A stretch of DNA of 64,000 nt from Ceratodon purpureus (lineage: Eukaryota; Streptophyta; Bryopsida; Pseudoditrichales; Ditrichaceae), in contig CM026426.1 of NCBI GenBank assembly GCA_014871385.1, forward strand, positions 98,296,861 through 98,360,860, written 5' to 3'. A model generated the notes under the pieces. The model did not search any database, was not told the origin of the DNA, and worked only from the letters and a program-made list of their open reading frames with translations. Both the position numbers and the translations under genes were made by a program. This document shows positions 1 through 64,000 of this stretch, in pieces. How positions within the stretch are numbered: the first letter of the stretch is position 1; each line of letters begins with the position of its first letter.

Positions 1-528
1 GTACAACATCGATCTCAGTCTTGATGTCGGGAACTGCGTTGCTCCGTTGCTGTAGATTGTATGATGGGAGAACGCGAATTTTCGGAACAATCTCCACGTC
101 AGATGAACTATCGTTCTCTCGCAAACGCTTGGATCCAGTCATACTTCCTGACAAACCTTCCCTCTACAACACATTTACAACACAAAATTAGTTCAACTGA
201 AAAAATATCAATAAACTTAACTAATAAATCAGACAAAACAGATAAGTAAAGATCTACGGAAAATAGATAAGTAAAGAAGTACAAATAGAGAAACCAGTAC
301 GAAACAAACCTGATACTCAGAAGTTTCGTAGTAGAAGTCGTAGAAGCATAACCAGTCGCAAAATAACCTGCAAATCCAGACACTAAGTATTAGAAAACAA
401 AAACAGAAATACGAATAAATTACAAGAACACTAAGTCTAAACAAGAAACAATACCGAATAAAACACAATACAAACCTGTATAGAATGAGAGTCGTCGTCC
501 TGCGTATAAACCTCCTTGACAGAACACA

Positions 529-592
529 CTCCTACGCAGAGATCTAAACTCATACGCAGAGACCTAAACTCCTACGCAGAGACCTAAACTCC
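529..592. repeat. 20-bp tandem repeat, three copies
   Basis: The unit CTCCTACGCAGAGACCTAAA occurs three times head to tail with one or two substitutions per copy, followed by a partial fourth copy (CTCC). Confidence 0.85.
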
Positions 593-609
593 AAAGCACG
601 ACCAAACAG

Positions 610-699
610 AACAAAAAGAACCTCAGAACTCAACAAAAACCTCTCGAAAACCTAACAAAAAGAACCTCAAAACACTACAAAAAACTCTCGAAACCTAAC
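610..699. repeat. ~46-bp direct repeat, two copies
   Basis: Two adjacent copies of an A/C-rich unit run from AAAAAGAACCTC to CTCGAAACCTAAC. They differ by a few substitutions and a one-base indel. Confidence 0.7.
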
Positions 700-1319
700 A
701 GAAAACAACCTCCACGTAAACAAACAACAAACAACACAAAAACAGACAAGAAAACCACAAAGCGACCGCAACATACATACAAAACACGAGCACACTCACG
801 CGGCGGAGCACTCTCTCGCGCGCGCGCGAGGTGAAAAAGAATCAAACCCTCGGTCCCTGCAGATTATATACTCCAGGATAAACGGTTGAGATCGTTCGAC
901 CGAGCATCCGACGGCTGACAATTATTCCCGACTTTCCATCCGCGTATTTGCCCTGTCCATCCAGATTCCAGATACATCATCCTGAAAAACAATCATTCAT
1001 CCTAATTACGTCATCGTTGCATACGTGGCAGTTGGGGACCCAATGGAAACACGCCACCTGGCGAACCTGCATGAATCATCTAGTTACATGATATGTTCAT
1101 TGAAATTCTCGAATGATCCAGATTGAATTGAGACTGTCTTGACGTGAGCGATCAGTGCCTGTATTCTGCGAGATCTCGAGGTCGAAACTCAATGCGAGCA
1201 GTTGATATCCGTGTAGTTATTCTCGTGCAATGGGGCTGGTCTCAAGACGTGGGTATCTGCCGGGTAGCACATCTGTCAAGGGTATGAGCATTAGCTTTTG
1301 GGCACGCGGGGGGCACTTG

Positions 1320-1520
1320 GGCACGCGGCGGGGACGTGGGTGGGCACGCGGGTGGGGACGTGGGTGGGCACGCGGGTGGGGACGTGGGTGGGCACGCGGG
1401 TGGGGACGTAGGTGGGCACGCGGGTGGGGACGTGGGTGGGCACGCGGGTGGGGACGTGGGTGGGCACGCGGGTGGGGACGTGGGTGGGCACGCGGGTGGA
1501 GACGTGGGTGGGCACTTGGG
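1320..1520. repeat. 24-bp GC-rich minisatellite
   Basis: About eight copies of a 24-bp unit (GTGGGTGGGCACGCGGGTGGGGAC in pieces of 12) stand head to tail and are nearly identical. Every frame on both strands is open because 24 is a multiple of 3. The resulting Gly/His/Asp or Pro/Thr/Val octapeptide ORFs are therefore artefacts of the repeat, not genes. It directly adjoins a second, unrelated 21-bp array. Confidence 0.95.
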
Positions 1521-1522
1521 GT

Positions 1523-1713
1523 TAAACCCTCTCGCGTTTTGCTCAAACTCTCTTGCATTTTGCTCAAACCTTCTTGCATTTTGCTCAAACCCTCTCGCGT
1601 TTTGCTCAAACCCTCTCGCGTTTTGCTCAAACCCTCTCGCGTTTTGCTCAAACCCTCTCGCATTTTGCTCAAACCCTCTGGCATTTTGCTCAAACCCTCT
1701 CGCGTTTTGCTCA
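1523..1713. repeat. 21-bp minisatellite containing AAACCCT
   Basis: Nine copies of the 21-bp unit CTCGCGTTTTGCTCAAACCCT vary mainly at the CGCG/TGCA position (CTCGCG versus CTTGCA). Each unit contains AAACCCT, the plant telomere heptamer, but separated by 14 other bases. The heptapeptide ORFs across it are repeat artefacts. Confidence 0.95.
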
Positions 1714-2730
1714 TACAGCGCTAGCATAGAGTCCGGGCCACATACAAGAGCTCTCGCTTTCATCTAGCCACCAGTGTCGGAGAATTTAGAGCTAGACGTG
1801 CATACCAGTGCTCGTCATCGTTTCAAGCTCCTGCAACTTCAGTGAGTGTCGGTCCTGTCTGTACAAAGTTAAGTTAACTTTGCGTGTTTAGCTTTCGTGG
1901 GAGGGCGGTGAGCGTGTTGAGAATCGAGGTTAGAGTGTTGGTTTTTGTGGGTTCAGTTCCGAGGGTTTCTAGGTGAGTTGGGGGAGTGTACTCGGCCTCG
2001 GTGTGTTGGATTGCAACTTCAAGGATATCCGTAGGGTCGTGGTTCCAGCTCACTGGGAGTCCGTGTGGAGCTCCGCACACCTGGAAGGTGGTCGCAGCTC
2101 TGTGTTTTTTCGCATATTGGAGGCATTAAAGTAGGGTGGGCTTTTGGACTGTGAGCGGGTAGGTGGAATGGGCGTGAGCTTGTGGGTTCGTAGAAGCGAG
2201 GCTGAGGTGAGCGATTGGGCGTTTGGTTTGTGAGCTTTGGGAGAGTGAGAGTTGGAGTCCACGAGCAGGAGACGTAATCAATTGGGTTTTGGTTAGTCGC
2301 GTATTCCCTGTTCTCGGTCGCGTGTACAGATGTCAACACACGTTGTTAGAGTAATCTTGGAAAGAATTTTTTCCATGAAGAATGAGATTAAGTTTCCTGT
2401 GCTGGGTATGTCAACATTTTCCAGTAGTCGTAGCGGGTGGGAAAGTGATACTAATGTTCGATGTGTGCTGCTCGCAGGGTAGGGGTTCTTACGTCGAGGA
2501 CGACCCTTGAAGGTTTTGGAGTCGTGGAATTGGGTGGAGAATTGTTTAGTTCTAATCTTCGCTTAAGAGCAGTGGAGAGCTCTAAGCTCAGCTTGGAAGG
2601 GTTGTAGTTGTTGGCTGCGATCCACAATTCTATGTATGCGAAGTGAGACTGCGAGAGTTTTTGGAGTGGACAGATCGGTGAAAGCTCTGTCCTGGGTTGT
2701 TTCTGAGGTGTTCCGTGGAGGTTCACCGTC
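1714..2730. other. No recognisable gene; G-rich + strand
   Basis: The + strand is rich in G and T and carries no long open frame on that strand. Minus-strand ORFs (1874-2339, 2451-2900) are Pro/Thr/Ser-rich and look like shadows of the composition. The stretch may contain promoter or leader sequence for the fragment cluster that starts at 2731, but I see no clear motif. Confidence 0.4.
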
Positions 2731-2940
2731 ATGGGCTCCGGAAGAGGTGCAGGGAGGGGTTCGCTGGAGAGTCTGAAAAGAGCTGGGAGGACGCTGTTCT
2801 TCCTGTTAACCATGATTGGGTCGTTGTTTGTGTCCTGCGGGCCCTTGCTCGTCTCCATTCTGGACATCTGCGTGCTTCTCTTCGCCTTTACCTGCTGCAC
2901 ATCATGTTCCTCATTTAGAGCTGATTGGGCAACTTACAAT
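2731..2940 (+). pseudogene. Membrane-protein first-exon fragment
   Basis: The open frame starts with an ATG. It encodes a basic Gly/Arg-rich N-terminus (MGSGRGAGRGSLESLKRAGR), then a long hydrophobic stretch (about residues 21-56), then a Cys-rich turn and SSFRADWATYNFRG. The order 'KR-TLFFL-TM-SL-VS-PLLV--D' followed by a Cys-containing loop recalls the N-terminal membrane segment of a plant multi-membrane protein with an alpha/beta-hydrolase part. I say this from memory of the family, not from a search. Nothing homologous follows: the next coding piece belongs to a different kind of protein. It is best read as a captured or broken exon. It could also be a genuine lineage-specific small membrane protein. 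Confidence 0.4.
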
Positions 2941-2975
2941 TTTCGGGGTTGGTGTTGTGTTTGTGGGTTGGGCAG

Positions 2976-3083
2976 GTTGGGAGTGACCATCCGAAGGCGA
3001 GGCTTGAGAAAATTAAGAAGCAGCTCAGCGGTGGCGCTGGGACTGTGCTCTTGCAGGGGCCGTCGCTGAAGCGGTCTGAGACT
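2976..3083 (+). pseudogene. PH-domain-protein exon fragment
   Basis: The open piece is bounded by a plausible acceptor (...GGGTTGGGCAG before 2976) and a consensus donor (GTGAGT at 3084). It encodes 36 residues including ARLEKIKKQL and GTVLLQGPSLKRSET. That string resembles the conserved segment just before the PH domain of a plant-specific PH protein family (GTVLLQGPLLKRSE, from memory). The rest of the PH domain is missing. The 3084-3403 intron (GT...TTTTTTTTCCTAG) would join it in phase 0 to the exon at 3404, which does not look like a PH domain. Confidence 0.45.
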
Positions 3084-3403
3084 GTGAGTTTTTTCTGGCA
3101 TTGCCTCGGTTGCGTGATTAGAGGGGTTAGATTGGTTGATTGAGGTTTTTAGTCGGTTTTTGTTGTGCATTGCTGTGCTTTTGCGGTCACTGTCCGAGAG
3201 TCTCAGTCTAGGGTTTTGTTGTTAGATCTAGCGTGGTTGGGGTTTGGCGTTTGCTGAGCTGATCATGAGGCTCTTATGGTGTATAGGCAATAGTGGCTTT
3301 TGTGTCCAATTTATGCCATAGTTTTTCCTTTCAGTTTCGACCCTGGCATCAGCTTCAATGTGTATTACTCTTCTCATTATTTTTGTTGAATTTTTTTTCC
3401 TAG

Positions 3404-3931
3404 ATCATCAAGAAGGGGAAGATGAAGATTGAGGATGGTTCAACCTCCCAAGTGCAACCGGAATTGGTCTTCAATGGAGACTGCGATCAACCAGATCTTC
3501 CAGTCTGGAGAGATTCAGCAGCAAGGAGAGGTGGAGAGTTCCAATTCATGAAAGATGCACCTGTCAAGCTGCAATGCCTCCGAAATTGGCTAAAGGAAGT
3601 GGCCAAATTTCAAGAGGCAACCAACTATGAGGTACCTGACTTCGACGAAGTTTCTGGGATGAATTGTGATGGATGGAACGGAACTTGGAACTCCATGGCT
3701 CTGAGGCAATTTGTTGCCGTGGCAAATGCAACTGGGGTGATGCACCCTCCAAGGAATTGGAAGAACCAACTCAACTACCTCAAGGATCAGGTCACTTCCA
3801 TAAAAAACCGGCTGATGGAGATGGAGACAATGGAGACAGAAGTGGCAGCCATCAACAAGGATGAAGAGACAGAGGGTGAAGAGACTGAAGAGATGATTTG
3901 GCTGAGTTTGACAAAGAAGAAGAAACACTAA
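3404..3931 (+). CDS. Hypothetical acidic/basic-tailed protein exon
   Basis: The exon starts right after a strong acceptor (poly-T then CCTAG ending at 3403). It is open for 175 codons to TAA; the first internal ATG is at 3422. The protein has a Trp-containing central part (RNWLKEV, CDGWNGTWNS, PPRNWKNQL), then a predicted coiled-coil-like stretch (LKDQVTSIKNRLMEMETMETEV), an acidic run (DEETEGEETEE) and a Lys-rich C-terminus (TKKKKH). I do not recognise the family. It is in phase with the upstream PH-like fragment, so the two may be spliced into a chimeric transcript. A short repeat (ATTGAGTTCATTCCA-type, three copies, 3948-3999) follows the stop. Confidence 0.5.
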   Translation: MIKKGKMKIEDGSTSQVQPELVFNGDCDQPDLPVWRDSAARRGGEFQFMKDAPVKLQCLRNWLKEVAKFQEATNYEVPDFDEVSGMNCDGWNGTWNSMALRQFVAVANATGVMHPPRNWKNQLNYLKDQVTSIKNRLMEMETMETEVAAINKDEETEGEETEEMIWLSLTKKKKH

Positions 3932-3935
3932 ACAG

Positions 3936-4960
3936 GTATGTATATTGAGTTCATTGAATCATTCCAATTGAGTTCATTCCAATTGAGTTCATTGAAATGT
4001 AGATTTCGGTTTCTACTCGGCTTAACGTGTGAGGTGATTGGTGCAGGGATTAGGTAACAACACCGAGCTTTGGGAGCTTTGGGAGTTTTTTGTCTGTTTT
4101 GGGGAGACATTTTGTTCTACGTCTTCTATTAGACTCCGGCGTTGGTTCTCGGTACTGAGATCTCTGAACAATGTATTTGTAAACGTTTACACTATCAGAA
4201 CAATATTTCTTGGATACTTGTTTCTTGAACAATGTTTCACGTAGAAAGTTTCCTTCAGGAAGAAAGGAGAGTGAATTTTAGGATATGTAATCTCTTGGGT
4301 GCTTGGCTCAGGCGCTCCAACGGAGCTCGACTCTCTGAACATTGCTTACACGTAGTATCGTTGTACCAGAATTCGAGGAGGCAAATACTAGCAGCACATG
4401 GTCAGTCTTGTTTTCTTTGTAAACTCCTGTTTGATCTTCGGGAATTTCTCGCTTCACTTGCTCGCAGATCCGGGCATAAGACGTTCGAGCAGATCAGATT
4501 GTGAACTTCCAAATGTGACACGTGGCAAGCCCGCTTGTCGCCACGTGGCAATTATTAGTTTAATTTTTTTTTTGATTTCGAGGGACTGATTGTCCCATAT
4601 CGCAGTGCTGGATTGGCCGGTGAGTGAATCGAGTTTTGAGTTTTCAAAATGTTGAAAAGCAATCCCATATTGTTTGCCATTGAGGAAAAGTGCATATATA
4701 AATGGTTTGCAGAAATCATAACCTTGTGTATTAGAATCTTGCTCAGTGCTTCGCTGGGCGGATTCAGACTGTAATCCAACACATTGGAACCTGACTCCGT
4801 GGGAAATGCGGGCAGCTGCGTGGCAACAATTGTAACGCAGGGCAGTCGTTCGGGTACATGGGCAGTAGCTTGGTTTACCGGGCAGACGTGTGGGCAGGCG
4901 GGCAGTGGACGGGTACACTTGGGCAGCGCGGTTTGACGTCGAAAAAATCCAATGTGAGTT
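3936..4960. other. Intergenic; GGGCAG-rich tract
   Basis: No supported gene. At 3948-3999 an ATTGAGTTCATTC motif is repeated three times. At 4808-4926 the + strand carries about eight GGGCAG hexamers at irregular spacing, just before the hairpin that starts at 4966. Confidence 0.5.
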
Positions 4961-4965
4961 ACGCA

Positions 4966-5090
4966 GGGTGATCCCCCCCGTCGGGGCTCACGCGATGGGA
5001 GGCCCCGTTCGCAACGGGTCGGGCTACGCCCTACCCCTTTTGCGACGGGGGCCTCCCATCGCGTGAGCCCCTACCGGAGGGGGCTCACCC
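4966..5090. repeat. Long inverted repeat (49/51-bp arms)
   Basis: The arms 4966-5014 and 5040-5090 are about 90% complementary, including an uninterrupted core GGGGCTCACGCGATGGGAGG in each arm. They are separated by a 25-base loop. This would fold into a very stable hairpin. It looks like a foldback or MITE-type element. I see no obvious target-site duplication beyond the arms. Confidence 0.85.
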
Positions 5091-6147
5091 TATACGAAAC
5101 GCTCTACGATCCTCACTTTTACAACGAAATTGCAGAACAAGAACGAAATGTTCCACGCACAGAGCTCCTCTTCAGCTACAAACTTACGACGACAACGAAG
5201 CACAGGAACATGAAAAGAAAAGAAAAAACTAAAGGAGAGAATGCCTCATGTGACCAGTGTTTAGTACAAATCCAGTGTTGCTGCCTCTCTCCGAAGACGA
5301 CAGCCATCGACGGCCGAGATCTCTCCAGACGTTAACCTCTAATGTGGACCGTCCACCGTGCTTCTGGATGATGAATTGAAATTGACATCCTGAGATGTCA
5401 AATGATCAATACCTTTGCCATACCCAGTTACAACTCCAAACCTCCCACGTCAGCCCCTTTTCCCATACTCCTTGGTGCATCATTAAAACATAGGTAGGTC
5501 ATTGAATTGAGGAGTCAGTCCCTCAAAGATGCAGGATGATCAATGGTGGGCGATGGCGGACGCCAGAGCACCGCCGCCATGGCGGCGACCCACACAGTGT
5601 TGGTATCGTGAGCGCTTGTAGCTTCCCGGCAGGAGATTCCTTCTCCCCTACCCCATGCGGTTGAGGTCAGCTAATGAGAGTGCATCATTTAGGGTATACA
5701 GGTAGATATATAGGCAGAATCTGTAGAAAAATAGACCTCCTTCTCAAAAACCGTCAATGACGAGAAAGTCATCAGTAATGAGAAAACTCTCAGATGCCTC
5801 TCATTCATCCAGTGCGAGTTTACAAAAATCAAAGTGAAATACGATACAAAGATCGTACGTATTTATATAAAAATACATCATCCATACGATGAATCTTGAA
5901 TAACGAGAACCAGAATATGGAGCAAAACAGTACGAACTTCTAATACGTACTCCATACATATAGAATGCGTATATCGTATGTACAAAATATTGCAAATAAG
6001 TATGATGAGGTAGGTGCGAGCTCCGTTTTTGGACCGCGGTCTTCTCTCCAAATAAGGGAATCGAATAAACCATCACGACAAAACCAACGGAGAGCACCGC
6101 AGTCACCGCGTGGACATGGAGAGCAGTGACCAGCCTGGATATGCGGA

Positions 6148-6161
6148 TGGCGCCGGCGCCA
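6148..6161. promoter_or_regulatory. Palindrome TGGCGCCGGCGCCA (exact)
   Basis: A perfect 14-bp dyad that recurs in the window. Here it stands alone in non-coding DNA, with an ORF of doubtful reality overlapping it. Confidence 0.7.
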
Positions 6162-6588
6162 ACCCCTCCCTCAACCCCCTCCCCCCCAAGCTTTTCAAAG
6201 GTTCCCAAATGAGCTAAGGCTGGTTATTGTCGGAGTCTTGTGGGCCCCAAGCATTTGGTTCTTTATACATTTGGTACTGTATAGGGAGAAAAGATATCAA
6301 TCATTCTATGACGGAATATGTTTCCGAAAACAAGAGACGAACATTATATATCTAGATTGAAAGCATTAACATTCATAAGAGCTGCATTGCACATACAAGA
6401 CTGATAAAAACAGTGGATAATAAATAACAAAGAAATGCAAATGTTGCAGATTCGTCACTAAAGTAACGACTCCAAATGCAGATTCACCAGACCAATCAAT
6501 CCGAACAAAGCATTGACGAGCCTCGGCTGCAAGACTCAGTTAGCAAAAGTTCAAGAATAATGGAAGAGTGGAAATTGTTCAAGGGTCA

Positions 6589-6602
6589 TGGCGCCGGCGC
6601 CA
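6589..6602. promoter_or_regulatory. Palindrome TGGCGCCGGCGCCA (exact)
   Basis: Second exact copy, 441 bp from the first. Its flanks (AAGGGTCA before, CAGCTGGGGAT after) resemble those of the variant copies at 31917 and 32263 (GAGGGTGA, AAGGGTCG; TAGGTGGGAGGAT, AAGGTGGGAAGAT). At least these three copies thus belong to a longer diverged repeat. Confidence 0.7.
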
Positions 6603-6950
6603 GCTGGGGATTCACGACTACCAATTTGCATCAGCGATGAGTTTGCCGTCCCCCTACATTCATACAACACAAAGTTTAATATCGCAATGGCAAGTCAGCT
6701 GAGACGAATTTTGTTACTATGTCAGTTTTTTCACAGCCTCGTGCCGCAAGTATGCAAGCCCATGCGGCCAGGAAGAAACCCAAAAAAATCTATATTAGTC
6801 GCTATTAGTAGCAGTTGACGAGCAAGGTCGATTGAAATTGCTTCAGGGCGATACAAGATGAACACTTGTGAAATACAAGCACCAATGGACAAGCACAGGC
6901 ACAAAACTACCAACAACACACTCAATAAAAAGGACTTACTACTACGTTAT

Positions 6951-7373
6951 TTACGAGTATGAAGAAATACTAAGAGTGAGATTAGGGTTAGTGAGTGTTA
7001 ATATTTCACCTCGTGACTGCCTAGGTGGGCTCCACGAACCCTGGCTCTCCTCCAGACTCCAAGAACCCTGGCTCTCCTCTAGATTTGAACCAGCCCCAGA
7101 GGTGTCCTCCCCATTGGAGAGAGGAAAGTCGATGTCGGAAGCCTGCATAATCTCCACCAGCTCAATGGAACACGCAATAGTCCACCGCCACTCCACACCT
7201 GGCTCGATTAGGCGTGCGAGGTAATGGAACGCGGGAATGGATGAGGTGGGACCTCGGGCACGCTCTACAACCATAAACCATAGAGAAAGCTCCTCGAGAC
7301 CATCTGGGGTTTGAACTGGCAAAGGGGCCGCGGAGCTACTCCTCCTTCTTGCATTGCCACCCGTCCTCCTCAT
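6951..7373 (-). CDS. Hypothetical 140-aa protein
   Basis: An ATG-started frame of 140 codons with a plausible composition. It has a basic Ser/Arg N-terminus (MRRTGGNARRRSSS), a mixed central part (LSLWFMVVERARG, VEWRWTIACSIELVEIMQ), and an 11-residue repeat, LEESQGSWS(L/P), in tandem near residues 100-120. No family recognised. The DNA repeat (CTCCAGACTCCAAGAACCCTGG-like, 7033-7085) explains the peptide repeat. The last third may be read into an intron. It could be a chance ORF; codon statistics or expression data would decide. Confidence 0.35.
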   Translation of the reverse strand: MRRTGGNARRRSSSAAPLPVQTPDGLEELSLWFMVVERARGPTSSIPAFHYLARLIEPGVEWRWTIACSIELVEIMQASDIDFPLSNGEDTSGAGSNLEESQGSWSLEESQGSWSPPRQSRGEILTLTNPNLTLSISSYS

Positions 7374-10300
7374 TACGGCAACTAAGCTAGAAGCAGGTGA
7401 ACTAGAAGCTGTAAAGTAGGATCTGAATTAGAAGCAATTGATACCTCACTCAAATCGCAAGTGAACTAGAAGCAAGTTATCCTCACTGAGATAGCATGTG
7501 AGCTAGAACCAACTAATTCCACATTCTTCTGAAGGGTTTGCGACTTTGGAGACCTAGGCCGTGGGAGGACTGCGTATTTGAGAGTCCCAAGAGTCTAGGG
7601 TTTAAGGAGACTTATGTGGTTACGGCCCAACATGTTATTAATCCTCAATGTCCAAATCAATGTTCAAATCAGGGTCGAATTTGGTCCAGTCAAGCCCCCA
7701 TTGACTACATTTACTTCAAATGACCTTTCTGATTTTAGTAGATTATGGACTTTTTTTAAGCCTTTCCAATAAATCATCCCATGCTTCTAAATTCCGAGTA
7801 CTTTGGGAAATAAAACCATGGACCTAGCTGGTTTTCACTATTTGCAAATTACATATTCTTATGAGCATAAATGCAACCAGTCGAAGCAAACTAAGAAAAG
7901 GAATGTTCGTAGTTGCAGCTTTGTTTCCGAGGGCAACGATCCGGGTAAAAGGAAAAATACCAAAATTCATACAAACTGCCAAGGATTAATATTATACAAG
8001 CTTTGAAAACCGAAAAAAAAATTTGGCGGTGGAGTGGTCTTCTCCTATAGCAGCATCACTTGCTGGCAAGGCAGTTGGATGAGAGACTGGATCCCTGGCT
8101 GCTAGAAATTCCGCTAGAAGGTGAGCAGGAGTAAGTCGACGGAGTTGATTCGTCGGAGGTTCTGTATGAGTAAGACCAAGGAGCCGAGTAACCACCGTCT
8201 TGGGAGACATCCAGTACAGTGCGGGAGATGATCCGCGGTTGCTCCTAGAGTCCCGATACTGACGGCAATACTCTGCGAGGTGGATGCCGGACGCGTCTCC
8301 AAGTTATAGCGTTTCCTGGTAACATAATTCACCCCAACTGAATAAATTTTCCAAGCAAAGGAACATCTGGAATGATCAGACCATGTGCTTCTATTCGCAA
8401 ATGGACCTCGGACAACCAACTCAGGACGATGGCCTTGTCCATTTTCAAACGACAGGACAACTCTAAGTCGGAGCAAGCAAGGAAAACAGAGGCAGTGCAT
8501 GATTAGAATGCCGCTCTTTCTCGAATGGAAGGGGAGGAGGAAGCAGCTACTTTGGAAGACAACACTCAACGCTGACATAGTTCACCACATCAACTCGGAG
8601 GTATGTGATGAGTAAGGTTACTGAAGAGAAGTAGGAACCCTTGTAGAAAATCTAAAGCTAGAAAAATTGGATACGCTGAAATGAAGCAGATCTTTCAATT
8701 GCGCGAGATTGTGAATGCATGGAGGGGAGGTGATTGAAGCATAAGCGTACTGAACAAAATGCCTTCCGTAGACTCTAGGGAAGCGTTTCTATCTGGTCTT
8801 CAAATGAATTTCGACTGTGCGAAGTCATTACAGATAACATACCTGCAATCTGTTATAACTTGGTGTGAGATAATCGCTGTACAATGACAGCGATTTGTCA
8901 AGGTCATGTATGCATGTGTGAAAATTGCAATCTACATCTCTCAATGACGCTAGAAATTCCTAGGTTTGTCAACTTCCAGATCTGTGAGGAAGTGCCTTAG
9001 GTGCAAACTTACAAATTTACAGCAAAACATAGACAAAGAACTTTTGACTAAATCCATGCTGGGTAAACATGATGTTCATAACAGATTGAATTAGCCAAGT
9101 AGTCCAGGAGCCAGCTTCCCAAAGTTTTGAACATCGGGCAAAAACACCTAATACAGTGATTAAATCTGCGGATTCGTCGAAGTGTAGATGAGGAGTGAAA
9201 TCTACACAAACAATCATTATCGGTTCTAGCTCGATACAGAGATTCAGAGCACATGTACCAGTGATCAGGATTCAAAGTTCGGATAAAGTGAATCTGGGTA
9301 AGTTGATGATGTACCAAACGGGTGTGGTAAACCTTTGAACCAAAGAGAAGCGGAGACGCAACTCACAGTACCCAAGAGAGTACCAGAAACCACCTTGTGG
9401 TTTTTTTTAGCGTCCCTAAAGACTGCAAGCGGACATGTCCCAAACTGCAATGCACCATTGTATACAATTCTACAAGTGAGACTTTCCAAAAAATCATCCC
9501 ATGCTTCAAAAATTCGAACATTTTGGGAGATATCTGCCCAAAACACCATTTAAAATCTGCCCAAGACTCCGCAAACTGCGGTAAATTCATAGTTATTCTT
9601 AAAAATTGCCCAAAGTTAATTAAATTGCAGAAATGAATTTACAATACTTTTAAATTTAGGTCAGATGAGGAACACATCAAAAATTGAGCTCAATTTTTGC
9701 ATTATTTAAAAATATATTATACTATGATCAATGAAGGCAAATATTGGCGCCTTTAACGTTTCTGTGGTTCACAAAACAATTTTGAACATGTCACATTTCA
9801 CATGTCCCATGTAAAGACAATTACCATATTCTGTTTTTTATTTAAGCTATTTTCTTTGAATAGTTTTTTGAAGATTTAATTTTAATTATTTATTTTCAAG
9901 TTAATCGTTTTACTGTGATTTTAAATTTTTTATTTTTTATCTTTTAAATTTGTACCCTGTCTTTATTTTTATTTTTATTAAGAGTTTTTAAAAATTTAAA
10001 TAGTACACTCGTTCAAAACATTCAAAAGACTTTTATCTTCACAGCATAATGTTGCTTTTTAAAAATTTAAATAACACACTCGTTTAAAACATACAAAAAA
10101 CTTGTATCTTCACAGCATAATGTTGTTTTTAAAGTAAAAATTGACAATTTTCAATAATCCCAAAGGCAATATTAAACATATGTCATATTTTTGCACTCAT
10201 CTTTTTATGCTTTGCATTGTGATTGATTCAAACACAAAATTGATTTTTTTAGCATAAGCATGTAAAATGCCTTTGTCGCATATTCACGTACCTAATTTAT

Positions 10301-12081
10301 TGTTTTAATTTTATCAAATTATTATCAAGGAAACCATACTTAGAGCTTTGATTAATTTTTGTAAAAATTTCTTACGCCGACTAGAAGTGTGATGCCACGT
10401 AATAATTTCATGTAATTTTGATTAAATGTAATTTCTTACACATTGCAAAGTAAATGAACAACAACCGAAATCATAGGTTTGGGACAACCCTTGAAAAACA
10501 TCGACTAGAATCTATGAAAAAAATATAATATATCTTGAGCATATAATTTATATTCACTTTATAATGTCCATAATTATTTAATAATGATGTATTATATAAA
10601 GTTTCACCTCGATCTCTAACTTCCGATGTTGTTGCTGCAAAAATACTTGTCAATTCCTAAAAATTTGTTCAAAGTAAAGGTGTCAAACTGTCATTCAAGA
10701 TCTTTTATACTGTGATGAGCCACAGATGCTAGAGATGGTGACACTAGAGATAGAATTTTCAAATTAAACGTGTATAATAACAACCTTTGTTATCGGTGAG
10801 GAGCAAAATTACAAACTTGCCACATAAACGACTAATTAATACCCAAGTTTTGTTTCTTACGAGGAACCAATTAGATGTCATGAAAAAAATATCATAGTCG
10901 TCTTGTTTGCATGGTTTCATATCTTTGCAACAATACCCTTTGTAAGCTTTCATTTCATCAATTCCTTTATATGTTTTCTGTTGTCACTCATGAATGACAT
11001 TATTATGGCCTCACATAGTTTTGCCATCTTCATACTGTAGAATTCGAATTTTATATCTCACATGTTCACAATTTTTGAAAGTGTATATCATTATTAAGCG
11101 TGAAAAATCTAAAAAACCTTCCGAATTCAAAGCCCAAACTAATAAAAACATTGTACTTCTTAAGTAGACCTATTTCCAAATTACACTTGTATTATAAAAA
11201 ATAACTTTAATCAATTGAATTAACTTAAATGACACTATATTCTCTTTATACAAAATCTAGTGGAAGCTTAGGCCACAGTCTTATGGCTTAAATTGTGCCA
11301 TTACACATTTGCTATAAAAAAAAACACTATATATTAGAGTGTTTTGGTATTGAGCTTTTCCAAAAAATATAAGACTTCAAAACAACAATTCCTCGATCCT
11401 AAAATTATTACAAAAAAATTAAAACTGATATTTTTAAGTATAATTTTTTTTAAAAAAAATTTGCGGTGTTAAAAAACTCTTTTTACATTAAGATGTACTT
11501 GTTGGTTACTAAATTTCATGAGAGGATTTGTATTTGCGCAAAAATGATTTTATGTACAAATATTGTATTCAATATTTAAAATGCTCACAATGTCTATTTT
11601 TCTTGTCATGCGGAAATTCCAGCACGGTTTTTGTCTAATTCACGACTTTGTGATTGATATATGCATTACCCATTAATTAATTTGAGTGACCAAACAAAAA
11701 TCAATGAAATTAAGCTGTTTGGATGCTCCTTAACATGATTTTGATCTGATAATATGCTCCTCATGCTTAAATGCATGTCATTCAATTATAAATGCCTCCA
11801 TTTCTCGCATAAAACTACGTGTTTTCCTTTTCCCAGTTTCATTAATTAGAGATCCGAGTACACAGCTCATGCAATTGGAAGATAAGCACTTCGAGCTAAT
11901 TCAAAAACAAAGGAATCTCGTCCGCAAGCCATTTACAATAAGACCTTCGGAGATATTTCAAGAATCATCCCTTTGTGCTTATGTCAAAACTCATCTGTGA
12001 TCTCCGATGAGAAGCCATTTATAAATAGATTCAAAATTCATAAACACAAAAATATTAAATCGTGATAAAGTTCATCAATAG

Positions 12082-12082
<1 letters not shown>
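7374..12082. other. Gene-free, increasingly AT-rich
   Basis: No gene supported. A ~35-bp segment (CTTTCCAATAAATCATCCCATGCTTC at 7763, CTTTCCAAAAAATCATCCCATGCTTC at 9482) is a diverged dispersed repeat. ORFs at 8114-8578, 9048-9317 and 9265-9549 on the minus strand have no protein-like features. From about 9650 onward the DNA is over 70% A+T by eye, with every frame heavily stopped. Confidence 0.6.

Positions 12083-12131
<49 letters not shown>
12083..12131. repeat. (TA)n microsatellite
   Basis: An uninterrupted alternating TA run of about 49 bases. Confidence 0.98.
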
Positions 12132-12134
<3 letters not shown>

Positions 12135-14454
12135 AACAATAAAATTGTTTAATTCTTCAATAACTTTCTTAAAATCAAAATATTTGTGAAAAAATAGATA
12201 AGCATTACATTTGTAACTTTAATTACAGAAAGCAATATTCCATTCAAATATATATAATGGTAGTGCACTACAGCACAACCTTTCTATATGCCTAATTTTT
12301 GGAACTTCTTGCTTACAAGAAGATAAGTGTAATGATTAAAAACACCATATAGAGTCATGACATGTAGTCATGCGCAACATCGCTCAAATAGTCATGCGCA
12401 ACATCGCTCAAAAAGTCATAGCCAAGTGATATTTAATTATATGTCATCACCGGCATTCATTAGAAGAAATGGATAAATTTGAGGACAAATGGATATGCAC
12501 TGCATATGAATTTGAAGTTTTTTTAATGAATCTACTTGTAAATAAAACCAAATATATTTAAATTCGATGATTTCAATAAGGAATTGTATAGTTTTGAAAA
12601 AATAAAACCGGCTCCTTTGCACATGAATTTGGGGCCCTCCTTCATTAATCTGTGTGCAGAAGATGGAACATCCTCCTTTGCACACCGAGCTTTCAAGAGC
12701 TTTGTGACCAGAATGGGCAAAACAAGTACTACTTGATGGTGTCCTACTCATGTGCAGTTGTAAATTATATGTTGTAAGTGTTTGAAATAATTAATATTAT
12801 TTGTGAATGATACCTTTAACAATTGTATTAATGCATTTAATCGAAAACTATTAATGCATTCAAAATAACTAGATGTTTAGAGGAGTATCCAAACTTTTGA
12901 ACTGATTCGATTGTTTTATTACAATTCTAGGATGAAAGGAGGACCACTCACTTCTAATCCATCCTCAGACACCACCTCCTGATCCAACACCATGGATATT
13001 GCGAGGCAGTAATCGTCCCTCTCAATGTGCCTAGGCAGTTTGCTTGTGTAGTCCTTGAAATGCAGCCCTCCGACCTTCTCAAGTAAAAGAATCTTTTGTT
13101 AATATTCAAAAATTAAGTTCTCAATTAATATTCAAAAAATTCTTTAACTTTACCAAACTCGTGAATATTTTCATTGACTTTTGAAATGCTTCGAATTTTA
13201 ACATGGAATACACAAACATTAAAAACACCAGCTTATTAAAATTTATAATAATGTTAAACAACATAAAAAACACTAGCTTATAAAGACTTTATTTTAAAAG
13301 TTTAACATTAAAAAACTTTCATGCGACATTATCACCTTATGACTCTTTAACCATTCGTGAACATGTTCCGAGAAGCCAGCTGATTATGCACTTGCATAAT
13401 AAAAAACCCCTGAATCTATTTAAATGAAACAATGAATTTATAAAGCATTTAAGTCTTGTTAATACAGTTAATACAGTTAATCATTAAAAAATTAAAAGTT
13501 TTAACCATTAATCACAGAGAATTAGGTACTTTATACATTACTTATAGGAAATTAAAAAACTTGTGACTTATATAATAAAAAAATAAAGGATTTAACATTA
13601 TTAAAAATAATCTAGCATTTTTTAATTTAATTTAATAAACCAGAATTTATTTTCACATAAAATTTTACGATTAGTATATAACCTTTTTATTTTATAGAAC
13701 GTTCTTTAATATTAAAATTCAATAATATTAATTTTTGCTCCGATCTTGACCATAAGATCTTGACTTAAAGTGTCTCAAGGTTTAATTTGAAATCAATTTA
13801 AAGTCTGTAACAAACATTTAATTAATTAAATATATCTTTTAAAATTGATTAGCATATAGAAAATTAGAATCTTTGAGTTTGGTATAATGTTTTAATTGAT
13901 TTAGCCTTCAATTATTAGATTTTTAATATTTATTACAAGTATGCAAACGACATTAAATTAATTTGCTTCCAGTAAAAAGACTACTATTGTTACCATATTA
14001 TGATGTTTAGATCTTTTACATTAATGAACTTAAGTCTTTTATTCCATTTGTAAGAATGTATATTCTAAATAGATTACAGAATATAATTCAATTTAATAAC
14101 TATGTAAGTCTTTCATGTAGCGTTTAGCGGTTTTTGTTGTGTTGTTGTCATAGTAAGACGAGCACCACTAAACAACAAGATTAACTATAAGAGATTGATC
14201 ATTTAAATCAACGTGCCTGCAATATCGGATTGGGCAGTCGATTGGCTTGAAGAGTTAGTCCTCCTCATGATCCTTGTATGATTTGTGGAAGTAGGTGTTC
14301 TAACAACCCAGGTTTTCATATTTGCAGATAGCGTTAAGGTGATTGATTATCAATCCTTATACGCTATCCTTATAATGCTGATGGCCTTGTTGGAATTTTC
14401 TAATTTTTTTTAAAAACACATAATTAACTTATAGTTAGTGGCACCTCGTGACTA
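12132..14454. other. AT-rich, no gene
   Basis: Frames are densely stopped. Around 12360-12420 a short direct repeat (AGTCATGCGCAACATCGCTCAAA) occurs twice in tandem. The ORF at 12437-12751 minus is not protein-like. Confidence 0.55.
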
Positions 14455-16575
14455 TGATACATTTACTATAGAAAAATAAAATACTTTACACATTTACTAT
14501 AAATAAAAAAGACTTTACTTAATTATTCTAAGAAAATAAGAGCTTTGCCTATTTAATATAGAAAAATAAAGGACACAAATCATTTATTATAGAAATATAA
14601 AGGACTTTAAACATTAACCATAGAAAATTAATTGTTTTTACTCATTTTTTTAGCGTGATTGCATAAATATAGCGTACAATGAATTTCAAAAATTTAATGT
14701 TGTTCCAACTCGTGTGATAAGGCACAGTTTGTTGAATCTTATCAAACAGCAAAGAACGAAGCAACAGTGAGTGTGAAGCGAAGTCATTGCTCCATGTGTA
14801 GGTTATTCTCTTTCATGAAGTTGCTCCATTCAGCTCAAAAATAGAGCCTTGTCGGAGCCTTGAACTACTCATTACAAGAGAGTCTTGCTATTCGAATCAA
14901 GAACTCAAGGTGAATTTCCTGGACTTTAACTTCAGCTTGATTCAACTTCAAATTAGTTTCAATCTGCAGCCATGCTAGAGAAACGTCCCCAGTATTTGAA
15001 AATATTGAAGCATGTTCTGCAAACCACACTTTGCAAACATGAGGGCTGTTGATAGATTACAGGATTAAAGTTTTCTTCGGCAATAGGGACTTCCACAAAA
15101 GGCATTTAAAGGCTCTATCCATCTTGTCAATGAGTGCCACAAATCAATTCCGTGTAAAACAGTGGAACGAAGGCTTACATCTTCACTACTCAGCTACAAC
15201 ATTCCAATGTTCTGCATCAGCATTTAATTGCTCAAGAATCGTTTCTGTCTTGAAGAAACTCCTTACAAACGACAGAAGATGGGTGAACAGGTGCAAATTC
15301 CAGAACACGGTCTACAAATGTGTTCAGGTTAAGGTTATTCAGTAGTGCCGTGATTGAGAATGTTATGAATATCGAGGATATGATAATTGGTGCTTAGTTT
15401 TATGCGTTTTGAACAAGACTGTCACATTAGAGGGGAATGGCAGCCTTTGATCAGATGAAATGACGTTCTTAATGCTTTCATTAAATGGCTCACGTAGGAA
15501 TGATATAGTAAACACCTTGACTGAATTATGTGGTACTTTCTTCTCTACGATTATAAAAGAATTTGTTCTTGCTACATGCTTTTAAGTTTATTCAGCAATC
15601 ATGCGTCTAGTGTTCGAGAGAATGACTTACTGGACTGCTTAAACAAGGTTGCTGATCATTATCACGACATATCTCAGCATGTAAGCTATTGATCCCTCAA
15701 TTGAGAAATTTGGTTTGTCAACACGTCAAATATGTTCATTATATGGTATGCATTAGCACTCATTGATTTAGCACTCACTGTATTTTTACATGCATGCTTG
15801 TCAATTCTATTAATGTCAAAGGAATGTTTGTTGTTCCAAATCATTTTAAAGAAAGATTTTCTTTCTGACATCTGAGAGTCAATCCTTGATTTTCCCTATC
15901 ATTCAATTACAACTCACCGCCGCAAATCAAATGCAAAGCTTCATCTAATTAATGTTTATTATAGAGAAATAAAATACTTTATCTATTTAATATGGAAAAA
16001 TAAACAACTCAACACATTTATTCTAAAAACATAAAGGACTATAACTATTAACTATGGTAAATTAATGGTCTTTACTCATGTTCTTCAAGAAAATAACCGG
16101 ACTCAAGACATTTACTATAGAAAAGTGAATGACTTTTAACATTTACTATAGAAAAAAAAAGGACTAACATATTTATTATAGAAGAATAAAGGACATAAAT
16201 CAATAACTAGAGAATAAGTAGTGATTTGAATTATTAACTATAGGAAAATTAAGCACAGTTATTGAATTAAGTAATTTATTTAACAAGAAAACAAAAAAAG
16301 ACGCGTCGAAGAATGTAGATGCGTTAAAAAGCAATTTCAAAGATAATGAAGAAACATGAACAAGATGAAAGGAGAAGGGTAAAAAATAAATAAAGGACTC
16401 AAGACATTTAGTATAGAATAGTAAAGGACTCTTAACATTTATTATAGAAAAATAAAGGACCTAACATATTTACTACCAAAAAATAAAGGAATTAACATAT
16501 TTACTATAGAAAAATAAAGGACTTAACATATTTACTATAGAAGAATAAAGGATCTAAATCATTAACTGTAGAATA
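14455..16575. repeat. Degenerate 31-bp repeat clusters
   Basis: Three clusters (about 14455-14640, 15955-16260, 16385-16575) are built from a unit of about 31 bp with consensus near ACATTTACTATAGAAAAATA followed by AAGGACTTA. In the last cluster five or more copies stand nearly head to tail with exact 31-bp steps. The first two are more decayed. Between clusters (14640-15950) there is no gene I can support. Confidence 0.8.
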
Positions 16576-16989
16576 AGTATGGACATCCCAACGAATGATT
16601 ATGTCTTTCATATTCTTGGACGATATATCTTCTTCGGTGATATATTTGATGAGTAATCTTCAAATTTCATGAAGATTTCCAATTCCTTATCTAATTCTAC
16701 AAAACTTTTTACCCTTTAATCCTTATTTCCAAAGATTATATAGTCAAAGTCTATAACTTCCATTTTAATCCAATACGGTCTACTTGTTTATTCAACGACC
16801 AATTTTTGTGGCAAATCATATCTATGGTATTGCACTTTCTGTAGGTTCTCCACAGTCTCTATGTGGTCCCTAGGATAGATAAATATAGACGTAATCCGAT
16901 CATAAATATATTCATGCTTTCAAATACTCAAAGATCACCTACGATAAGCTTGTGGTCGACAACCTCCTGATTCCAACGAACACTCTAGA

Positions 16990-17130
16990 AAGGCACAATA
17001 TCGAAACGAAAGAAGAGGATTGAAAAGAAAATATTTAAAAAAATAAAAGAGGAACATGAAGAACTAGTCAGAAGACGATTGGAAGAAAATAAGAAACAAA
17101 AAAGTCGGACCAGAACTGCTGAGTTGATGT
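16990..17130. repeat. Partial copy of the GAAAGAAGAAGGGTAAA repeat
   Basis: Contains the leading part of the dispersed family seen in full at 17560: an A-rich start, AGAATATTT-like block and GAAGACGATTGGAAGAAA. Similar short fragments lie at 18150-18260 and 18370-18430. Confidence 0.55.
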
Positions 17131-17559
17131 TGTAGGGGTTAAAAACTGGCTAATAATAGATGTACTAAGTTAGAAGGCACGCGAACTGTTCTCGCGAGTC
17201 GCATTTAGAATCGCTGAGTAGATGGATGTAGATGGACATGAGTGGATACTGTTAGTGAATGAATCAAGGAAAACGGGAAATGAATCGATCATTCTTTCTC
17301 TTACTTCCATTTTAAATTTATATTGCAGGTAAAAAATTTATGATAGACCTATGAGTTAAAATAGCACCCTCTAGGCTGACGTCTTTAAAAAAAAAAATCT
17401 TTTTCAGGGAGACTTAGAAATTTCTGATTAAAATTGCCACTGACGTGTTCTGAAATTATCTTCCAATCAAAAAGAAATTGTGAAATTTTCCATTGACAAA
17501 TTTATTCTTCGCAGTGGGCAATAGCTGCTTAAGTGACCCATTTCCGAGCCTTCTACCTT

Positions 17560-18090
17560 ACCGTAACGAAAGAAGAAGGGTAAAAAGAGAATATTTGAAA
17601 TTAGAAAAGAGGAAGAAGAAGAAGAACTACGAGGAAGACGGTCGGAAAATCTTTTAAAAAATATGGAAGAAGGTGAAGACCAAGATGACTGAATGACTAT
17701 TTCACCAAAAATGATGCGGTTTGACCTCATGCAACATTTCAGCCATAGAACAGAATTCGCCAGATTATTAACTCGCTGATAATACACATATTAACAAAGT
17801 TCCGAAGTTCGAGGTTCAAACCCACGCCACATGCACTTCGCAATATGTATCCCATGGTCTTTGGAATTACTGGGGTAAGCTCATATATTATCCTCCGCTA
17901 TTCGTATTGCCCTTGTCACTTGGCACCTGGCCTCGGTGGCCTCGGTGTGATTTAGTTAACGGGAGAAATTGGAAGGAGCGACGTACGCCGCGAACGAAAT
18001 TTGCCGAGGCTAGGAACAAACAGCCCTACAGAAATCACAAACTAAAATATGGTAATCTGACGTTGCTCTCAAAACATCCTTTTTCTTAAT
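17560..18090 (+). repeat. Dispersed repeat copy 1 (B-box-bearing)
   Basis: About 0.5 kb running from GAAAGAAGAAGGGTAAAAAGAG through CAAGATGACTGAATGACTATTT, the motif GGTTCAAACCC (17813-17823) and GGGGTAAGCTCATATATT to CATCCTTTTTCTTAA. GGTTCAAACCC matches the pol III B-box consensus GGTTCRANNCC, and a looser A-box-like TAGCCATAG lies about 70 bp upstream. A tRNA-derived SINE or a MITE are both possible. The ORFs read through it are artefacts. Confidence 0.7.
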
Positions 18091-18639
18091 TCTTAGCATA
18101 AATCTAGACTGCATTATGATTCCATGTGTTTGATAAAAGAAAATAAGAAAGTCCCTAAATCGAGACGAAAGAATGAAAAGAGAATATTTAGAAGAATAAA
18201 AGAAGATCATGACGTAATAGATTGAAGACGATTGGAAGAAATATAAAAAAAACCAAATTTGGATATGGTAGAATGATTGAATATATGGTATTTGTTTAAA
18301 GATAAATTCCCATTCGGTGCTGGCCGAAGAAAATTGAAGAAGCGAATTTAAGGAAGGCAGAAATTTAAAAAATAAAATAAGAATGGCAAAAAATCAAAAC
18401 GAAAGAAGAAGGGTAAAAAGAGATTATTTACATTCTGAGGAAATTAAGACATACATTAGTGTAGGAGTAAGTGCAGCAGTATTTCCGTCTATCAATTGAC
18501 CTTATTGTTGTTTTTTGCAAATAGACGATGACGAAGCAACAAAACATCTAATTTTAATAGATGATTCGAATGGACATTCGAATCATGGCTCGAGAAGCAT
18601 CTCAGGGATGATTTCCAAAGACGTAAATCTTCATCGCAC

Positions 18640-19136
18640 GTTATCATCCGGAATCTTGTTGAGCCTAAGAACGAGCTTCTGTCGAGATCAAGGCAGGGCA
18701 GATTTACTGCATTATTGGGCCTAATGGAAGCGGGAAGGTAAAGTTACCTAATTTTGATCAATGAACATATAGTATATCTCTTATTTTGATCATTAGTTTA
18801 GATAATGAAATTCCTACTTCCCCGGCGATTCAATGGATTATTTGTGATGATTTCTTTGTTGTGTAGTTGACTTTCCTGAGTTCTATCAATCGGCTTTTGA
18901 AGCCTCCTACTGATTCCATCTTCCTTGATGGAGAGGACATTGTGAACATGAATGTGTTGACTGTTTGCCGAAGAATTGGGATGCTGTTTCAAAGTTCCAT
19001 GCTTTTTGATGGTAAGCCGATCATGAAACGCCTAAAACGCTTCTCCTGGAACAAGTGGACCTAGATGCTTCCTTCCCTCCGAAGTCTATCATTGGAATTT
19101 CTGAGTGGCACTTGCTCGCATTCTTGCCAATAAACC
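18640..19136 (+). pseudogene. STAR1/ABCI17-like ABC ATPase, broken
   Basis: ABC-transporter nucleotide-binding fragments in order. First, GQIYCIIGPNGSGK (Walker A, 18690-18738), ending at a GTAAAG donor. Second, an exon at about 18867-19012 encoding LTFLSSINRLLKPP..IFLDGEDI and RRIGMLFQSSMLFDG, whose MLFQ is the Q-loop, ending at GTAAG. Third, around 19050-19136, DLDASFPPKSII and, in another frame, ALARILANKPE before a GTGAGT donor. The wording is closest to plant STAR1/ABCI17 (the ATPase of an ABC transporter linked to aluminium tolerance). The Walker A piece and the piece before it are in different frames, the signature region is frameshifted, and Walker B is absent. It is a dead copy, probably carried with the surrounding repeats. 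Confidence 0.7.
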
Positions 19137-19369
19137 AGAGGTGAGTGGGAACTAAATCTAAATATGACTTTCAGAACTCTTAGCTAGTATTCAACAAGGA
19201 TATGAGATGATACCCCTTGCTATTGAGCTCATCATTGTAGTTGTTGGGAGTATCACTACTTTTAACCGCACGACTTGACGATGACAAAAACCATAATCTG
19301 AATATGACGTTATTCGCCAGTGTCTCTGAAATCAGTACGATACTTACAAACACGTATTAATACAAACAG
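19137..19369. other. Remainder of intron-like DNA after ABC fragment
   Basis: Begins with GTGAGTGGG, a good splice donor. No further ABC exon (Walker B, D-loop) is visible before the next repeat copy. Confidence 0.4.
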
Positions 19370-20370
19370 AAGGGGAAAAGAGAATATTCAAAAAAAAAAA
19401 AAAGAGGAAGAGGAAGATCTAGGAAGATGACGGTTGGAAAATCTTTTAGAAAATATAGAAAAAGGTGGAGACCAAGATGAATGAATGACTATTTCACCAA
19501 AAAGTATGCAACATTTTAGCCATAGAACAGAATTTGCCAGATTCTTAACTCGCTGATAATACACATATGAACAAAGTTCTGAAGTTCGAGGTTTGAACCC
19601 ACGCCACATGAACTTCGCAATATTTATCCCATCGTCTTTGGAATTATTGGGGTAAGCTCAGATATTATCCTCCGTTATTCGTATTACCCTTTTTACTTGG
19701 CACCTAGCCTCGGTGTGATTTAGTTAACGAGAGAAATCGGAAGGAGCGACGTACGTTGCGAACGAAATCTGGCGGGGCCAGGACCAAACTGACATAAAGA
19801 AATCCCAAACTAGAATATGGTAATCTGACGTTGCTCTTAGAACATCCTTTTTCTTAATCATTAACATAAATCCAGACTGGAATATGATAATCTGAGATTC
19901 CTCTCAAAAGAATTGCTCTCAGATGTATCCCTCTATTTAGGACATTCATTTTCTTAACAAATCCGAACTAGAATATGATAATGTGTCATTGTAGTCAGAG
20001 CATTTACAAGTACATGATAAATTGGTAGGATTAAATCAGCTTTTTCATAGAAATTTTAAATAGTTTAATATTTGCATTCAATATTCAGATTGTTCAGAAA
20101 TTGCTGGCCCCTTATCCCTGCAAGAGTTTTTCAATTACGTAGATTTTTATTTATTTAATTTGTCCTTGTTGATGTGGTGATATAAAATATGTCCAGACAA
20201 TTTGAAGTCAAATCCTGAACATTAAACTAAATGTCGTTGAAAACCTTTGTCTACTCCCTTCGCAAAATCCTGCCGTTTTTTAATTCCCAGATCCAACCCA
20301 TACCTACTCATTTTTAGAAAATATAGCATAAATTACAAGCTCCACGCTTGATTACGATATTAACTATAAA
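19370..20370 (+). repeat. Dispersed repeat copy 2, extended
   Basis: Starts with the A-rich AGAAGGGGAAAAGAGAATATTC block and carries GGTTTGAACCC (19590-19600) at the B-box position. It continues through a second module (CAGCTTTTTCATAGAAATTTT ... CTGCCGTTTTTTAATTCCCAGATCC) that recurs only in copy 4. Confidence 0.7.
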
Positions 20371-20559
20371 TCATATATGCAAAAAAAAACGGACTCATTT
20401 ATTTATTTATTTTTGAGTCAAGTGGTGCGATCCATTGCAATTGAAAAAGGAGTACACCACTGCAAAACCAGGCAAGGGAGGACCCAAGTCGGCGTACCTA
20501 AACCAAACCAATACCGAACCAAACCAAGAGACCTGTATCAAAAGAGATTCGGACTCATT

Positions 20560-20573
20560 TGGCGCCGGCGCCA
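20560..20573. promoter_or_regulatory. Palindrome TGGCGCCGGCGCCA (exact)
   Basis: Embedded in TCATT-palindrome-AGAGGA. The same flanks occur at 31507 and, with a changed palindrome, at 21553 (TCATT...AGGGGA). A shared longer ancestor is therefore likely here. It lies just before repeat copy 3. Confidence 0.7.
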
Positions 20574-20639
20574 AGAGGAATGAAGCAGCGAATTCTAAGA
20601 AAACAGACTTTTAAAAAAAAACATTAAAAAAAGGCACAA

Positions 20640-20880
20640 AATCAATACAAAGAAGAAGGGGAAAAGAGAATATTCAAAAAAAAAAAAAAGAGGAAGAGGA
20701 AGATCTAGGAAGATGACGGTTGGAAAATCTTTTAGAAAATATAGAAAAAAGTGGAGACCAAGATGACTGAATGACTATTTCACCAAAAAGCATGCAACAT
20801 TTCAGCCATAGAACTGAATTCGCCAGATTATTAATACTCTCATGATACACATATTAACAAAGTTCCGAAGCTCCACTTCA
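20640..20880 (+). repeat. Dispersed repeat copy 3, truncated
   Basis: Matches the first half of copies 1 and 2 and stops at TTCCGAAG just before the B-box position. It then runs into CAGGCAGCAGCAGCCAAAAGC-type simple sequence (20887-20960). Confidence 0.7.
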
Positions 20881-21388
20881 CATAACAGGCAGCAGCAGCC
20901 AAAAGCATTGCAGTAGGCAAAAGCACTAGAGCAGGCAAAAGCAGCATCATGCAGAAGCACTACAAGAGTGCCTGCTACAAACTTGTTTCAAACTTGGTGC
21001 CCCTCCAACTCACCAACGATTCCTTTTATGATGATACAACAAATAGACAATCAACCCATCACAATTACACTCACAAAGAGGCATTCCTAATTGCAACCCT
21101 ATGAACTGATCATTGTCAACTTTGCTCCCACATTCTCAGACCTTCTCTCACTTACTCGAGGAGTAGGAACGCTGTACCACAGTTCATTTGGCGCCGGCAC
21201 CACGCGTTGCAGCAGTTACTCCTGAGTTTATGTCCTGAAGAATTTGTCAATCACTGCGTCACCTTACTTTCATGGTAGACCTAATTTGATTATCATTTCT
21301 ACCGTACTTTCAGGCAATTTGCTTTGAGCACCTCTTTGCTATCCTTTTAAAACTGAGTATATTTTAAACTTTCTATTTATTCAAACAA

Positions 21389-21392
<4 letters not shown>

Positions 21393-21454
<62 letters not shown>
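21393..21454. repeat. (AT)n microsatellite
   Basis: An alternating AT run of about 62 bases. Confidence 0.98.
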
Positions 21455-21458
<4 letters not shown>

Positions 21459-21552
21459 ATGTATTTCACAGATATTCCAATCATATATATCTTGGATGAA
21501 TTGAATTGTCTGAGCAACATTATTTCATCTCTGGCAACTTCATCATCTCATT

Positions 21553-22725
21553 TGGCGCCAACGCCAAGGGGAATGAAACAACGAATTTTAAGAAAACAGA
21601 CTTTATGGAAAAACATAATATAGGACACAAAATCAATACAAACAGGAAGGGTTAAAGAGAATAGTCAAAAAGAAAGAAAGAGGAAGAAGAAGAACTAGGA
21701 AGAAGACGGTTGAAAATTCTTTTAAAAAATATGGAAGAAGGTGAAGACCAAGATGACTGAATGACTATTTCACCAAAAATCATACAACAATTTAGCCATA
21801 GAACAGAATTCTCCTAATTATTAACTCGCTGATAATACAAATATTAACAAAGTTCCGAAGTTCGAGGTTCGAACCCACGCCACATGAACTTCGCATTATT
21901 TATCCCATGGTCTTTGGAATTACTGGGGTAAGCTCATATATTGTCCTCCGCTATTCCTATTACCCTTGTCACTTGGCACCTGGCCTCGGTGTGATTTAGC
22001 CAGGACCAAACTGACATAAAGAAATCCCAAACTGGAATATGGTAATCTGACGTTGCTCTCAGAATATCCTTTTTCTTAATCCTTAACATAAATCCAGACT
22101 GGAATATGATAATCTCAGATTCCTCTCAAAAGAATTGCTCTCAGATGTTTCCCTCTCTTTAGAACATTCATTTTCTATATAAATCCGAACTAGAATATGA
22201 TAACTCCGTCGTTGTAGTCACAGTCCCTAGTTAGCCCAACCATTTACAAGTATATGATAAATAGGTCCAATCAAATCAGCTTTTTCATATAAAATTTATT
22301 TATTTTGATATGTGCTATCAATATTCAGATTGATTTGAAATTGGTGGCCCCTTATCTCTGCTAGAGTTTTTTCAATTTGTAGAATTATATTTATTTAATT
22401 TTGTCCTTGTTGATGTGGTAATATAAACTATGTTTGAAAATTCGAAGTCAGATCTTCAACAAATATTCTCGCCTCGGTTCCCGCTGTTGTGTATTTTTCT
22501 TCATTTCAATGGAAGTTGACTATTTGAGTCGCTAGAAAAATAGATAATCCTCAACATGAAACTAAATATCGTTGAAAGCGTTTCTCTACTTGCTTCGCAG
22601 AATCCTGCCGTTTCTTAATTCCCAGATCCAAGCGATACTGACTTATCCTTAGACAATATAGCCTAAATTGTAGCCTCCATGTATACTTGCGATATTATCT
22701 ATAAGTCATATATGCAAATAGATTC
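21553..22725 (+). repeat. Dispersed repeat copy 4, longest
   Basis: Starts with a palindrome variant (TGGCGCCAACGCCA at 21553-21566), then the A-rich block, the B-box GGTTCGAACCC (21866-21876), and the second module shared with copy 2, ending near CATATATGCAAATAG. Compared with copy 2 it lacks the short GTTAACGGGAGAAATTGG segment. Confidence 0.7.
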
Positions 22726-23915
22726 CGCCCTGATTTTCTTTGATTTTAACGATATCACCCACTTAAATTCACTTATACATAAATCAAAACAATACATTGT
22801 ATGATTTTCCGAAATCATATAATTTTTGTTCTCTTATTACCGTAGCTATTAAAATGCTATTCTGGTCAGGCTTTCCTTGATTGAACTAGTATTGGTGACT
22901 GATAGGTTAATTTATTATTATCGAGGTTCCATTGAGAATACGAATACAATTCTCCTAGACTATTGTATTTGCTTCAACATAGTTCGTGACCATGCTGCGT
23001 TATAATGCTTGAGTTTCTTGCTGCCTCTGTTTTGATGCTTTTCATTATTGTTGCTGTTTTGAACTTTCAGATAGTGTTCTTGCGTGTATTTTTTTTTTCT
23101 TTTCTTGCATTTGACTTAACTATTGCAAAATGGGTCTTGCAGCCTAGGCTTGTGAGGGATTTGCTTGGATTTTCGTGTCGTGCACTTCACATGATTTGAT
23201 GACTCACCTCTTCCACTTTTGCTATCATTCTCACAGGCTTACTTTCTGAATCTGAGTGGAGCAATTTCCGAATTCAAGGTCGGATTTCGGTCTAATTCTA
23301 TGATTGTATACAGTTGGTGCTTTCCTAATACTATCGAATTAATTAGAATTATTTAGAACACTGCTCATGTTTGATTCAGAATGGTCAGATCACTAGATGT
23401 CGTTTGATATATTATCTGTGAATCCTGCTGCTAATTAAACAGTATTTTACATATGGACACCGCCCCTAGTCATCCCGGTTATTCTGCATTGAAAGCAAAT
23501 GCCTACAACCGACCTGCATGATCTTTGTTCCATGCTTTTGGTAACATTCTGAGACTTTTGCATAACCGCCTCCCACCTGGCATTTCCATTATCTGTCAGT
23601 ACTTTCTGAGTGTTAGGTTAGCTCACAGGGGATTGGTCTGCTTGAGAATGCTTGAGTTCCTTTCTGCCGAGTATGCTTGTCCTCTGCTTGGTAGCTTTCC
23701 ATTAGAGTTGCAATTTTGAACTTTCAGGTAGTGTTTGTATTAGCGTTTGAGATGGCTTTTGCTAACTTCTTTAGTGTTGGATAAGCTATAAGGGGACATG
23801 GTGGTTGTAAACAAGTATCTAGGTTTCTAGGGTACGGAGTGGGATGAGATGGAAGGAGGCTTTGTACAGAAATGAACTATAAGACTAAGTAGCTGGTGTG
23901 AAAAGTGGAGAAAAC
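22726..23915. other. No gene; local duplication
   Basis: A roughly 80-bp segment occurs twice, at 23005-23080 and 23648-23740. Both have ATGCTTGAGTT near the start and TTGAACTTTCAG-TAGTGTT near the end, so they are diverged direct repeats. No protein gene is convincing. Confidence 0.5.
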
Positions 23916-24850
23916 ATTAGGGGAAAAATTGGGTCTCCAAAAGGCCTTGTAAGACAGCCCGGATTAGGTGAGCTTTCTGCCCAAAAACACCTCTGTCGCT
24001 GTCAGCAGGGGTCTGAAACGCTGCCCGGAGCGGCCTTTTGGAGACGGACGGGAGCTTCGTGGCTGGGTTTTGCCTTGTTGGCGAGAGGGCGTGGACGGTG
24101 GTTGTTAAGCGCCAAGGAGTGGAATTTATTGCTCTGCAATTAATGAACTGCCTCGATCCGTTTCCTCGATCCACGGATTGTTCGACTTGTTGCCACAACG
24201 GTTTGGGCGTGATGGCGCCACCGGCTCTACGCCATTCAACACCAAGAAAACGAAGCGCCCTGTTTTGCTTCAAGCAAATCGTTGTTGGCACTGCGGGACG
24301 CAGAATTGTATGTGATTTGCTCCAAAGATTCCGAGTGGCGATGGCGCCCCAGATTGGTGGAGCAAAATTGAGATTCCGATTAATTTCTTGGCAGCGTCCG
24401 CTGGCAGCGACGGCGGCGAGGGGTCGTTCTCAGTCGGCAACCTCTAGGACTTCAACGAGGAGATGAAAACTGATGTACTTGAAGGGAAGGTGAATTGCCG
24501 CGATAAACCTTTGTGGGGTGTTTAGGGGCTAGTGGGTTTTAGAGCAATTTGAATTTCGATTTCATTAGGCCTTGCTGCCACATCGGCATAAGGCAATGTA
24601 GGTTTCGTGGTCGACATCGCTTGTAGATGCCAAGCAGGTCTATTGAATTAGGTTTGGAGTATTTGTGGTTGTGAATTTGGCGATTTAGCAATAATTATCA
24701 CGGTTGAGAGAATTTGCTAATACTTTAGTTCTTCATTGGGTGTAGGAGGTGTCCCAAAATCATAACCAGGTTTTCTCGATTACCTGCAAATCACCAAGCG
24801 TGACCAGGGGAGATTCAATCAAGACTACCGACTATCGGGTCCACGATGGC

Positions 24851-25515
24851 AGCAAGGGCTGCACGAAGCAATCAGTACATTCCCCAAGTTTCACTGGACA
24901 CACGCTATGCCCCGGTCATGAGACGAGGTTCTATGCAAGTGGAGTTGTGCATGAAGAGCTCGTTTCCAACACGGAGGTTGCGTGGAGACAGGAACATTGA
25001 CACGGACTTTTATGGGCCACCTTTCTCAAACTTTTCCGAACTTGAAAACAATTCGCTTCTGGACTGCCATGTCTCTTTGAAAGAAATGGCATTCTTGTAA
25101 CCCTTCCTTTTTATTTGCAACAGTATTTCTTCATTATTGTCGACTGCCAACAGCAAGGGCTGCACTTAAATTAGCCGCCATTTTATCTTTCGACCTCTTG
25201 TTCTCTTCAAGCCCGCGCTATTTGAGAGCCATGGCAGTCATTGAAGTTCATCCCTTTGTATTTCCCTTCTTATATGCTTCCCAGGTTGCATTTTTTATTT
25301 GCAAGCTTTTTTTTTCTTTTTTTTTTCTTATTTCATTAATCACAACCATGGTTCCTTTTAATATTTATAAATGTTATTATTTTCCATGTGCGACCTACTT
25401 CATCTCTTATGTACAACTAGTTTTTATTTTTATCTTATTCTATTAGAGTCAACCGTGGTCCTTCTTTTATTTGCAACCTTCCTTTCTTTTCTAGTTGTTG
25501 GCAGCAAGGGCTGCA
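24851..25515 (+). repeat. Three AGCAAGGGCTGCA units after acceptor-like tracts
   Basis: AGCAAGGGCTGCA occurs at 24851, 25152 and 25503, and a decayed form at about 26167. The second and third follow (T)GCCAACAG or pyrimidine-rich TTTTCTAGTTGTTGGCAG, which look like 3' splice sites. TTTGCTGGCAG at 25872 is similar. This suggests a repeated exon, or a repeat unit of 300-350 bp, in the interior of the TIR element. Confidence 0.45.
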
Positions 25516-26224
25516 TTGTACCCGCCACTGCCAGTTCAGAGCACCAGGTTCACGAAGTCGCCAACCTCTACAACCAAAGTGACAAACCTTACATTCCTTC
25601 CTAATTACTTTATTTCTGTCAAGTGCCAAACTCCATTTTGTGCCTCTGAAGGTCATGTGGTCTGTTGATTGAAATTGTTTTTCTTTTCTTATTTTGCACT
25701 GGTAGCGGGCTCCACTGTCAATGGCGCCACCACAAGTTCTAGGCAATTTTCCGATTCAGACCCAGGCTCTTTGAAACCCCGGCCATTCCTTAGACTTCTT
25801 GCATTTTATTTTATTTTTCATTTGCACCCTAGGATTCATTTCTTAATTGCAACTGTTTTTCTTTTCTATTTTTGCTGGCAGCACGTAGATCGAGGGTACT
25901 TCAAATTTGCCGTATATAACACGTTAATAGAGGAAGTCCCACAGAAAGTCCTGAATGGTAAGCAAAACCACTACCTGAACTCACTAACGACTTCACAAAG
26001 AACCTAATGACATCCCACATACTGTAACTACCCATCCACGAAATCACTTTTTCTACAGCTCCACAATCTTGATCCTTTTGGGAACCGTGACATCCGTAGC
26101 TGTAAGGTGTCTCTCATGGCGCTGGTTGATCTGCATCCAACAAATCCTGTCATTTTCGATTGCTAGCAGCAAGGAGCTCCGAACAGCCAATTCCCAACAC
26201 ATCTAAACGACAAGATGAATTCAT

Positions 26225-27376
26225 CTAGACTCCTACCTTTTTCTCACGAACACCGTTGGCCTCTATCACAACCAGGTTGTACTTCCCAGGTACGTCATCT
26301 GCAAGTGCCATTGCAATTTCGTGCCGCAGGTGGGATACTGGCCAACCCTTGCCAACTTCAAATGTTGGCAGCAGGTTCCCCCTAAACATACAAGACACTT
26401 CCACCATCACCTCCTCTGGTAGGTGATCCATCGCTTCCCACTGACTGTTGGCAGCCCCCCTATACCTTGTATACATGAACCTGGTGTATAATGTTTGTCT
26501 TCCCACGTGATAGCGGAAAACAATGCTGGTCCTGTTGGCAACGCACTTGATGACATCTTGGCCAATGTGGAACTTCTCGTTCCACCCTGGGTTCATCAGA
26601 CTGCTCAGCAGAGCCTCGGATGGACTACTCAAAACAAACAGTGTAGGTGTCCGCCTAATGCTGTGAACAGCTACCGCAAACAAATCAACCATAACATGGA
26701 TTGGCATAAACCATTGCTGGTGGACGAAGCTGCTACCAGTTGTTGCTTTCATTGCATTTGCAAAATCGAGAGTGAGCTTTGTTCTAAACGCCTCAGATGT
26801 GTGCATGTCTGGCAAAGGCCACTCCACATCGTTGAACCCTGGAAGCGGGAGTGCTTCAACCTTCCCGTACAGCGTGTCACATGTTGGAGGCAAATACAGA
26901 CCACCAAGGAAGAATGTACCTATGTCAAGCAACTCGGCTTGGCTCTGTTGATTCCGTGTTGCCTCCCCAATCTCAACATGGAGCACAAGAATGGAACCAA
27001 GGATAGATGCGGGATGTACCCAATCCTCCGAAAGCGACGCGTAAAGGTAGTTTGGCATACCCGAATTGGTTGCTGCCTCTGTAGGATCCAAGCGCAGATG
27101 CCTTGGCTGATATGCATGCTGCACAAGCACCTTATCGAGGTCGCATGCTCCATGCTCCGTGGAGATCTAGGAGAAATCTATGATCTGCGCTTTGAACGCC
27201 CCCTGAAAATTTTCTCCACCATGCCGCCTTGCCTTTCTAGCCCAAGGCCCATCCGACGCTAGTTGCAGCATAAGCCATGAATCACGATCCACCCTCATGG
27301 GGATCCAGTTGCCCTCCAAGTCTTGAGTGTTATGCAGGATGACACTCTGTACGAGTGAGTTTGGTCGTCTAGCCAT
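26225..27376 (-). pseudogene. Unknown 383-codon protein with one in-frame TAG
   Basis: Starting at ATG 27376 (MARRPNSLVQSV) the frame runs to TAG at 26225, broken only by TAG at 27167-27169 (QIIDFS-stop-ISTEHGACD). The flanking residues read as one protein, but TTTCTCCTAG before ATCTCC could alternatively be a 3' splice site. The protein is a mixed alpha/beta-type sequence with motifs WFMPIHVMVDLFAVAV, FRYHVGRQTLYTRFMYTRYRG and GKYNLVVIEANGVREKK. I do not recognise its family. It is the only long gene in the TIR-bounded segment and may be its cargo. A 27-codon open extension follows the terminal TAG up to TGA. Confidence 0.55.
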
Positions 27377-28126
27377 ACCACTAGAATGCACGAAATTTTT
27401 GAATGTGAATTCAAAAACATAGAGATGTTGTCGTCGCTGTCATCAACCGCGAGAATTACATGCTGTCAACGCACCCTCCGCCATCACAAACGGCTAATTC
27501 CGACGTCCACGGCGTCGCAAACAAGGTACGACCTACCCTAAACTTCATCCCGAAACCCCAATCCCCAACTCAGGTACTCTGTCCAACCTATGTGGATGGC
27601 AGACCGCTGGCAGCGTTTGGGAGACCACTACACCTAAACCCTAAATCTCTATTGCACAATGCGTGACCACCCACAACCCAAATCGAAACAACTTTGCCCA
27701 GCCTTTGGAGGTCTCTACCGCTCCATCCTGGTTGACAACGCAACGGCGACAACTCTCTCACGGGAACGCATGAGGTTCGGAATGACCGTTGGCAGCATTT
27801 CGACATCAACACCTTCTGCACGTTGCATCTCAAAGGGGGAGCGACAACTCGATTTCGGTAGGTGGCCTGTGGAGTCAGTTTTGCAGGAATTCATAAAGCC
27901 CACCACCGCTGACACCCTTCTGCAATGCTCGGATTCCGTGCGCTTCGAGGCTCCGCTCTCGACCTGCGGGACTACACGCGCGGGGGAGGGAAGCCTTCCT
28001 GCATGACTATTGGCTGGACCCCCCCATTCGCGATATGGCTCGCTTTTGGCGACCTGCTGGCACAGTGGGTGCCAGCACGTAAAGTGCACGGGCATGGCAA
28101 AAATTCAGGCACAGATTTCATGGCAA
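27377..28126. other. GC-rich interior of TIR element, no clear gene
   Basis: Both strands are open over several hundred bases (27659-28006 plus, 27715-28095 minus). Neither translation has recognisable domains, so I cannot choose between them. The motif (T/C)TGGCAGC recurs at 27607 and 27787. Confidence 0.35.
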
Positions 28127-28164
28127 AGGCCTTTTGGAGACCCTAACCTTCCCCTAATGCAAAC

Positions 28165-28745
28165 CGGATACAACCAATAAAGTAGGTCAGTTGGATTATT
28201 CTAAAATCAAGTACAAAATTAAATTGATCACATATCTCAAAGTCGAATAACATCGCTATACAAACAACATGGCCGAAGTTTAAAGGCCGAATGGAATAAA
28301 TACTAACGCAAGGTGGCCATAGCGTAGAATTTGGAAAACGTAGAGAGTGCGTTGGTGGCTATTGGTGAGACATGGACAGACCATAACTTGTTTGGCACTA
28401 GAACCCGACTCTCACTTTCTTCGAAGTTATTCCCCCCAAATGTCCCGATAATTAGTTGGTAGTTTTTGTTGTATGACTGTCTGCCTTTGCTACCCTGGCC
28501 TCAAATGGTGAGGGCTTGTAATCTTGTCCTTTAAAGAAAGAAAATATAGTTACAAAACAGCCCAGTACGAAAATAGATTAGACTTATCTCGATTGTTCGG
28601 GACGCGTTCAGACGATTCGATAAAATAGTTATAAGGAACGTGTACTCAATCAGGAGCCAAATGTTGCATGAGCGGATTCTATCCATTTAAAGTTCTACTT
28701 GGCAGCTAAGTAGCACTTGCAAGTTGAACTACGAAGTATTGAGTG
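28165..28745. other. Intergenic, nothing seen
   Basis: AT-rich spacer with no ORF, repeat or motif of note between the TIR element and the decayed gene cluster. Confidence 0.5.
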
Positions 28746-28748
28746 TCT

Positions 28749-29399
28749 CTAGTCCAACTTATCTTGAGGAGTAACCCAGGTTTGTCCGGCCGACGACTTA
28801 TTCTTTGCCCTTACGGCCTTCTGGAGAGTGTTTCGGAGTCGCTGCAGCTTGATCAATGATAGCGCCTTCAACGGAGATAATATCTCCCTCCTGCTAAGTT
28901 TATGGTGTTTCTTGCAGTGGACCCAAATTGCCTTCGAACGGGAGAAGTGATTTACATTCATTTTGAAATTGTGGACCGGATCTGACTTCCCAAATAGTGG
29001 ATGTGTTGGATCTATATCCACCAAAGAATACCCTGCACAAGATGGATACTGAATTAGATATTGAGGGAAATGCAAGAAAATCGAATCACTTTCAAACAAT
29101 CTAGACACTATTTCAATGACACTCGCACCATGTTTGCATTTGGCACCGGGGCCGGATGATTCTGCAACATAGAGGTCGGCCTCCCATCGACCCAATCGCC
29201 ACGCTGTCCATTCCACTGTCTCTTCAATTCTTGATTTCTAGAGGTTGGATGTTGCCCACAGCCTTCGAAGTCTGTGAAGGAGGATGATGATGGCATCATG
29301 GTCATAGATGATTTGCCTCCGGCGATTCAATGGAACTAGGAGCTTCGGGAAGATGTTATCTACTATGATATCGTCAGGGAGTCCCTCGATGAACAACAT
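28749..29399 (-). pseudogene. F-box-like protein with one in-frame TAG
   Basis: The frame begins at ATG 29399 with MLFIEGLPDDIIVDNIFPKL, which resembles the start of an F-box (LP-D-I---I-PKL), the Skp1-binding motif of SCF ubiquitin ligases. It continues with NRRRQIIYDHDAI and RRLWATSNL, then TAG (29238-29240), then KSRIEETVEWTAW and about 155 further residues to TAG at 28749. The C-terminal part is Cys/His-containing but unassigned. Everything apart from the single TAG reads as one 215-residue protein. An exact copy of the 14-bp palindrome lies 112 bp upstream and may serve this gene and the divergent gene at 29809. Confidence 0.55.
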
Positions 29400-29510
29400 G
29401 TTTCCTGGATTGAGTAGAGGTAGTTAACGAGGGTGTGTTCCACACCATATATACGCAGAGATAACACTTAGAGTCGCGGCAATTCCAAATGTCAGCCTGT
29501 CCAAAAAGGA

Positions 29511-29524
29511 TGGCGCCGGCGCCA
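29511..29524. promoter_or_regulatory. Palindrome between divergent genes (exact)
   Basis: Sits between the minus-strand F-box-like gene (start 29399) and the plus-strand unknown gene (start 29809), 112 and 285 bp from their ATGs. This is a natural position for a bidirectional promoter element. Confidence 0.65.
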
Positions 29525-29808
29525 AACGGATACATTGGAACGTTTCTTTGAGATATTTATCCGAAATTGCCTTTGCAAATACCCCGAACCAAGAAATTAT
29601 TTTTATATATCTGCTGTTCATCAAGCGAATTTGAACGGTCAATTGAAATCTTATCATTAAAACAAAATTTCATGTGCAGTATACCGCCGTTGGCGGTTCT
29701 TGTTTTCGATAAAGTTGTCTTTTTTAACATAGCAGCTGACGAAAAACGGATACTGAAATAAAAGCACATAATTGTCGATGTTAAACCCCTTAGACGAAGA
29801 GTAACGTC

Positions 29809-30723
29809 ATGCCTCCAAATCTCATATTGGCGGTTAAAATGAGTGCGGCTGAAGAGTTTATGTCAGCCATCGAATTTTCATCGGATTTTAAAGATACGGC
29901 TTTTGATAGTTACATTTCGAATTTGTTACTTGACACGAGCGGAGGTAAATGTGGAACTTGGGGTCAGATATGAACCACCCTAAAGCTTCGGCATGCTTCA
30001 GTATGACTCTTCACTTTGCTTATAATGACCCCGCTCTATCTTGTCATTGGCTCGATCCAGTATGCGTTACACAACAGGTCACTCGATTAGCCACAGATTG
30101 GCGATATCTTGCTTCGCAAGCAGGATGCTTCCTCGGCAGTGGACTACTCACTATACGAGGGACTGGAGGACTTCTCTAGGAACTTAAAGACCTGGTTGCT
30201 CAAAGTCTTATCATGCCCAGTTCGATTTCAGGATCCTTCGATTGAAGTTCCAAAGTGCGCAGTGAGAAGGATGAAGTGTTTGATCTTGTATGTCTGGGAG
30301 GATGGCCATGGATTTCGGAAAGCCCTTGGTGGCGGAATCTTGACTGCTGAAGTGCCGCCTGGGGCGAGAAGTTCTGAACCTCCAAGCGGACAGGGTAACA
30401 ATTGGCCAGGAGGAAACTGTATCGCATTGTGCTTCACTCAGCCCCTTGCACCTTTGGGTCCAATATTTCTAAGAGTTGACTTGTGGAAAGATGAATACTT
30501 CGACGATGCATATGCCAAGCTTGGCGTCATTGCCATTGTTGATAGTTCGTCCACCAAAGAAGGCGAGCTGCGGACTATTTCATCCTGGAGGCGTGAGGGG
30601 GAGAGCTGGACATGTGGAGGATCTGTTAGTGGTCCGAGAGTGCTGAACGTGAACCCCACGGTGAAGGCTATCCATGTCTCAAGGTCTACGTTTACTTTCC
30701 TCAGTGAGACATCTGTGCTGTGA
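29809..30723 (+). pseudogene. Unknown protein with TGA, TGA and TAG interruptions
   Basis: From ATG 29809 (MPPNLILAVKMSAAEEF) a single frame continues to TGA 30721-30723 through three stops: TGA 29971, TGA 30004 and TAG 30088. Between and after them the translation stays protein-like: LLRKQDASSAVDYSLYEGLE, WLLKVLSCPVRFQDPS, GLGPIF-type hydrophobics and DLWKDEYFDDAYAKLGVIAI. About 305 codons in all; family not recognised. All three interruptions could come from CGA or CAG by a single C-to-T change. An overlapping ATG ORF in another frame (29949-30179) is probably a shadow. Confidence 0.5.
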
Positions 30724-31506
30724 GTGGTTACGAGACTGATTTGCTATATCACAGTAAATATGCGATTGAGGTCCTAATTATAATCAGATAACTGCAAATC
30801 ACCATTTGAAGGGCATTTTAGTTTGAGAGGAGGCTTCAAATTCGGTGTCTTGGACAAGTTCAGGCGCTTCTTATATATTTCTCAGACTGCACACATATTT
30901 TATGGTTGATTATTCCTTCGATTGCGGGTCACCTCAATACACAGCTGAAGTTACGGCAAAGCATATAGAACCTGGTTGTTGTGAAGGGATTTATTTAACA
31001 TATTTATAATGATTTAACTTTGTTCTGAGTCTGTGTGTTGCCCATACAACGGAATACAACTTCAAACTTCTTGTATAAGGTCCATGAACTCTATCTTCGC
31101 TTGTGTATTTATTTGTCAAATGTTATCTTCAAAATTGTGGAAACAACATTAATACCAATCTTGCTCCAAATGCTCGTCATAATTTATTTGGAGTTGAGAG
31201 GTTTAGTTTTCTGAATGAGTGCAAAAATTCCGAACTTCAGTACAAGGTATTTTGATTTCGTACGTAAATTTAAACTTGCAAATATAACATTGGACTTTGC
31301 AAATGAGTCCGACTTGCAATATGACTTGATATATGACTAGTGCAATAGATGTTCAATGAGTATTCTTGAATGGACATCAGATTGCGCGGTCTAGATCACC
31401 TATGAGTTGTTGCTGGGGATTTATCATCCGTCGGAGTGAGGCCTCCAAAGCTGGATATGGTAGAGTGACGGATTATATGGTAATTAATTTATTAATAGGA
31501 ATCATT

Positions 31507-31520
31507 TGGCGCCGGCGCCA
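31507..31520. promoter_or_regulatory. Palindrome TGGCGCCGGCGCCA (exact)
   Basis: Flanked by TCATT and AGAGGA exactly as at 20560. The next ORF of any size is far away, so its target, if any, is unknown. Confidence 0.65.
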
Positions 31521-31701
31521 AGAGGACTGAAGTTGCAAACTTAATGCTTCAGAATCTTCATCTGAACAATATTCAAGTACGTTCTCAAATGTCACAGTCA
31601 AATTTCAAAGATAATCTAAATTGTGTTTGAGAGATAACCTTTTTCTACATTATATCACTGCTTATGTTGCAGTTTCGCCTCCTAACTTAAGAATTCAGAT
31701 G

Positions 31702-31930
31702 CATAGTGATTATGCCGATTATGCTTAGGATAAGAGGAGAAACATCTAACTAATCAATCAAAGCAAAGCCCCCAACCTCGGCTACAGAATTGAGTTCCCA
31801 AAAGTCATGCATATACAATTCTTGAAAGTGAAATCCAACATAGAACAGAACTGTAGCCATCACCAACCCTATCAAGCACTAGTCTCACCTTGTATACGCG
31901 GCTTAGTGGAGGGTGATGGCGCCGGCGCTA
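31702..31930. repeat. 29-bp motif plus palindrome, unit 1
   Basis: CATAGTGATTATGCCGATTA followed by TGCTTAGGA (31702-31730) lies about 208 bp, centre to centre, before a palindrome with one change (TGGCGCCGGCGCTA, 31917-31930). Confidence 0.65.
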
Positions 31931-32481
31931 GGTGGGAGGATTGATCCTTACCAATGTGCTACGATGTCAAAGAGATCTTCCAGTGTCTCAAAATGAAACC
32001 ATGGTTTATTAGTGATTTTATTATCAAGGGTGAAGGGTGATATCCAACAATCTTATTATGCAAGATCATATATTCTTCTTCATATTCTGATCAACAAAAT
32101 GAATTTGCCAAACAAAGATTTGTCCTATCTATAATTGCAAGTAGTAGCAGTCGTGCAATTATGAGTCACGAATTGAATCTTGCACAGACTGCTACTACTT
32201 ATCTTTCATCATATTCATTATTCTTATAAATATGATGAAAGGTTGAAAAATTTTAAGGGTCGTGGCGCTCGCGCAAGGTGGGAAGATCATAATACAAATT
32301 CTATCTAAGTGCGGAGGCGGGAGGACCTTTGACCCTTTGGCACTCACACTCAAACTGCTATTATAATCAGCAGATTATTCTGCTGAATACTTCTATTGAT
32401 AGACATGGATATTTATTACATGCTGGAAATAGAGGTTTAATATGTAAACTTTTCTCGGTACAAAATGTATTCAGGGATAGA

Positions 32482-32731
32482 CATAGTGATTATGCCGATT
32501 ATGCTTAGGACAACAAGAGAAGCAAGCATGACATTTCATTGGAAACAAAATTTGGCTTTGGTCAGTCTTACGGTTAGCAAGTTTGACTTAGTGTAGGCCA
32601 TATTGAAGGGCTCAAATCCTATGATTCTAAAATCTAAACTATAGGAAGAGACAAATGACTTGGACGGATAAAGAAGAATCAGCGCTCAGAGAGAAGGAAA
32701 CAAATTGCAAAGTGAGATGGCGCCGGCGTCA
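32482..32731. repeat. 29-bp motif plus palindrome, unit 2
   Basis: The identical 29-bp motif (32482-32510) lies about 229 bp before TGGCGCCGGCGTCA (32718-32731). The sequence between motif and palindrome is poorly conserved relative to unit 1, so the two elements seem to be kept together selectively or the copies are old. Confidence 0.6.
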
Positions 32732-33310
32732 CGTCACAGGAAACAAGTGATCCTTTCCAAATCAAAAATCTCTAATTCATTATGAATTGTCATCGTCACT
32801 TTGGTATTCCTATCGATAAATTACAGTGTCCAAAAAGTCGGACGGCAATCTCATACTTAAAGTTACTGTGTGGGAGATTGCTATTCACATATTTTTCGAA
32901 AAGAAGGCTACTGACCAGCAGTAAAAGCATTGCTGTTCGAGTGAGACATGTGGCCGCAAAACTGCAAAATTTCATTCATGTTTCGAGCTAACACACTGCG
33001 CAGTGCAAGTGATTGGATAAAACGCTGAAGTGTTAGAGGGAAAATATGTATTGGTAGCATTTAGAGCACCTAAACTTTGTAACACCTGGTATACTCCTGC
33101 ATTGAAATATTCTAGGAATGCACATCTACAAAACTCTTGGCCGCTTAAAAAGCAGCGTTGGCGGAGATTGACAACTTTTGGGATCGGGGACCACTTGATC
33201 AACATGAATACTCAGCACCTCGTTTCCTTCCTCCAAGTCTGTAAGAATCTCAGGTAAGACCCCCCATAGTTAGTGACTCCTCACTGTGGGAAGTGATGAA
33301 TCAAAGCACA

Positions 33311-34165
33311 CTAAAAGGAGGATGAGGTAGACGGTGCAACCACACCATTGATACTATCGTTGTCAGAGGACGAGCTATCCGTGTTTGATTCAGCGACTGC
33401 CTGCGAAGGAAACCCGTAATTGTGCAGCCAGCATGGAGGAAACTGCACACTGCACCCACGTCCGCAGCATTCCGGATACATGGCGACCCGTATTGCGAAG
33501 CAGAAAATATGGTAAAAGTGTCTGCACAGGGAAATCTCCACTTCACCTACCGGGAATCCTGTGTTGCACATCTCGCAGCGTCTTCCGACGTCCGGCAACG
33601 GAATTCTCGGAAGATGGATTTGTTTCGACAAGCTCAGCTGTGTGTGTTCATCGTAGTTGTTAAGAGTGTCGACCGCCATACGTCGGTCGGCCTGAAGTTC
33701 TCTGTACTCTTCCTTGAGTTTCTCCAACTCCCTTTGAGCTTCCAGAAGCTTTGCTATGACACAGGACGAGCCCTGAAACCCAAGAAGATCGCGTAAATCG
33801 CGCTCGGCTCGCAATCAGTCGTGATGAAGCTCTAACTGTTTCTCTCTAAGCTCCATCAGATTCGCCCTGATTTCCATTCTCATAGCAGCGTCGCTTGTCA
33901 TGGCATCTATCCTCTCGGCTCGAGTGAAAGCATCCTTCGGTAACGCTGCACAAAGCAAATATCGAGAATGAATATCGCCCAAGATCCCTTTCTCCTCAAG
34001 GATGGCACTGCGCTCTGCCCCTTCTTCCGGCAGCTCAAGGCAATCTAATTTGTATTCTTCACTCAAAATGCGCTCGCTGTTTTGGGCAATTTCAACGCGT
34101 CGACCTGCATCGCTAACTAAATCTGCCTTATGCGCCATAATTGACGCAGTTCGAGAAGGCGGCAT
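33311..34165 (-). pseudogene. Coiled-coil/RING protein 1, one in-frame TGA
   Basis: Frame from ATG 34165 (MPPSRTASIMAHKADLV) to TAG 33311, 284 residues, with one TGA at 33815-33817. The N-terminal two thirds are charged and helical (ERILSEEYKLDCLELPEEG, EAQRELEKLKEEYRELQADR), likely a coiled coil. A RING-type zinc-binding module follows: CEMC, x13, C-R-H-x2-H-x2-C, x10, C-x4-C. A Ser/Asp-rich tail ends the protein. Aligned without gaps to the paralogue at 37724, the TGA falls on an Arg codon, consistent with CGA to TGA. RING proteins commonly act as E3 ubiquitin ligases. A palindrome variant lies 238 bp upstream of the ATG. Confidence 0.65.
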
Positions 34166-34402
34166 TCTTGATATGCCGTTGACACACTAGTGAATGAAGT
34201 TCAGAATTCCACTGCTAAAGTTCGCGTCTACCAAATTCCAAAACCTGGACAGTCCCTCTAGTGTTCTAATATGAGGTAAAGAAGTATTCTGGAGGGAGTT
34301 ACATATAGTTCTGGTCTGAGGTGGGCAACCTTTGTGAATAAATTTCATTGGATTTAATCGATATCAAAGGCCAAGAGCATTGGGATCCTCCCCGAGTTCA
34401 AT

Positions 34403-34416
34403 TGGCGCCGGCTCCA
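34403..34416. promoter_or_regulatory. Palindrome variant TGGCGCCGGCTCCA
   Basis: One mismatch from the consensus, 238 bp upstream of the RING 1 start on the minus strand. A weaker copy (TGGGGCCGGCTCCA) follows at 34735-34748. Confidence 0.55.
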
Positions 34417-34944
34417 TTCGACCATTAGCTCCAAATCTTCAAACTCAGCAAGTTCTCTCTAGATACGAATTGCATCGCGTAATCTGTCGAGAAGTACTAA
34501 CCGTATCATTTAAAATCTAGCATATTACAACGGCGGCATCCTTTAGTACCTAGTTAGGGGTTTTTCTGTTAAGAATTCAAAATATCTTCCAGATTAGCCG
34601 AGGATTGAATTATGATTCGAGCTCTTTAATATTCCAACGGATCTCAATTGCATGCGCTGGCATATTTTGCAAACGCACTTTGGGGTCATAGTGCCTCAGA
34701 GGGACTGGTCAGGGCGTCCTTCTCAAGGCAGTGATGGGGCCGGCTCCAAATGAAGAGCAAAAAATTAAACAATCAAAGATTTTGTGATCTCCTATTGCTC
34801 GCTTTTTGAGAAAATATTTTATTTTACTCTCTAGTCCTACCCTGCCAACTCTTAGTTCTATCAATTCGTTTGATTTGTGGCAGGGCAGCCATTTGTTATG
34901 TGAGGCCACACGATCTCGGTATTTTTCACTTCAGAGTAATGAAT

Positions 34945-34958
34945 GTGGCGTCGGTGCC
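34945..34958. promoter_or_regulatory. Palindrome variant TGGCGTCGGTGCCA
   Basis: Two transitions from the consensus. It lies 190 bp upstream of the ATG at 35148. Confidence 0.5.
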
Positions 34959-35147
34959 AACCGGATTTTTAGTTAGTGTTCCCATATTAACGAGCCGATT
35001 TCGAAGTGACGTAGCACCAATATTATGTAATCACTTCTTCTTCTTTCTTAAACGTGGACTTGTTACTCGTTCATCTTTGTAGGAATTATATAAGCCATTC
35101 TGTTGGAAGTGATTCAGTTTGTATTTTTCCACTCATTTTTAGAAAGA

Positions 35148-35612
35148 ATGAACCGTGGCGCCTGTCCATCTCTTGTTATGAAAGATTAGGTCACCAAAGG
35201 GGTGGACATTTGGAGACCGCCGTTATCTCGAGCACCTTCTGCCCTTGCCGACGCGCTAGAGTCACTGAAAATTGATCACACTGTCTCCACTATCGTTTTT
35301 CCTCCTGTAATTGCTGTGATTGCGGCTGAAGAGGTCACTGAATCCGACAAAGTACTGTACCACGGTCTAGGGGTGCTGGAGAAGCAAAGCGTTGAATGGC
35401 TTCGCATGCTCAAGCATACGGTTAGATGCAAACGTCGCAAACATCGATCCTATATAAGGAAGAGCGCAGCTCTCCAATCCTGGAGAATTAATATTCTAGA
35501 AAATGATACTGATCCGCTTAGCAAATCAATCGGCATGGAATCTGATGAGGATGGAATCCAGTCCGATCTGAAAGATTTGGAGCATCCCAATCAGGATGGG
35601 AGTCTGCTATAG
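35148..35612 (+). pseudogene. Unknown 154-codon protein with early TAG
   Basis: ATG 35148 opens MNRGACPSLVMKD, then TAG (35187-35189), then VTKGVDIWRPPLSRAPSALAD and onward to TAG 35612. Motifs: a hydrophobic segment (STIVFPPVIAVIAAEE), a basic patch (RCKRRKHRSYIRK) and an acidic C-terminus (ESDEDGIQSDLKDLE). Family not recognised. It is probably one gene with a CAG-to-TAG nonsense change. The alternative is an untranslated leader and a non-ATG start after the TAG. A palindrome variant (TGGCACCGACGCCA, 35657-35670) lies 45 bp past the stop, besides the one upstream at 34945. Confidence 0.45.
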
Positions 35613-35777
35613 TGCCGAGCTATTTTATGCCACAGTCGATGTAGGAGAACTTGAAATGGCACCGACGCCATCATCTTCTCCCAGTTCCGCCCATGCTTTG
35701 TCTTTTTGAATAATTTGTCCGTGTAGATTCATGTGATACATTTTTATGAATACAATGGAGATAAAAATATCGATGAA

Positions 35778-37038
35778 TCATAGTTCTTGGTGTTGGTGTC
35801 TCCGTCTTTTGCTTGGTTTATTGTACTTTTCGATTGAATCGCGCTGATGAGGGAACAGCCAATCATGCATTTTTCGCCACCTCAGTCCTACTCGACCACT
35901 GCCACTTGAATCTAGCCAGATGCCATCCGAGTCAGCTTTCCAAGCACAATCGATACATCGAATTGGCGAGAGGCTGTTGTATGGAGGTGGAATCCAGATA
36001 ACCACACCATTGCGGTAGGCACTGGTTGTAGCTACTCGGAAATGATAGATCCATGTGAATAGAAATAAGTCGTCTTTTCCTCGAACCAACAAAAACCTAG
36101 CAGTAATCTGAGGGGGCAGGGTTAGCAATCCTTTTGTGCTGCCTCCGCTTTGCCCTGTTAAAACCAGCTCATGCTCAAGATCATTCCGGATCGATATGTT
36201 GTATTCATTGACTAGCTCCTCGGCAAGGAGTTCTTCATCCCAATCTGCTTTTTTTACAAATCGATGTCGTCCTCGGTGGATGTCATACTAAGAGACATAG
36301 ACTACATCTCTGTCAACTTTCCATCGGCATTGCAGGTGACCTAGCTTTGCACGCTCGTCACATATGGGACAGTTTGTGTTTTGTGGCTCTGAAAAGCGGT
36401 TTCGGCTTTGCACAACCTCAGGATTCTCCCAAACACATAGCTTGTCAGTACTCCATAAAATTGCACAATTGTATCCTCTATATAACATCTCAAACTCACA
36501 GTACTGACTTTCTCCAAAGTCTACCAAGTCGTAGTTATCCAGATTTGCAATGCCAACCTCCACAAGGGAATTCCTTAGAAATTTTACTGTTTATGATGTT
36601 TTCGTGCCTAGTCTCCCCATTTACAGAATCCTTCTCTATGCAATAGATCGTAACGTTGTTTGGTGTCACATTTGCAATTTCAATTGGACTAGGGAAGTCA
36701 GGCGGGTATACTTTGACGGAATTTTGTATCACGAGTCTTAAGATTATAGTAAACATAATATACTTTGGTTGACTGAAGGTCAACATTGGCTCAAGAACTA
36801 AAGTTTTGTCGACAGTGAATATATGACGTTGTACTTTGCAAAACTGAAGTCTAAATGTTTCGAAAGTATATTTGTGAATGTCGAATTTTTGTAGGCACAT
36901 GTGACGCAGCACTTTTCGTTTGTGCCGTTTCGTATGTGGCCTTTCGTTTAAACCTCGATCCAGAACAACGGTTACGTGAATTTTCAGTATATTAGCTGTC
37001 ATACTCAAGACAGTCTCTAATGAATTTCGAGGCGACAC
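35778..37038 (-). pseudogene. Unknown protein with one frameshift and one TAG
   Basis: Three stretches join into one plausible protein. 37038-36570 encodes a basic N-terminal part (ANILKIHVTVVLDRG, RPHTKRHKRKVLRHMC). After a one-base frameshift near 36565, 36563-36291 continues as VEVGIANLDNYDLVDFGE and later CPICDERAKLGHLQC, a small Cys/His cluster. After TAG at 36288-36290 the same frame resumes as YDIHRGRHRFVKKADWDEE through LLVRGKDDLFLFTWIYHF to TGA 35778. About 420 codons; start uncertain because no upstream in-frame ATG is clear. No family recognised. A palindrome variant stands 81 bp upstream of 37038. Confidence 0.45.
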
Positions 37039-37118
37039 ACTTGACGTTTGCGCAAATCTGCTTCAATATACTCTACCTCTTGTTATTCCTTTCATGAAGA
37101 ATTCAAATTAGCTTCGGA

Positions 37119-37132
37119 CGGCGCCGGTGCCA
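37119..37132. promoter_or_regulatory. Palindrome variant CGGCGCCGGTGCCA
   Basis: Two changes from the consensus, directly upstream of the broken minus-strand gene ending at 35778. Confidence 0.5.
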
Positions 37133-37723
37133 TCTGACAACATAGAGGGATTAAGGATGGTTGCCGGCAGCACTCATCACATTCTGAACTGGTCAATATC
37201 AACATTGGAAGTGGAATTGACGGGTCTTATCATGGTCCATAACTCATTGATTGCCGTAATCGTAAATACTTGGCCAAAATGAAGCGTAGTATTTCAAGTT
37301 TGATTACATAGCTATAACAGATTTCTGCACAACTTATCCAGTTTTCACGGAACTACAGCCTCCTATCAGATATTACAGAGTAACATTCTATCTAAACATA
37401 GAGTCTAAAGGACCCGTGGTCGTTTTGGACCGGTGTTGGTGAGGAATTTCCTTGTGCGAGACTTTCTGCCTCTTGGGTCCCCAGCTCATTTGCTCCAATA
37501 TCTCCACTGTCGCCGGCTTCATGAGAGGATCAAATTACACACATTATCAGCATCGGTGACACAATCATGTAAAATTCACTATGTGCAGAATAGAAATCTG
37601 AGTAGATCGACGGAATGTTCAGACCTTACCGGCAGCAATTTCGTCCTTGGAAGATGAGGAACTCAGAATTGCCTCTGTGCTGTGCTCTGACAAGATCAGG
37701 GATGGGAATCCGAAGGTTTGCAT
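37133..37723. other. Intergenic, nothing seen
   Basis: Short ORFs only (37433-37657, 37615-37974 plus). The latter is the antisense shadow of RING protein 2. Confidence 0.5.
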
Positions 37724-38482
37724 TCATGGAATCGGGAATGGGAGGTTGCAATCAACATTGCTGCACTCTAGATCTACGGCAACTCGGATTGCGAGGCAGA
37801 ACAAATGGTAGAAGTGCCCGTACGGTGTGCCAATCACTTCGTCTGCCGGAAATCCTGTTCCGCACATCTTGCATCTACGAGTGTCCCCTTCCGCAATGCT
37901 ACTCGGATGAAGAACCCCAGACGAAAGTGTTAACTGCGTGCATTCGCTATATCGGCGTAAAATATCAATGGTAAGGGACTGGTCAGCCTCCTTCTCCTCC
38001 CACTCCTTGCGAAGGATATTGGTTTCACGCTTTGCCTCAAGAACTAAGACAATGACAGAACGGTAAGAATCATACCCATCCATGTTGCGGAGTGTGGACT
38101 CTGCCTGAGCTCGGTCCTCCTTCAACTGTCTCATCTTCTCGCGGAGTCCAATCACGTTGGCCCTTGTCTCGAATCGGACTGCTCGGTCAGCTCCAGTGGA
38201 ACCAATCATGGCTGCCTGCACAACTGCATCTTTTACAGACTCGTAAGAGGGTACAAATCGTGAATGGGTGTCACAAAGAATATGCTCCGCCTAAGCAAGC
38301 GCGTTGACACCACTGCCTACCTCCAGAAGCCAGGGCTCCTCCACTGCAAATTCCTCTTTCAATTTCCTTAACTTCTCCTCTGAGATATCAAGCTTCTACT
38401 TAGCCTCTGATGCAAGCAAATGCTTGTGGTAACAGATGGACGTAATCCTAGAGTAGTGCGTACCAAAAGGGAACACAGCCAT
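37724..38482 (-). pseudogene. Coiled-coil/RING protein 2, two in-frame TAGs
   Basis: ATG 38482 opens MAVFPFGTHYSRITSICY. The frame then passes TAG 38396 and TAG 38291 and ends at TGA 37724, 252 codons. The parts between stops are clearly coding: KLDISEEKLRKLKEEF (coiled coil), then HSRFVPSYESVKDAVVQAAM and FETRANVIGLREK, matching HSRYLL... and MEIRANLMELREK of the paralogue at 33311. The RING-like module reads CKMC-x13-Y-G-H-x2-H-x2-C, so the third zinc ligand, Cys in the paralogue, is Tyr here. The fold is probably damaged. A palindrome variant lies 190 bp upstream. Confidence 0.65.
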
Positions 38483-39312
38483 CGACAACATTATGGCGCG
38501 GTAAGCAATAGTTCTAATGGGGCTAAGCACGAAAGATCTAAAACCTGGTCACTTATTAGTGAAGAGTTGCTAAGTGATTTAAAGGTTCCATTGAGGCCGT
38601 ATTGAATCATTCATCCACGCAAGTCAAATTGTTCATTCAACACTGGCCTCGTCAGCCCTGCCTAGTTCGAATGGCGCCAGCGCCATCAGAGAAAAATTTG
38701 GCTGTTGGTTATACAATTTTGAATCCGGACATGAAATCACATAACGGGATACTTTACTGAGGTACGTAAATTGTGGAGTAAAGAGAGTAAGTTCTAGCCG
38801 CCACAAGAAATATTTGTAATTAGAACAATTTGTTTAATCCATTTGAATATTGCTTAAATGAAAACTGAACAGATTCTAGGAATTGTTGCTCCTTCTGTGA
38901 TGCAGATCTCGATCCCGCTTGGGTGGCACAGTGGACAGGAAGTTGACTCCGGACCAGGATCGGTGGGTGCAACACACTTTGGAGCTTGTTAGGCGTGTCG
39001 GTGCTAGGTACCCGTCCGCAACAATAGGCGAATGAAAATGCTACGAGCATGCGCGTTTTATGAAGATTACTTGCAAACACATAAGCAATCTGACACGTAA
39101 CTTATGTTCATGTAGTTTTTTTAGACAGTTAGCCAAGCACAAACTTCTTAATTTATTTTTGAAACTTGTTTCAACCGTCCTATACTTCAGATCCGTCACT
39201 GTCGAGGAACTCTAGAACTCCTGTCAATGCGTAGGCTTCATCTATTTACTTAATTTGAAGAGAACTCTCTCCACATTTTGAAACTCGAAATTTGATTGAA
39301 GTTCCTTCATTT
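38483..39312. other. Intergenic left flank of the giant element
   Basis: Holds a palindrome variant (TGGCGCCAGCGCCA, 38672-38685) and no gene. The ORF at 38820-39080 minus is not protein-like. Confidence 0.5.
38672..38685. promoter_or_regulatory. Palindrome variant TGGCGCCAGCGCCA
   Basis: One change at the centre. It sits 190 bp upstream of RING 2, the same distance as the site upstream of the gene at 35148. Confidence 0.55.
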
Positions 39313-39320
39313 CTCAAATG
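39313..39320 (+). repeat. Target-site duplication, left (CTCAAATG)
   Basis: Exact 8-bp match to 56584-56591 at the other end; 8 bp is the length made by hAT transposases. Confidence 0.9.
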
Positions 39321-39680
39321 CAGGGTTATCACGGACGTCCGAGACGCTCGGAAGTCGGGACGTCCGCGGACGTCCGCCAGCGCCCCATGACGTCCTGTGA
39401 CTAAGGAAAAAATAAAACACCCGCATAGGTTTCACCCCGGAGTGAAACCACACCTTGAACGCGGGCGGGAGAAGCGGCCGTCGCCGCGGAGGGGGGGGGG
39501 CCGTCGGCCGCGACGGGAAGGGGCCGTCCCCAGCGACAGTCCCTTCCTGTTCCCGCAGAGGGGAGGCTTGCCGCGGCCGCGTGGAGGGGGGCCGTCGGCG
39601 GCGACGGCCGTGACAACCCATGATCCGACGGCCCCCCGCTTGACTTACAGCCTCGACGGACGTCCTCCCTTGATTTTTAG
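39321..39680. promoter_or_regulatory. Left subterminal GC-rich block A
   Basis: Contains GGACGTCC palindromes followed by GCCGTCGGC/CGCGGCCGC-type repeats and a G10 run (39491-39500). ORFs on both strands here are artefacts of composition. It lies directly upstream of the transposase TATA box and probably serves as both transposase-binding region and promoter. Confidence 0.7.
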
Positions 39681-39710
39681 GGCTTACCCCGTGGCATTTC
39701 ATGGGATGAG

Positions 39711-39718
39711 TATAAAAG
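39711..39718 (+). promoter_or_regulatory. TATA box of transposase gene
   Basis: TATAAAAG, about 205 bp before the transposase ATG at 39923. Confidence 0.65.
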
Positions 39719-39922
39719 ACCCCTCCTGGAAGTTGGCATTACACTTCTGAATTGTATTCCATGTGCTACTAGTTGCACTAATATACGTGTGTATCTGTTG
39801 CATGGTGAAGGGCGGCGTTCAAAAGTGTGTTGAATTGGAGCTTCTTCGGAGGCTCTAGTTCTCTTGAGGACTTGTTACCCTGATTTTTTGAAGTTTTTCC
39901 GGGCGATCTATCAAGTGCAGCA

Positions 39923-40435
39923 ATGGCGTCTAGAAGTTACTCACCATGGTATACCGAAGTTCATATGATCGATGCGGAGAAGGAGAAGACTGAGATGGTT
40001 CAGTGTATGCTATGCAAGAACACTTTCGCAAAGAGGATTGAGCGGATGCTCAGTCATTTGGGCTATGACAAAGTTGTAGGGGTACGGACTAGTGGTGTAG
40101 GTCGTTGCACTAATTTGTCATTCGCTATACAGTCCTTGTTCAAGAATTGCCGTGGCAAATTCCCCAACGACTCCAGAATATTCATGTCGGAGCAGAGTAC
40201 TTCCCCCGTGACTCGTGGCAATATATCCCCGAGAGTGAACACTCCCATGTTCATGGATGTGGACTCATGCGCTGGATCCCGGGTTTCTACTCCGAAGAAT
40301 GAACCCGTCTTATTGGGTGAGGGTGTACCTTCCATTTCCACTCTTCCGGGGGAAGGTAGTGGACCGTTTCCTCCTTTGAAGGCAAAGAGGCAATCTACCC
40401 TTCAAGAGGCTTCGAAGAGACTCAGAGGCGGGAAT
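39923..40435 (+). CDS. hAT transposase, BED zinc-finger part
   Basis: ATG 39923 (AGCAATGGC context). Residues C28 and C31 (QCMLCKNTF), H45 (RMLSHLG) and C62 (GRCTN) form a BED-type zinc finger, the DNA-binding module of hAT transposases. A low-complexity linker follows, then the conserved lead-in QSTLQEASKRLRGG. The natural continuation (DKAWATCFYENSISFN) is in the next frame, so a one-base frameshift lies near 40430-40445. A programmed shift, recent decay or an assembly error are all possible. The ORF end at 40537 in the original frame is spurious. Confidence 0.8.
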
Positions 40436-42063
40436 GCGACAAAGCATGGGCCACATGTTTTTACGAGAACAGTATCTCGTTTAACATGGCTCGGAGTGCC
40501 TCTTTCAAGGACGCGGTGTCGAAGACGTCCAACATGAAGAGATCATACACACCTCCATCTTTCCACCATCTCCGAACAAATTTACTAGCCCAAGCAAGGA
40601 CTGATTTGGAGACTTCCTTGAATGATAGGATTTTTCCCAGTGTTAGGAAGTACGTGGGAACGTTGGCCCTCGATGGATGGACTTCTGTAAGCAGTCGCTC
40701 TCTAATAAATGCAATGCTGGTATCGCTTGCTGGTGAGCTATTCTTGGGAGCCGTTGACACGAGTGGGAAAGAGAAGGATGCCGTCTTCGTAGCGACCGTC
40801 ATTGAGAAGTTTATCCAACAAGTTGGAGAATATAACATCATTCAAGTATGCTACGATAATGCTCCGGTGATGCTTAATGCCGGAAAGTTGGTCCAAGCAC
40901 TCTATCCATCCATATTTGTCCAAGGATGTGCTGCCCATGCGATGGACCTTTTGTTGGAGGACTGGAGTAAGATGAAGTGGGTGAAGGAGCTCCTAGATCG
41001 GGCTAAGAACTTGGTTAAGTTCATAAAGATAAGGCAAATGCCACTCTCGGTATTTCGAAAGCACGAGGCAAAACTTAGCTTGCTGATGCCTGGTCAGACT
41101 AGGTTTGCATCGCACTACATTATGATTTCGCGTCTTCTGAAGGTTCGAAGAGCAATGGAGCAGAGCGTTGTGGATCCTGACTGGAGAAACTACAAAACGA
41201 AGAAGCCCTTATTTGCCCGTGACAAAGCAAAGATCTCATGCGATGTTAAGAGGGTTGTCTTAGATGACGTTTTCTGGGAGCAATGTGCAAACTTCAAGTG
41301 GATGACGAGTCCCGTTGTATATGCCCTACGAGAGTTTGATGCAAAGGAATTGGCATTGGGTAAAGCCTACGTCGTTCTCCGCAACCTTGAGAAGCATGTT
41401 CTCTCTTTACGCCATGAGCCCTTCAAATTAGACTCTGGCAATGCTGATTTGTGCGAGGACTCATTCTATGAGCGTAAAGCCATGGTCACATCACCCTTAC
41501 AGTGTGCTGCTGCGCTTCTAAACCCTTATCTGATTGACGATGAGGACCTTCACAATGATACTGATGCGATGGCATCGGCGAAGGAGGTCTTGTTGTCGAT
41601 GGCTCCTCCGACATTGAAGGAAGTGGTCATTGAAGAGTTCTTTGCATTTCGTGAAGCTTATCCTCCGTTTCGTGATGTACGTGACTCCTCTAAGTCACAA
41701 TTGCCGCCTTCTGGTTGGTGGGATATATACGGATCCGCTGGTAAATTCATTTCCCCAATTGCAAAAAGGATTTTAGCTCAGCCCCTGTCTTCTTCTTCAT
41801 GCGAGCGGAATTGGAGTAGCTACTCCTTTGTCCACGACAGGAAGCAAAACCGTTTACTTCCGGAAAGGGCTAATGACCTCGTGTTTGTGTATACAAATTC
41901 CAAGATAATTTCCCAGTCCAAGTTGAGTGGCTTAGGGAGGTTCTATGGGGAGTTGGAGGGGAAGGAGGATCCAAAGGCCGTGGAAACCGAGGACGTTGAC
42001 TACTCTAGTGAGTCTGATGTTGATGTACCCTTCGACGATCTATCAATTGACCCCCCCCATTGA
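40360..42063 (+). CDS. hAT transposase, catalytic core and dimerisation part
   Basis: The coding signal starts near 40435 (DKAWATCFYENSISFNMARS); the frame is open from 40360. Counting from the ATG at 40486, LALDGWTS holds D63 and VCYDNAPVM holds D124, candidate catalytic acids. GCAAHAMDLLLEDW (about 147-160) and QTRFASHYIMISRLL are typical DUF659 features. SSSCERNWSSYSFVHDRKQNRL near residue 440 is the hATC dimerisation motif. The enzyme cuts and pastes the element and makes 8-bp duplications. The frame ends at TGA 42063 just after a run of eight C (42048-42055), where one base shifts it out of the tail frame. Confidence 0.88.
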   Translation, partial: WTVSSFEGKEAIYPSRGFEETQRRECDKAWATCFYENSISFNMARSASFKDAVSKTSNMKRSYTPPSFHHLRTNLLAQARTDLETSLNDRIFPSVRKYVGTLALDGWTSVSSRSLINAMLVSLAGELFLGAVDTSGKEKDAVFVATVIEKFIQQVGEYNIIQVCYDNAPVMLNAGKLVQALYPSIFVQGCAAHAMDLLLEDWSKMKWVKELLDRAKNLVKFIKIRQMPLSVFRKHEAKLSLLMPGQTRFASHYIMISRLLKVRRAMEQSVVDPDWRNYKTKKPLFARDKAKISCDVKRVVLDDVFWEQCANFKWMTSPVVYALREFDAKELALGKAYVVLRNLEKHVLSLRHEPFKLDSGNADLCEDSFYERKAMVTSPLQCAAALLNPYLIDDEDLHNDTDAMASAKEVLLSMAPPTLKEVVIEEFFAFREAYPPFRDVRDSSKSQLPPSGWWDIYGSAGKFISPIAKRILAQPLSSSSCERNWSSYSFVHDRKQNRLLPERANDLVFVYTNSKIISQSKLSGLGRFYGELEGKEDPKAVETEDVDYSSESDVDVPFDDLSIDPPH

Positions 42064-42913
42064 CAACCCAGTCGACGACCTCGAGGTTTCACCAAAAGGA
42101 AAATCCCGTTGTTCTCCTGCGCCGATGGAGCGTGGTTTCGAGTATGATGATGTCGAAGAAGAAGGTACCAACGAGGAGGATACGATTCATCTTGCCTCTT
42201 TTCTGAATGGAGACGGTTTACTAAACAGTGATAAGATTCTGCGGGGAGGATCCTCTCATACTACCGTGGGTTTGGTCGTACCAAAGAAAGAGGAAGACCT
42301 CACCCTTGATACTTCTAAGGTTGTTTCTCCAAACTTCAACCGCCTGAAGGAGGAAATGGTTCCACCCTCTACAAAGGACGATGTGCCCGTACCCGTATCG
42401 GGTGCGTCTTGGACATTGTTTGGAACCGCAAAGACTAGGGTCCAAGTTGGTGGGTTCGAATCGTCCACGAGGTTGGTTGAGTTGTCTAAAAAAATAAAGG
42501 CAGATGCTAAGGCTGCTGAAGTAGCGGAGAAATGTAGGAAGAGAGTGGTCCGAACCCGACAAGCGGACCGGGACATTCTCTCTACTGATGATGGACTTCC
42601 AATTGGGCATCTCTTTGGGCCGAAGTTGGCTTTGGGAAAACCGGATATATTTCCTGAAAAACCCCCTGCTAGAGCCATGTCCAAGCAAAAGGCTGTAGAC
42701 AAGACTCAGAAGGTGTTGCCTTTCAATCCTGGCAAGCCAAAAACTCCTTTGGATGTTGCGAATGGCCCAAAGAAATTCATGAACCCATTCGAGTCAAAGA
42801 AGAAGACTAAGGGGAGGATGAAGAAGGTACGCGAGAGCGATGGCGATGACGAATACGATTCTTCCGGTCCTAGTGGGGCCGAAGTGAAGGACGACAGCGA
42901 TTATGTGGCATGA
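42048..42913 (+). CDS. hAT transposase, C-terminal extension
   Basis: Reads in frame with the transposase if one C of the eight-C run is ignored (SIDPP then IDNPVDDLEVSPKGKSRC). It adds about 285 residues to TGA 42913. The tail is unlike standard hAT proteins: acidic (YDDVEEEGTNEEDTIH), then basic helices (LSKKIKADAKAAEVAEKCRKR, VVRTRQADRD), Lys/Pro-rich stretches with KTQKVLPFNPGKPKTPL and SKKKTKGRMKKVRE, and a final acidic patch (DGDDEYDSS). Nuclear localisation and nucleic-acid or chromatin contact are plausible. It is open over 800 bases with protein-like composition, so I regard it as real and part of the transposase gene. Confidence 0.65.
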
Positions 42914-43368
42914 TTGCGCACGATAGTTAGAAGGCAGCATTTCCAGTGCACCACCCTACAATGCCACTCTTTTATGAATGTCCATTTCTAGAAACCATTA
43001 TCATATCATATACATTTAAGCGGTGGTGCTTGCCTCCTCAATATTGTCTTCCACGTTGTGTACTGATGTTTCCTTTGATTGTACTTCTCGCAATTTCTTT
43101 CTTGTAATGAATATACAAAATCTACATATGAAGTTCGATGCATCTAAGTATTAACAATTCTTTCAACACAAATACAACTCCGAGAAAACATAAATGAAAT
43201 TGTATTAAAACCAGAGGTAATTTTTGCAAGTACATATAGAGGTAGAGTAAAGTCCATACATCCGGCTACGCAACCAATATATATACTGCTCCAAATACGA
43301 CTATCACCCAATGTCTTATCACATTAACAGAAGTAATGCGGGTACGATGTCCAACGTATATACCCTAC
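42914..43368. other. Convergent 3' region, transposase/RING
   Basis: AT-rich spacer between two stop codons facing each other. It contains polyadenylation-like TTGTAATGAATATAC (+) and, on the other strand, AATTTCATTTATG-type sequence. No gene. Confidence 0.55.
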
Positions 43369-46300
43369 TCAACGTTCACTGTTTGCATTTGACCTCCGAG
43401 CAACGCGTCGCTGGCTTGGTCGTGTAATCGTACCCCGCGATCGATATTCTTCTTGCACTGCTACCACTTCTCGACGTTTATCTTCCCCCCATTCAGGGTC
43501 ATCTTCATAAGGGGCGTCCCGATTGCGCTTCTTGGAATTTTTCCCGTCCCACAACTCCTTTGCCTTCTCAATCTTGGCTACTGTTTCTTGCACAATCTTC
43601 TCAATCCTAGCGCGTGACCAACGAGAGGAATTATCCTCCGCACGAAGTGCCCTTCTCCAGTCGCAAACTATTTTCTGAAGAGCATCGTCAGACTTCTTAA
43701 TGATCACCCAGTAGTCTAGGTCCAAATATTTGAAGGATTCCTCTGTAAAAGTGCGACGATGGCGAATGGCTTCTTCTAGTTTGCTCAATACAAGTGCCCT
43801 CCCGACCAAGGTCTTGTCGTACATCTTGTACTCATCAAGTTGGCCATAGTCCCGTTCTACTTCTCTTCTTTTACCGTCGGCATCTACCACAACTTCCGGT
43901 TTTGGAAATCGGAAGAAGCGATTGCCATGTACACTCCAATGTCCACCGAAGTTCCTACAAAAAAATTCTCGCTCCTTGGCATCCGGAATTTCACGTGCCC
44001 TCATCTCCACCTCATAGTCGTGTGTCATCCATGAAAGATCGTCCAATTCGGCATTGCCAGCCGTAGATAGTTGGTGAGTCATTGTCTCCGGGTTCCAAGC
44101 AAGTGATTTGCCCCAATCATAATAATTCAGCTCTTTCTTAGGTAGTTGGTCTAGTGGTAAATTCCACCGATCAAACTCATGCCCAGGCGGCATTACGTGT
44201 TGTAGTCCCAGCATCTCGTAAAAACGTGAACTAATTGGGGAGCGACACATAACACACTGTTTGTTGTTTAAAGCAGCCTTCGCGATGCAGGTTATGTGGA
44301 ACTTGTGATTACAATTTCCCATCTCAAAGGCCCCTTCCGGCACAAAATATTGTTGACAGATGGGACACGTCTCCTTCGAATATTCCTCCGACGGTTTGCA
44401 GGTATGGATAACCACACGTTTCGATTCATCCAAATGAGATGATAGTACATCGTACGGCATCCACCCCTCCTCGACCTCTAGCGCCCAGTCAATGACCCCT
44501 TCTTTATTTTTTGAACTATGTAATGTGCGCTCCATCATTTCTCCTACATCGCGCCATATCGTGATTTTTGTAGCATCCTCGCCGCCCTTGGCTGCTGCCT
44601 CGTTATACTTCTGTAAAGATGATTGGATAGCTTCTTCGACATCCATAGAAGTAATTGCACATTTCTTCATATCCTGTTGTGCTTTAGAGACTATTGTCTC
44701 CTTATCTCGTAGTTTGTGGACCCAACCAAGCCATGATAATGCCCTTGTGGAACATGGTGTATCATCTACCATCGGTATAGTGGTCTTCAGCTTCTCCAGT
44801 TCTGTACAGGCCTCGTCTCTTTCCCTTCTAGCCACCTCCAAATCCCGTAAAAGAATGTCTACTTCTTTTGAATCATCCATAGGCCCTTTTCCTCTATCCT
44901 CATGTCTTGGTGTTGCTTGGCTAGAGCCAATGTCCAATGGAACTGGACCAGATGTCCTTTTAGACTTTTGAGACGCCATCCCTTGTGTGGCGCCATCTCC
45001 ACTTTTATTTGAGAATTTAGAAAGGCCAAGGTCATCGGAATCCTCATCATCGCTCAGTACTTCAATGACACGATCCTTTTCGTCCACCTTCACCACTTCC
45101 TTCTTCACCCTAGGCCTCACTTCTTCTATTTTGCTTTTCTCCTTATCTATCGGGTGGTACTTTTCGCACTCTTCCAATTGTGCACTCCAACTCTTCTTCA
45201 CATTGTCCAACCTTTCTGTCAATTTCTCGATTTGTTGCGTTGCCTCCATTAATTCCTTACTCAGCGCCACGTTCTCTTCGCTTAATTGCACACAGTCTTC
45301 CAGAAGAGGCTTAGTGGAAGATACCAAAGTCTCAAAGCCGAGGGCACCATGTATCATGCCCGGAGTGATACTTCCAAATGCATGAGCCATGTTTATGAGT
45401 TTTGGTGCCATAGAGCCTAATACGGAAGCCCCTTCTTTCAAGGTGTGAGCAATCTTCAACACATCATGAATTTGTTGCACTTCCTCCGTGGTTTTCCTGC
45501 ATCGCCTCCCTCCGTGGTATTCTCTAAGCCCCCACGTTGTTCATCAGAGCACACCTCCGTCCATTTGATGCTAAAATCTAGTAACTCCTTCAATGATTCG
45601 TTGTTCGGCATCGACTTCACCATCTCCATAATCTCCAAAATGGAATGAACTGCATCCTTTGTGCTATCCTCTTCGGTAGGCACTTGTACTATTGCCAAGG
45701 AACTTGGACCATCATCCACTGAACGAGGGTTGGAGCATCCAGCTACCGCAGCCGTAGGATGTGTTGAACAGTCATTGTCCACCTCAACTTCCACCTCATC
45801 CACGGCTGCCTTGCCCTTCGTATCGTTGGAAGATTTCACCGTGATTCCCAGGTCTGCTCTAGGAAGAACAGGGACATTGGTTTCTGTGGCAGTAGGGAAC
45901 ATCGTTGAGATCACATTGGCAATGGCAACGGCTTCCTTTCCTCTTGACGGTGTGGAGTTTCATTCTGTAAATTCTTTACTTCATTCTTCGGGAAACTCTT
46001 CAGAGGTGGCCACTGCCCCTTTCCGAACTCCGCTACGACCTTCTTCGCTTGCAAAGGATCGATCAGATATAAATCCCGAATGTCTCTTATCATCCATCCA
46101 ATTTGCAATGGCCACTCTTTTGTAGTGGGGTACGTACACCAACTAATCTTCCGCTTCAATATTAGCTCGGCATACACCATACTACAAATGGTATAATTGA
46201 AATGGCCTTTGCTAGGCTAACGTTGCCCAAACATAGTAGTCCAGACCTCATATGCTCGATGCAAGAAATGGTCATCCATACATGACCAGGGCTTGCAGGT

Positions 46301-46536
46301 AAAACTCCGTGTGTTCAAACCGTGTTGTTCTCGGGGCCACAACTTATCAATGTGATACATCTTCACATATGTCTTGCACTCCCTGAAAGTCTAGTAAATG
46401 TCCCCCACAGATTCCCAGCCTTCTTCCGCTATGATGTTTTTGTTGTCTAGGATCTCCCACGAAAAGTTGTGGCATGCTCCCTTCGGCCTGTTCTTCTTCC
46501 CGGTTCCTCCAATCTCATCATGTTGAGGATCCGCCA
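43369..46536 (-). pseudogene. Cargo coiled-coil/RING protein, ~1,000 codons, interrupted
   Basis: ATG 46536 (MADPQHDEIGGTGKKNRPKG). The first frame runs to TGA 45911 through TAGs at 46391 and 46217; this part holds FRECKTYVKMYHIDKLW, shared with the cargo gene at 51188. A one-base shift near 45950 leads to the 45914-45510 frame. A 26-bp insertion between CCTCCGTGGT repeats (45483, 45509) leads to the last 703-codon frame. That frame has coiled coils (EENVALSKELMEATQQIEKL), acidic and Ser-rich regions, then a RING domain CPIC-x14-C-N-H-x2-H-x2-C-x10-C-x2-C (about residues 371-412), then a conserved-looking Trp-rich C-terminus with basic end. Probably an E3-like factor. The 3' part is intact enough to be expressed on its own. 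Confidence 0.75.
45483..45518. repeat. 10-bp direct repeat bounding 26-bp insertion
   Basis: CCTCCGTGGT at 45483-45492 and 45509-45518. Removing one repeat and the 16 bases between would put the two RING-gene frames in register. Confidence 0.7.
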
Positions 46537-46641
46537 TAGTAACCTCGTTTTAAACAAAAACATTATGGTTCTGTTTTAAAGAAAACAAGGAGTTGATAAA
46601 TGATGGTTTACAAAATAACGAATACAAAAAAATCAAAAACT

Positions 46642-46662
46642 CCCCCCCCCCCCCCCCCCCCC
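46642..46662 (+). repeat. C21 homopolymer
   Basis: A run of 21 C on the + strand, so a G-run in the leader of the RING transcript. One of four long C tracts in the element (also 47255-47280, 50335-50351, 55749-55763). Confidence 0.95.
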
Positions 46663-46779
46663 AACAATAAAAATGGACTCCCATCTCCTCACCCTCTAGT
46701 ACCAACAAGCTCCCAAGTGAATTGGGAAACTGTAGCAATAGGAGGGGGACTATTGAGGAGAGTGAAGTGAGGAAGAGGG

Positions 46780-47254
46780 AGACGGCCGTCGCCATATATG
46801 GCGATGGCCCTCAACCTTACGGCCGTCCCTCCGAGCCTAGGGCCGTCGGCCCCCGATCCTACGGCCGTGGCCAATGGCCGTCGTCCCGAACTTGACGACG
46901 GCCGTTGGGGGGCGTCGGGTCGGGGCCATGGTGACGGCCGCGGAGACAGCTCCCCAAGGGGCGGCTGGCGGCCGACCGATCGTGGCCATTTCCGCGGCCG
47001 ACCGCGCGGGGACGGCCGCGGAGACGGCCCTAGAGACGGCCCTAGAGACGGCCCCGTCAGCGACGGCCCGCGGCCGCCCGATCGCAGCCGTCTTTAAGGC
47101 GACGGCCGTTCGATCACGGCCGTGGTCGAGGGGCCGTCCCCGCGGACGGCCCCTCGCGGAGACGACCCACGGCCGCGGGGACGAGGCCGTCACGGCCGCG
47201 GGGACGAGGCCGTCACGGCCGCGGGGACGAGGCCGTCACGGCCGCGGGAAACTT
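46780..47254. promoter_or_regulatory. CGGCCG-dense block B
   Basis: Dozens of (A/C)CGGCCG(C/T) motifs in 475 bp, many as GACGGCC or GGGGACGAGGCCGTCACGGC-type tandem units (three copies near 47175-47245). Extremely rich in CG and CHG sites. All frames are open but the translations are Arg/Gly/Pro strings, so not genes. It lies upstream of the RING gene on the minus strand. Confidence 0.75.
46791..46802 (-). promoter_or_regulatory. TATA box in dyad, RING gene
   Basis: GCCATATATGGC, a palindrome with ATATAT at its centre, at the edge of block B and about 255 bp upstream of the RING gene ATG. Confidence 0.55.
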
Positions 47255-47280
47255 CCCCCCCCCCCCCCCCCCCCCCCCCC
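47255..47280 (+). repeat. C26 homopolymer
   Basis: The longest C tract; it marks the sharp border between the GC block and the AT-rich spacer. Confidence 0.95.
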
Positions 47281-47284
47281 TTTT

Positions 47285-50180
47285 ATTTTAAAAAAAATTG
47301 GAAAAACATATAATGCTACAACTTCCAACCACATATTAAACTAAACCTGTTAATTTCTTTCACCAATTAAAATCAGAACAGCAGTTAATGTTAACATGAA
47401 TTTAAAGACTTCATGGTATGCAAACCATCTAAATTCGTCAACGAGTCATTATTCCGTACACTCCCCCCAACTTAATGTATGTGTCATTTATTGGAATCAT
47501 TCGTTTTATTATTTTTTTCCATATATTTCATTCAGTCTACCATCCCACTCCAGAAGTTCTCTGCTAAAATCCAAACCACTTAAACCCGTTTTAGGAATTG
47601 TAATCTTAATAGTCCTCCATCTTCATATTCTCCGCTTTGATTCGTTTTTATTTTAAAAACAGAATTACTTCTACTTCTCTTTTACTATACCGCTTCATCT
47701 TCTAAATTTAATTTGGGATACCATATCTTCATGTCTTTAACGTTCCTCCCTCTATACAATTTCCACTCTCGAACCCGTTTTTCATTTACTTATTCTTTAT
47801 TTTCCTCTATGTTTTTTCCCCTCTATGTTATGCCCTTTTTTTATACGTGTAATTCGTCTAATCTACCACTGTAACCCTTGAAGTTCCTGAAATGTTACTG
47901 TTGAATTTCTTTCTCTTATATCATTTCGAACATTCCTGTTTCAATTTATTTCCTCCATAACCCATGTTAAATTATATTTTACTAATTCTAGCATTCTTCC
48001 ACCACACGTATTCTCCATATACTAAAATTCCTTAGATCTTGAATATGTATTTATATTTGGTTCTTCCACATGCTCCTGAGTCCTCCATCATTCGAGCTTG
48101 TTTTTTCTTATTTCTCTTTCCTTCTGCTACCCATTCCACTACTCTTTTACCTTGATTTTAATTTTTTGAAGGTGATATTCATCCCCCTCGTTACATTCAT
48201 GGCCTTTCAAACATTTTATTACCATAATATTTAAATCCGGTCATTGTTTCATTGTATATCTCTACATCTGCCACTCTTTCAATATACCTCTTCAATTACG
48301 TATAAAATCGCAACCCTCAAGCAACCACACTTTATTTTGGTATTTAAATATTCCTTTACAATTTCTTGCACTCCTCCATTTGTTAAATTTTATACCTCCC
48401 ATTGCACAACTCTATTACCCTACTGCTTTAGTTTTTATTGACTAGTGTACCCCTCTTTCATATATATGTTTTGAACTCCCCATGTATCACTACGTCATGG
48501 CCGTCGTCTATTTATTTTAATAATTATAATTTCGTTACTTTCCCTCTCTACCTCTATTTTTTTATTATAATATTTCGATGGTTCACTCATTTGTTTACTT
48601 ATGAATATACTTCTACTTCACAGTCTCCCCCATTATAGCAAAATATAATTTTTTAATATTCCTCTCCTCGTCGTTATAGTTCTAATATTCACATCCATCC
48701 TCAACCTTCTTATTCTTTGTTTTGATGATTAATTTAATTACTTACTATTTTGAAACAATACCACCCCACCAAACTTTTTTCATCAGTATTCTTAGTATCC
48801 TAATAATATATTTATTTCAAAAATTATGTTCCATCAATATACGTTCTCGTGTAATAATTTTATTTCCATACCTGTAGTTCCAAGAATTTCACGTCATGCC
48901 TTTTTACTTTTTCCTTGGTACACTATATGTCTCTATGAATTATCGTATTTGTTTAATTTTCTCATTGCGTCATTAGTAAGTGATTACTTTTGTACGTATA
49001 TACTATACAAGTTGGAATCCAATTTTATATTTCTATTTACGTTAAACTGTATGTGTATAAACATATATTGCAATAGTATATACTGTAAATGTCTTTTTTA
49101 CTTTATTTATTTTATTTCATATAAGTTACAACTCAATTCTGGGCGTGAGAAACTAGAATTGTTTATAAAAACAATGATTTCAATTTTATTCGTTCACAAA
49201 TTTCCAATATTCAATGACAATTGAATGTTTTTTTTTTTTAATTTATTTTTTATTATTATTATCCCTCTTTCATCTTATAATGTGAACTACTATTTCTGTT
49301 TTTTTAATATCATCAGAGTACTAGGATATGGGAGTGTGTAAAATAAAAGACATAAAAGTGCAGAAAGAGTTTTTATATTTCATATAACTCTAAACTGGGC
49401 GTGAGAAATTAGAATTGGTTATAAAAACATTGATTTGAGTTTTATTCCTCCCTTAATTTCCATTATTCCAAGACAATTGAATGTTTTTTTTTTTTTTTAA
49501 ATTTATTATTATCTCCAGTTTATCTCATAATCTAAACTACTATTTATGTTTTTATTTTTGATTTTATCAAAATACTAAAGCACAGGAGTATGTAAAATTA
49601 AAGAAATAAAAGTGGGAGAAAACATTCCATAAAAAATTAGAGTAAAAGAATCTATATAAAAATTTTCATTATGTACCACTAATTGAGAAGAAACTTGAAA
49701 TATTTTTCTAAGAGATTTATGAAACGGTAAACCGGTAAAATATAAATGCAAATCTCTTAACTATGTAAACATAATTTGCACCGCATGAAAAACCAAGTGT
49801 GTACATGAATTTATGCTGTGAATTACTTTTAATGCATTTTCACCGCGATGTTCCTTTTATCATCTCGTTGTTGACATTTTCTCTTCCGATTCGTTATTAT
49901 AAAATGTTCATTTATTACCATATGCTAAAACATGATTACCTTGGTTTCTTTAAATGAAAATCGGTACAAAATGTTTTAGTATACCCACAATGTTTACGGC
50001 TCTTTCCATTCAATAGAATATATATTCTTCTTCATAAACGTGTTCACATTATTTGTAGATTCTAGGGGGTTATCGACCCCCAAAGAACCAAAATATCACA
50101 TAGTTCATTGGATCCCAATTTTAAACGTCGACTTCACCTCCCCGATCACAGGATCTTCAGGACATTCTCCACAATATCCG
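47285..50180. other. G-poor AT-rich central spacer
   Basis: About 2.9 kb without a gene between the two gene pairs. From 47,400 to about 49,100 the + strand is strikingly poor in G and rich in T and C. Short hydrophobic ORFs here (for example 48826-49224) follow from that composition. A diverged tandem duplication occupies 49110-49620. Confidence 0.7.
49110..49620. repeat. ~250-bp tandem duplication, two diverged copies
   Basis: GGGCGTGAGAAA(C/T)TAGAATTG at 49142 and 49398 starts matching stretches that share ACAATTGAATGTTTTTTTT, AA(A/C)TACTATTT(C/A)TGTTTTT and GTAAAAT(A/T)AAAGA. Confidence 0.75.
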
Positions 50181-50334
50181 GAATATGTCTGAATTTTCCA
50201 TTTTGGGGCAGATACGCTATCCAAACAATCCCAAGTGGGATTGTTTGGGACGAGAAGGAGGAGGGAGTATAGGGGGGGGAGAGGAGGAGAGGAGAGGAGA
50301 GAAAACACAAGAGGAGGGGAGTTCCTTGGACCCT

Positions 50335-50351
50335 CCCCCCCCCCCCCCCCC
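50335..50351 (+). repeat. C17 homopolymer
   Basis: C tract at the outer border of GC block C, preceded by a purine-rich GGAGAGGAGAGGAGAG tract (50270-50330). Confidence 0.95.
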
Positions 50352-50830
50352 TCTCCACGGCCATCCACTTGGTCGGCCGTGGCCGTCCGAGCGGACGGGG
50401 GGCCTGTCGCCCACGGCCGTCAAAACTTCTCCGCCAAGAAGATCCAATGGCTGCAGGCAACGGCCCTCGACCGCGGGGTCGGCCGCGGCCGTCCACGGGG
50501 ACGGCCGTTGTCGACCACGCGGCTCCAGCCTTCGACCGCGGGGTGGCCCACGGCCATCATCGCGAGTTGGGCCAAGGCCGACCATGCGTTCAGGGGTCCG
50601 TCCGCGCGGACGGCCGTCCGCGTGGTCGGCCGTCCTGACCGCGGGGCGGCGGTCCACCGACGCACCCTTTGGAGAGCGGTCGCGGCCGCAGGACCGGTCG
50701 CGACCGTAATTCTCAACGGCCGCGACCGGTGCCGCGACGGTCCGCTTACTGCCGTCAGATTCTCCATGGGCCGAGATCCAACGGCCGTAGGGGGGCCGCC
50801 GTTTGACCTAATTGGCCGTCTAGGGGTTCG
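50352..50830. promoter_or_regulatory. CGGCCG-dense block C
   Basis: Same repeat type as block B (CGGCCG, GACGGCCGT, CCGCGGGG), upstream of the plus-strand Arg-rich gene. The overlapping ORFs on both strands are compositional. Confidence 0.75.
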
Positions 50831-50851
50831 GGCCAGCATAAAAGGCTGGCC
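50831..50851 (+). promoter_or_regulatory. TATA box in dyad, Arg-rich gene
   Basis: GGCCAGC-ATAAAAG-GCTGGCC: a TATA-like core enclosed by perfect 7-bp inverted arms, about 340 bp upstream of ATG 51188. The RING gene's TATA is also inside a dyad. Confidence 0.6.
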
Positions 50852-51187
50852 CTGCATCCTTTTTTTCCACTTGGGTGCTCGTGCTACATGTGCTGGATTT
50901 ACTTCAGCTCAGTTGCATTCCTCCAAGCTTTTTCTACTTCCCCACGGGTTACCGTGGGATTGTGTTCAGGGTTATCAGCACCGTTTGTTGGTTATAATGA
51001 AACCAATAAACTAGTGCTTCATACCTACGGTTTTTTGGCAGGAGTTCGAGGCTTTGTTTTGGTCCTTATGCACTAGATATATACGAGATTAAATCAACTT
51101 TTATACGGTGGGAAGAAGTTACAGCCATTGTTACAAGGTTGGTTCGATACACGGTTTTTATAGGTACTCGCTTACCCGACTTTCGCC

Positions 51188-53319
51188 ATGCCTCGTAACG
51201 ACCGGGGAGGATCCTCCACTCCAAAAAAGAAACACCCCTTGGATCCATACGCTACGAATGACCCTGATTGCGTAGCGGAGTTTGGATGGGAGGGGGAACC
51301 ATCACCATGGCGGATGGTAACTTGCAAGGAATATGTAAAGATGAAGCACCTCATGAAGTTGATCCCAGTACATCTACGTACCGAGGCTGCGGAGAAACAG
51401 GCAACACGGGGTGAGATCAGGGTCGACAATTGTGAAAGTAATCATTTCACTATTTGATATAACAAGATATTTCAGGCAGCACAAATCTAGAACTCCCGAC
51501 CTCATATTATGTTGTATTCGAATATGGCAATGGTGTGGGCGGAGATAGTCTTACACAAGAGAGTCGACTGGCGCACAATCTCGGGCCAGAGGACAAATAA
51601 AATGAACAGAGAAAGCATGGATCTTGACACAGCCTAGGTTGGACATAGCGATTGTCCTCCACTACATATTTCAAACTGTCGGAGTCCACTAGCACAAGAT
51701 GATGGAATACAAACTCTAGTCGTCGAATATAATGATGAAGAACAGGAGAGACGTCGTTTAAGCTATGATGATGATGACAACTATCGAGGACGTCGCTCAA
51801 ACAAAAATCCCAGGAATCGCAGAGGGCATCGTGGCAGAGAGTTATCGCGTACCAACCATTAGGAGTATGGACAATGCTCTGCCCACGGGGGACACCGTTC
51901 GCGAGATCGTCAAGATGTGGGACCCCACAAACGAGGCTATGGCTACGGGGAACCCGAAGGAGCTGATTCATCCTTTGACTTCACGGATGATGTGTATGGA
52001 CCGTATGGGGGACGACCTTGGCCGGATTATGCAACGGGATCAAGATACTATACAGACGGCTGGTCGGAATTACCGAGTCCTCCAAGGAGTGCTAGTCCGC
52101 GCCATGGAACACCTGCGAGAGATCATTACGGAACTCCCCCTCCATACGCAATATTTCCTCCACCTCTAGGTTATCACAACGACGGTTTAGCGGGGAAAAC
52201 CGCAACGTACTTCATCCCGATGACAGAGTACCACCTCCTCCTTTTGGATACGCTCCCGGTCCAGTTGTAAGAGATAGCCATTTTGAGGAAGAATTAGAGT
52301 TGCAGCGGACAAGGCAAAATTATGTACTATAGATGGAGAATCATGCGTTTCACCTTAGAGGGGATAATCGAAGATTGATGGAGGAGAGAGAGAGACTTTT
52401 GAGAGCCTCGACAAATTATACAGGGCACGGGCCACAAGAAACGTACGATCGGGGAGGTCCAAGCGAACTCCCCAATTATGGGAACTGTTATCATCCATAT
52501 GACTACAATGGACTAGGGTGTACGGGAGACTATTAGAATGGGGTGCATCGAGGACGTCGCTCAAACAAAAATCCCAGGAATCGCAGTGGTCATCGTGGCA
52601 GAGAGTCATCGCGTACCAACCATGAGGAGTATGGACAATGCTCTGCCCACGGGGGACACCGTTCGCTAGATCGTCAGGACATGGGACCCCACGAACAAGG
52701 CTATGGCCACGGGGAACCGGAAGGAGCTGATTTACCCTTTGACTTTGCGGATGGTGCGTATGGACCCTATGGGGGACGACCGTGGCCAGATTATGCAACA
52801 GGATCAAGATACTTCAGTAACTATGATGACGAATGGTCGAAAATACCAAGTCCTTCAAGGAGTGCTAGTCCGCGCCATCGAACACCTGCGAGAGATCATT
52901 ACGGAACTCTCCTTCCATACGCAATATTTCCTCCACCTCTAAGTTATCACAACAACGCTACTGATCACAATAGCGGGGAAAACCGCAACGTACTTTATCC
53001 CGATGACAGAGTACCACCTCCTCCTTTTGGATACCCTCTCGGTCGAGTTGTAAGAGATAGCTATTTTGAGGAAATATTAGAGTTGGAGCGGACAAGGCAA
53101 AATTATGTACTACAGATGGAGAATCATGCATTTCACCTTAGATGGGATAATCAAAGATTGATGGAGGAGAGAGAGAGACTATTGAGAGCCTCCACAAATT
53201 ATACGGGGCACGGGCCACAAGAAACGTATGATCGGAGAGGTCCAAGCGAACTCCCCAATGATGGGAACTATTATCATCCATATGACTACAATGGATTAGG
53301 ATGGAGGGGAGACTATTAG
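51188..53319 (+). CDS. Cargo Arg/Gly/Tyr/Pro-rich protein, multi-exon
   Basis: Exon 1 (51188-51410) encodes MPRNDRGGSSTPKKKHP and CKEYVKMKHLMKL, the latter resembling CKTYVKMYHIDKL of the RING cargo. A GTGAGA donor at 51411 and TTTCAG acceptor at 51475 join in frame to NLELPTSYYVVFEYGNG. A frameshift near 51590 and TAG 51635 follow, then EEQERRRLSYDDDDNYRGRRS and a ~250-residue domain present twice. The second, intact copy (52543-53319) has HRGRRSNKNPRNRSGHRGRE, FDFADGAYGPYGGRPWPDYA, proline-rich YAIFPPPL, and a coiled-coil-like LELERTRQNYVLQMENHAF. It looks like a low-complexity RNA-binding or condensate-forming protein. Function not known. Confidence 0.6.
51783..52546 (+). repeat. Tandem duplication, copy 1 (decayed)
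   Basis: Begins ATCGAGGACGTCGCTCAAAC and ends GAATGGGGTGC. It has TAG at 51860-51862 where copy 2 has GAG, a short deletion and frame change near 52180, and a TAG at the STAGATGGAG position (52330). Confidence 0.85.
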
Positions 53320-53330
53320 AATAGGGTGCA
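52547..53330 (+). repeat. Tandem duplication, copy 2 (open)
   Basis: About 90% identical to copy 1 and open throughout, to TAG 53317-53319. The junction is seamless: copy 1 ends at the same GGGTGC with which copy 2 ends. Confidence 0.85.
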
Positions 53331-54141
53331 TGGTAGTACTTTCTACAGCATCGGAGCGTACCGAGTCTTTAATGTGGACATCGCATATTACAAATTTACA
53401 GCGTAAAGTAAAAGATGCAAGCATAGTGTGTACGTAGTTTGTAGTTTTGTAGGTGGAGGTTTAAGATGTACGGACTTAAGAAAATTGGCACGTGCCACAT
53501 ATTGCAAATGGAATAGATAGAATTAGTGGAATAGAGTGTAGTTGTGTTGTCTTCTATACTGTAGTTGTCTTGACATTTTAAATGAATATGTCTTTGTAAT
53601 CTTCTCTTGATGGTCTTCTAACTGCACGTTGTTATCACTGTCACTATTTTTTAAATGACAACTTACCATTGACATGGGTTACGACTAGTTGAATATTATG
53701 AATCTCAAGAGAAGTATGCACAATAATTTTCAAAAATATTTTTTGCTAAATTAATAAGAATAACGTGAATGATTCTTTTCGAGGGATGCATATTTATATT
53801 TAAGCTATTTGTTTGTATCGGGGATTATGAGCAATCGTGTTATGCCGCCTTTACGATTTCGTCTTCACGAAAAGAAGTTTAGTATGCGCTTGCCAATATT
53901 TCTAAGACTAAAACTGCAAACTAAGACCAATCTCTGTACACGAGACCAGATTTGAACCAAATGCAAATAAACTTTATAAACAAAATATTGACCAATGTAC
54001 AAAAATTGAGATTCCAACATCTCATAATAAAATAGAGTCTAAATATAACTATTCACTACTAAGAGCTATGCCCGCCGTCCGGTAAGAAAAAAAACATTAT
54101 GAAATTATAGGAATACGGAAAGGTAGATATGTCTCTCCATA
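53331..54141. other. Convergent 3' region, Arg-rich/kinase
   Basis: AT-rich, with no gene. Both neighbouring genes end into it. Confidence 0.55.
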
Positions 54142-55617
54142 TTAGTAACCCACGCGGTAGTGCTCCTTGGGAGTGGGCCAGTTGTGTGTATCTCTGAAAC
54201 GGTTAATAAGATGTCCGAGTCCACCAATCGTTCCTTTGTTGTTTTGGCAAACTCTCTCAAGGTAACCTTCGAAAACCATTGCGAGTTCTCCAATATTCTT
54301 GAAATGGCGTGTTTCTACTGGCTCCGCTTCATGGTATGCCGTGCACATGTTGCCCTTGTTGATCTTTGCCGCAACCTTCGCGGCTGCGAAATCCTCCGAT
54401 GCAACCGTCAAATCTGGAATGATTTGAATATCTTGGTTTTCCTTGTGTACGTATACCACGCGAGGATCCACCCAGTATCGCCTCCTCATAGTCTCCTCCA
54501 TGTGATGGACACTCTCAAAAACCCAAGGCAACCTTCTGTTCTCTAGTGTCTTCGTCATCAAGCCCCAATCACAAACCCCGATGTAGATCTTGGACTCATC
54601 TTCCGGAAAGTGAAGTAGGATGTTGTCTGCTGACAAGTCATTGTGAAGATAACCGTATTTGTGCACAGCATCTATGATGTTACACAATGCCCAAGTAAGC
54701 TCTGTACGCTTACTTCGGAAAAGTTGGAGACGCTTCCCTAGAATCGGACTGTCCTCTGGATTCCTATTGAAGATGTAGTGGATAGGGAGGTCACCCGGGG
54801 CCTCATTGTTCCTCTGTAGCATGGCTCGAAGGGTCCCACCGTTCCACCAGTACATGAATCCCACATGTTCCAACTGATGAATGGCCATGAAGCGGATGAC
54901 ACCAGGATGGAGAATCCTTATCGCAAGAGATTCGTTGTTGTGGTCCACACGTGCCAAATCCGGCCTCATAGACCAATTGAGCGGCCGTTTCTTAGCAAAA
55001 TCCCAGAATGGTGGGATTTCCGGGTTTCCCTCAATAAGAATTCTACGTATCGTAGCATAACCACCTCTCTGAACTTCCTTGTCCAAGTAATAGAAAATTG
55101 CGTAGTCTGCCAAGATAGTCAAATGCCGTCTACGTAAGTCGGCCGCCGTCTCCATCCTAATCGGAGAATTCCACCATTTTACAGAGATCCGTCGATGCTT
55201 TCTTGAGCTCAGGGGCGCCATTAGTCTCTGGAAGCAATCTGCCTTTGAAATAACATCCTTGAAGGCCTCGACTCCCCCCCTTTGGTCCCTTGCATACTTA
55301 GACACAACGTCACGAGCATTCCATAACGCATCATGTGCACGCTGTGACACAAATTGAAGGTAACCGGGCTTCTGTCTCTCCGAATCCCAGTGCGGATGTA
55401 TAAAACAATCCATAATCTTTACCTCCATCTCCGACTTGAATTTCTTGGGCCCATCTTCTTCATACCGAATGTAACAACTGTTCAATGAAACAAGGGTGTT
55501 CTCCTGGTAAAATTCCACGATGAATGCTGTAATATAATCCTTGCAACGTAAGCTCGGTTTGTCATTGTATTTGTCCGCCCGTTTCCCCACATACTTTTGC
55601 TTCTTGTTCTTCGGCAT
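54142..55617 (-). CDS. Cargo protein-kinase-like protein, 491 aa
   Basis: Intact, ATG 55617 (MPKNKKQKYVGKRADK) to TAA 54142. An apparent extension to 55641 starts at TTG and is not needed. The N-terminal half is unassigned (CKDYITAFIVEFYQ, HPHWDSERQKPGYLQFVSQR, KWWNSPIRMETAADLRRRH). The C-terminal half has kinase landmarks: HLEHVGFMYWW-like hinge region, YGYLHNDLSADNILLHF (HxDxxxxN catalytic loop near residue 325), and YIGVCDWGLMTK, with DWG in place of DFG. A glycine-rich loop is not obvious. The APE/activation segment is unusual, so it may be an atypical kinase or pseudokinase. It is the least damaged gene in the element, which suggests selection or recent arrival. Confidence 0.75.
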   Translation of the reverse strand: MPKNKKQKYVGKRADKYNDKPSLRCKDYITAFIVEFYQENTLVSLNSCYIRYEEDGPKKFKSEMEVKIMDCFIHPHWDSERQKPGYLQFVSQRAHDALWNARDVVSKYARDQRGGVEAFKDVISKADCFQRLMAPLSSRKHRRISVKWWNSPIRMETAADLRRRHLTILADYAIFYYLDKEVQRGGYATIRRILIEGNPEIPPFWDFAKKRPLNWSMRPDLARVDHNNESLAIRILHPGVIRFMAIHQLEHVGFMYWWNGGTLRAMLQRNNEAPGDLPIHYIFNRNPEDSPILGKRLQLFRSKRTELTWALCNIIDAVHKYGYLHNDLSADNILLHFPEDESKIYIGVCDWGLMTKTLENRRLPWVFESVHHMEETMRRRYWVDPRVVYVHKENQDIQIIPDLTVASEDFAAAKVAAKINKGNMCTAYHEAEPVETRHFKNIGELAMVFEGYLERVCQNNKGTIGGLGHLINRFRDTHNWPTPKEHYRVGY

Positions 55618-55748
55618 CGTGGAAAGCCTTGAAGGCTTCAAGCAATTGAAAACCTAACTCCAAATAAACCCTTAATTCCCACAAAGATTAATCACAGCAA
55701 TACAAATCCGAAGGGTATTGAAAAAAATCGTTTAAAAGTTCGAAAAGT

Positions 55749-55763
55749 CCCCCCCCCCCCCCC
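55749..55763 (+). repeat. C15 homopolymer
   Basis: C tract in the probable leader of the kinase gene (a G run in the mRNA), mirroring the C21 tract in the RING gene leader. Confidence 0.95.
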
Positions 55764-55892
55764 TTCTTAAATAAGAGACCCCTTTCCTCCCGGTGAGAAC
55801 GACCAACGGAGAAGGAGCAAATCCCCCACCAGTAGCAATCGACCCCACGCGAAATGGGAGAAAAAAGTTAAAAAATGAAGAGGCGGCTTCCT

Positions 55893-55900
55893 CTTATATA
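55893..55900 (-). promoter_or_regulatory. TATA box of kinase gene
   Basis: TATATAAG on the minus strand, about 275 bp upstream of ATG 55617 and directly beside block D. Confidence 0.65.
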
Positions 55901-55904
55901 GAAG

Positions 55905-56583
55905 GCCGACCTCTCGGCTGTCCTCGCGGCCGTCCGATCAGACGGTCGGGTCGGGCCATGGCGCTACATGGCCGTCGCCCGACGCGGCCGTCTCCGCGGT
56001 CGGCCGCGTCTCCAGGCGATCGCCCACGCGGACGGCCCTCCACGGCCGACCATGCCGGCCGCGGGAAGTCCGATCCCATGGCCGTCCCTGAGGCCGATCG
56101 CGGAGACGGCCGCCCGATCGGACGGCCCTCCCAGGCCGACCATGGCGGCCGCGGGATCCGACGGCCGGCCGCGGCGATCGGACGGCGGGAACGATCCGAG
56201 CCGTCGGACCCTGCGGCCGTCCGCGTGGCCGTTCCCGCGGTCGGCCACGGCGACGGCCGGAGGGTCCGACGGCTGAGGAGGGCTGCCCACTTCCCACGGC
56301 CCGCGATGAGCCTGAACGGCCGCATCTTGGCCGTCGGATCGAGGTGCGGCCGTCGCTAGCGACCCCACGGCGGTCTTTGGGGCCGTCCCCGCGATCCGAC
56401 GGCCGAGATGGGGCGTGGTGGCGGGATCGGCCAATCAGACGGTTGGGAGATTTTTGACCCCCCCCGGGGTCGCAAAAATATTACCGCGACGTTATTCTTG
56501 AGCGTTGGGGACGCCACGTCCGGGACGGGGACGTCCGAGTCGGATGTCCGGAGCCGGGTCGGACGTCTATTTGAACAACTCTG
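55905..56583. promoter_or_regulatory. CGGCCG-dense block D and right end
   Basis: CGGCCG repeats (55905-56420) are followed by the right subterminal zone with GGACGTCC-type motifs and the terminal inverted repeat. The six overlapping ORFs are compositional artefacts. Confidence 0.75.
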
Positions 56584-56591
56584 CTCAAATG
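56584..56591 (+). repeat. Target-site duplication, right (CTCAAATG)
   Basis: Matches 39313-39320 exactly. Confidence 0.9.
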
Positions 56592-56781
56592 TATTAGATT
56601 TCCATGAATTAGAAATTTGATTGAAATGTATCAGTTTTTGTGCAGCTTCTTCGGAACAAGCGAATGTAGTAGGACATTTTTAACCAACAGAGCGGACTGA
56701 ATCAAAATTGCAATTTATTTTTGGCATGAGAGAAGTAAGTGCAAGTGTGAGAACAACTCGTGCTAAGTTTGGTACAGAGTC

Positions 56782-57446
56782 ATGGCTCCAAGGTGTTTAA
56801 ATAAGCTGAAACATGAGAGGGAGCCAATGGTTGATAAAACTAATGCGAGGGGAAAAGCGAAAACATGCAGTGGTTTGACAGAACCAATGCTAGAGGAAGA
56901 AACAAACCGTCTAGAATTATCCAGATTCCAACCATCAAGGCGGGAATGGCGAGGCCAGATTTTGGTATGTGCCGGATGTGCAGTACCATGGGTATATGCA
57001 CATGATACATTACCAGATGTACAATACCATGGCAAGGTGATATGAAGCCTGGGGTGATTCAAGATTATAATTGTATTCAAGGGATCTCACAGATCAGAAA
57101 AGTGAGTGTGGACACAGGTGAGACAGGATACGCTAGGAAATGGAATTTCAAGAACTTTCCTTGGCCAACTTCTTTGATCAAAGATGATCGAAGTGATGAT
57201 CAAAGTGCTGCACCTGGTATGGAGCGATCACTTGTGTACTGGCATGCATGTGATCATGTACTCACCACATCACCCAACTGCATAACTGACACTTCACATT
57301 CTAGTGGATTAAACAAACTCATAGTGCTCTGTTGTCCACCGCATGAGGAATACTCTCGATTCACAGATATAAACCAGTGGGATTATTGGAGAATCAGGGA
57401 GTTGTTCGTTAAAAATGCTCCCCCTCTTCTTCAAGCTATCAAATGA
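56782..57446 (+). CDS. Hypothetical protein, two overlapping frames
   Basis: 56782-57045 (MAPRCLNKLKHEREPMVD ... LVCAGCAVPWVYAHDT) overlaps by 4 bases (ATGA) a second ATG frame, 57042-57446 (MKPGVIQDYNCIQGISQIRK ... HACDHVLTTSPNCITDT ... YWRIRELFVKNAPPLLQ). Compositions are protein-like in both. A frameshift or an unspliced intron would make them one gene of about 220 residues. Family not recognised. Confidence 0.4.
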
Positions 57447-59414
57447 AGATCTTGATGAGCACTCTATGAGCGAGCCTTGGATGCTTAACCCCCAAACGCC
57501 TAAACAACCAAAAACTGGTCGATTTCATTCTTTGACCGCCCGCAGCTGTCATTCAGTGAACAATTTTTCATCCGCGTAATTTTTTTTGAGTTTAGAATGG
57601 TGAAATCTTTCCAAATTGACTTATTTTTTAGTAAAACTCCATGTGTGTGAATTTTATGACCATTCCAAAGTGCAAAACCTCAATACCGCGCAGTCCACTT
57701 TTTCAATCTTGAGTTGGTTCCTTTGCAAGGGCCGGTGGTTTTGGGAAGGAAAGAGTGTGGTGAATTTTTTTTTTTACTACTGCCCGGCGATTGAACCGGT
57801 TGTAAAATGGGCAGCCAGTAGTTTTGGGGGCGGTTGTGGGAGGCCCAAAAAGTGGATCCAAGTAGGCAGCCACAATGGCAAGGGGAGGAAATCCCTCCAA
57901 ATCACATCACCACATGGCACAACCACATTCAAATTGACTCAAATTCAAAACAAGGAGCTTGGCTAAGGCTAAGAAGAGGCTGCAACTACTAGTGCATTCA
58001 AAGATCAATGGAATCCAACTTTTTTGATGCAATAATGGGGCAAGAGGGGGAGATCCTTGGAGCCTCCAAAATCATTTCACAATCAAGGTGAATAAGGCTA
58101 GGATTCTAAGAAGCCTTTACTTCTTGACAATGCCAAATGCTACACAAGTGAAATGGCTGGCACTACCAAAATGCCGGCAACTGAACAAAGATGTAAAGAA
58201 TTCTAGAAATGCAACAAGGAGCGAACATTGCAATCTCGAATTCAAAGATCATAGGGAAGGGGAGGGGGGCCACTGCATTTACAAACTCAGAGGGCCGCAA
58301 ATTCGCAACTTGCTCAACAGTTCAAACATGCTCAACAATGAGATGAACCGAAACATGGAGCATGCAGCTGAAGTTGGGTTTGGGGAGAGTAGCTCAGGAG
58401 CGGAGGAATTCAGTTCACAGTATTGAGACGAGAGGTGCCGAGAGAGTTTGATACTGCGACTGTGGGGACAGGAGAGTTTGGAGGGTGAGTTCAGTGAGAG
58501 AACTGAGAGGATTGGAGAGGACAGAGGGGTGAGCGGGTAGGGAGAGTTGAAGGGAGATTAGGGAGGGAGGGAGGGCGAGGGAGAGAGCGGGGGTAGGGCC
58601 GGGAGAGAGAGGTCGGGTTGGGAGCGGGAGCGCCAAGGGCAGGGAGCAACACCGAGGGCCCACGGGGCAGACCATCCCGCGTGATTCCGGGCTGACAGGG
58701 AGAGGCCAACGGGCTGATCCACTGATTTGCGCCATTTGACTCGGTGACCTAGCCCATGACTTGAGAGACTTTTTGGGCGGGCTACTCACTGGGCAGCAGG
58801 GAACTATTTTGGGCCGAGACTTTGGCCCATGATCTGACACTGCCCGCCCTCATCGGGTTTTGCTCCCTCCCTTCAGCTGCAAGGCGAGCTGCGTGGGGCA
58901 GCCCACATGCTCCACCTTCCATTCGGAGCTGCAGATCACATACTTTTTTGATCCAAATGTAGTGAGATTGATGCTCATTTGCATTCAAATATAATCCCCT
59001 TTGTGTATGAGTGGTCCAATTTTGAAAATGAAGCATGTGTTTTGTTTTGGAGGTGACTTTGCATTCATAAACTTTTTTTAGAGCATAGGAGTGGCTGTGA
59101 TTGCAAGGCCGATTTCTCTCATTCTATAATAGCTTTTGAGGGGATGTTTTTTGCAAAAGGTTCTCTTATACTTAGACTTTGATTTGCACCCTCCAAACCT
59201 ACCGTGTACATGAATTGGGACTCCCTAGATTAGATTTTCTTTTGCTGCCCTGTTTTGCTCAACTCTTTATTTGAGCATTCAATCTTAGTTTTTGCACTAT
59301 TGCTTCCTTTTTTGCACCTTCAATCACTGTAGGGATATGCACTAGTGCTTTAACAACACCCTCCACAAGTTAGATCCCCAAACTACGTCAATCTGTTCAC
59401 TCAAAGAGCCTCAA
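57447..59414. other. No convincing gene; purine-rich tract
   Basis: ORFs at 57616-57966, 58088-58426 (plus) and 58415-58840 (minus) lack recognisable features. 58440-58640 is a GA/GGGAG-rich tract whose antisense translation is Pro/Ser/Leu-rich. Confidence 0.45.
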
Positions 59415-61600
59415 TTGAATTCTCACGGCCATAGGTACAGAAGGCTCATTTCAGCCACGGTGACGGGCACAGGCATTTGGGGGTTAAATGGCAAGAGTAT
59501 GCTTAGTACAGACAAAAGAACCGACGTGAATCTGTGGAGAGATGCCATATTAGCACTGCCCAAAGTGAATGGTCTCATTTTTGAAGGACCTATTGGTGAC
59601 TTGATTAAACGCATCTGCCACCAACTTGCCTTTAAAGAACCGGTAGACGAACCTGCTGAAACGTAAATGTAAGAGGTTAGCGCTTCAAGTTTGAGTAGGG
59701 TCTGAATTGTGGAGAAATATATGATTAATTAAGAATCGATACTAATAGATTTAATAGACTTTTAATTCATAGCTTTATTGTATGTATTTCTTTATTGTTT
59801 GTGTATAAAACAACACACTTCTGGGAGGGAAATTCAAACATGGCAACAAACCAGGTTGTATGAGCCGCATCAACATCCAAACTCATAAGACCCAGGATTC
59901 AAAGAAAATTTGACAGTCAGACCTCTTGCTCAAAGTCTCATGCTAGCTTGTTAATTATAAAACCAAGAGAGCTCAGACGTTGCACTTGCCATTGCTTACA
60001 CACATGTTAACCTCTCCTTCCTTAGTCTCCACTAGCTATTTTACGGTTTTTCATCCCTGTCCCCGACAGCCATCCAGTCGGCTGGATGAGCTCTGTCGTA
60101 GCCAACTCGATGAATTCTGTCGCAGCCGATTGGATGATTCTGTTAGTTTTCAGAGGGTTTAAGAGGCAGGTTTAGGGTTTTGGGAGATCATTCTACACTA
60201 GAGCAGGTAGAGTCATAGAGGTCTAAGAGCTGTTAGGAGCTGCTGTACCATGTTTTGGGGCTGTTTTGACCCATTTTATGCAGTTTTGACCTCTTTTTGC
60301 ACTTGTATTGTACATTTCCAGCATTCTATGAGGGTTTGGAGCACTTAGTTTAGTTGGGTTTTGATGGTATTGTGAAGCTAGGGTTTAGTGGTTAAATCCT
60401 CCTTTTACCATTGGCAACCATGCTTTAGTTCATACCATGTGATCTCCTGCTGGTTGTAGGCTGTTCTACACACTAGAGAGGTCCTGAAGTTCACACATTA
60501 GGCCTGCAGAGGTGCAGCAGTGACTGTCAGGAGTGTTTAGGGGTGCTGAACTGCTGTCACGGTAACTCTTAGGTGCTGAATAGTTTCTAGCAGGGTGTGG
60601 GAAGTCAATGCAGTGTTAGAATTGGTCGGCAGAGTGTTATCCAACCACTGGTAGGGTCCCAAGACACTTGAAGTCAAGCAAGACTGTTGCAATAGAGAGG
60701 GGAGTGGTGGCCAAAGAGTTTCAGATGTTTTCAGAGGTGGAGACATTTGTGCAGCAACGGTGGCAGTCCAGCACGTGTCCAGGGAGCAGTAGCAGCAGGC
60801 TGCTGGGCGTAGGTGCTGTTGACGAGTTGAAGGGACAAATTTGCTTTGGCGTTGACCCTGTGAACTGAGGGCAGTTCATGAGCGAAGAAGGGGATAAGGC
60901 TGCTTCAGGCCAGATTTGTATTCCAATTGTGAAAAGGGGCGAAAGGTAAGTAACCCGAAATTTTAGGATATCAAATTTCAAATTTCAGATTCGAAAATTT
61001 GGGATCTTAAAAATTTGAATTTTGAATTTTGAATTTGAGGACCTCAATTTGGGACCTTGGTCGGCTTTGCGGACCTCGATTTGGGGATCTGGATTGGCGG
61101 TGGGACGTCGTTTTTCGGGAAGTCGGTTGACATTTGGGACCTGGACCTAAGGTTGGCACATGTCAGAACAGACTGATAATTTGGGTTGCTGAGTGTATTT
61201 GGGTAGATTCAGGGTGATTTCTGTTTCAAGTATGGTGAGCAGTGTAACCACTGGACTAATTTTCTAAGGGTCAGGATAGTGTGAAAAAAGAGCTAGGAAC
61301 AAGTTAGGGGCAATTTTGCACAACTGCCTTGGTTTGTTCTTATTTGCTAAAGAAAGTGTTTGTAAGCACAAATTAGGCCATAGAGCCGTCTGTAGGGTCG
61401 ATGAGTGCTAAAGTGGCAGGGACTACAAATATGAAAGGGAAAGAACCAAATACTGGTAGCTGACTGATTGGAGGAGGCCAAGTAGAGCCGACCGCTGCAG
61501 ACAGGTTGTAACAGCCGCCAAGACTAGGCAGAACACACAGTCGACTAAACGCAGCGCACTGAGAGTATAAGCCGTTAGACAGTATCAGCCGTTCACACCG
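59415..61600. other. Probable 5' part of LTR retrotransposon, borders unclear
   Basis: A TATA-like TTATAAAACC (59956) and GC-poor leader sequence precede the gag. AATTTGAATTTTGAATTTTGAA simple repeats lie at 60975-61040. I could not find matching LTRs (only one would be in the window) or a clear primer-binding site. A short open piece (59468-59666, GTGIWGLNGKSM ... PKVNGLIFEGPIG) looks coding but is unassigned. Confidence 0.4.
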
Positions 61601-64000
61601 ATGGAGGAAGGTGACTCGAATGATCTGCAAGCTGAGAGAAAATCCATGGAGAGGTACAAACGCTGGCTGCAACATGAGGAGCAGACAGTAGAGCCGACAT
61701 CACCTGAGGTACGCAGCCGACTTAGCTTGCAGGGCAGTGCAGCTATGCATGAAGGTGAACTCGTTGACATGGAGGTTGAAGATGACATTTCAACATTAGA
61801 TGGGAGGACACAAAAGAGCCGATTTGAAGAGGGAAGGCAGTTCGAAAAAGGGGATAGACTAAACAGTCATCCTGATCAAGCCAACATTCCCTGGAGATAT
61901 CACGAGAGGAGAAGGACTGCGTCGTTCAGGGGGGACTTCTCCCCTGTAGTAGACGACTACAACACATTCTGTGAGGAGATACGTCAGACAAAGGAGGTTA
62001 TCGCGGAGCCGACACAGTGGCGAAGCACAGTCACTGGCAGAGCCGACATAGAAGCTAAGCCGACCCGGCTACGCAACCGACCTGTATCTCCAGGGCATCT
62101 GCCAAAAACTCCAAAGACACTGCCAGCCGCATTCTCGGACTTAAGGCAGAACTTGGAAGAAACAAGGAGTCGATCAGTTCAAGAGCACAGGTCGGTGAAC
62201 CACTCTGAAGGCATCCCTGGTAAGCATGTTCACTTCGTGAATGAGTTCCAACTTCCAGCGGAGTGGGAGCTAAATGAGGAGGACCAATGGGCAGTGGAGG
62301 CGTTCAGGGCCGACCTGTTGGCTAAGCGGGAGCGGGCTAGACAGCAGCATACGACTCAAGCCCAGGGTAGGCCAGACCAAGGTAAATATCTCGTGCAGCT
62401 GGAAGCCTTGCAGCAGACTACGCCGTTGGGAGTAGCATTGTCAAACCAGCAACACACAGAGCCGCAGTGGCCGGTGGAGCAGCACCCGACACTGCAGGAA
62501 GCCGAGTTCAATCGGCGTGTACTTCAGAAGGCAGCCCAACGATTGGTAGCGCAGCAGTTGGCAGCTCAACAGTTGGCTGCGCAGCAGCAAGAATAGGAGC
62601 AGCAGAAACAAGACCAACAGGAGCTGACGCAAATCAAGGATTGGTGGAAGGAGCCTCGAAGGAGGCACGAGCATGAGCGCACTGGAGGGATACTAGCAAG
62701 GCCGCATGATTTATCTACCATGGGCAGGAGCATTTCAAGACCATTGCTTGCACAGCCGACCTTCACGACACACAGGTTTTCTAGATATTTGGGCAACGTG
62801 ACAGGTGATGGGTACAACGCTCGGCAGCCGACTCAGTCAGTATGGTATCCTCGGCAATCTGCACAACCGACTGTTAGAGACTCAATACCTGGTCCAACTC
62901 AGGTCGCCCGGCTAGTGGATGCTCGATCTACTCCAGCACCTCCGGACTCTAGTGTTGCTGATTTTTTGCGAGCCGACTGGACAGTGCCGACTGCCACTAA
63001 GATACAGACGACTTATCCGGCCACTTTGGCAGGATATCCCCCTGAAGTACCAATGATACGCACAGCCAACTTTAAGTTTGGTCCTCCACAGCCACCAGTC
63101 AGTGCACAGCAGAAGCAATTGCCATACCGGACATACAAGGAGGGAACTGACCCTGATGCTCACCTAAGGCATTTTGACAAGTGCGCTTGGTTTAATGGAG
63201 AAAATGATGAGATTGTACTCATCCTTTTGTTTGGAACAACCCTTGTTGATAAGGCATATAGTTGGTTTGATGATTGGTTGGATCATCACCCGAATGGTAC
63301 TTGGGATGAGGCTAAGGAGGCGTTTAAGTTGCGGTACAGAGAACAAGACTCCGATGAGCAGGTGTACATGACCCTGCGGACTTTCAAACAGGGTGAAGGG
63401 GAGAAAGTCCAGGACTATTACGAGCGCTTTATGAACCTGGTCAAGTGAGGTGAAACTGAGGTGGGTGAAGGCTTTAAGTTGACGTATTTCAGGGCAGGAT
63501 TGTTAGATTATTTGAAGGTGACAACCAGCAGTTCTACAGCCAACACCTTGACGGAACTGAAGGAGTTAGCACGACGCTGTGAGACTCACCGTACAGATGC
63601 TTCAGGGAAGAACCTGTACTTTCAGCCTAAGAAGACAGAGCCGACCAACAGCCGGTCTACTACCGCACCAATGCAGACAGACGGAGCCGACACTGCCAAC
63701 CAGAGATTTTGCACGGTGTGCAAGAAATTTGGACATGAGGATACATACTGCTTCTTCAATCCAGACAACCCCAACAACAGACTTCCCCAACCAGAAGATA
63801 AACCAATGGTGGGAGTCAGCACTGTTTTTGCTCATGAACAGGCTAGCAGCTCTAGGAGGCCTGTCAACAGCCGACCTGGAGGATATCAGAATGGCGGTTC
63901 TAGCAGAAACGATGCGTGCTACCTCTGCTTGGGCATTGATCATCAAATGCGTAACTGTCCATTACTATTGCAGTTTCAGCAATTACTAGCTTCTGAAAAA
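61601..64000 (+). pseudogene. Gypsy-like LTR retrotransposon gag, interrupted, runs off window
   Basis: One frame from ATG 61601 (MEEGDSNDLQAERKSMERYK) to the window end, broken by TAG 62594 inside a Gln-rich run and TGA 63446. The N-terminal 330 residues are charged and Gln-rich. From about 63120 the translation is a retrotransposon gag core (DPDAHLRHFDKCAWFNG, LVDKAYSWFDDWL, WDEAKEAFKLRY). Two CCHC zinc knuckles follow, CTVCKKFGHEDTYC and CYLCLGIDHQMRNC (both C-x2-C-x4-H-x4-C). This is the nucleocapsid-like RNA-binding part of a Ty3/Gypsy-type element; the protease and polymerase part would lie beyond 64000. Both stops fit CAG-to-TAG and CGA-to-TGA changes. RCCGAC motifs are unusually frequent here. 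Confidence 0.8.

Follow-up and report, generated by a model that had tools for sequence, protein, structure and literature searches.

The 64-kb window analysed here (C6:98296861-98360860 in a 362.5-Mb moss assembly) holds, at 39,321-56,583, a copy of a hAT transposon that is repeated in this genome; we explain this copy with good confidence as the decayed remnant of a giant, recently active cut-and-paste element carrying accessory genes. Only its kinase-like frame is open, with the other three genes disrupted relative to an intact copy on C8 (16,586 bp), which has four intact intronless genes. An earlier note on this DNA had proposed a giant hAT transposon with three non-transposase genes, and this was borne out by a genome search that recovered other copies sharing the ends and all four genes, with the four-gene order recurring at 23 of 82 scored transposase loci. 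Its reading of the extra genes as cargo fits poorly with the fixed gene set, the sequence islands and the homologues in a sister family described below.

Ends, copies and the empty site

The identical 8-bp flanks (CTCAAATG), the inverted ends (CAGGGTTATCA/CAGAGTTGTTC) and the subterminal palindromes at both ends that the earlier note described were all recovered, the last as GACGTC clusters on the left and right (Table 1). The family forms of the ends, derived from other copies, are CAGGGTTGTCAC and CAGGGTTGTTC, which are of the short CAGRG type and fit the hAT superfamily. Within the 64-kb window, only this pair of ends emerged from a scan for CAGRG...CYCTG pairs that are separated by no more than 40 kb and flanked by identical 8-mers. 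The sequence GGACGTCC occurs five times in the window, always within the element (39333, 39358, 39368, 39658 and 56529), and GACGTC is clustered at both outer ends, with lone GACGTC words also present internally.

Table 1. Features of the element copy in the 64-kb window
Feature	Position	Strand	Remarks
Left target site duplication, CTCAAATG	39313..39320	.	one-base variant, single copy, at the empty-site paralogue
Left terminal inverted repeat, CAGGGTTATCA	39321..39331	+	family form CAGGGTTGTCAC
Left subterminal GACGTC cluster	39333..39395	.	4 sites
GGCCGTCC island 1	39476..39633	.	upstream of transposase gene
hAT transposase gene	39923..42913	+	994 aa in intact C8 copy; DUF659 and hATC
Domain X - coiled-coil-like - RING protein gene	43369..46537	-	1,056 aa in C8 copy
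RING-H2 finger	44242..44370	-	ORF residues 371-413
GGCCGTCC island 2	46782..47243	.	upstream of RING gene
A+T-rich spacer separating the two halves	47300..50100	.	collinear across other copies
GGCCGTCC island 3	50357..50819	.	upstream of Arg-rich gene
Domain X - Arg/Gly/Tyr/Pro-rich protein gene	51188..53319	+	500 aa in C8 copy
Kinase-like gene	54142..55617	-	491 aa open frame from ATG; likewise 491 aa in C8 copy
GGCCGTCC island 4	55928..56404	.	upstream of kinase-like gene
Right subterminal GACGTC sites	56519..56567	.	2 exact in window copy, 4 in C8 copy
Right terminal inverted repeat, inward CAGAGTTGTTC	56573..56583	-	family form CAGGGTTGTTC
Right target site duplication, CTCAAATG	56584..56591	.	

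Seven fetched copies aligned collinearly over the element, two of them with nested inserts, and without such inserts the element measures about 16.5-17.3 kb; a stretch of about 0.4-0.9 kb of the spacer, starting at 48004, is absent from six of the seven. Perfect and mutually different 8-bp duplications flanked 9 of the 14 copies with ends examined (5/8 in the first set, and 4/4 with both ends in hand among six autosomal copies tried). The remaining copies comprise one with a duplication matching at 7/8 bases, one (on C12) lacking a target site duplication and three with an unlocated end. An empty-site paralogue, 86% identical and located within the same genome rather than being an allele or from a related strain, lacks the element, its sequence running uninterrupted through the joined flanks with a single 8-mer that differs by one base; this marks the span as one insertion instead of separate nested elements. 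The element is mobilised over its full length as a single unit, duplicating 8 bp of target sequence, and its anatomy and unit status as described here are close to certain.

In separate protein searches, 23 of the 82 scored transposase loci had the complete four-gene set in one order, and another 23 had three of the four genes. Between the 82 transposase and 87 kinase places there were 49 convergent pairs at distances of 8-45 kb, of which 42 were separated by 13-16 kb, while orientation controls yielded one and two pairs; similarly, 36/44 RING genes sit 2.9 kb from a scored transposase. Twelve of the 44 scored RING copies (query included) agree to a rounded identity of 100%, which points to recent spread of the element.

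The four genes and selection on them

The genes form two convergent pairs, the transposase facing the RING gene and the Arg-rich gene facing the kinase-like gene. The transposase (82 scored copies) has Pfam matches to DUF659 and hATC in the window (5.5e-33 and 1.9e-9) and in C8 (6.8e-36 and 1.5e-10), all over the curated cut-offs and in agreement with the domains named in the earlier note; a BED finger was matched partially and under the Pfam cut-off (E 0.015 in the window, 0.056 in C8). The motifs ALDGWTS, CYDNAP and SCERNWS are in place by eye and are presumably the D-D-E catalytic motifs, and hAT transposases of known structure gave weak matches (E 0.14-0.2). The C8 protein extends about 340 aa beyond the hATC domain, and in the window gene the frame changes near 40.43 kb and again near 42.05 kb.

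The RING gene (44 scored copies, RING_2 match 1.8e-7) carries stops and frame changes in the window, as does the Arg-rich gene (86 scored copies), which also has an internal duplication of about 770 bp and encodes a protein whose richness in Arg, Gly, Tyr and Pro was judged by eye. Two stops seemed aligned in these two genes, and reading TAG as a sense codon was rejected because the C8 RING and Arg-rich frames are free of stops. The kinase-like protein of the window (87 scored gene copies) reached 23.6 bits for PK_Tyr_Ser-Thr against a cut-off of 23.1, with Pkinase under its cut-off, and in C8 both models fell under cut-off. Matches of the window protein to kinases in the PDB were weak (best E 0.0065), and a single-sequence AlphaFold model was uninformative (mean pLDDT 33.5).

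Selection was assessed by comparing dN/dS with 300 neutral simulations per copy, for three diverged copies and for closer ones; for the C12 and C4 copies, which have nested inserts and some values that look misaligned, dN/dS alone was computed. Against the three diverged copies, the transposase, RING and Arg-rich genes are under purifying selection, with 0-1 of 300 simulations as low. The kinase dN/dS is weakly below neutral (26, 6 and 28 of 300 as low against the diverged copies; 48, 62 and 37 against closer ones), and its stops in the three diverged copies number 0, 0 and 2 where 5.1, 3.8 and 6.5 were expected. With closer copies the signal was weak or not significant for RING (67, 74 and 93 of 300), for Arg-rich in two copies (13 and 61) and for one transposase row (48).

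Upstream islands, domain X and a sister family

Every one of the four genes is preceded by a GGCCGTCC-rich island, and the four islands were found in 9/9 copies; the C8 islands contain 58 GGCCGTCC words where 1.5 are expected. Several other GC-rich ORFs in the window fall inside islands, and we read them as chance frames. The RING and Arg-rich proteins have a common N-terminal domain (domain X), their alignment scoring 121 against a maximum of 64 in 2,000 shuffles. Domain X has no Pfam match and its best PDB match is at chance level (E 1.1), so that DNA binding by this domain is a guess.

The genome also contains a second hAT family. Its transposase is 34% identical to that of the first over 674 aa, and the family carries homologous RING (RING region, E 4e-16) and kinase genes (22% identity across 479 aa, E 8e-29). 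It yielded 39 transposase-kinase pairs, 27 at 12-14 kb, against one and zero in controls; this count used 92 of 150 DUF659 matches, 58 having been left out by eye as belonging to or resembling the first family. The sister kinase passes the Pkinase cut-off, with no PDB match at 0.01 and no match in phages. Gene orientation differs from the first family, GGCCGT islands are absent from the sister family, in which words such as GTTGCGG are more mildly enriched, and the portion read did not show an Arg-rich gene. Comparing the transposase tails between the families gave no match (score 48 against a shuffle maximum of 78), and a hunt for the sister ends yielded a left boundary common to two copies, with no duplication and no right end. 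Further afield, viral contigs searched with the transposase, kinase and RING proteins held no relatives, and none of 69 pattern matches to the kinase alignment in GTDB genomes was a relative.

Role of the extra genes and comparison with known systems

The fixed gene set, the common upstream architecture and the RING and kinase homologues in the sister family argue strongly for three accessory genes that serve the element rather than passengers. Passive capture from the host, as proposed for cargo-bearing elements such as ToxhAT, seems unlikely: large cargo-bearing hAT-type elements are described in fungi (PMC6737239), the kinase dN/dS is near neutral and the extra genes may have had a host ancestor, but capture does not readily accommodate four genes in one order at 23/82 scored transposase loci, four islands in 9/9 copies, RING and kinase homologues beside a transposase only 34% identical, and a domain common to two of the extra genes. 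There is even less room for two separate or nested hATs, one with transposase and RING and the other with Arg-rich and kinase genes, whose outer ends merely resemble those of one element. Although each half is bounded by islands, with the A+T-rich spacer between them, and 11 bp of the left end recur at 50967, the 8-mer preceding that copy recurs once in the window with no matching end before it, GACGTC clusters were seen only beside the outer ends, and in several copies the whole span lies inside one end pair with locus-specific duplications, on which ground a nested or composite element was rejected. An ancient fusion of two elements is possible.

The islands themselves might instead be transposase-binding subterminal repeats duplicated internally, with the accessory proteins unrelated to them. 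This reading, to which we give rather less than even weight, gains from the binding of hAT transposases to short subterminal repeats, such as those known for Ac and Hermes, and two of the four islands do lie near the element ends; the two internal islands, however, adjoin gene starts and are at least as site-rich as the outer ones, and the word clustered beside both ends is GACGTC, not GGCCGTCC.

For an element with accessory genes, we propose that the CAGGG ends would be cut by the transposase, which might recognise the GACGTC clusters nearby, and that the GGCCGTCC islands would be promoters. If domain X recognises the islands, the RING and Arg-rich proteins would act at the element's own promoters, the former as a putative E3 ubiquitin ligase, and together with the kinase they may counter host silencing or license transposition. 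An anti-silencing role of the helper genes is tentative. Equally speculative is the broader idea that, in a lineage of giant plant hATs, two or more deeply diverged families have retained a dedicated module overriding host silencing or licensing transposition. It would comprise a domain X-RING ubiquitin ligase and a kinase; in one family a domain X-Arg/Gly/Tyr protein would be added, and the module would act through GGCCGTCC promoter islands. If true, it would be a ubiquitin- and kinase-based counterpart of VANC, allowing cut-and-paste elements of 17 kb to flourish and accumulate on a sex chromosome. Since intact copies that are nearly identical, decayed ones, a paralogous empty site and a sister family all occur in one genome, the role of the helper genes is directly testable.

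An autonomous hAT is normally a small element that encodes a transposase. The one described here has the short CAGGG-type ends, the 8-bp duplications and the transposase with DUF659 and hATC that mark the superfamily (Ac, Tam3, Hermes and the plant DUF659 group), but differs in its 16.5-17.3 kb, four intronless genes, transposase tail of about 340 aa and fixed accessory set. Starship-like elements have a tyrosine-recombinase captain and variable cargo, whereas the four proteins here gave no such Pfam match and one gene set and order recurs at 23 loci. VANDAL elements are Mutator-type, and neither a RING protein nor a kinase is known to be part of the VANDAL/VANC system. Lanisha, a DNA transposon whose authors reportedly work on Ceratodon, was also considered. 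It is listed in Repbase Reports 2020 as belonging to an EnSpm-like group with 2-5 bp duplications (via PMC12730594), and this identity (EnSpm-like, CMCT) was rejected given the 8-bp duplications and hATC/DUF659 transposase found here. In the Arabidopsis VANDAL/VANC system, an element-coded anti-silencing protein is described as acting on rapidly diverging noncoding repeats (PMC10398659); we propose it as a parallel only, with the islands and domain X as candidate counterparts. The fungal ToxhAT (14 kb) is likewise large, associated with a hAT and equipped with several further genes, but these genes differ, its TIRs are 74 bp and it is reported mostly as fragments elsewhere in those genomes (PMC6737239), whereas the moss element has many full-length copies. 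Added genes are also reported for fungal hAT7 transposons, with TET/JBP that may counter DNA methylation, and for fungal IS3EU families, in which transposase and alpha-kinase are paired in opposite orientation (PMC12730594); the enzymes are other than those here, the kinase case is another superfamily and the hAT7 duplications are 7 bp.

No giant plant hAT was among the literature matches listed, and Repbase may have a prior description. A 17-kb hAT with three conserved helpers, intact and recently spread, shows that complex multi-gene elements can arise within this superfamily in a plant. A radiation of hATs in mosses may have been overlooked, since a 2018 survey reports hAT sequences as not detected in Physcomitrella, a moss (PMC6027215). 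Scored copies are about twofold over expectation on a 110.5-Mb contig, probably a sex chromosome, which makes up 30% of the assembly and has 52 of the 87 kinase copies, and broken frames are commoner among the copies on this contig.

Insertion as a single unit

The 8-bp repeats, ends, palindromes and transposase from which the earlier note had proposed a giant hAT transposon with three cargo genes were all found at their positions in the window, where frame changes and stops break the transposase, RING and Arg-rich genes of the element and the kinase-like frame is open. A left-end query (488 bp) gave at least 56 matches in the 362.5 Mb assembly (40 scored of 404 candidates); here and below, copy counts from genome searches are lower bounds, as only the best candidates were scored. 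Seven fetched copies could be aligned collinearly over the full length of the element, nested inserts being present in two, and perfect, mutually different 8-bp duplications flank five of eight copies (window included), with one other copy agreeing at 7/8 bases, one without a duplication and one in which the right end was not located. All four of the six autosomal copies with both ends in hand have perfect duplications, the fetched stretch having stopped short of the left end in the remaining two. An intact copy of 16,586 bp on C8, flanked on both sides by TGAAAAAA, and the gene order described below likewise bear out the expectation that further copies share these ends and the four genes.

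The joined window flanks (600-base query) had one match, a paralogous locus used as a same-genome stand-in for the empty-site comparison that the earlier note had asked for. It aligned in one piece over query positions 7-438 across the junction (86% identity, small gaps; the final 162 query bases unaligned), with the element span absent and a single 8-mer differing at one base. The element inserts as one unit with 8-bp duplications. Clusters of GACGTC adjoin both of its outer ends in the window and C8 copies, and isolated GACGTC words also occur inside (four and three, respectively).

Positions of the element and of other features (window coordinates unless a chromosome is named)
Position	Strand	Feature	Observation
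C6:98296861-98360860		Window	
39,321-56,583		Window copy of the element	17,263 bp
C6:87717715-87718135		Empty-site paralogue	
50967-50977		Exact 11-bp duplicate of the element's left end	Upstream of Arg-rich gene; no matching duplication
46641, 47255, 50337, 55749		Long C runs	Beside islands of the window copy
33311-33814 and 37724-38221	-	Two paralogous coiled-coil-like proteins just outside the element, RING-like C-x2-C...H motif; may belong to a further mobile element	Score 258 to each other (shuffle maximum 53); 118 and 75 to a protein of 393 aa downstream of the sister kinase (shuffle maximum 52)
C6:36376246, C10:16975122, C13:445946 (G000)		DUF659 matches; may represent further elements or domesticated genes	162-167 bits, far above both hAT groups
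1318-1713		Two neighbouring minisatellites	Units of 24 bp and 21 bp
9500-23000		A+T-rich block (24-40% G+C)	31-bp repeats; repeated modules ~2.2 kb apart
62720-63448		Ty3-type gag gene	Retrotrans_gag, 2.6e-10

Four linked genes and tests of coding constraint

The C8 copy contains four intact intronless frames, encoding the transposase (994 aa), the RING protein (1,056 aa), the Arg/Gly/Tyr-rich protein (500 aa) and the kinase-like protein (491 aa). Single-protein genome searches scored at least 82, 44, 86 and 87 copies of these, respectively, from 1,257, 1,581, 1,115 and 1,115 first-look candidates. At 23 of the 82 scored transposase loci all four genes occur in one order and within 20 kb; another 23 loci have three of them; the gene content of the remaining 36 cannot be judged, as only the best candidates were scored. 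Transposase-kinase pairs numbered 49, versus 1 and 2 in orientation controls. RING identity rounds to 100% in 12 of the 44 copies (query included, bit scores slightly unequal), so the element has moved recently.

With the C8 copy as reference, dN/dS in three diverged copies (window, C6_98.4 and C6_79.6) was 0.29-0.37 for the transposase, 0.49-0.51 for RING, 0.32-0.42 for the Arg-rich gene and 0.51-0.56 for the kinase. Among 300 neutral simulations matched for context, 0-1 gave values as low for the transposase, RING and Arg-rich genes; for the kinase, 26, 6 and 28 did. In three closer copies the corresponding numbers were 0, 0 and 48 (transposase), 67, 74 and 93 (RING), 48, 62 and 37 (kinase) and, in two copies, 13 and 61 (Arg-rich).

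A sister hAT family with related genes

The RING and Arg-rich proteins begin with a homologous stretch of ~140 residues, here called domain X (score 121, maximum 64 in 2,000 shuffles); the kinase and transposase N-termini gave no domain X match on the same comparison. A genome search for DUF659 (150 of 903 candidates scored) identified another group of hAT elements that has long open frames, the transposase of which (1,081 aa in the C4 copy) is 34% identical to that of the element over 674 aa. After the transposase and on its strand, the C4 copy of this sister family carries a domain X gene with a RING finger. In the family's C8 copy the domain X-RING gene is intact (1,013 aa) and precedes a kinase of 644 aa that exceeds the Pfam kinase cut-off, with a DUF659 match on the strand of these genes. 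Comparison with the element's proteins gave scores of 1055 (transposase), 229 (RING) and 293 (kinase), whereas 500 shuffles reached at most 70, 69 and 63. The sister kinase is repeated in the genome (at least 69 scored copies), and the 92 of 150 DUF659 matches judged to be outside the first family yielded 39 in-order DUF659-kinase pairs with a spacing of 8-45 kb, which was 12-14 kb in 27 (controls 1 and 0). These scores and pair counts indicate that two deeply split hAT families are accompanied by RING and kinase genes.

Other observations speak against this: the gene orientation of the sister family is unlike that of the element, and the transposase tails of the two did not match on comparison. 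Likewise, no GGCCGT islands were found in the sister family, its ends were not found in end mapping, and an Arg-rich gene was not seen within the part read. Motifs read by eye showed that both kinases retain D and N of the catalytic loop as well as the aspartate of DWG; the MKV lysine is present in the sister kinase, and the element kinase has no clear one, so that the latter may be inactive or atypical as a kinase.

Islands, a possible mechanism and chromosomal load

GGCCGT/ACGGCC sites are gathered in four islands (at least 5 sites merged within 200 bp), one ahead of each gene, with exactly four in 9/9 copies checked. The most frequent 8-mer in the C8 islands, GGCCGTCC, occurs 58 times versus 1.5 expected (both strands, first-order model). 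In the transposase and kinase genes TATA-like words are placed after the island and before the start codon, in the RING gene at the edge of the island, and in the Arg-rich gene just 110 bp upstream of the ATG; the islands are accordingly termed putative promoters. Six copies were compared for C-to-T change, which was higher at coding CpG than at other C sites (0.079 versus 0.043 in the window copy), and the islands retain a CpG observed/expected ratio of 0.99-1.36; the pattern is compatible with unmethylated islands but no proof of them.

Cut-and-paste movement is established for hAT transposases. We tentatively put forward a reading that we hold to be rather doubtful, in which the islands would drive expression of the four genes, domain X would recognise the islands, and the RING protein, as a ligase, would act with the Arg-rich protein and the kinase to maintain expression of the element or license its transposition. 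Among working systems the nearest parallel is VANC, in which element-coded proteins are described as binding diverging noncoding repeats of the element and removing silencing (PMC10398659). Fungal hAT-type elements with added genes are already on record, as ToxhAT (PMC6737239) and the TET-bearing hAT7 (PMC12730594); among the papers listed in literature searches, which did not extend to Repbase or the genome paper, none was seen to describe a giant multi-gene hAT from a plant.

The U and V chromosomes of Ceratodon purpureus are given as 110.5 and 112.2 Mb (PMC9273592). C6 measures 110,524,308 bp, or 30% of the assembly, and is probably a sex chromosome, since its length agrees with a published U/V size. 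The reverse assignment of the two sizes to U and V may hold. C6 holds 52/87 scored kinase, 50/86 Arg-rich, 49/82 transposase, 21/44 RING and 42/69 sister kinase copies, shares that are approximate because scoring favours copies resembling the query. Frames with stops were commoner on C6 than off it, for both the kinase (25/52 versus 6/35) and the Arg-rich gene (29/50 versus 10/36).
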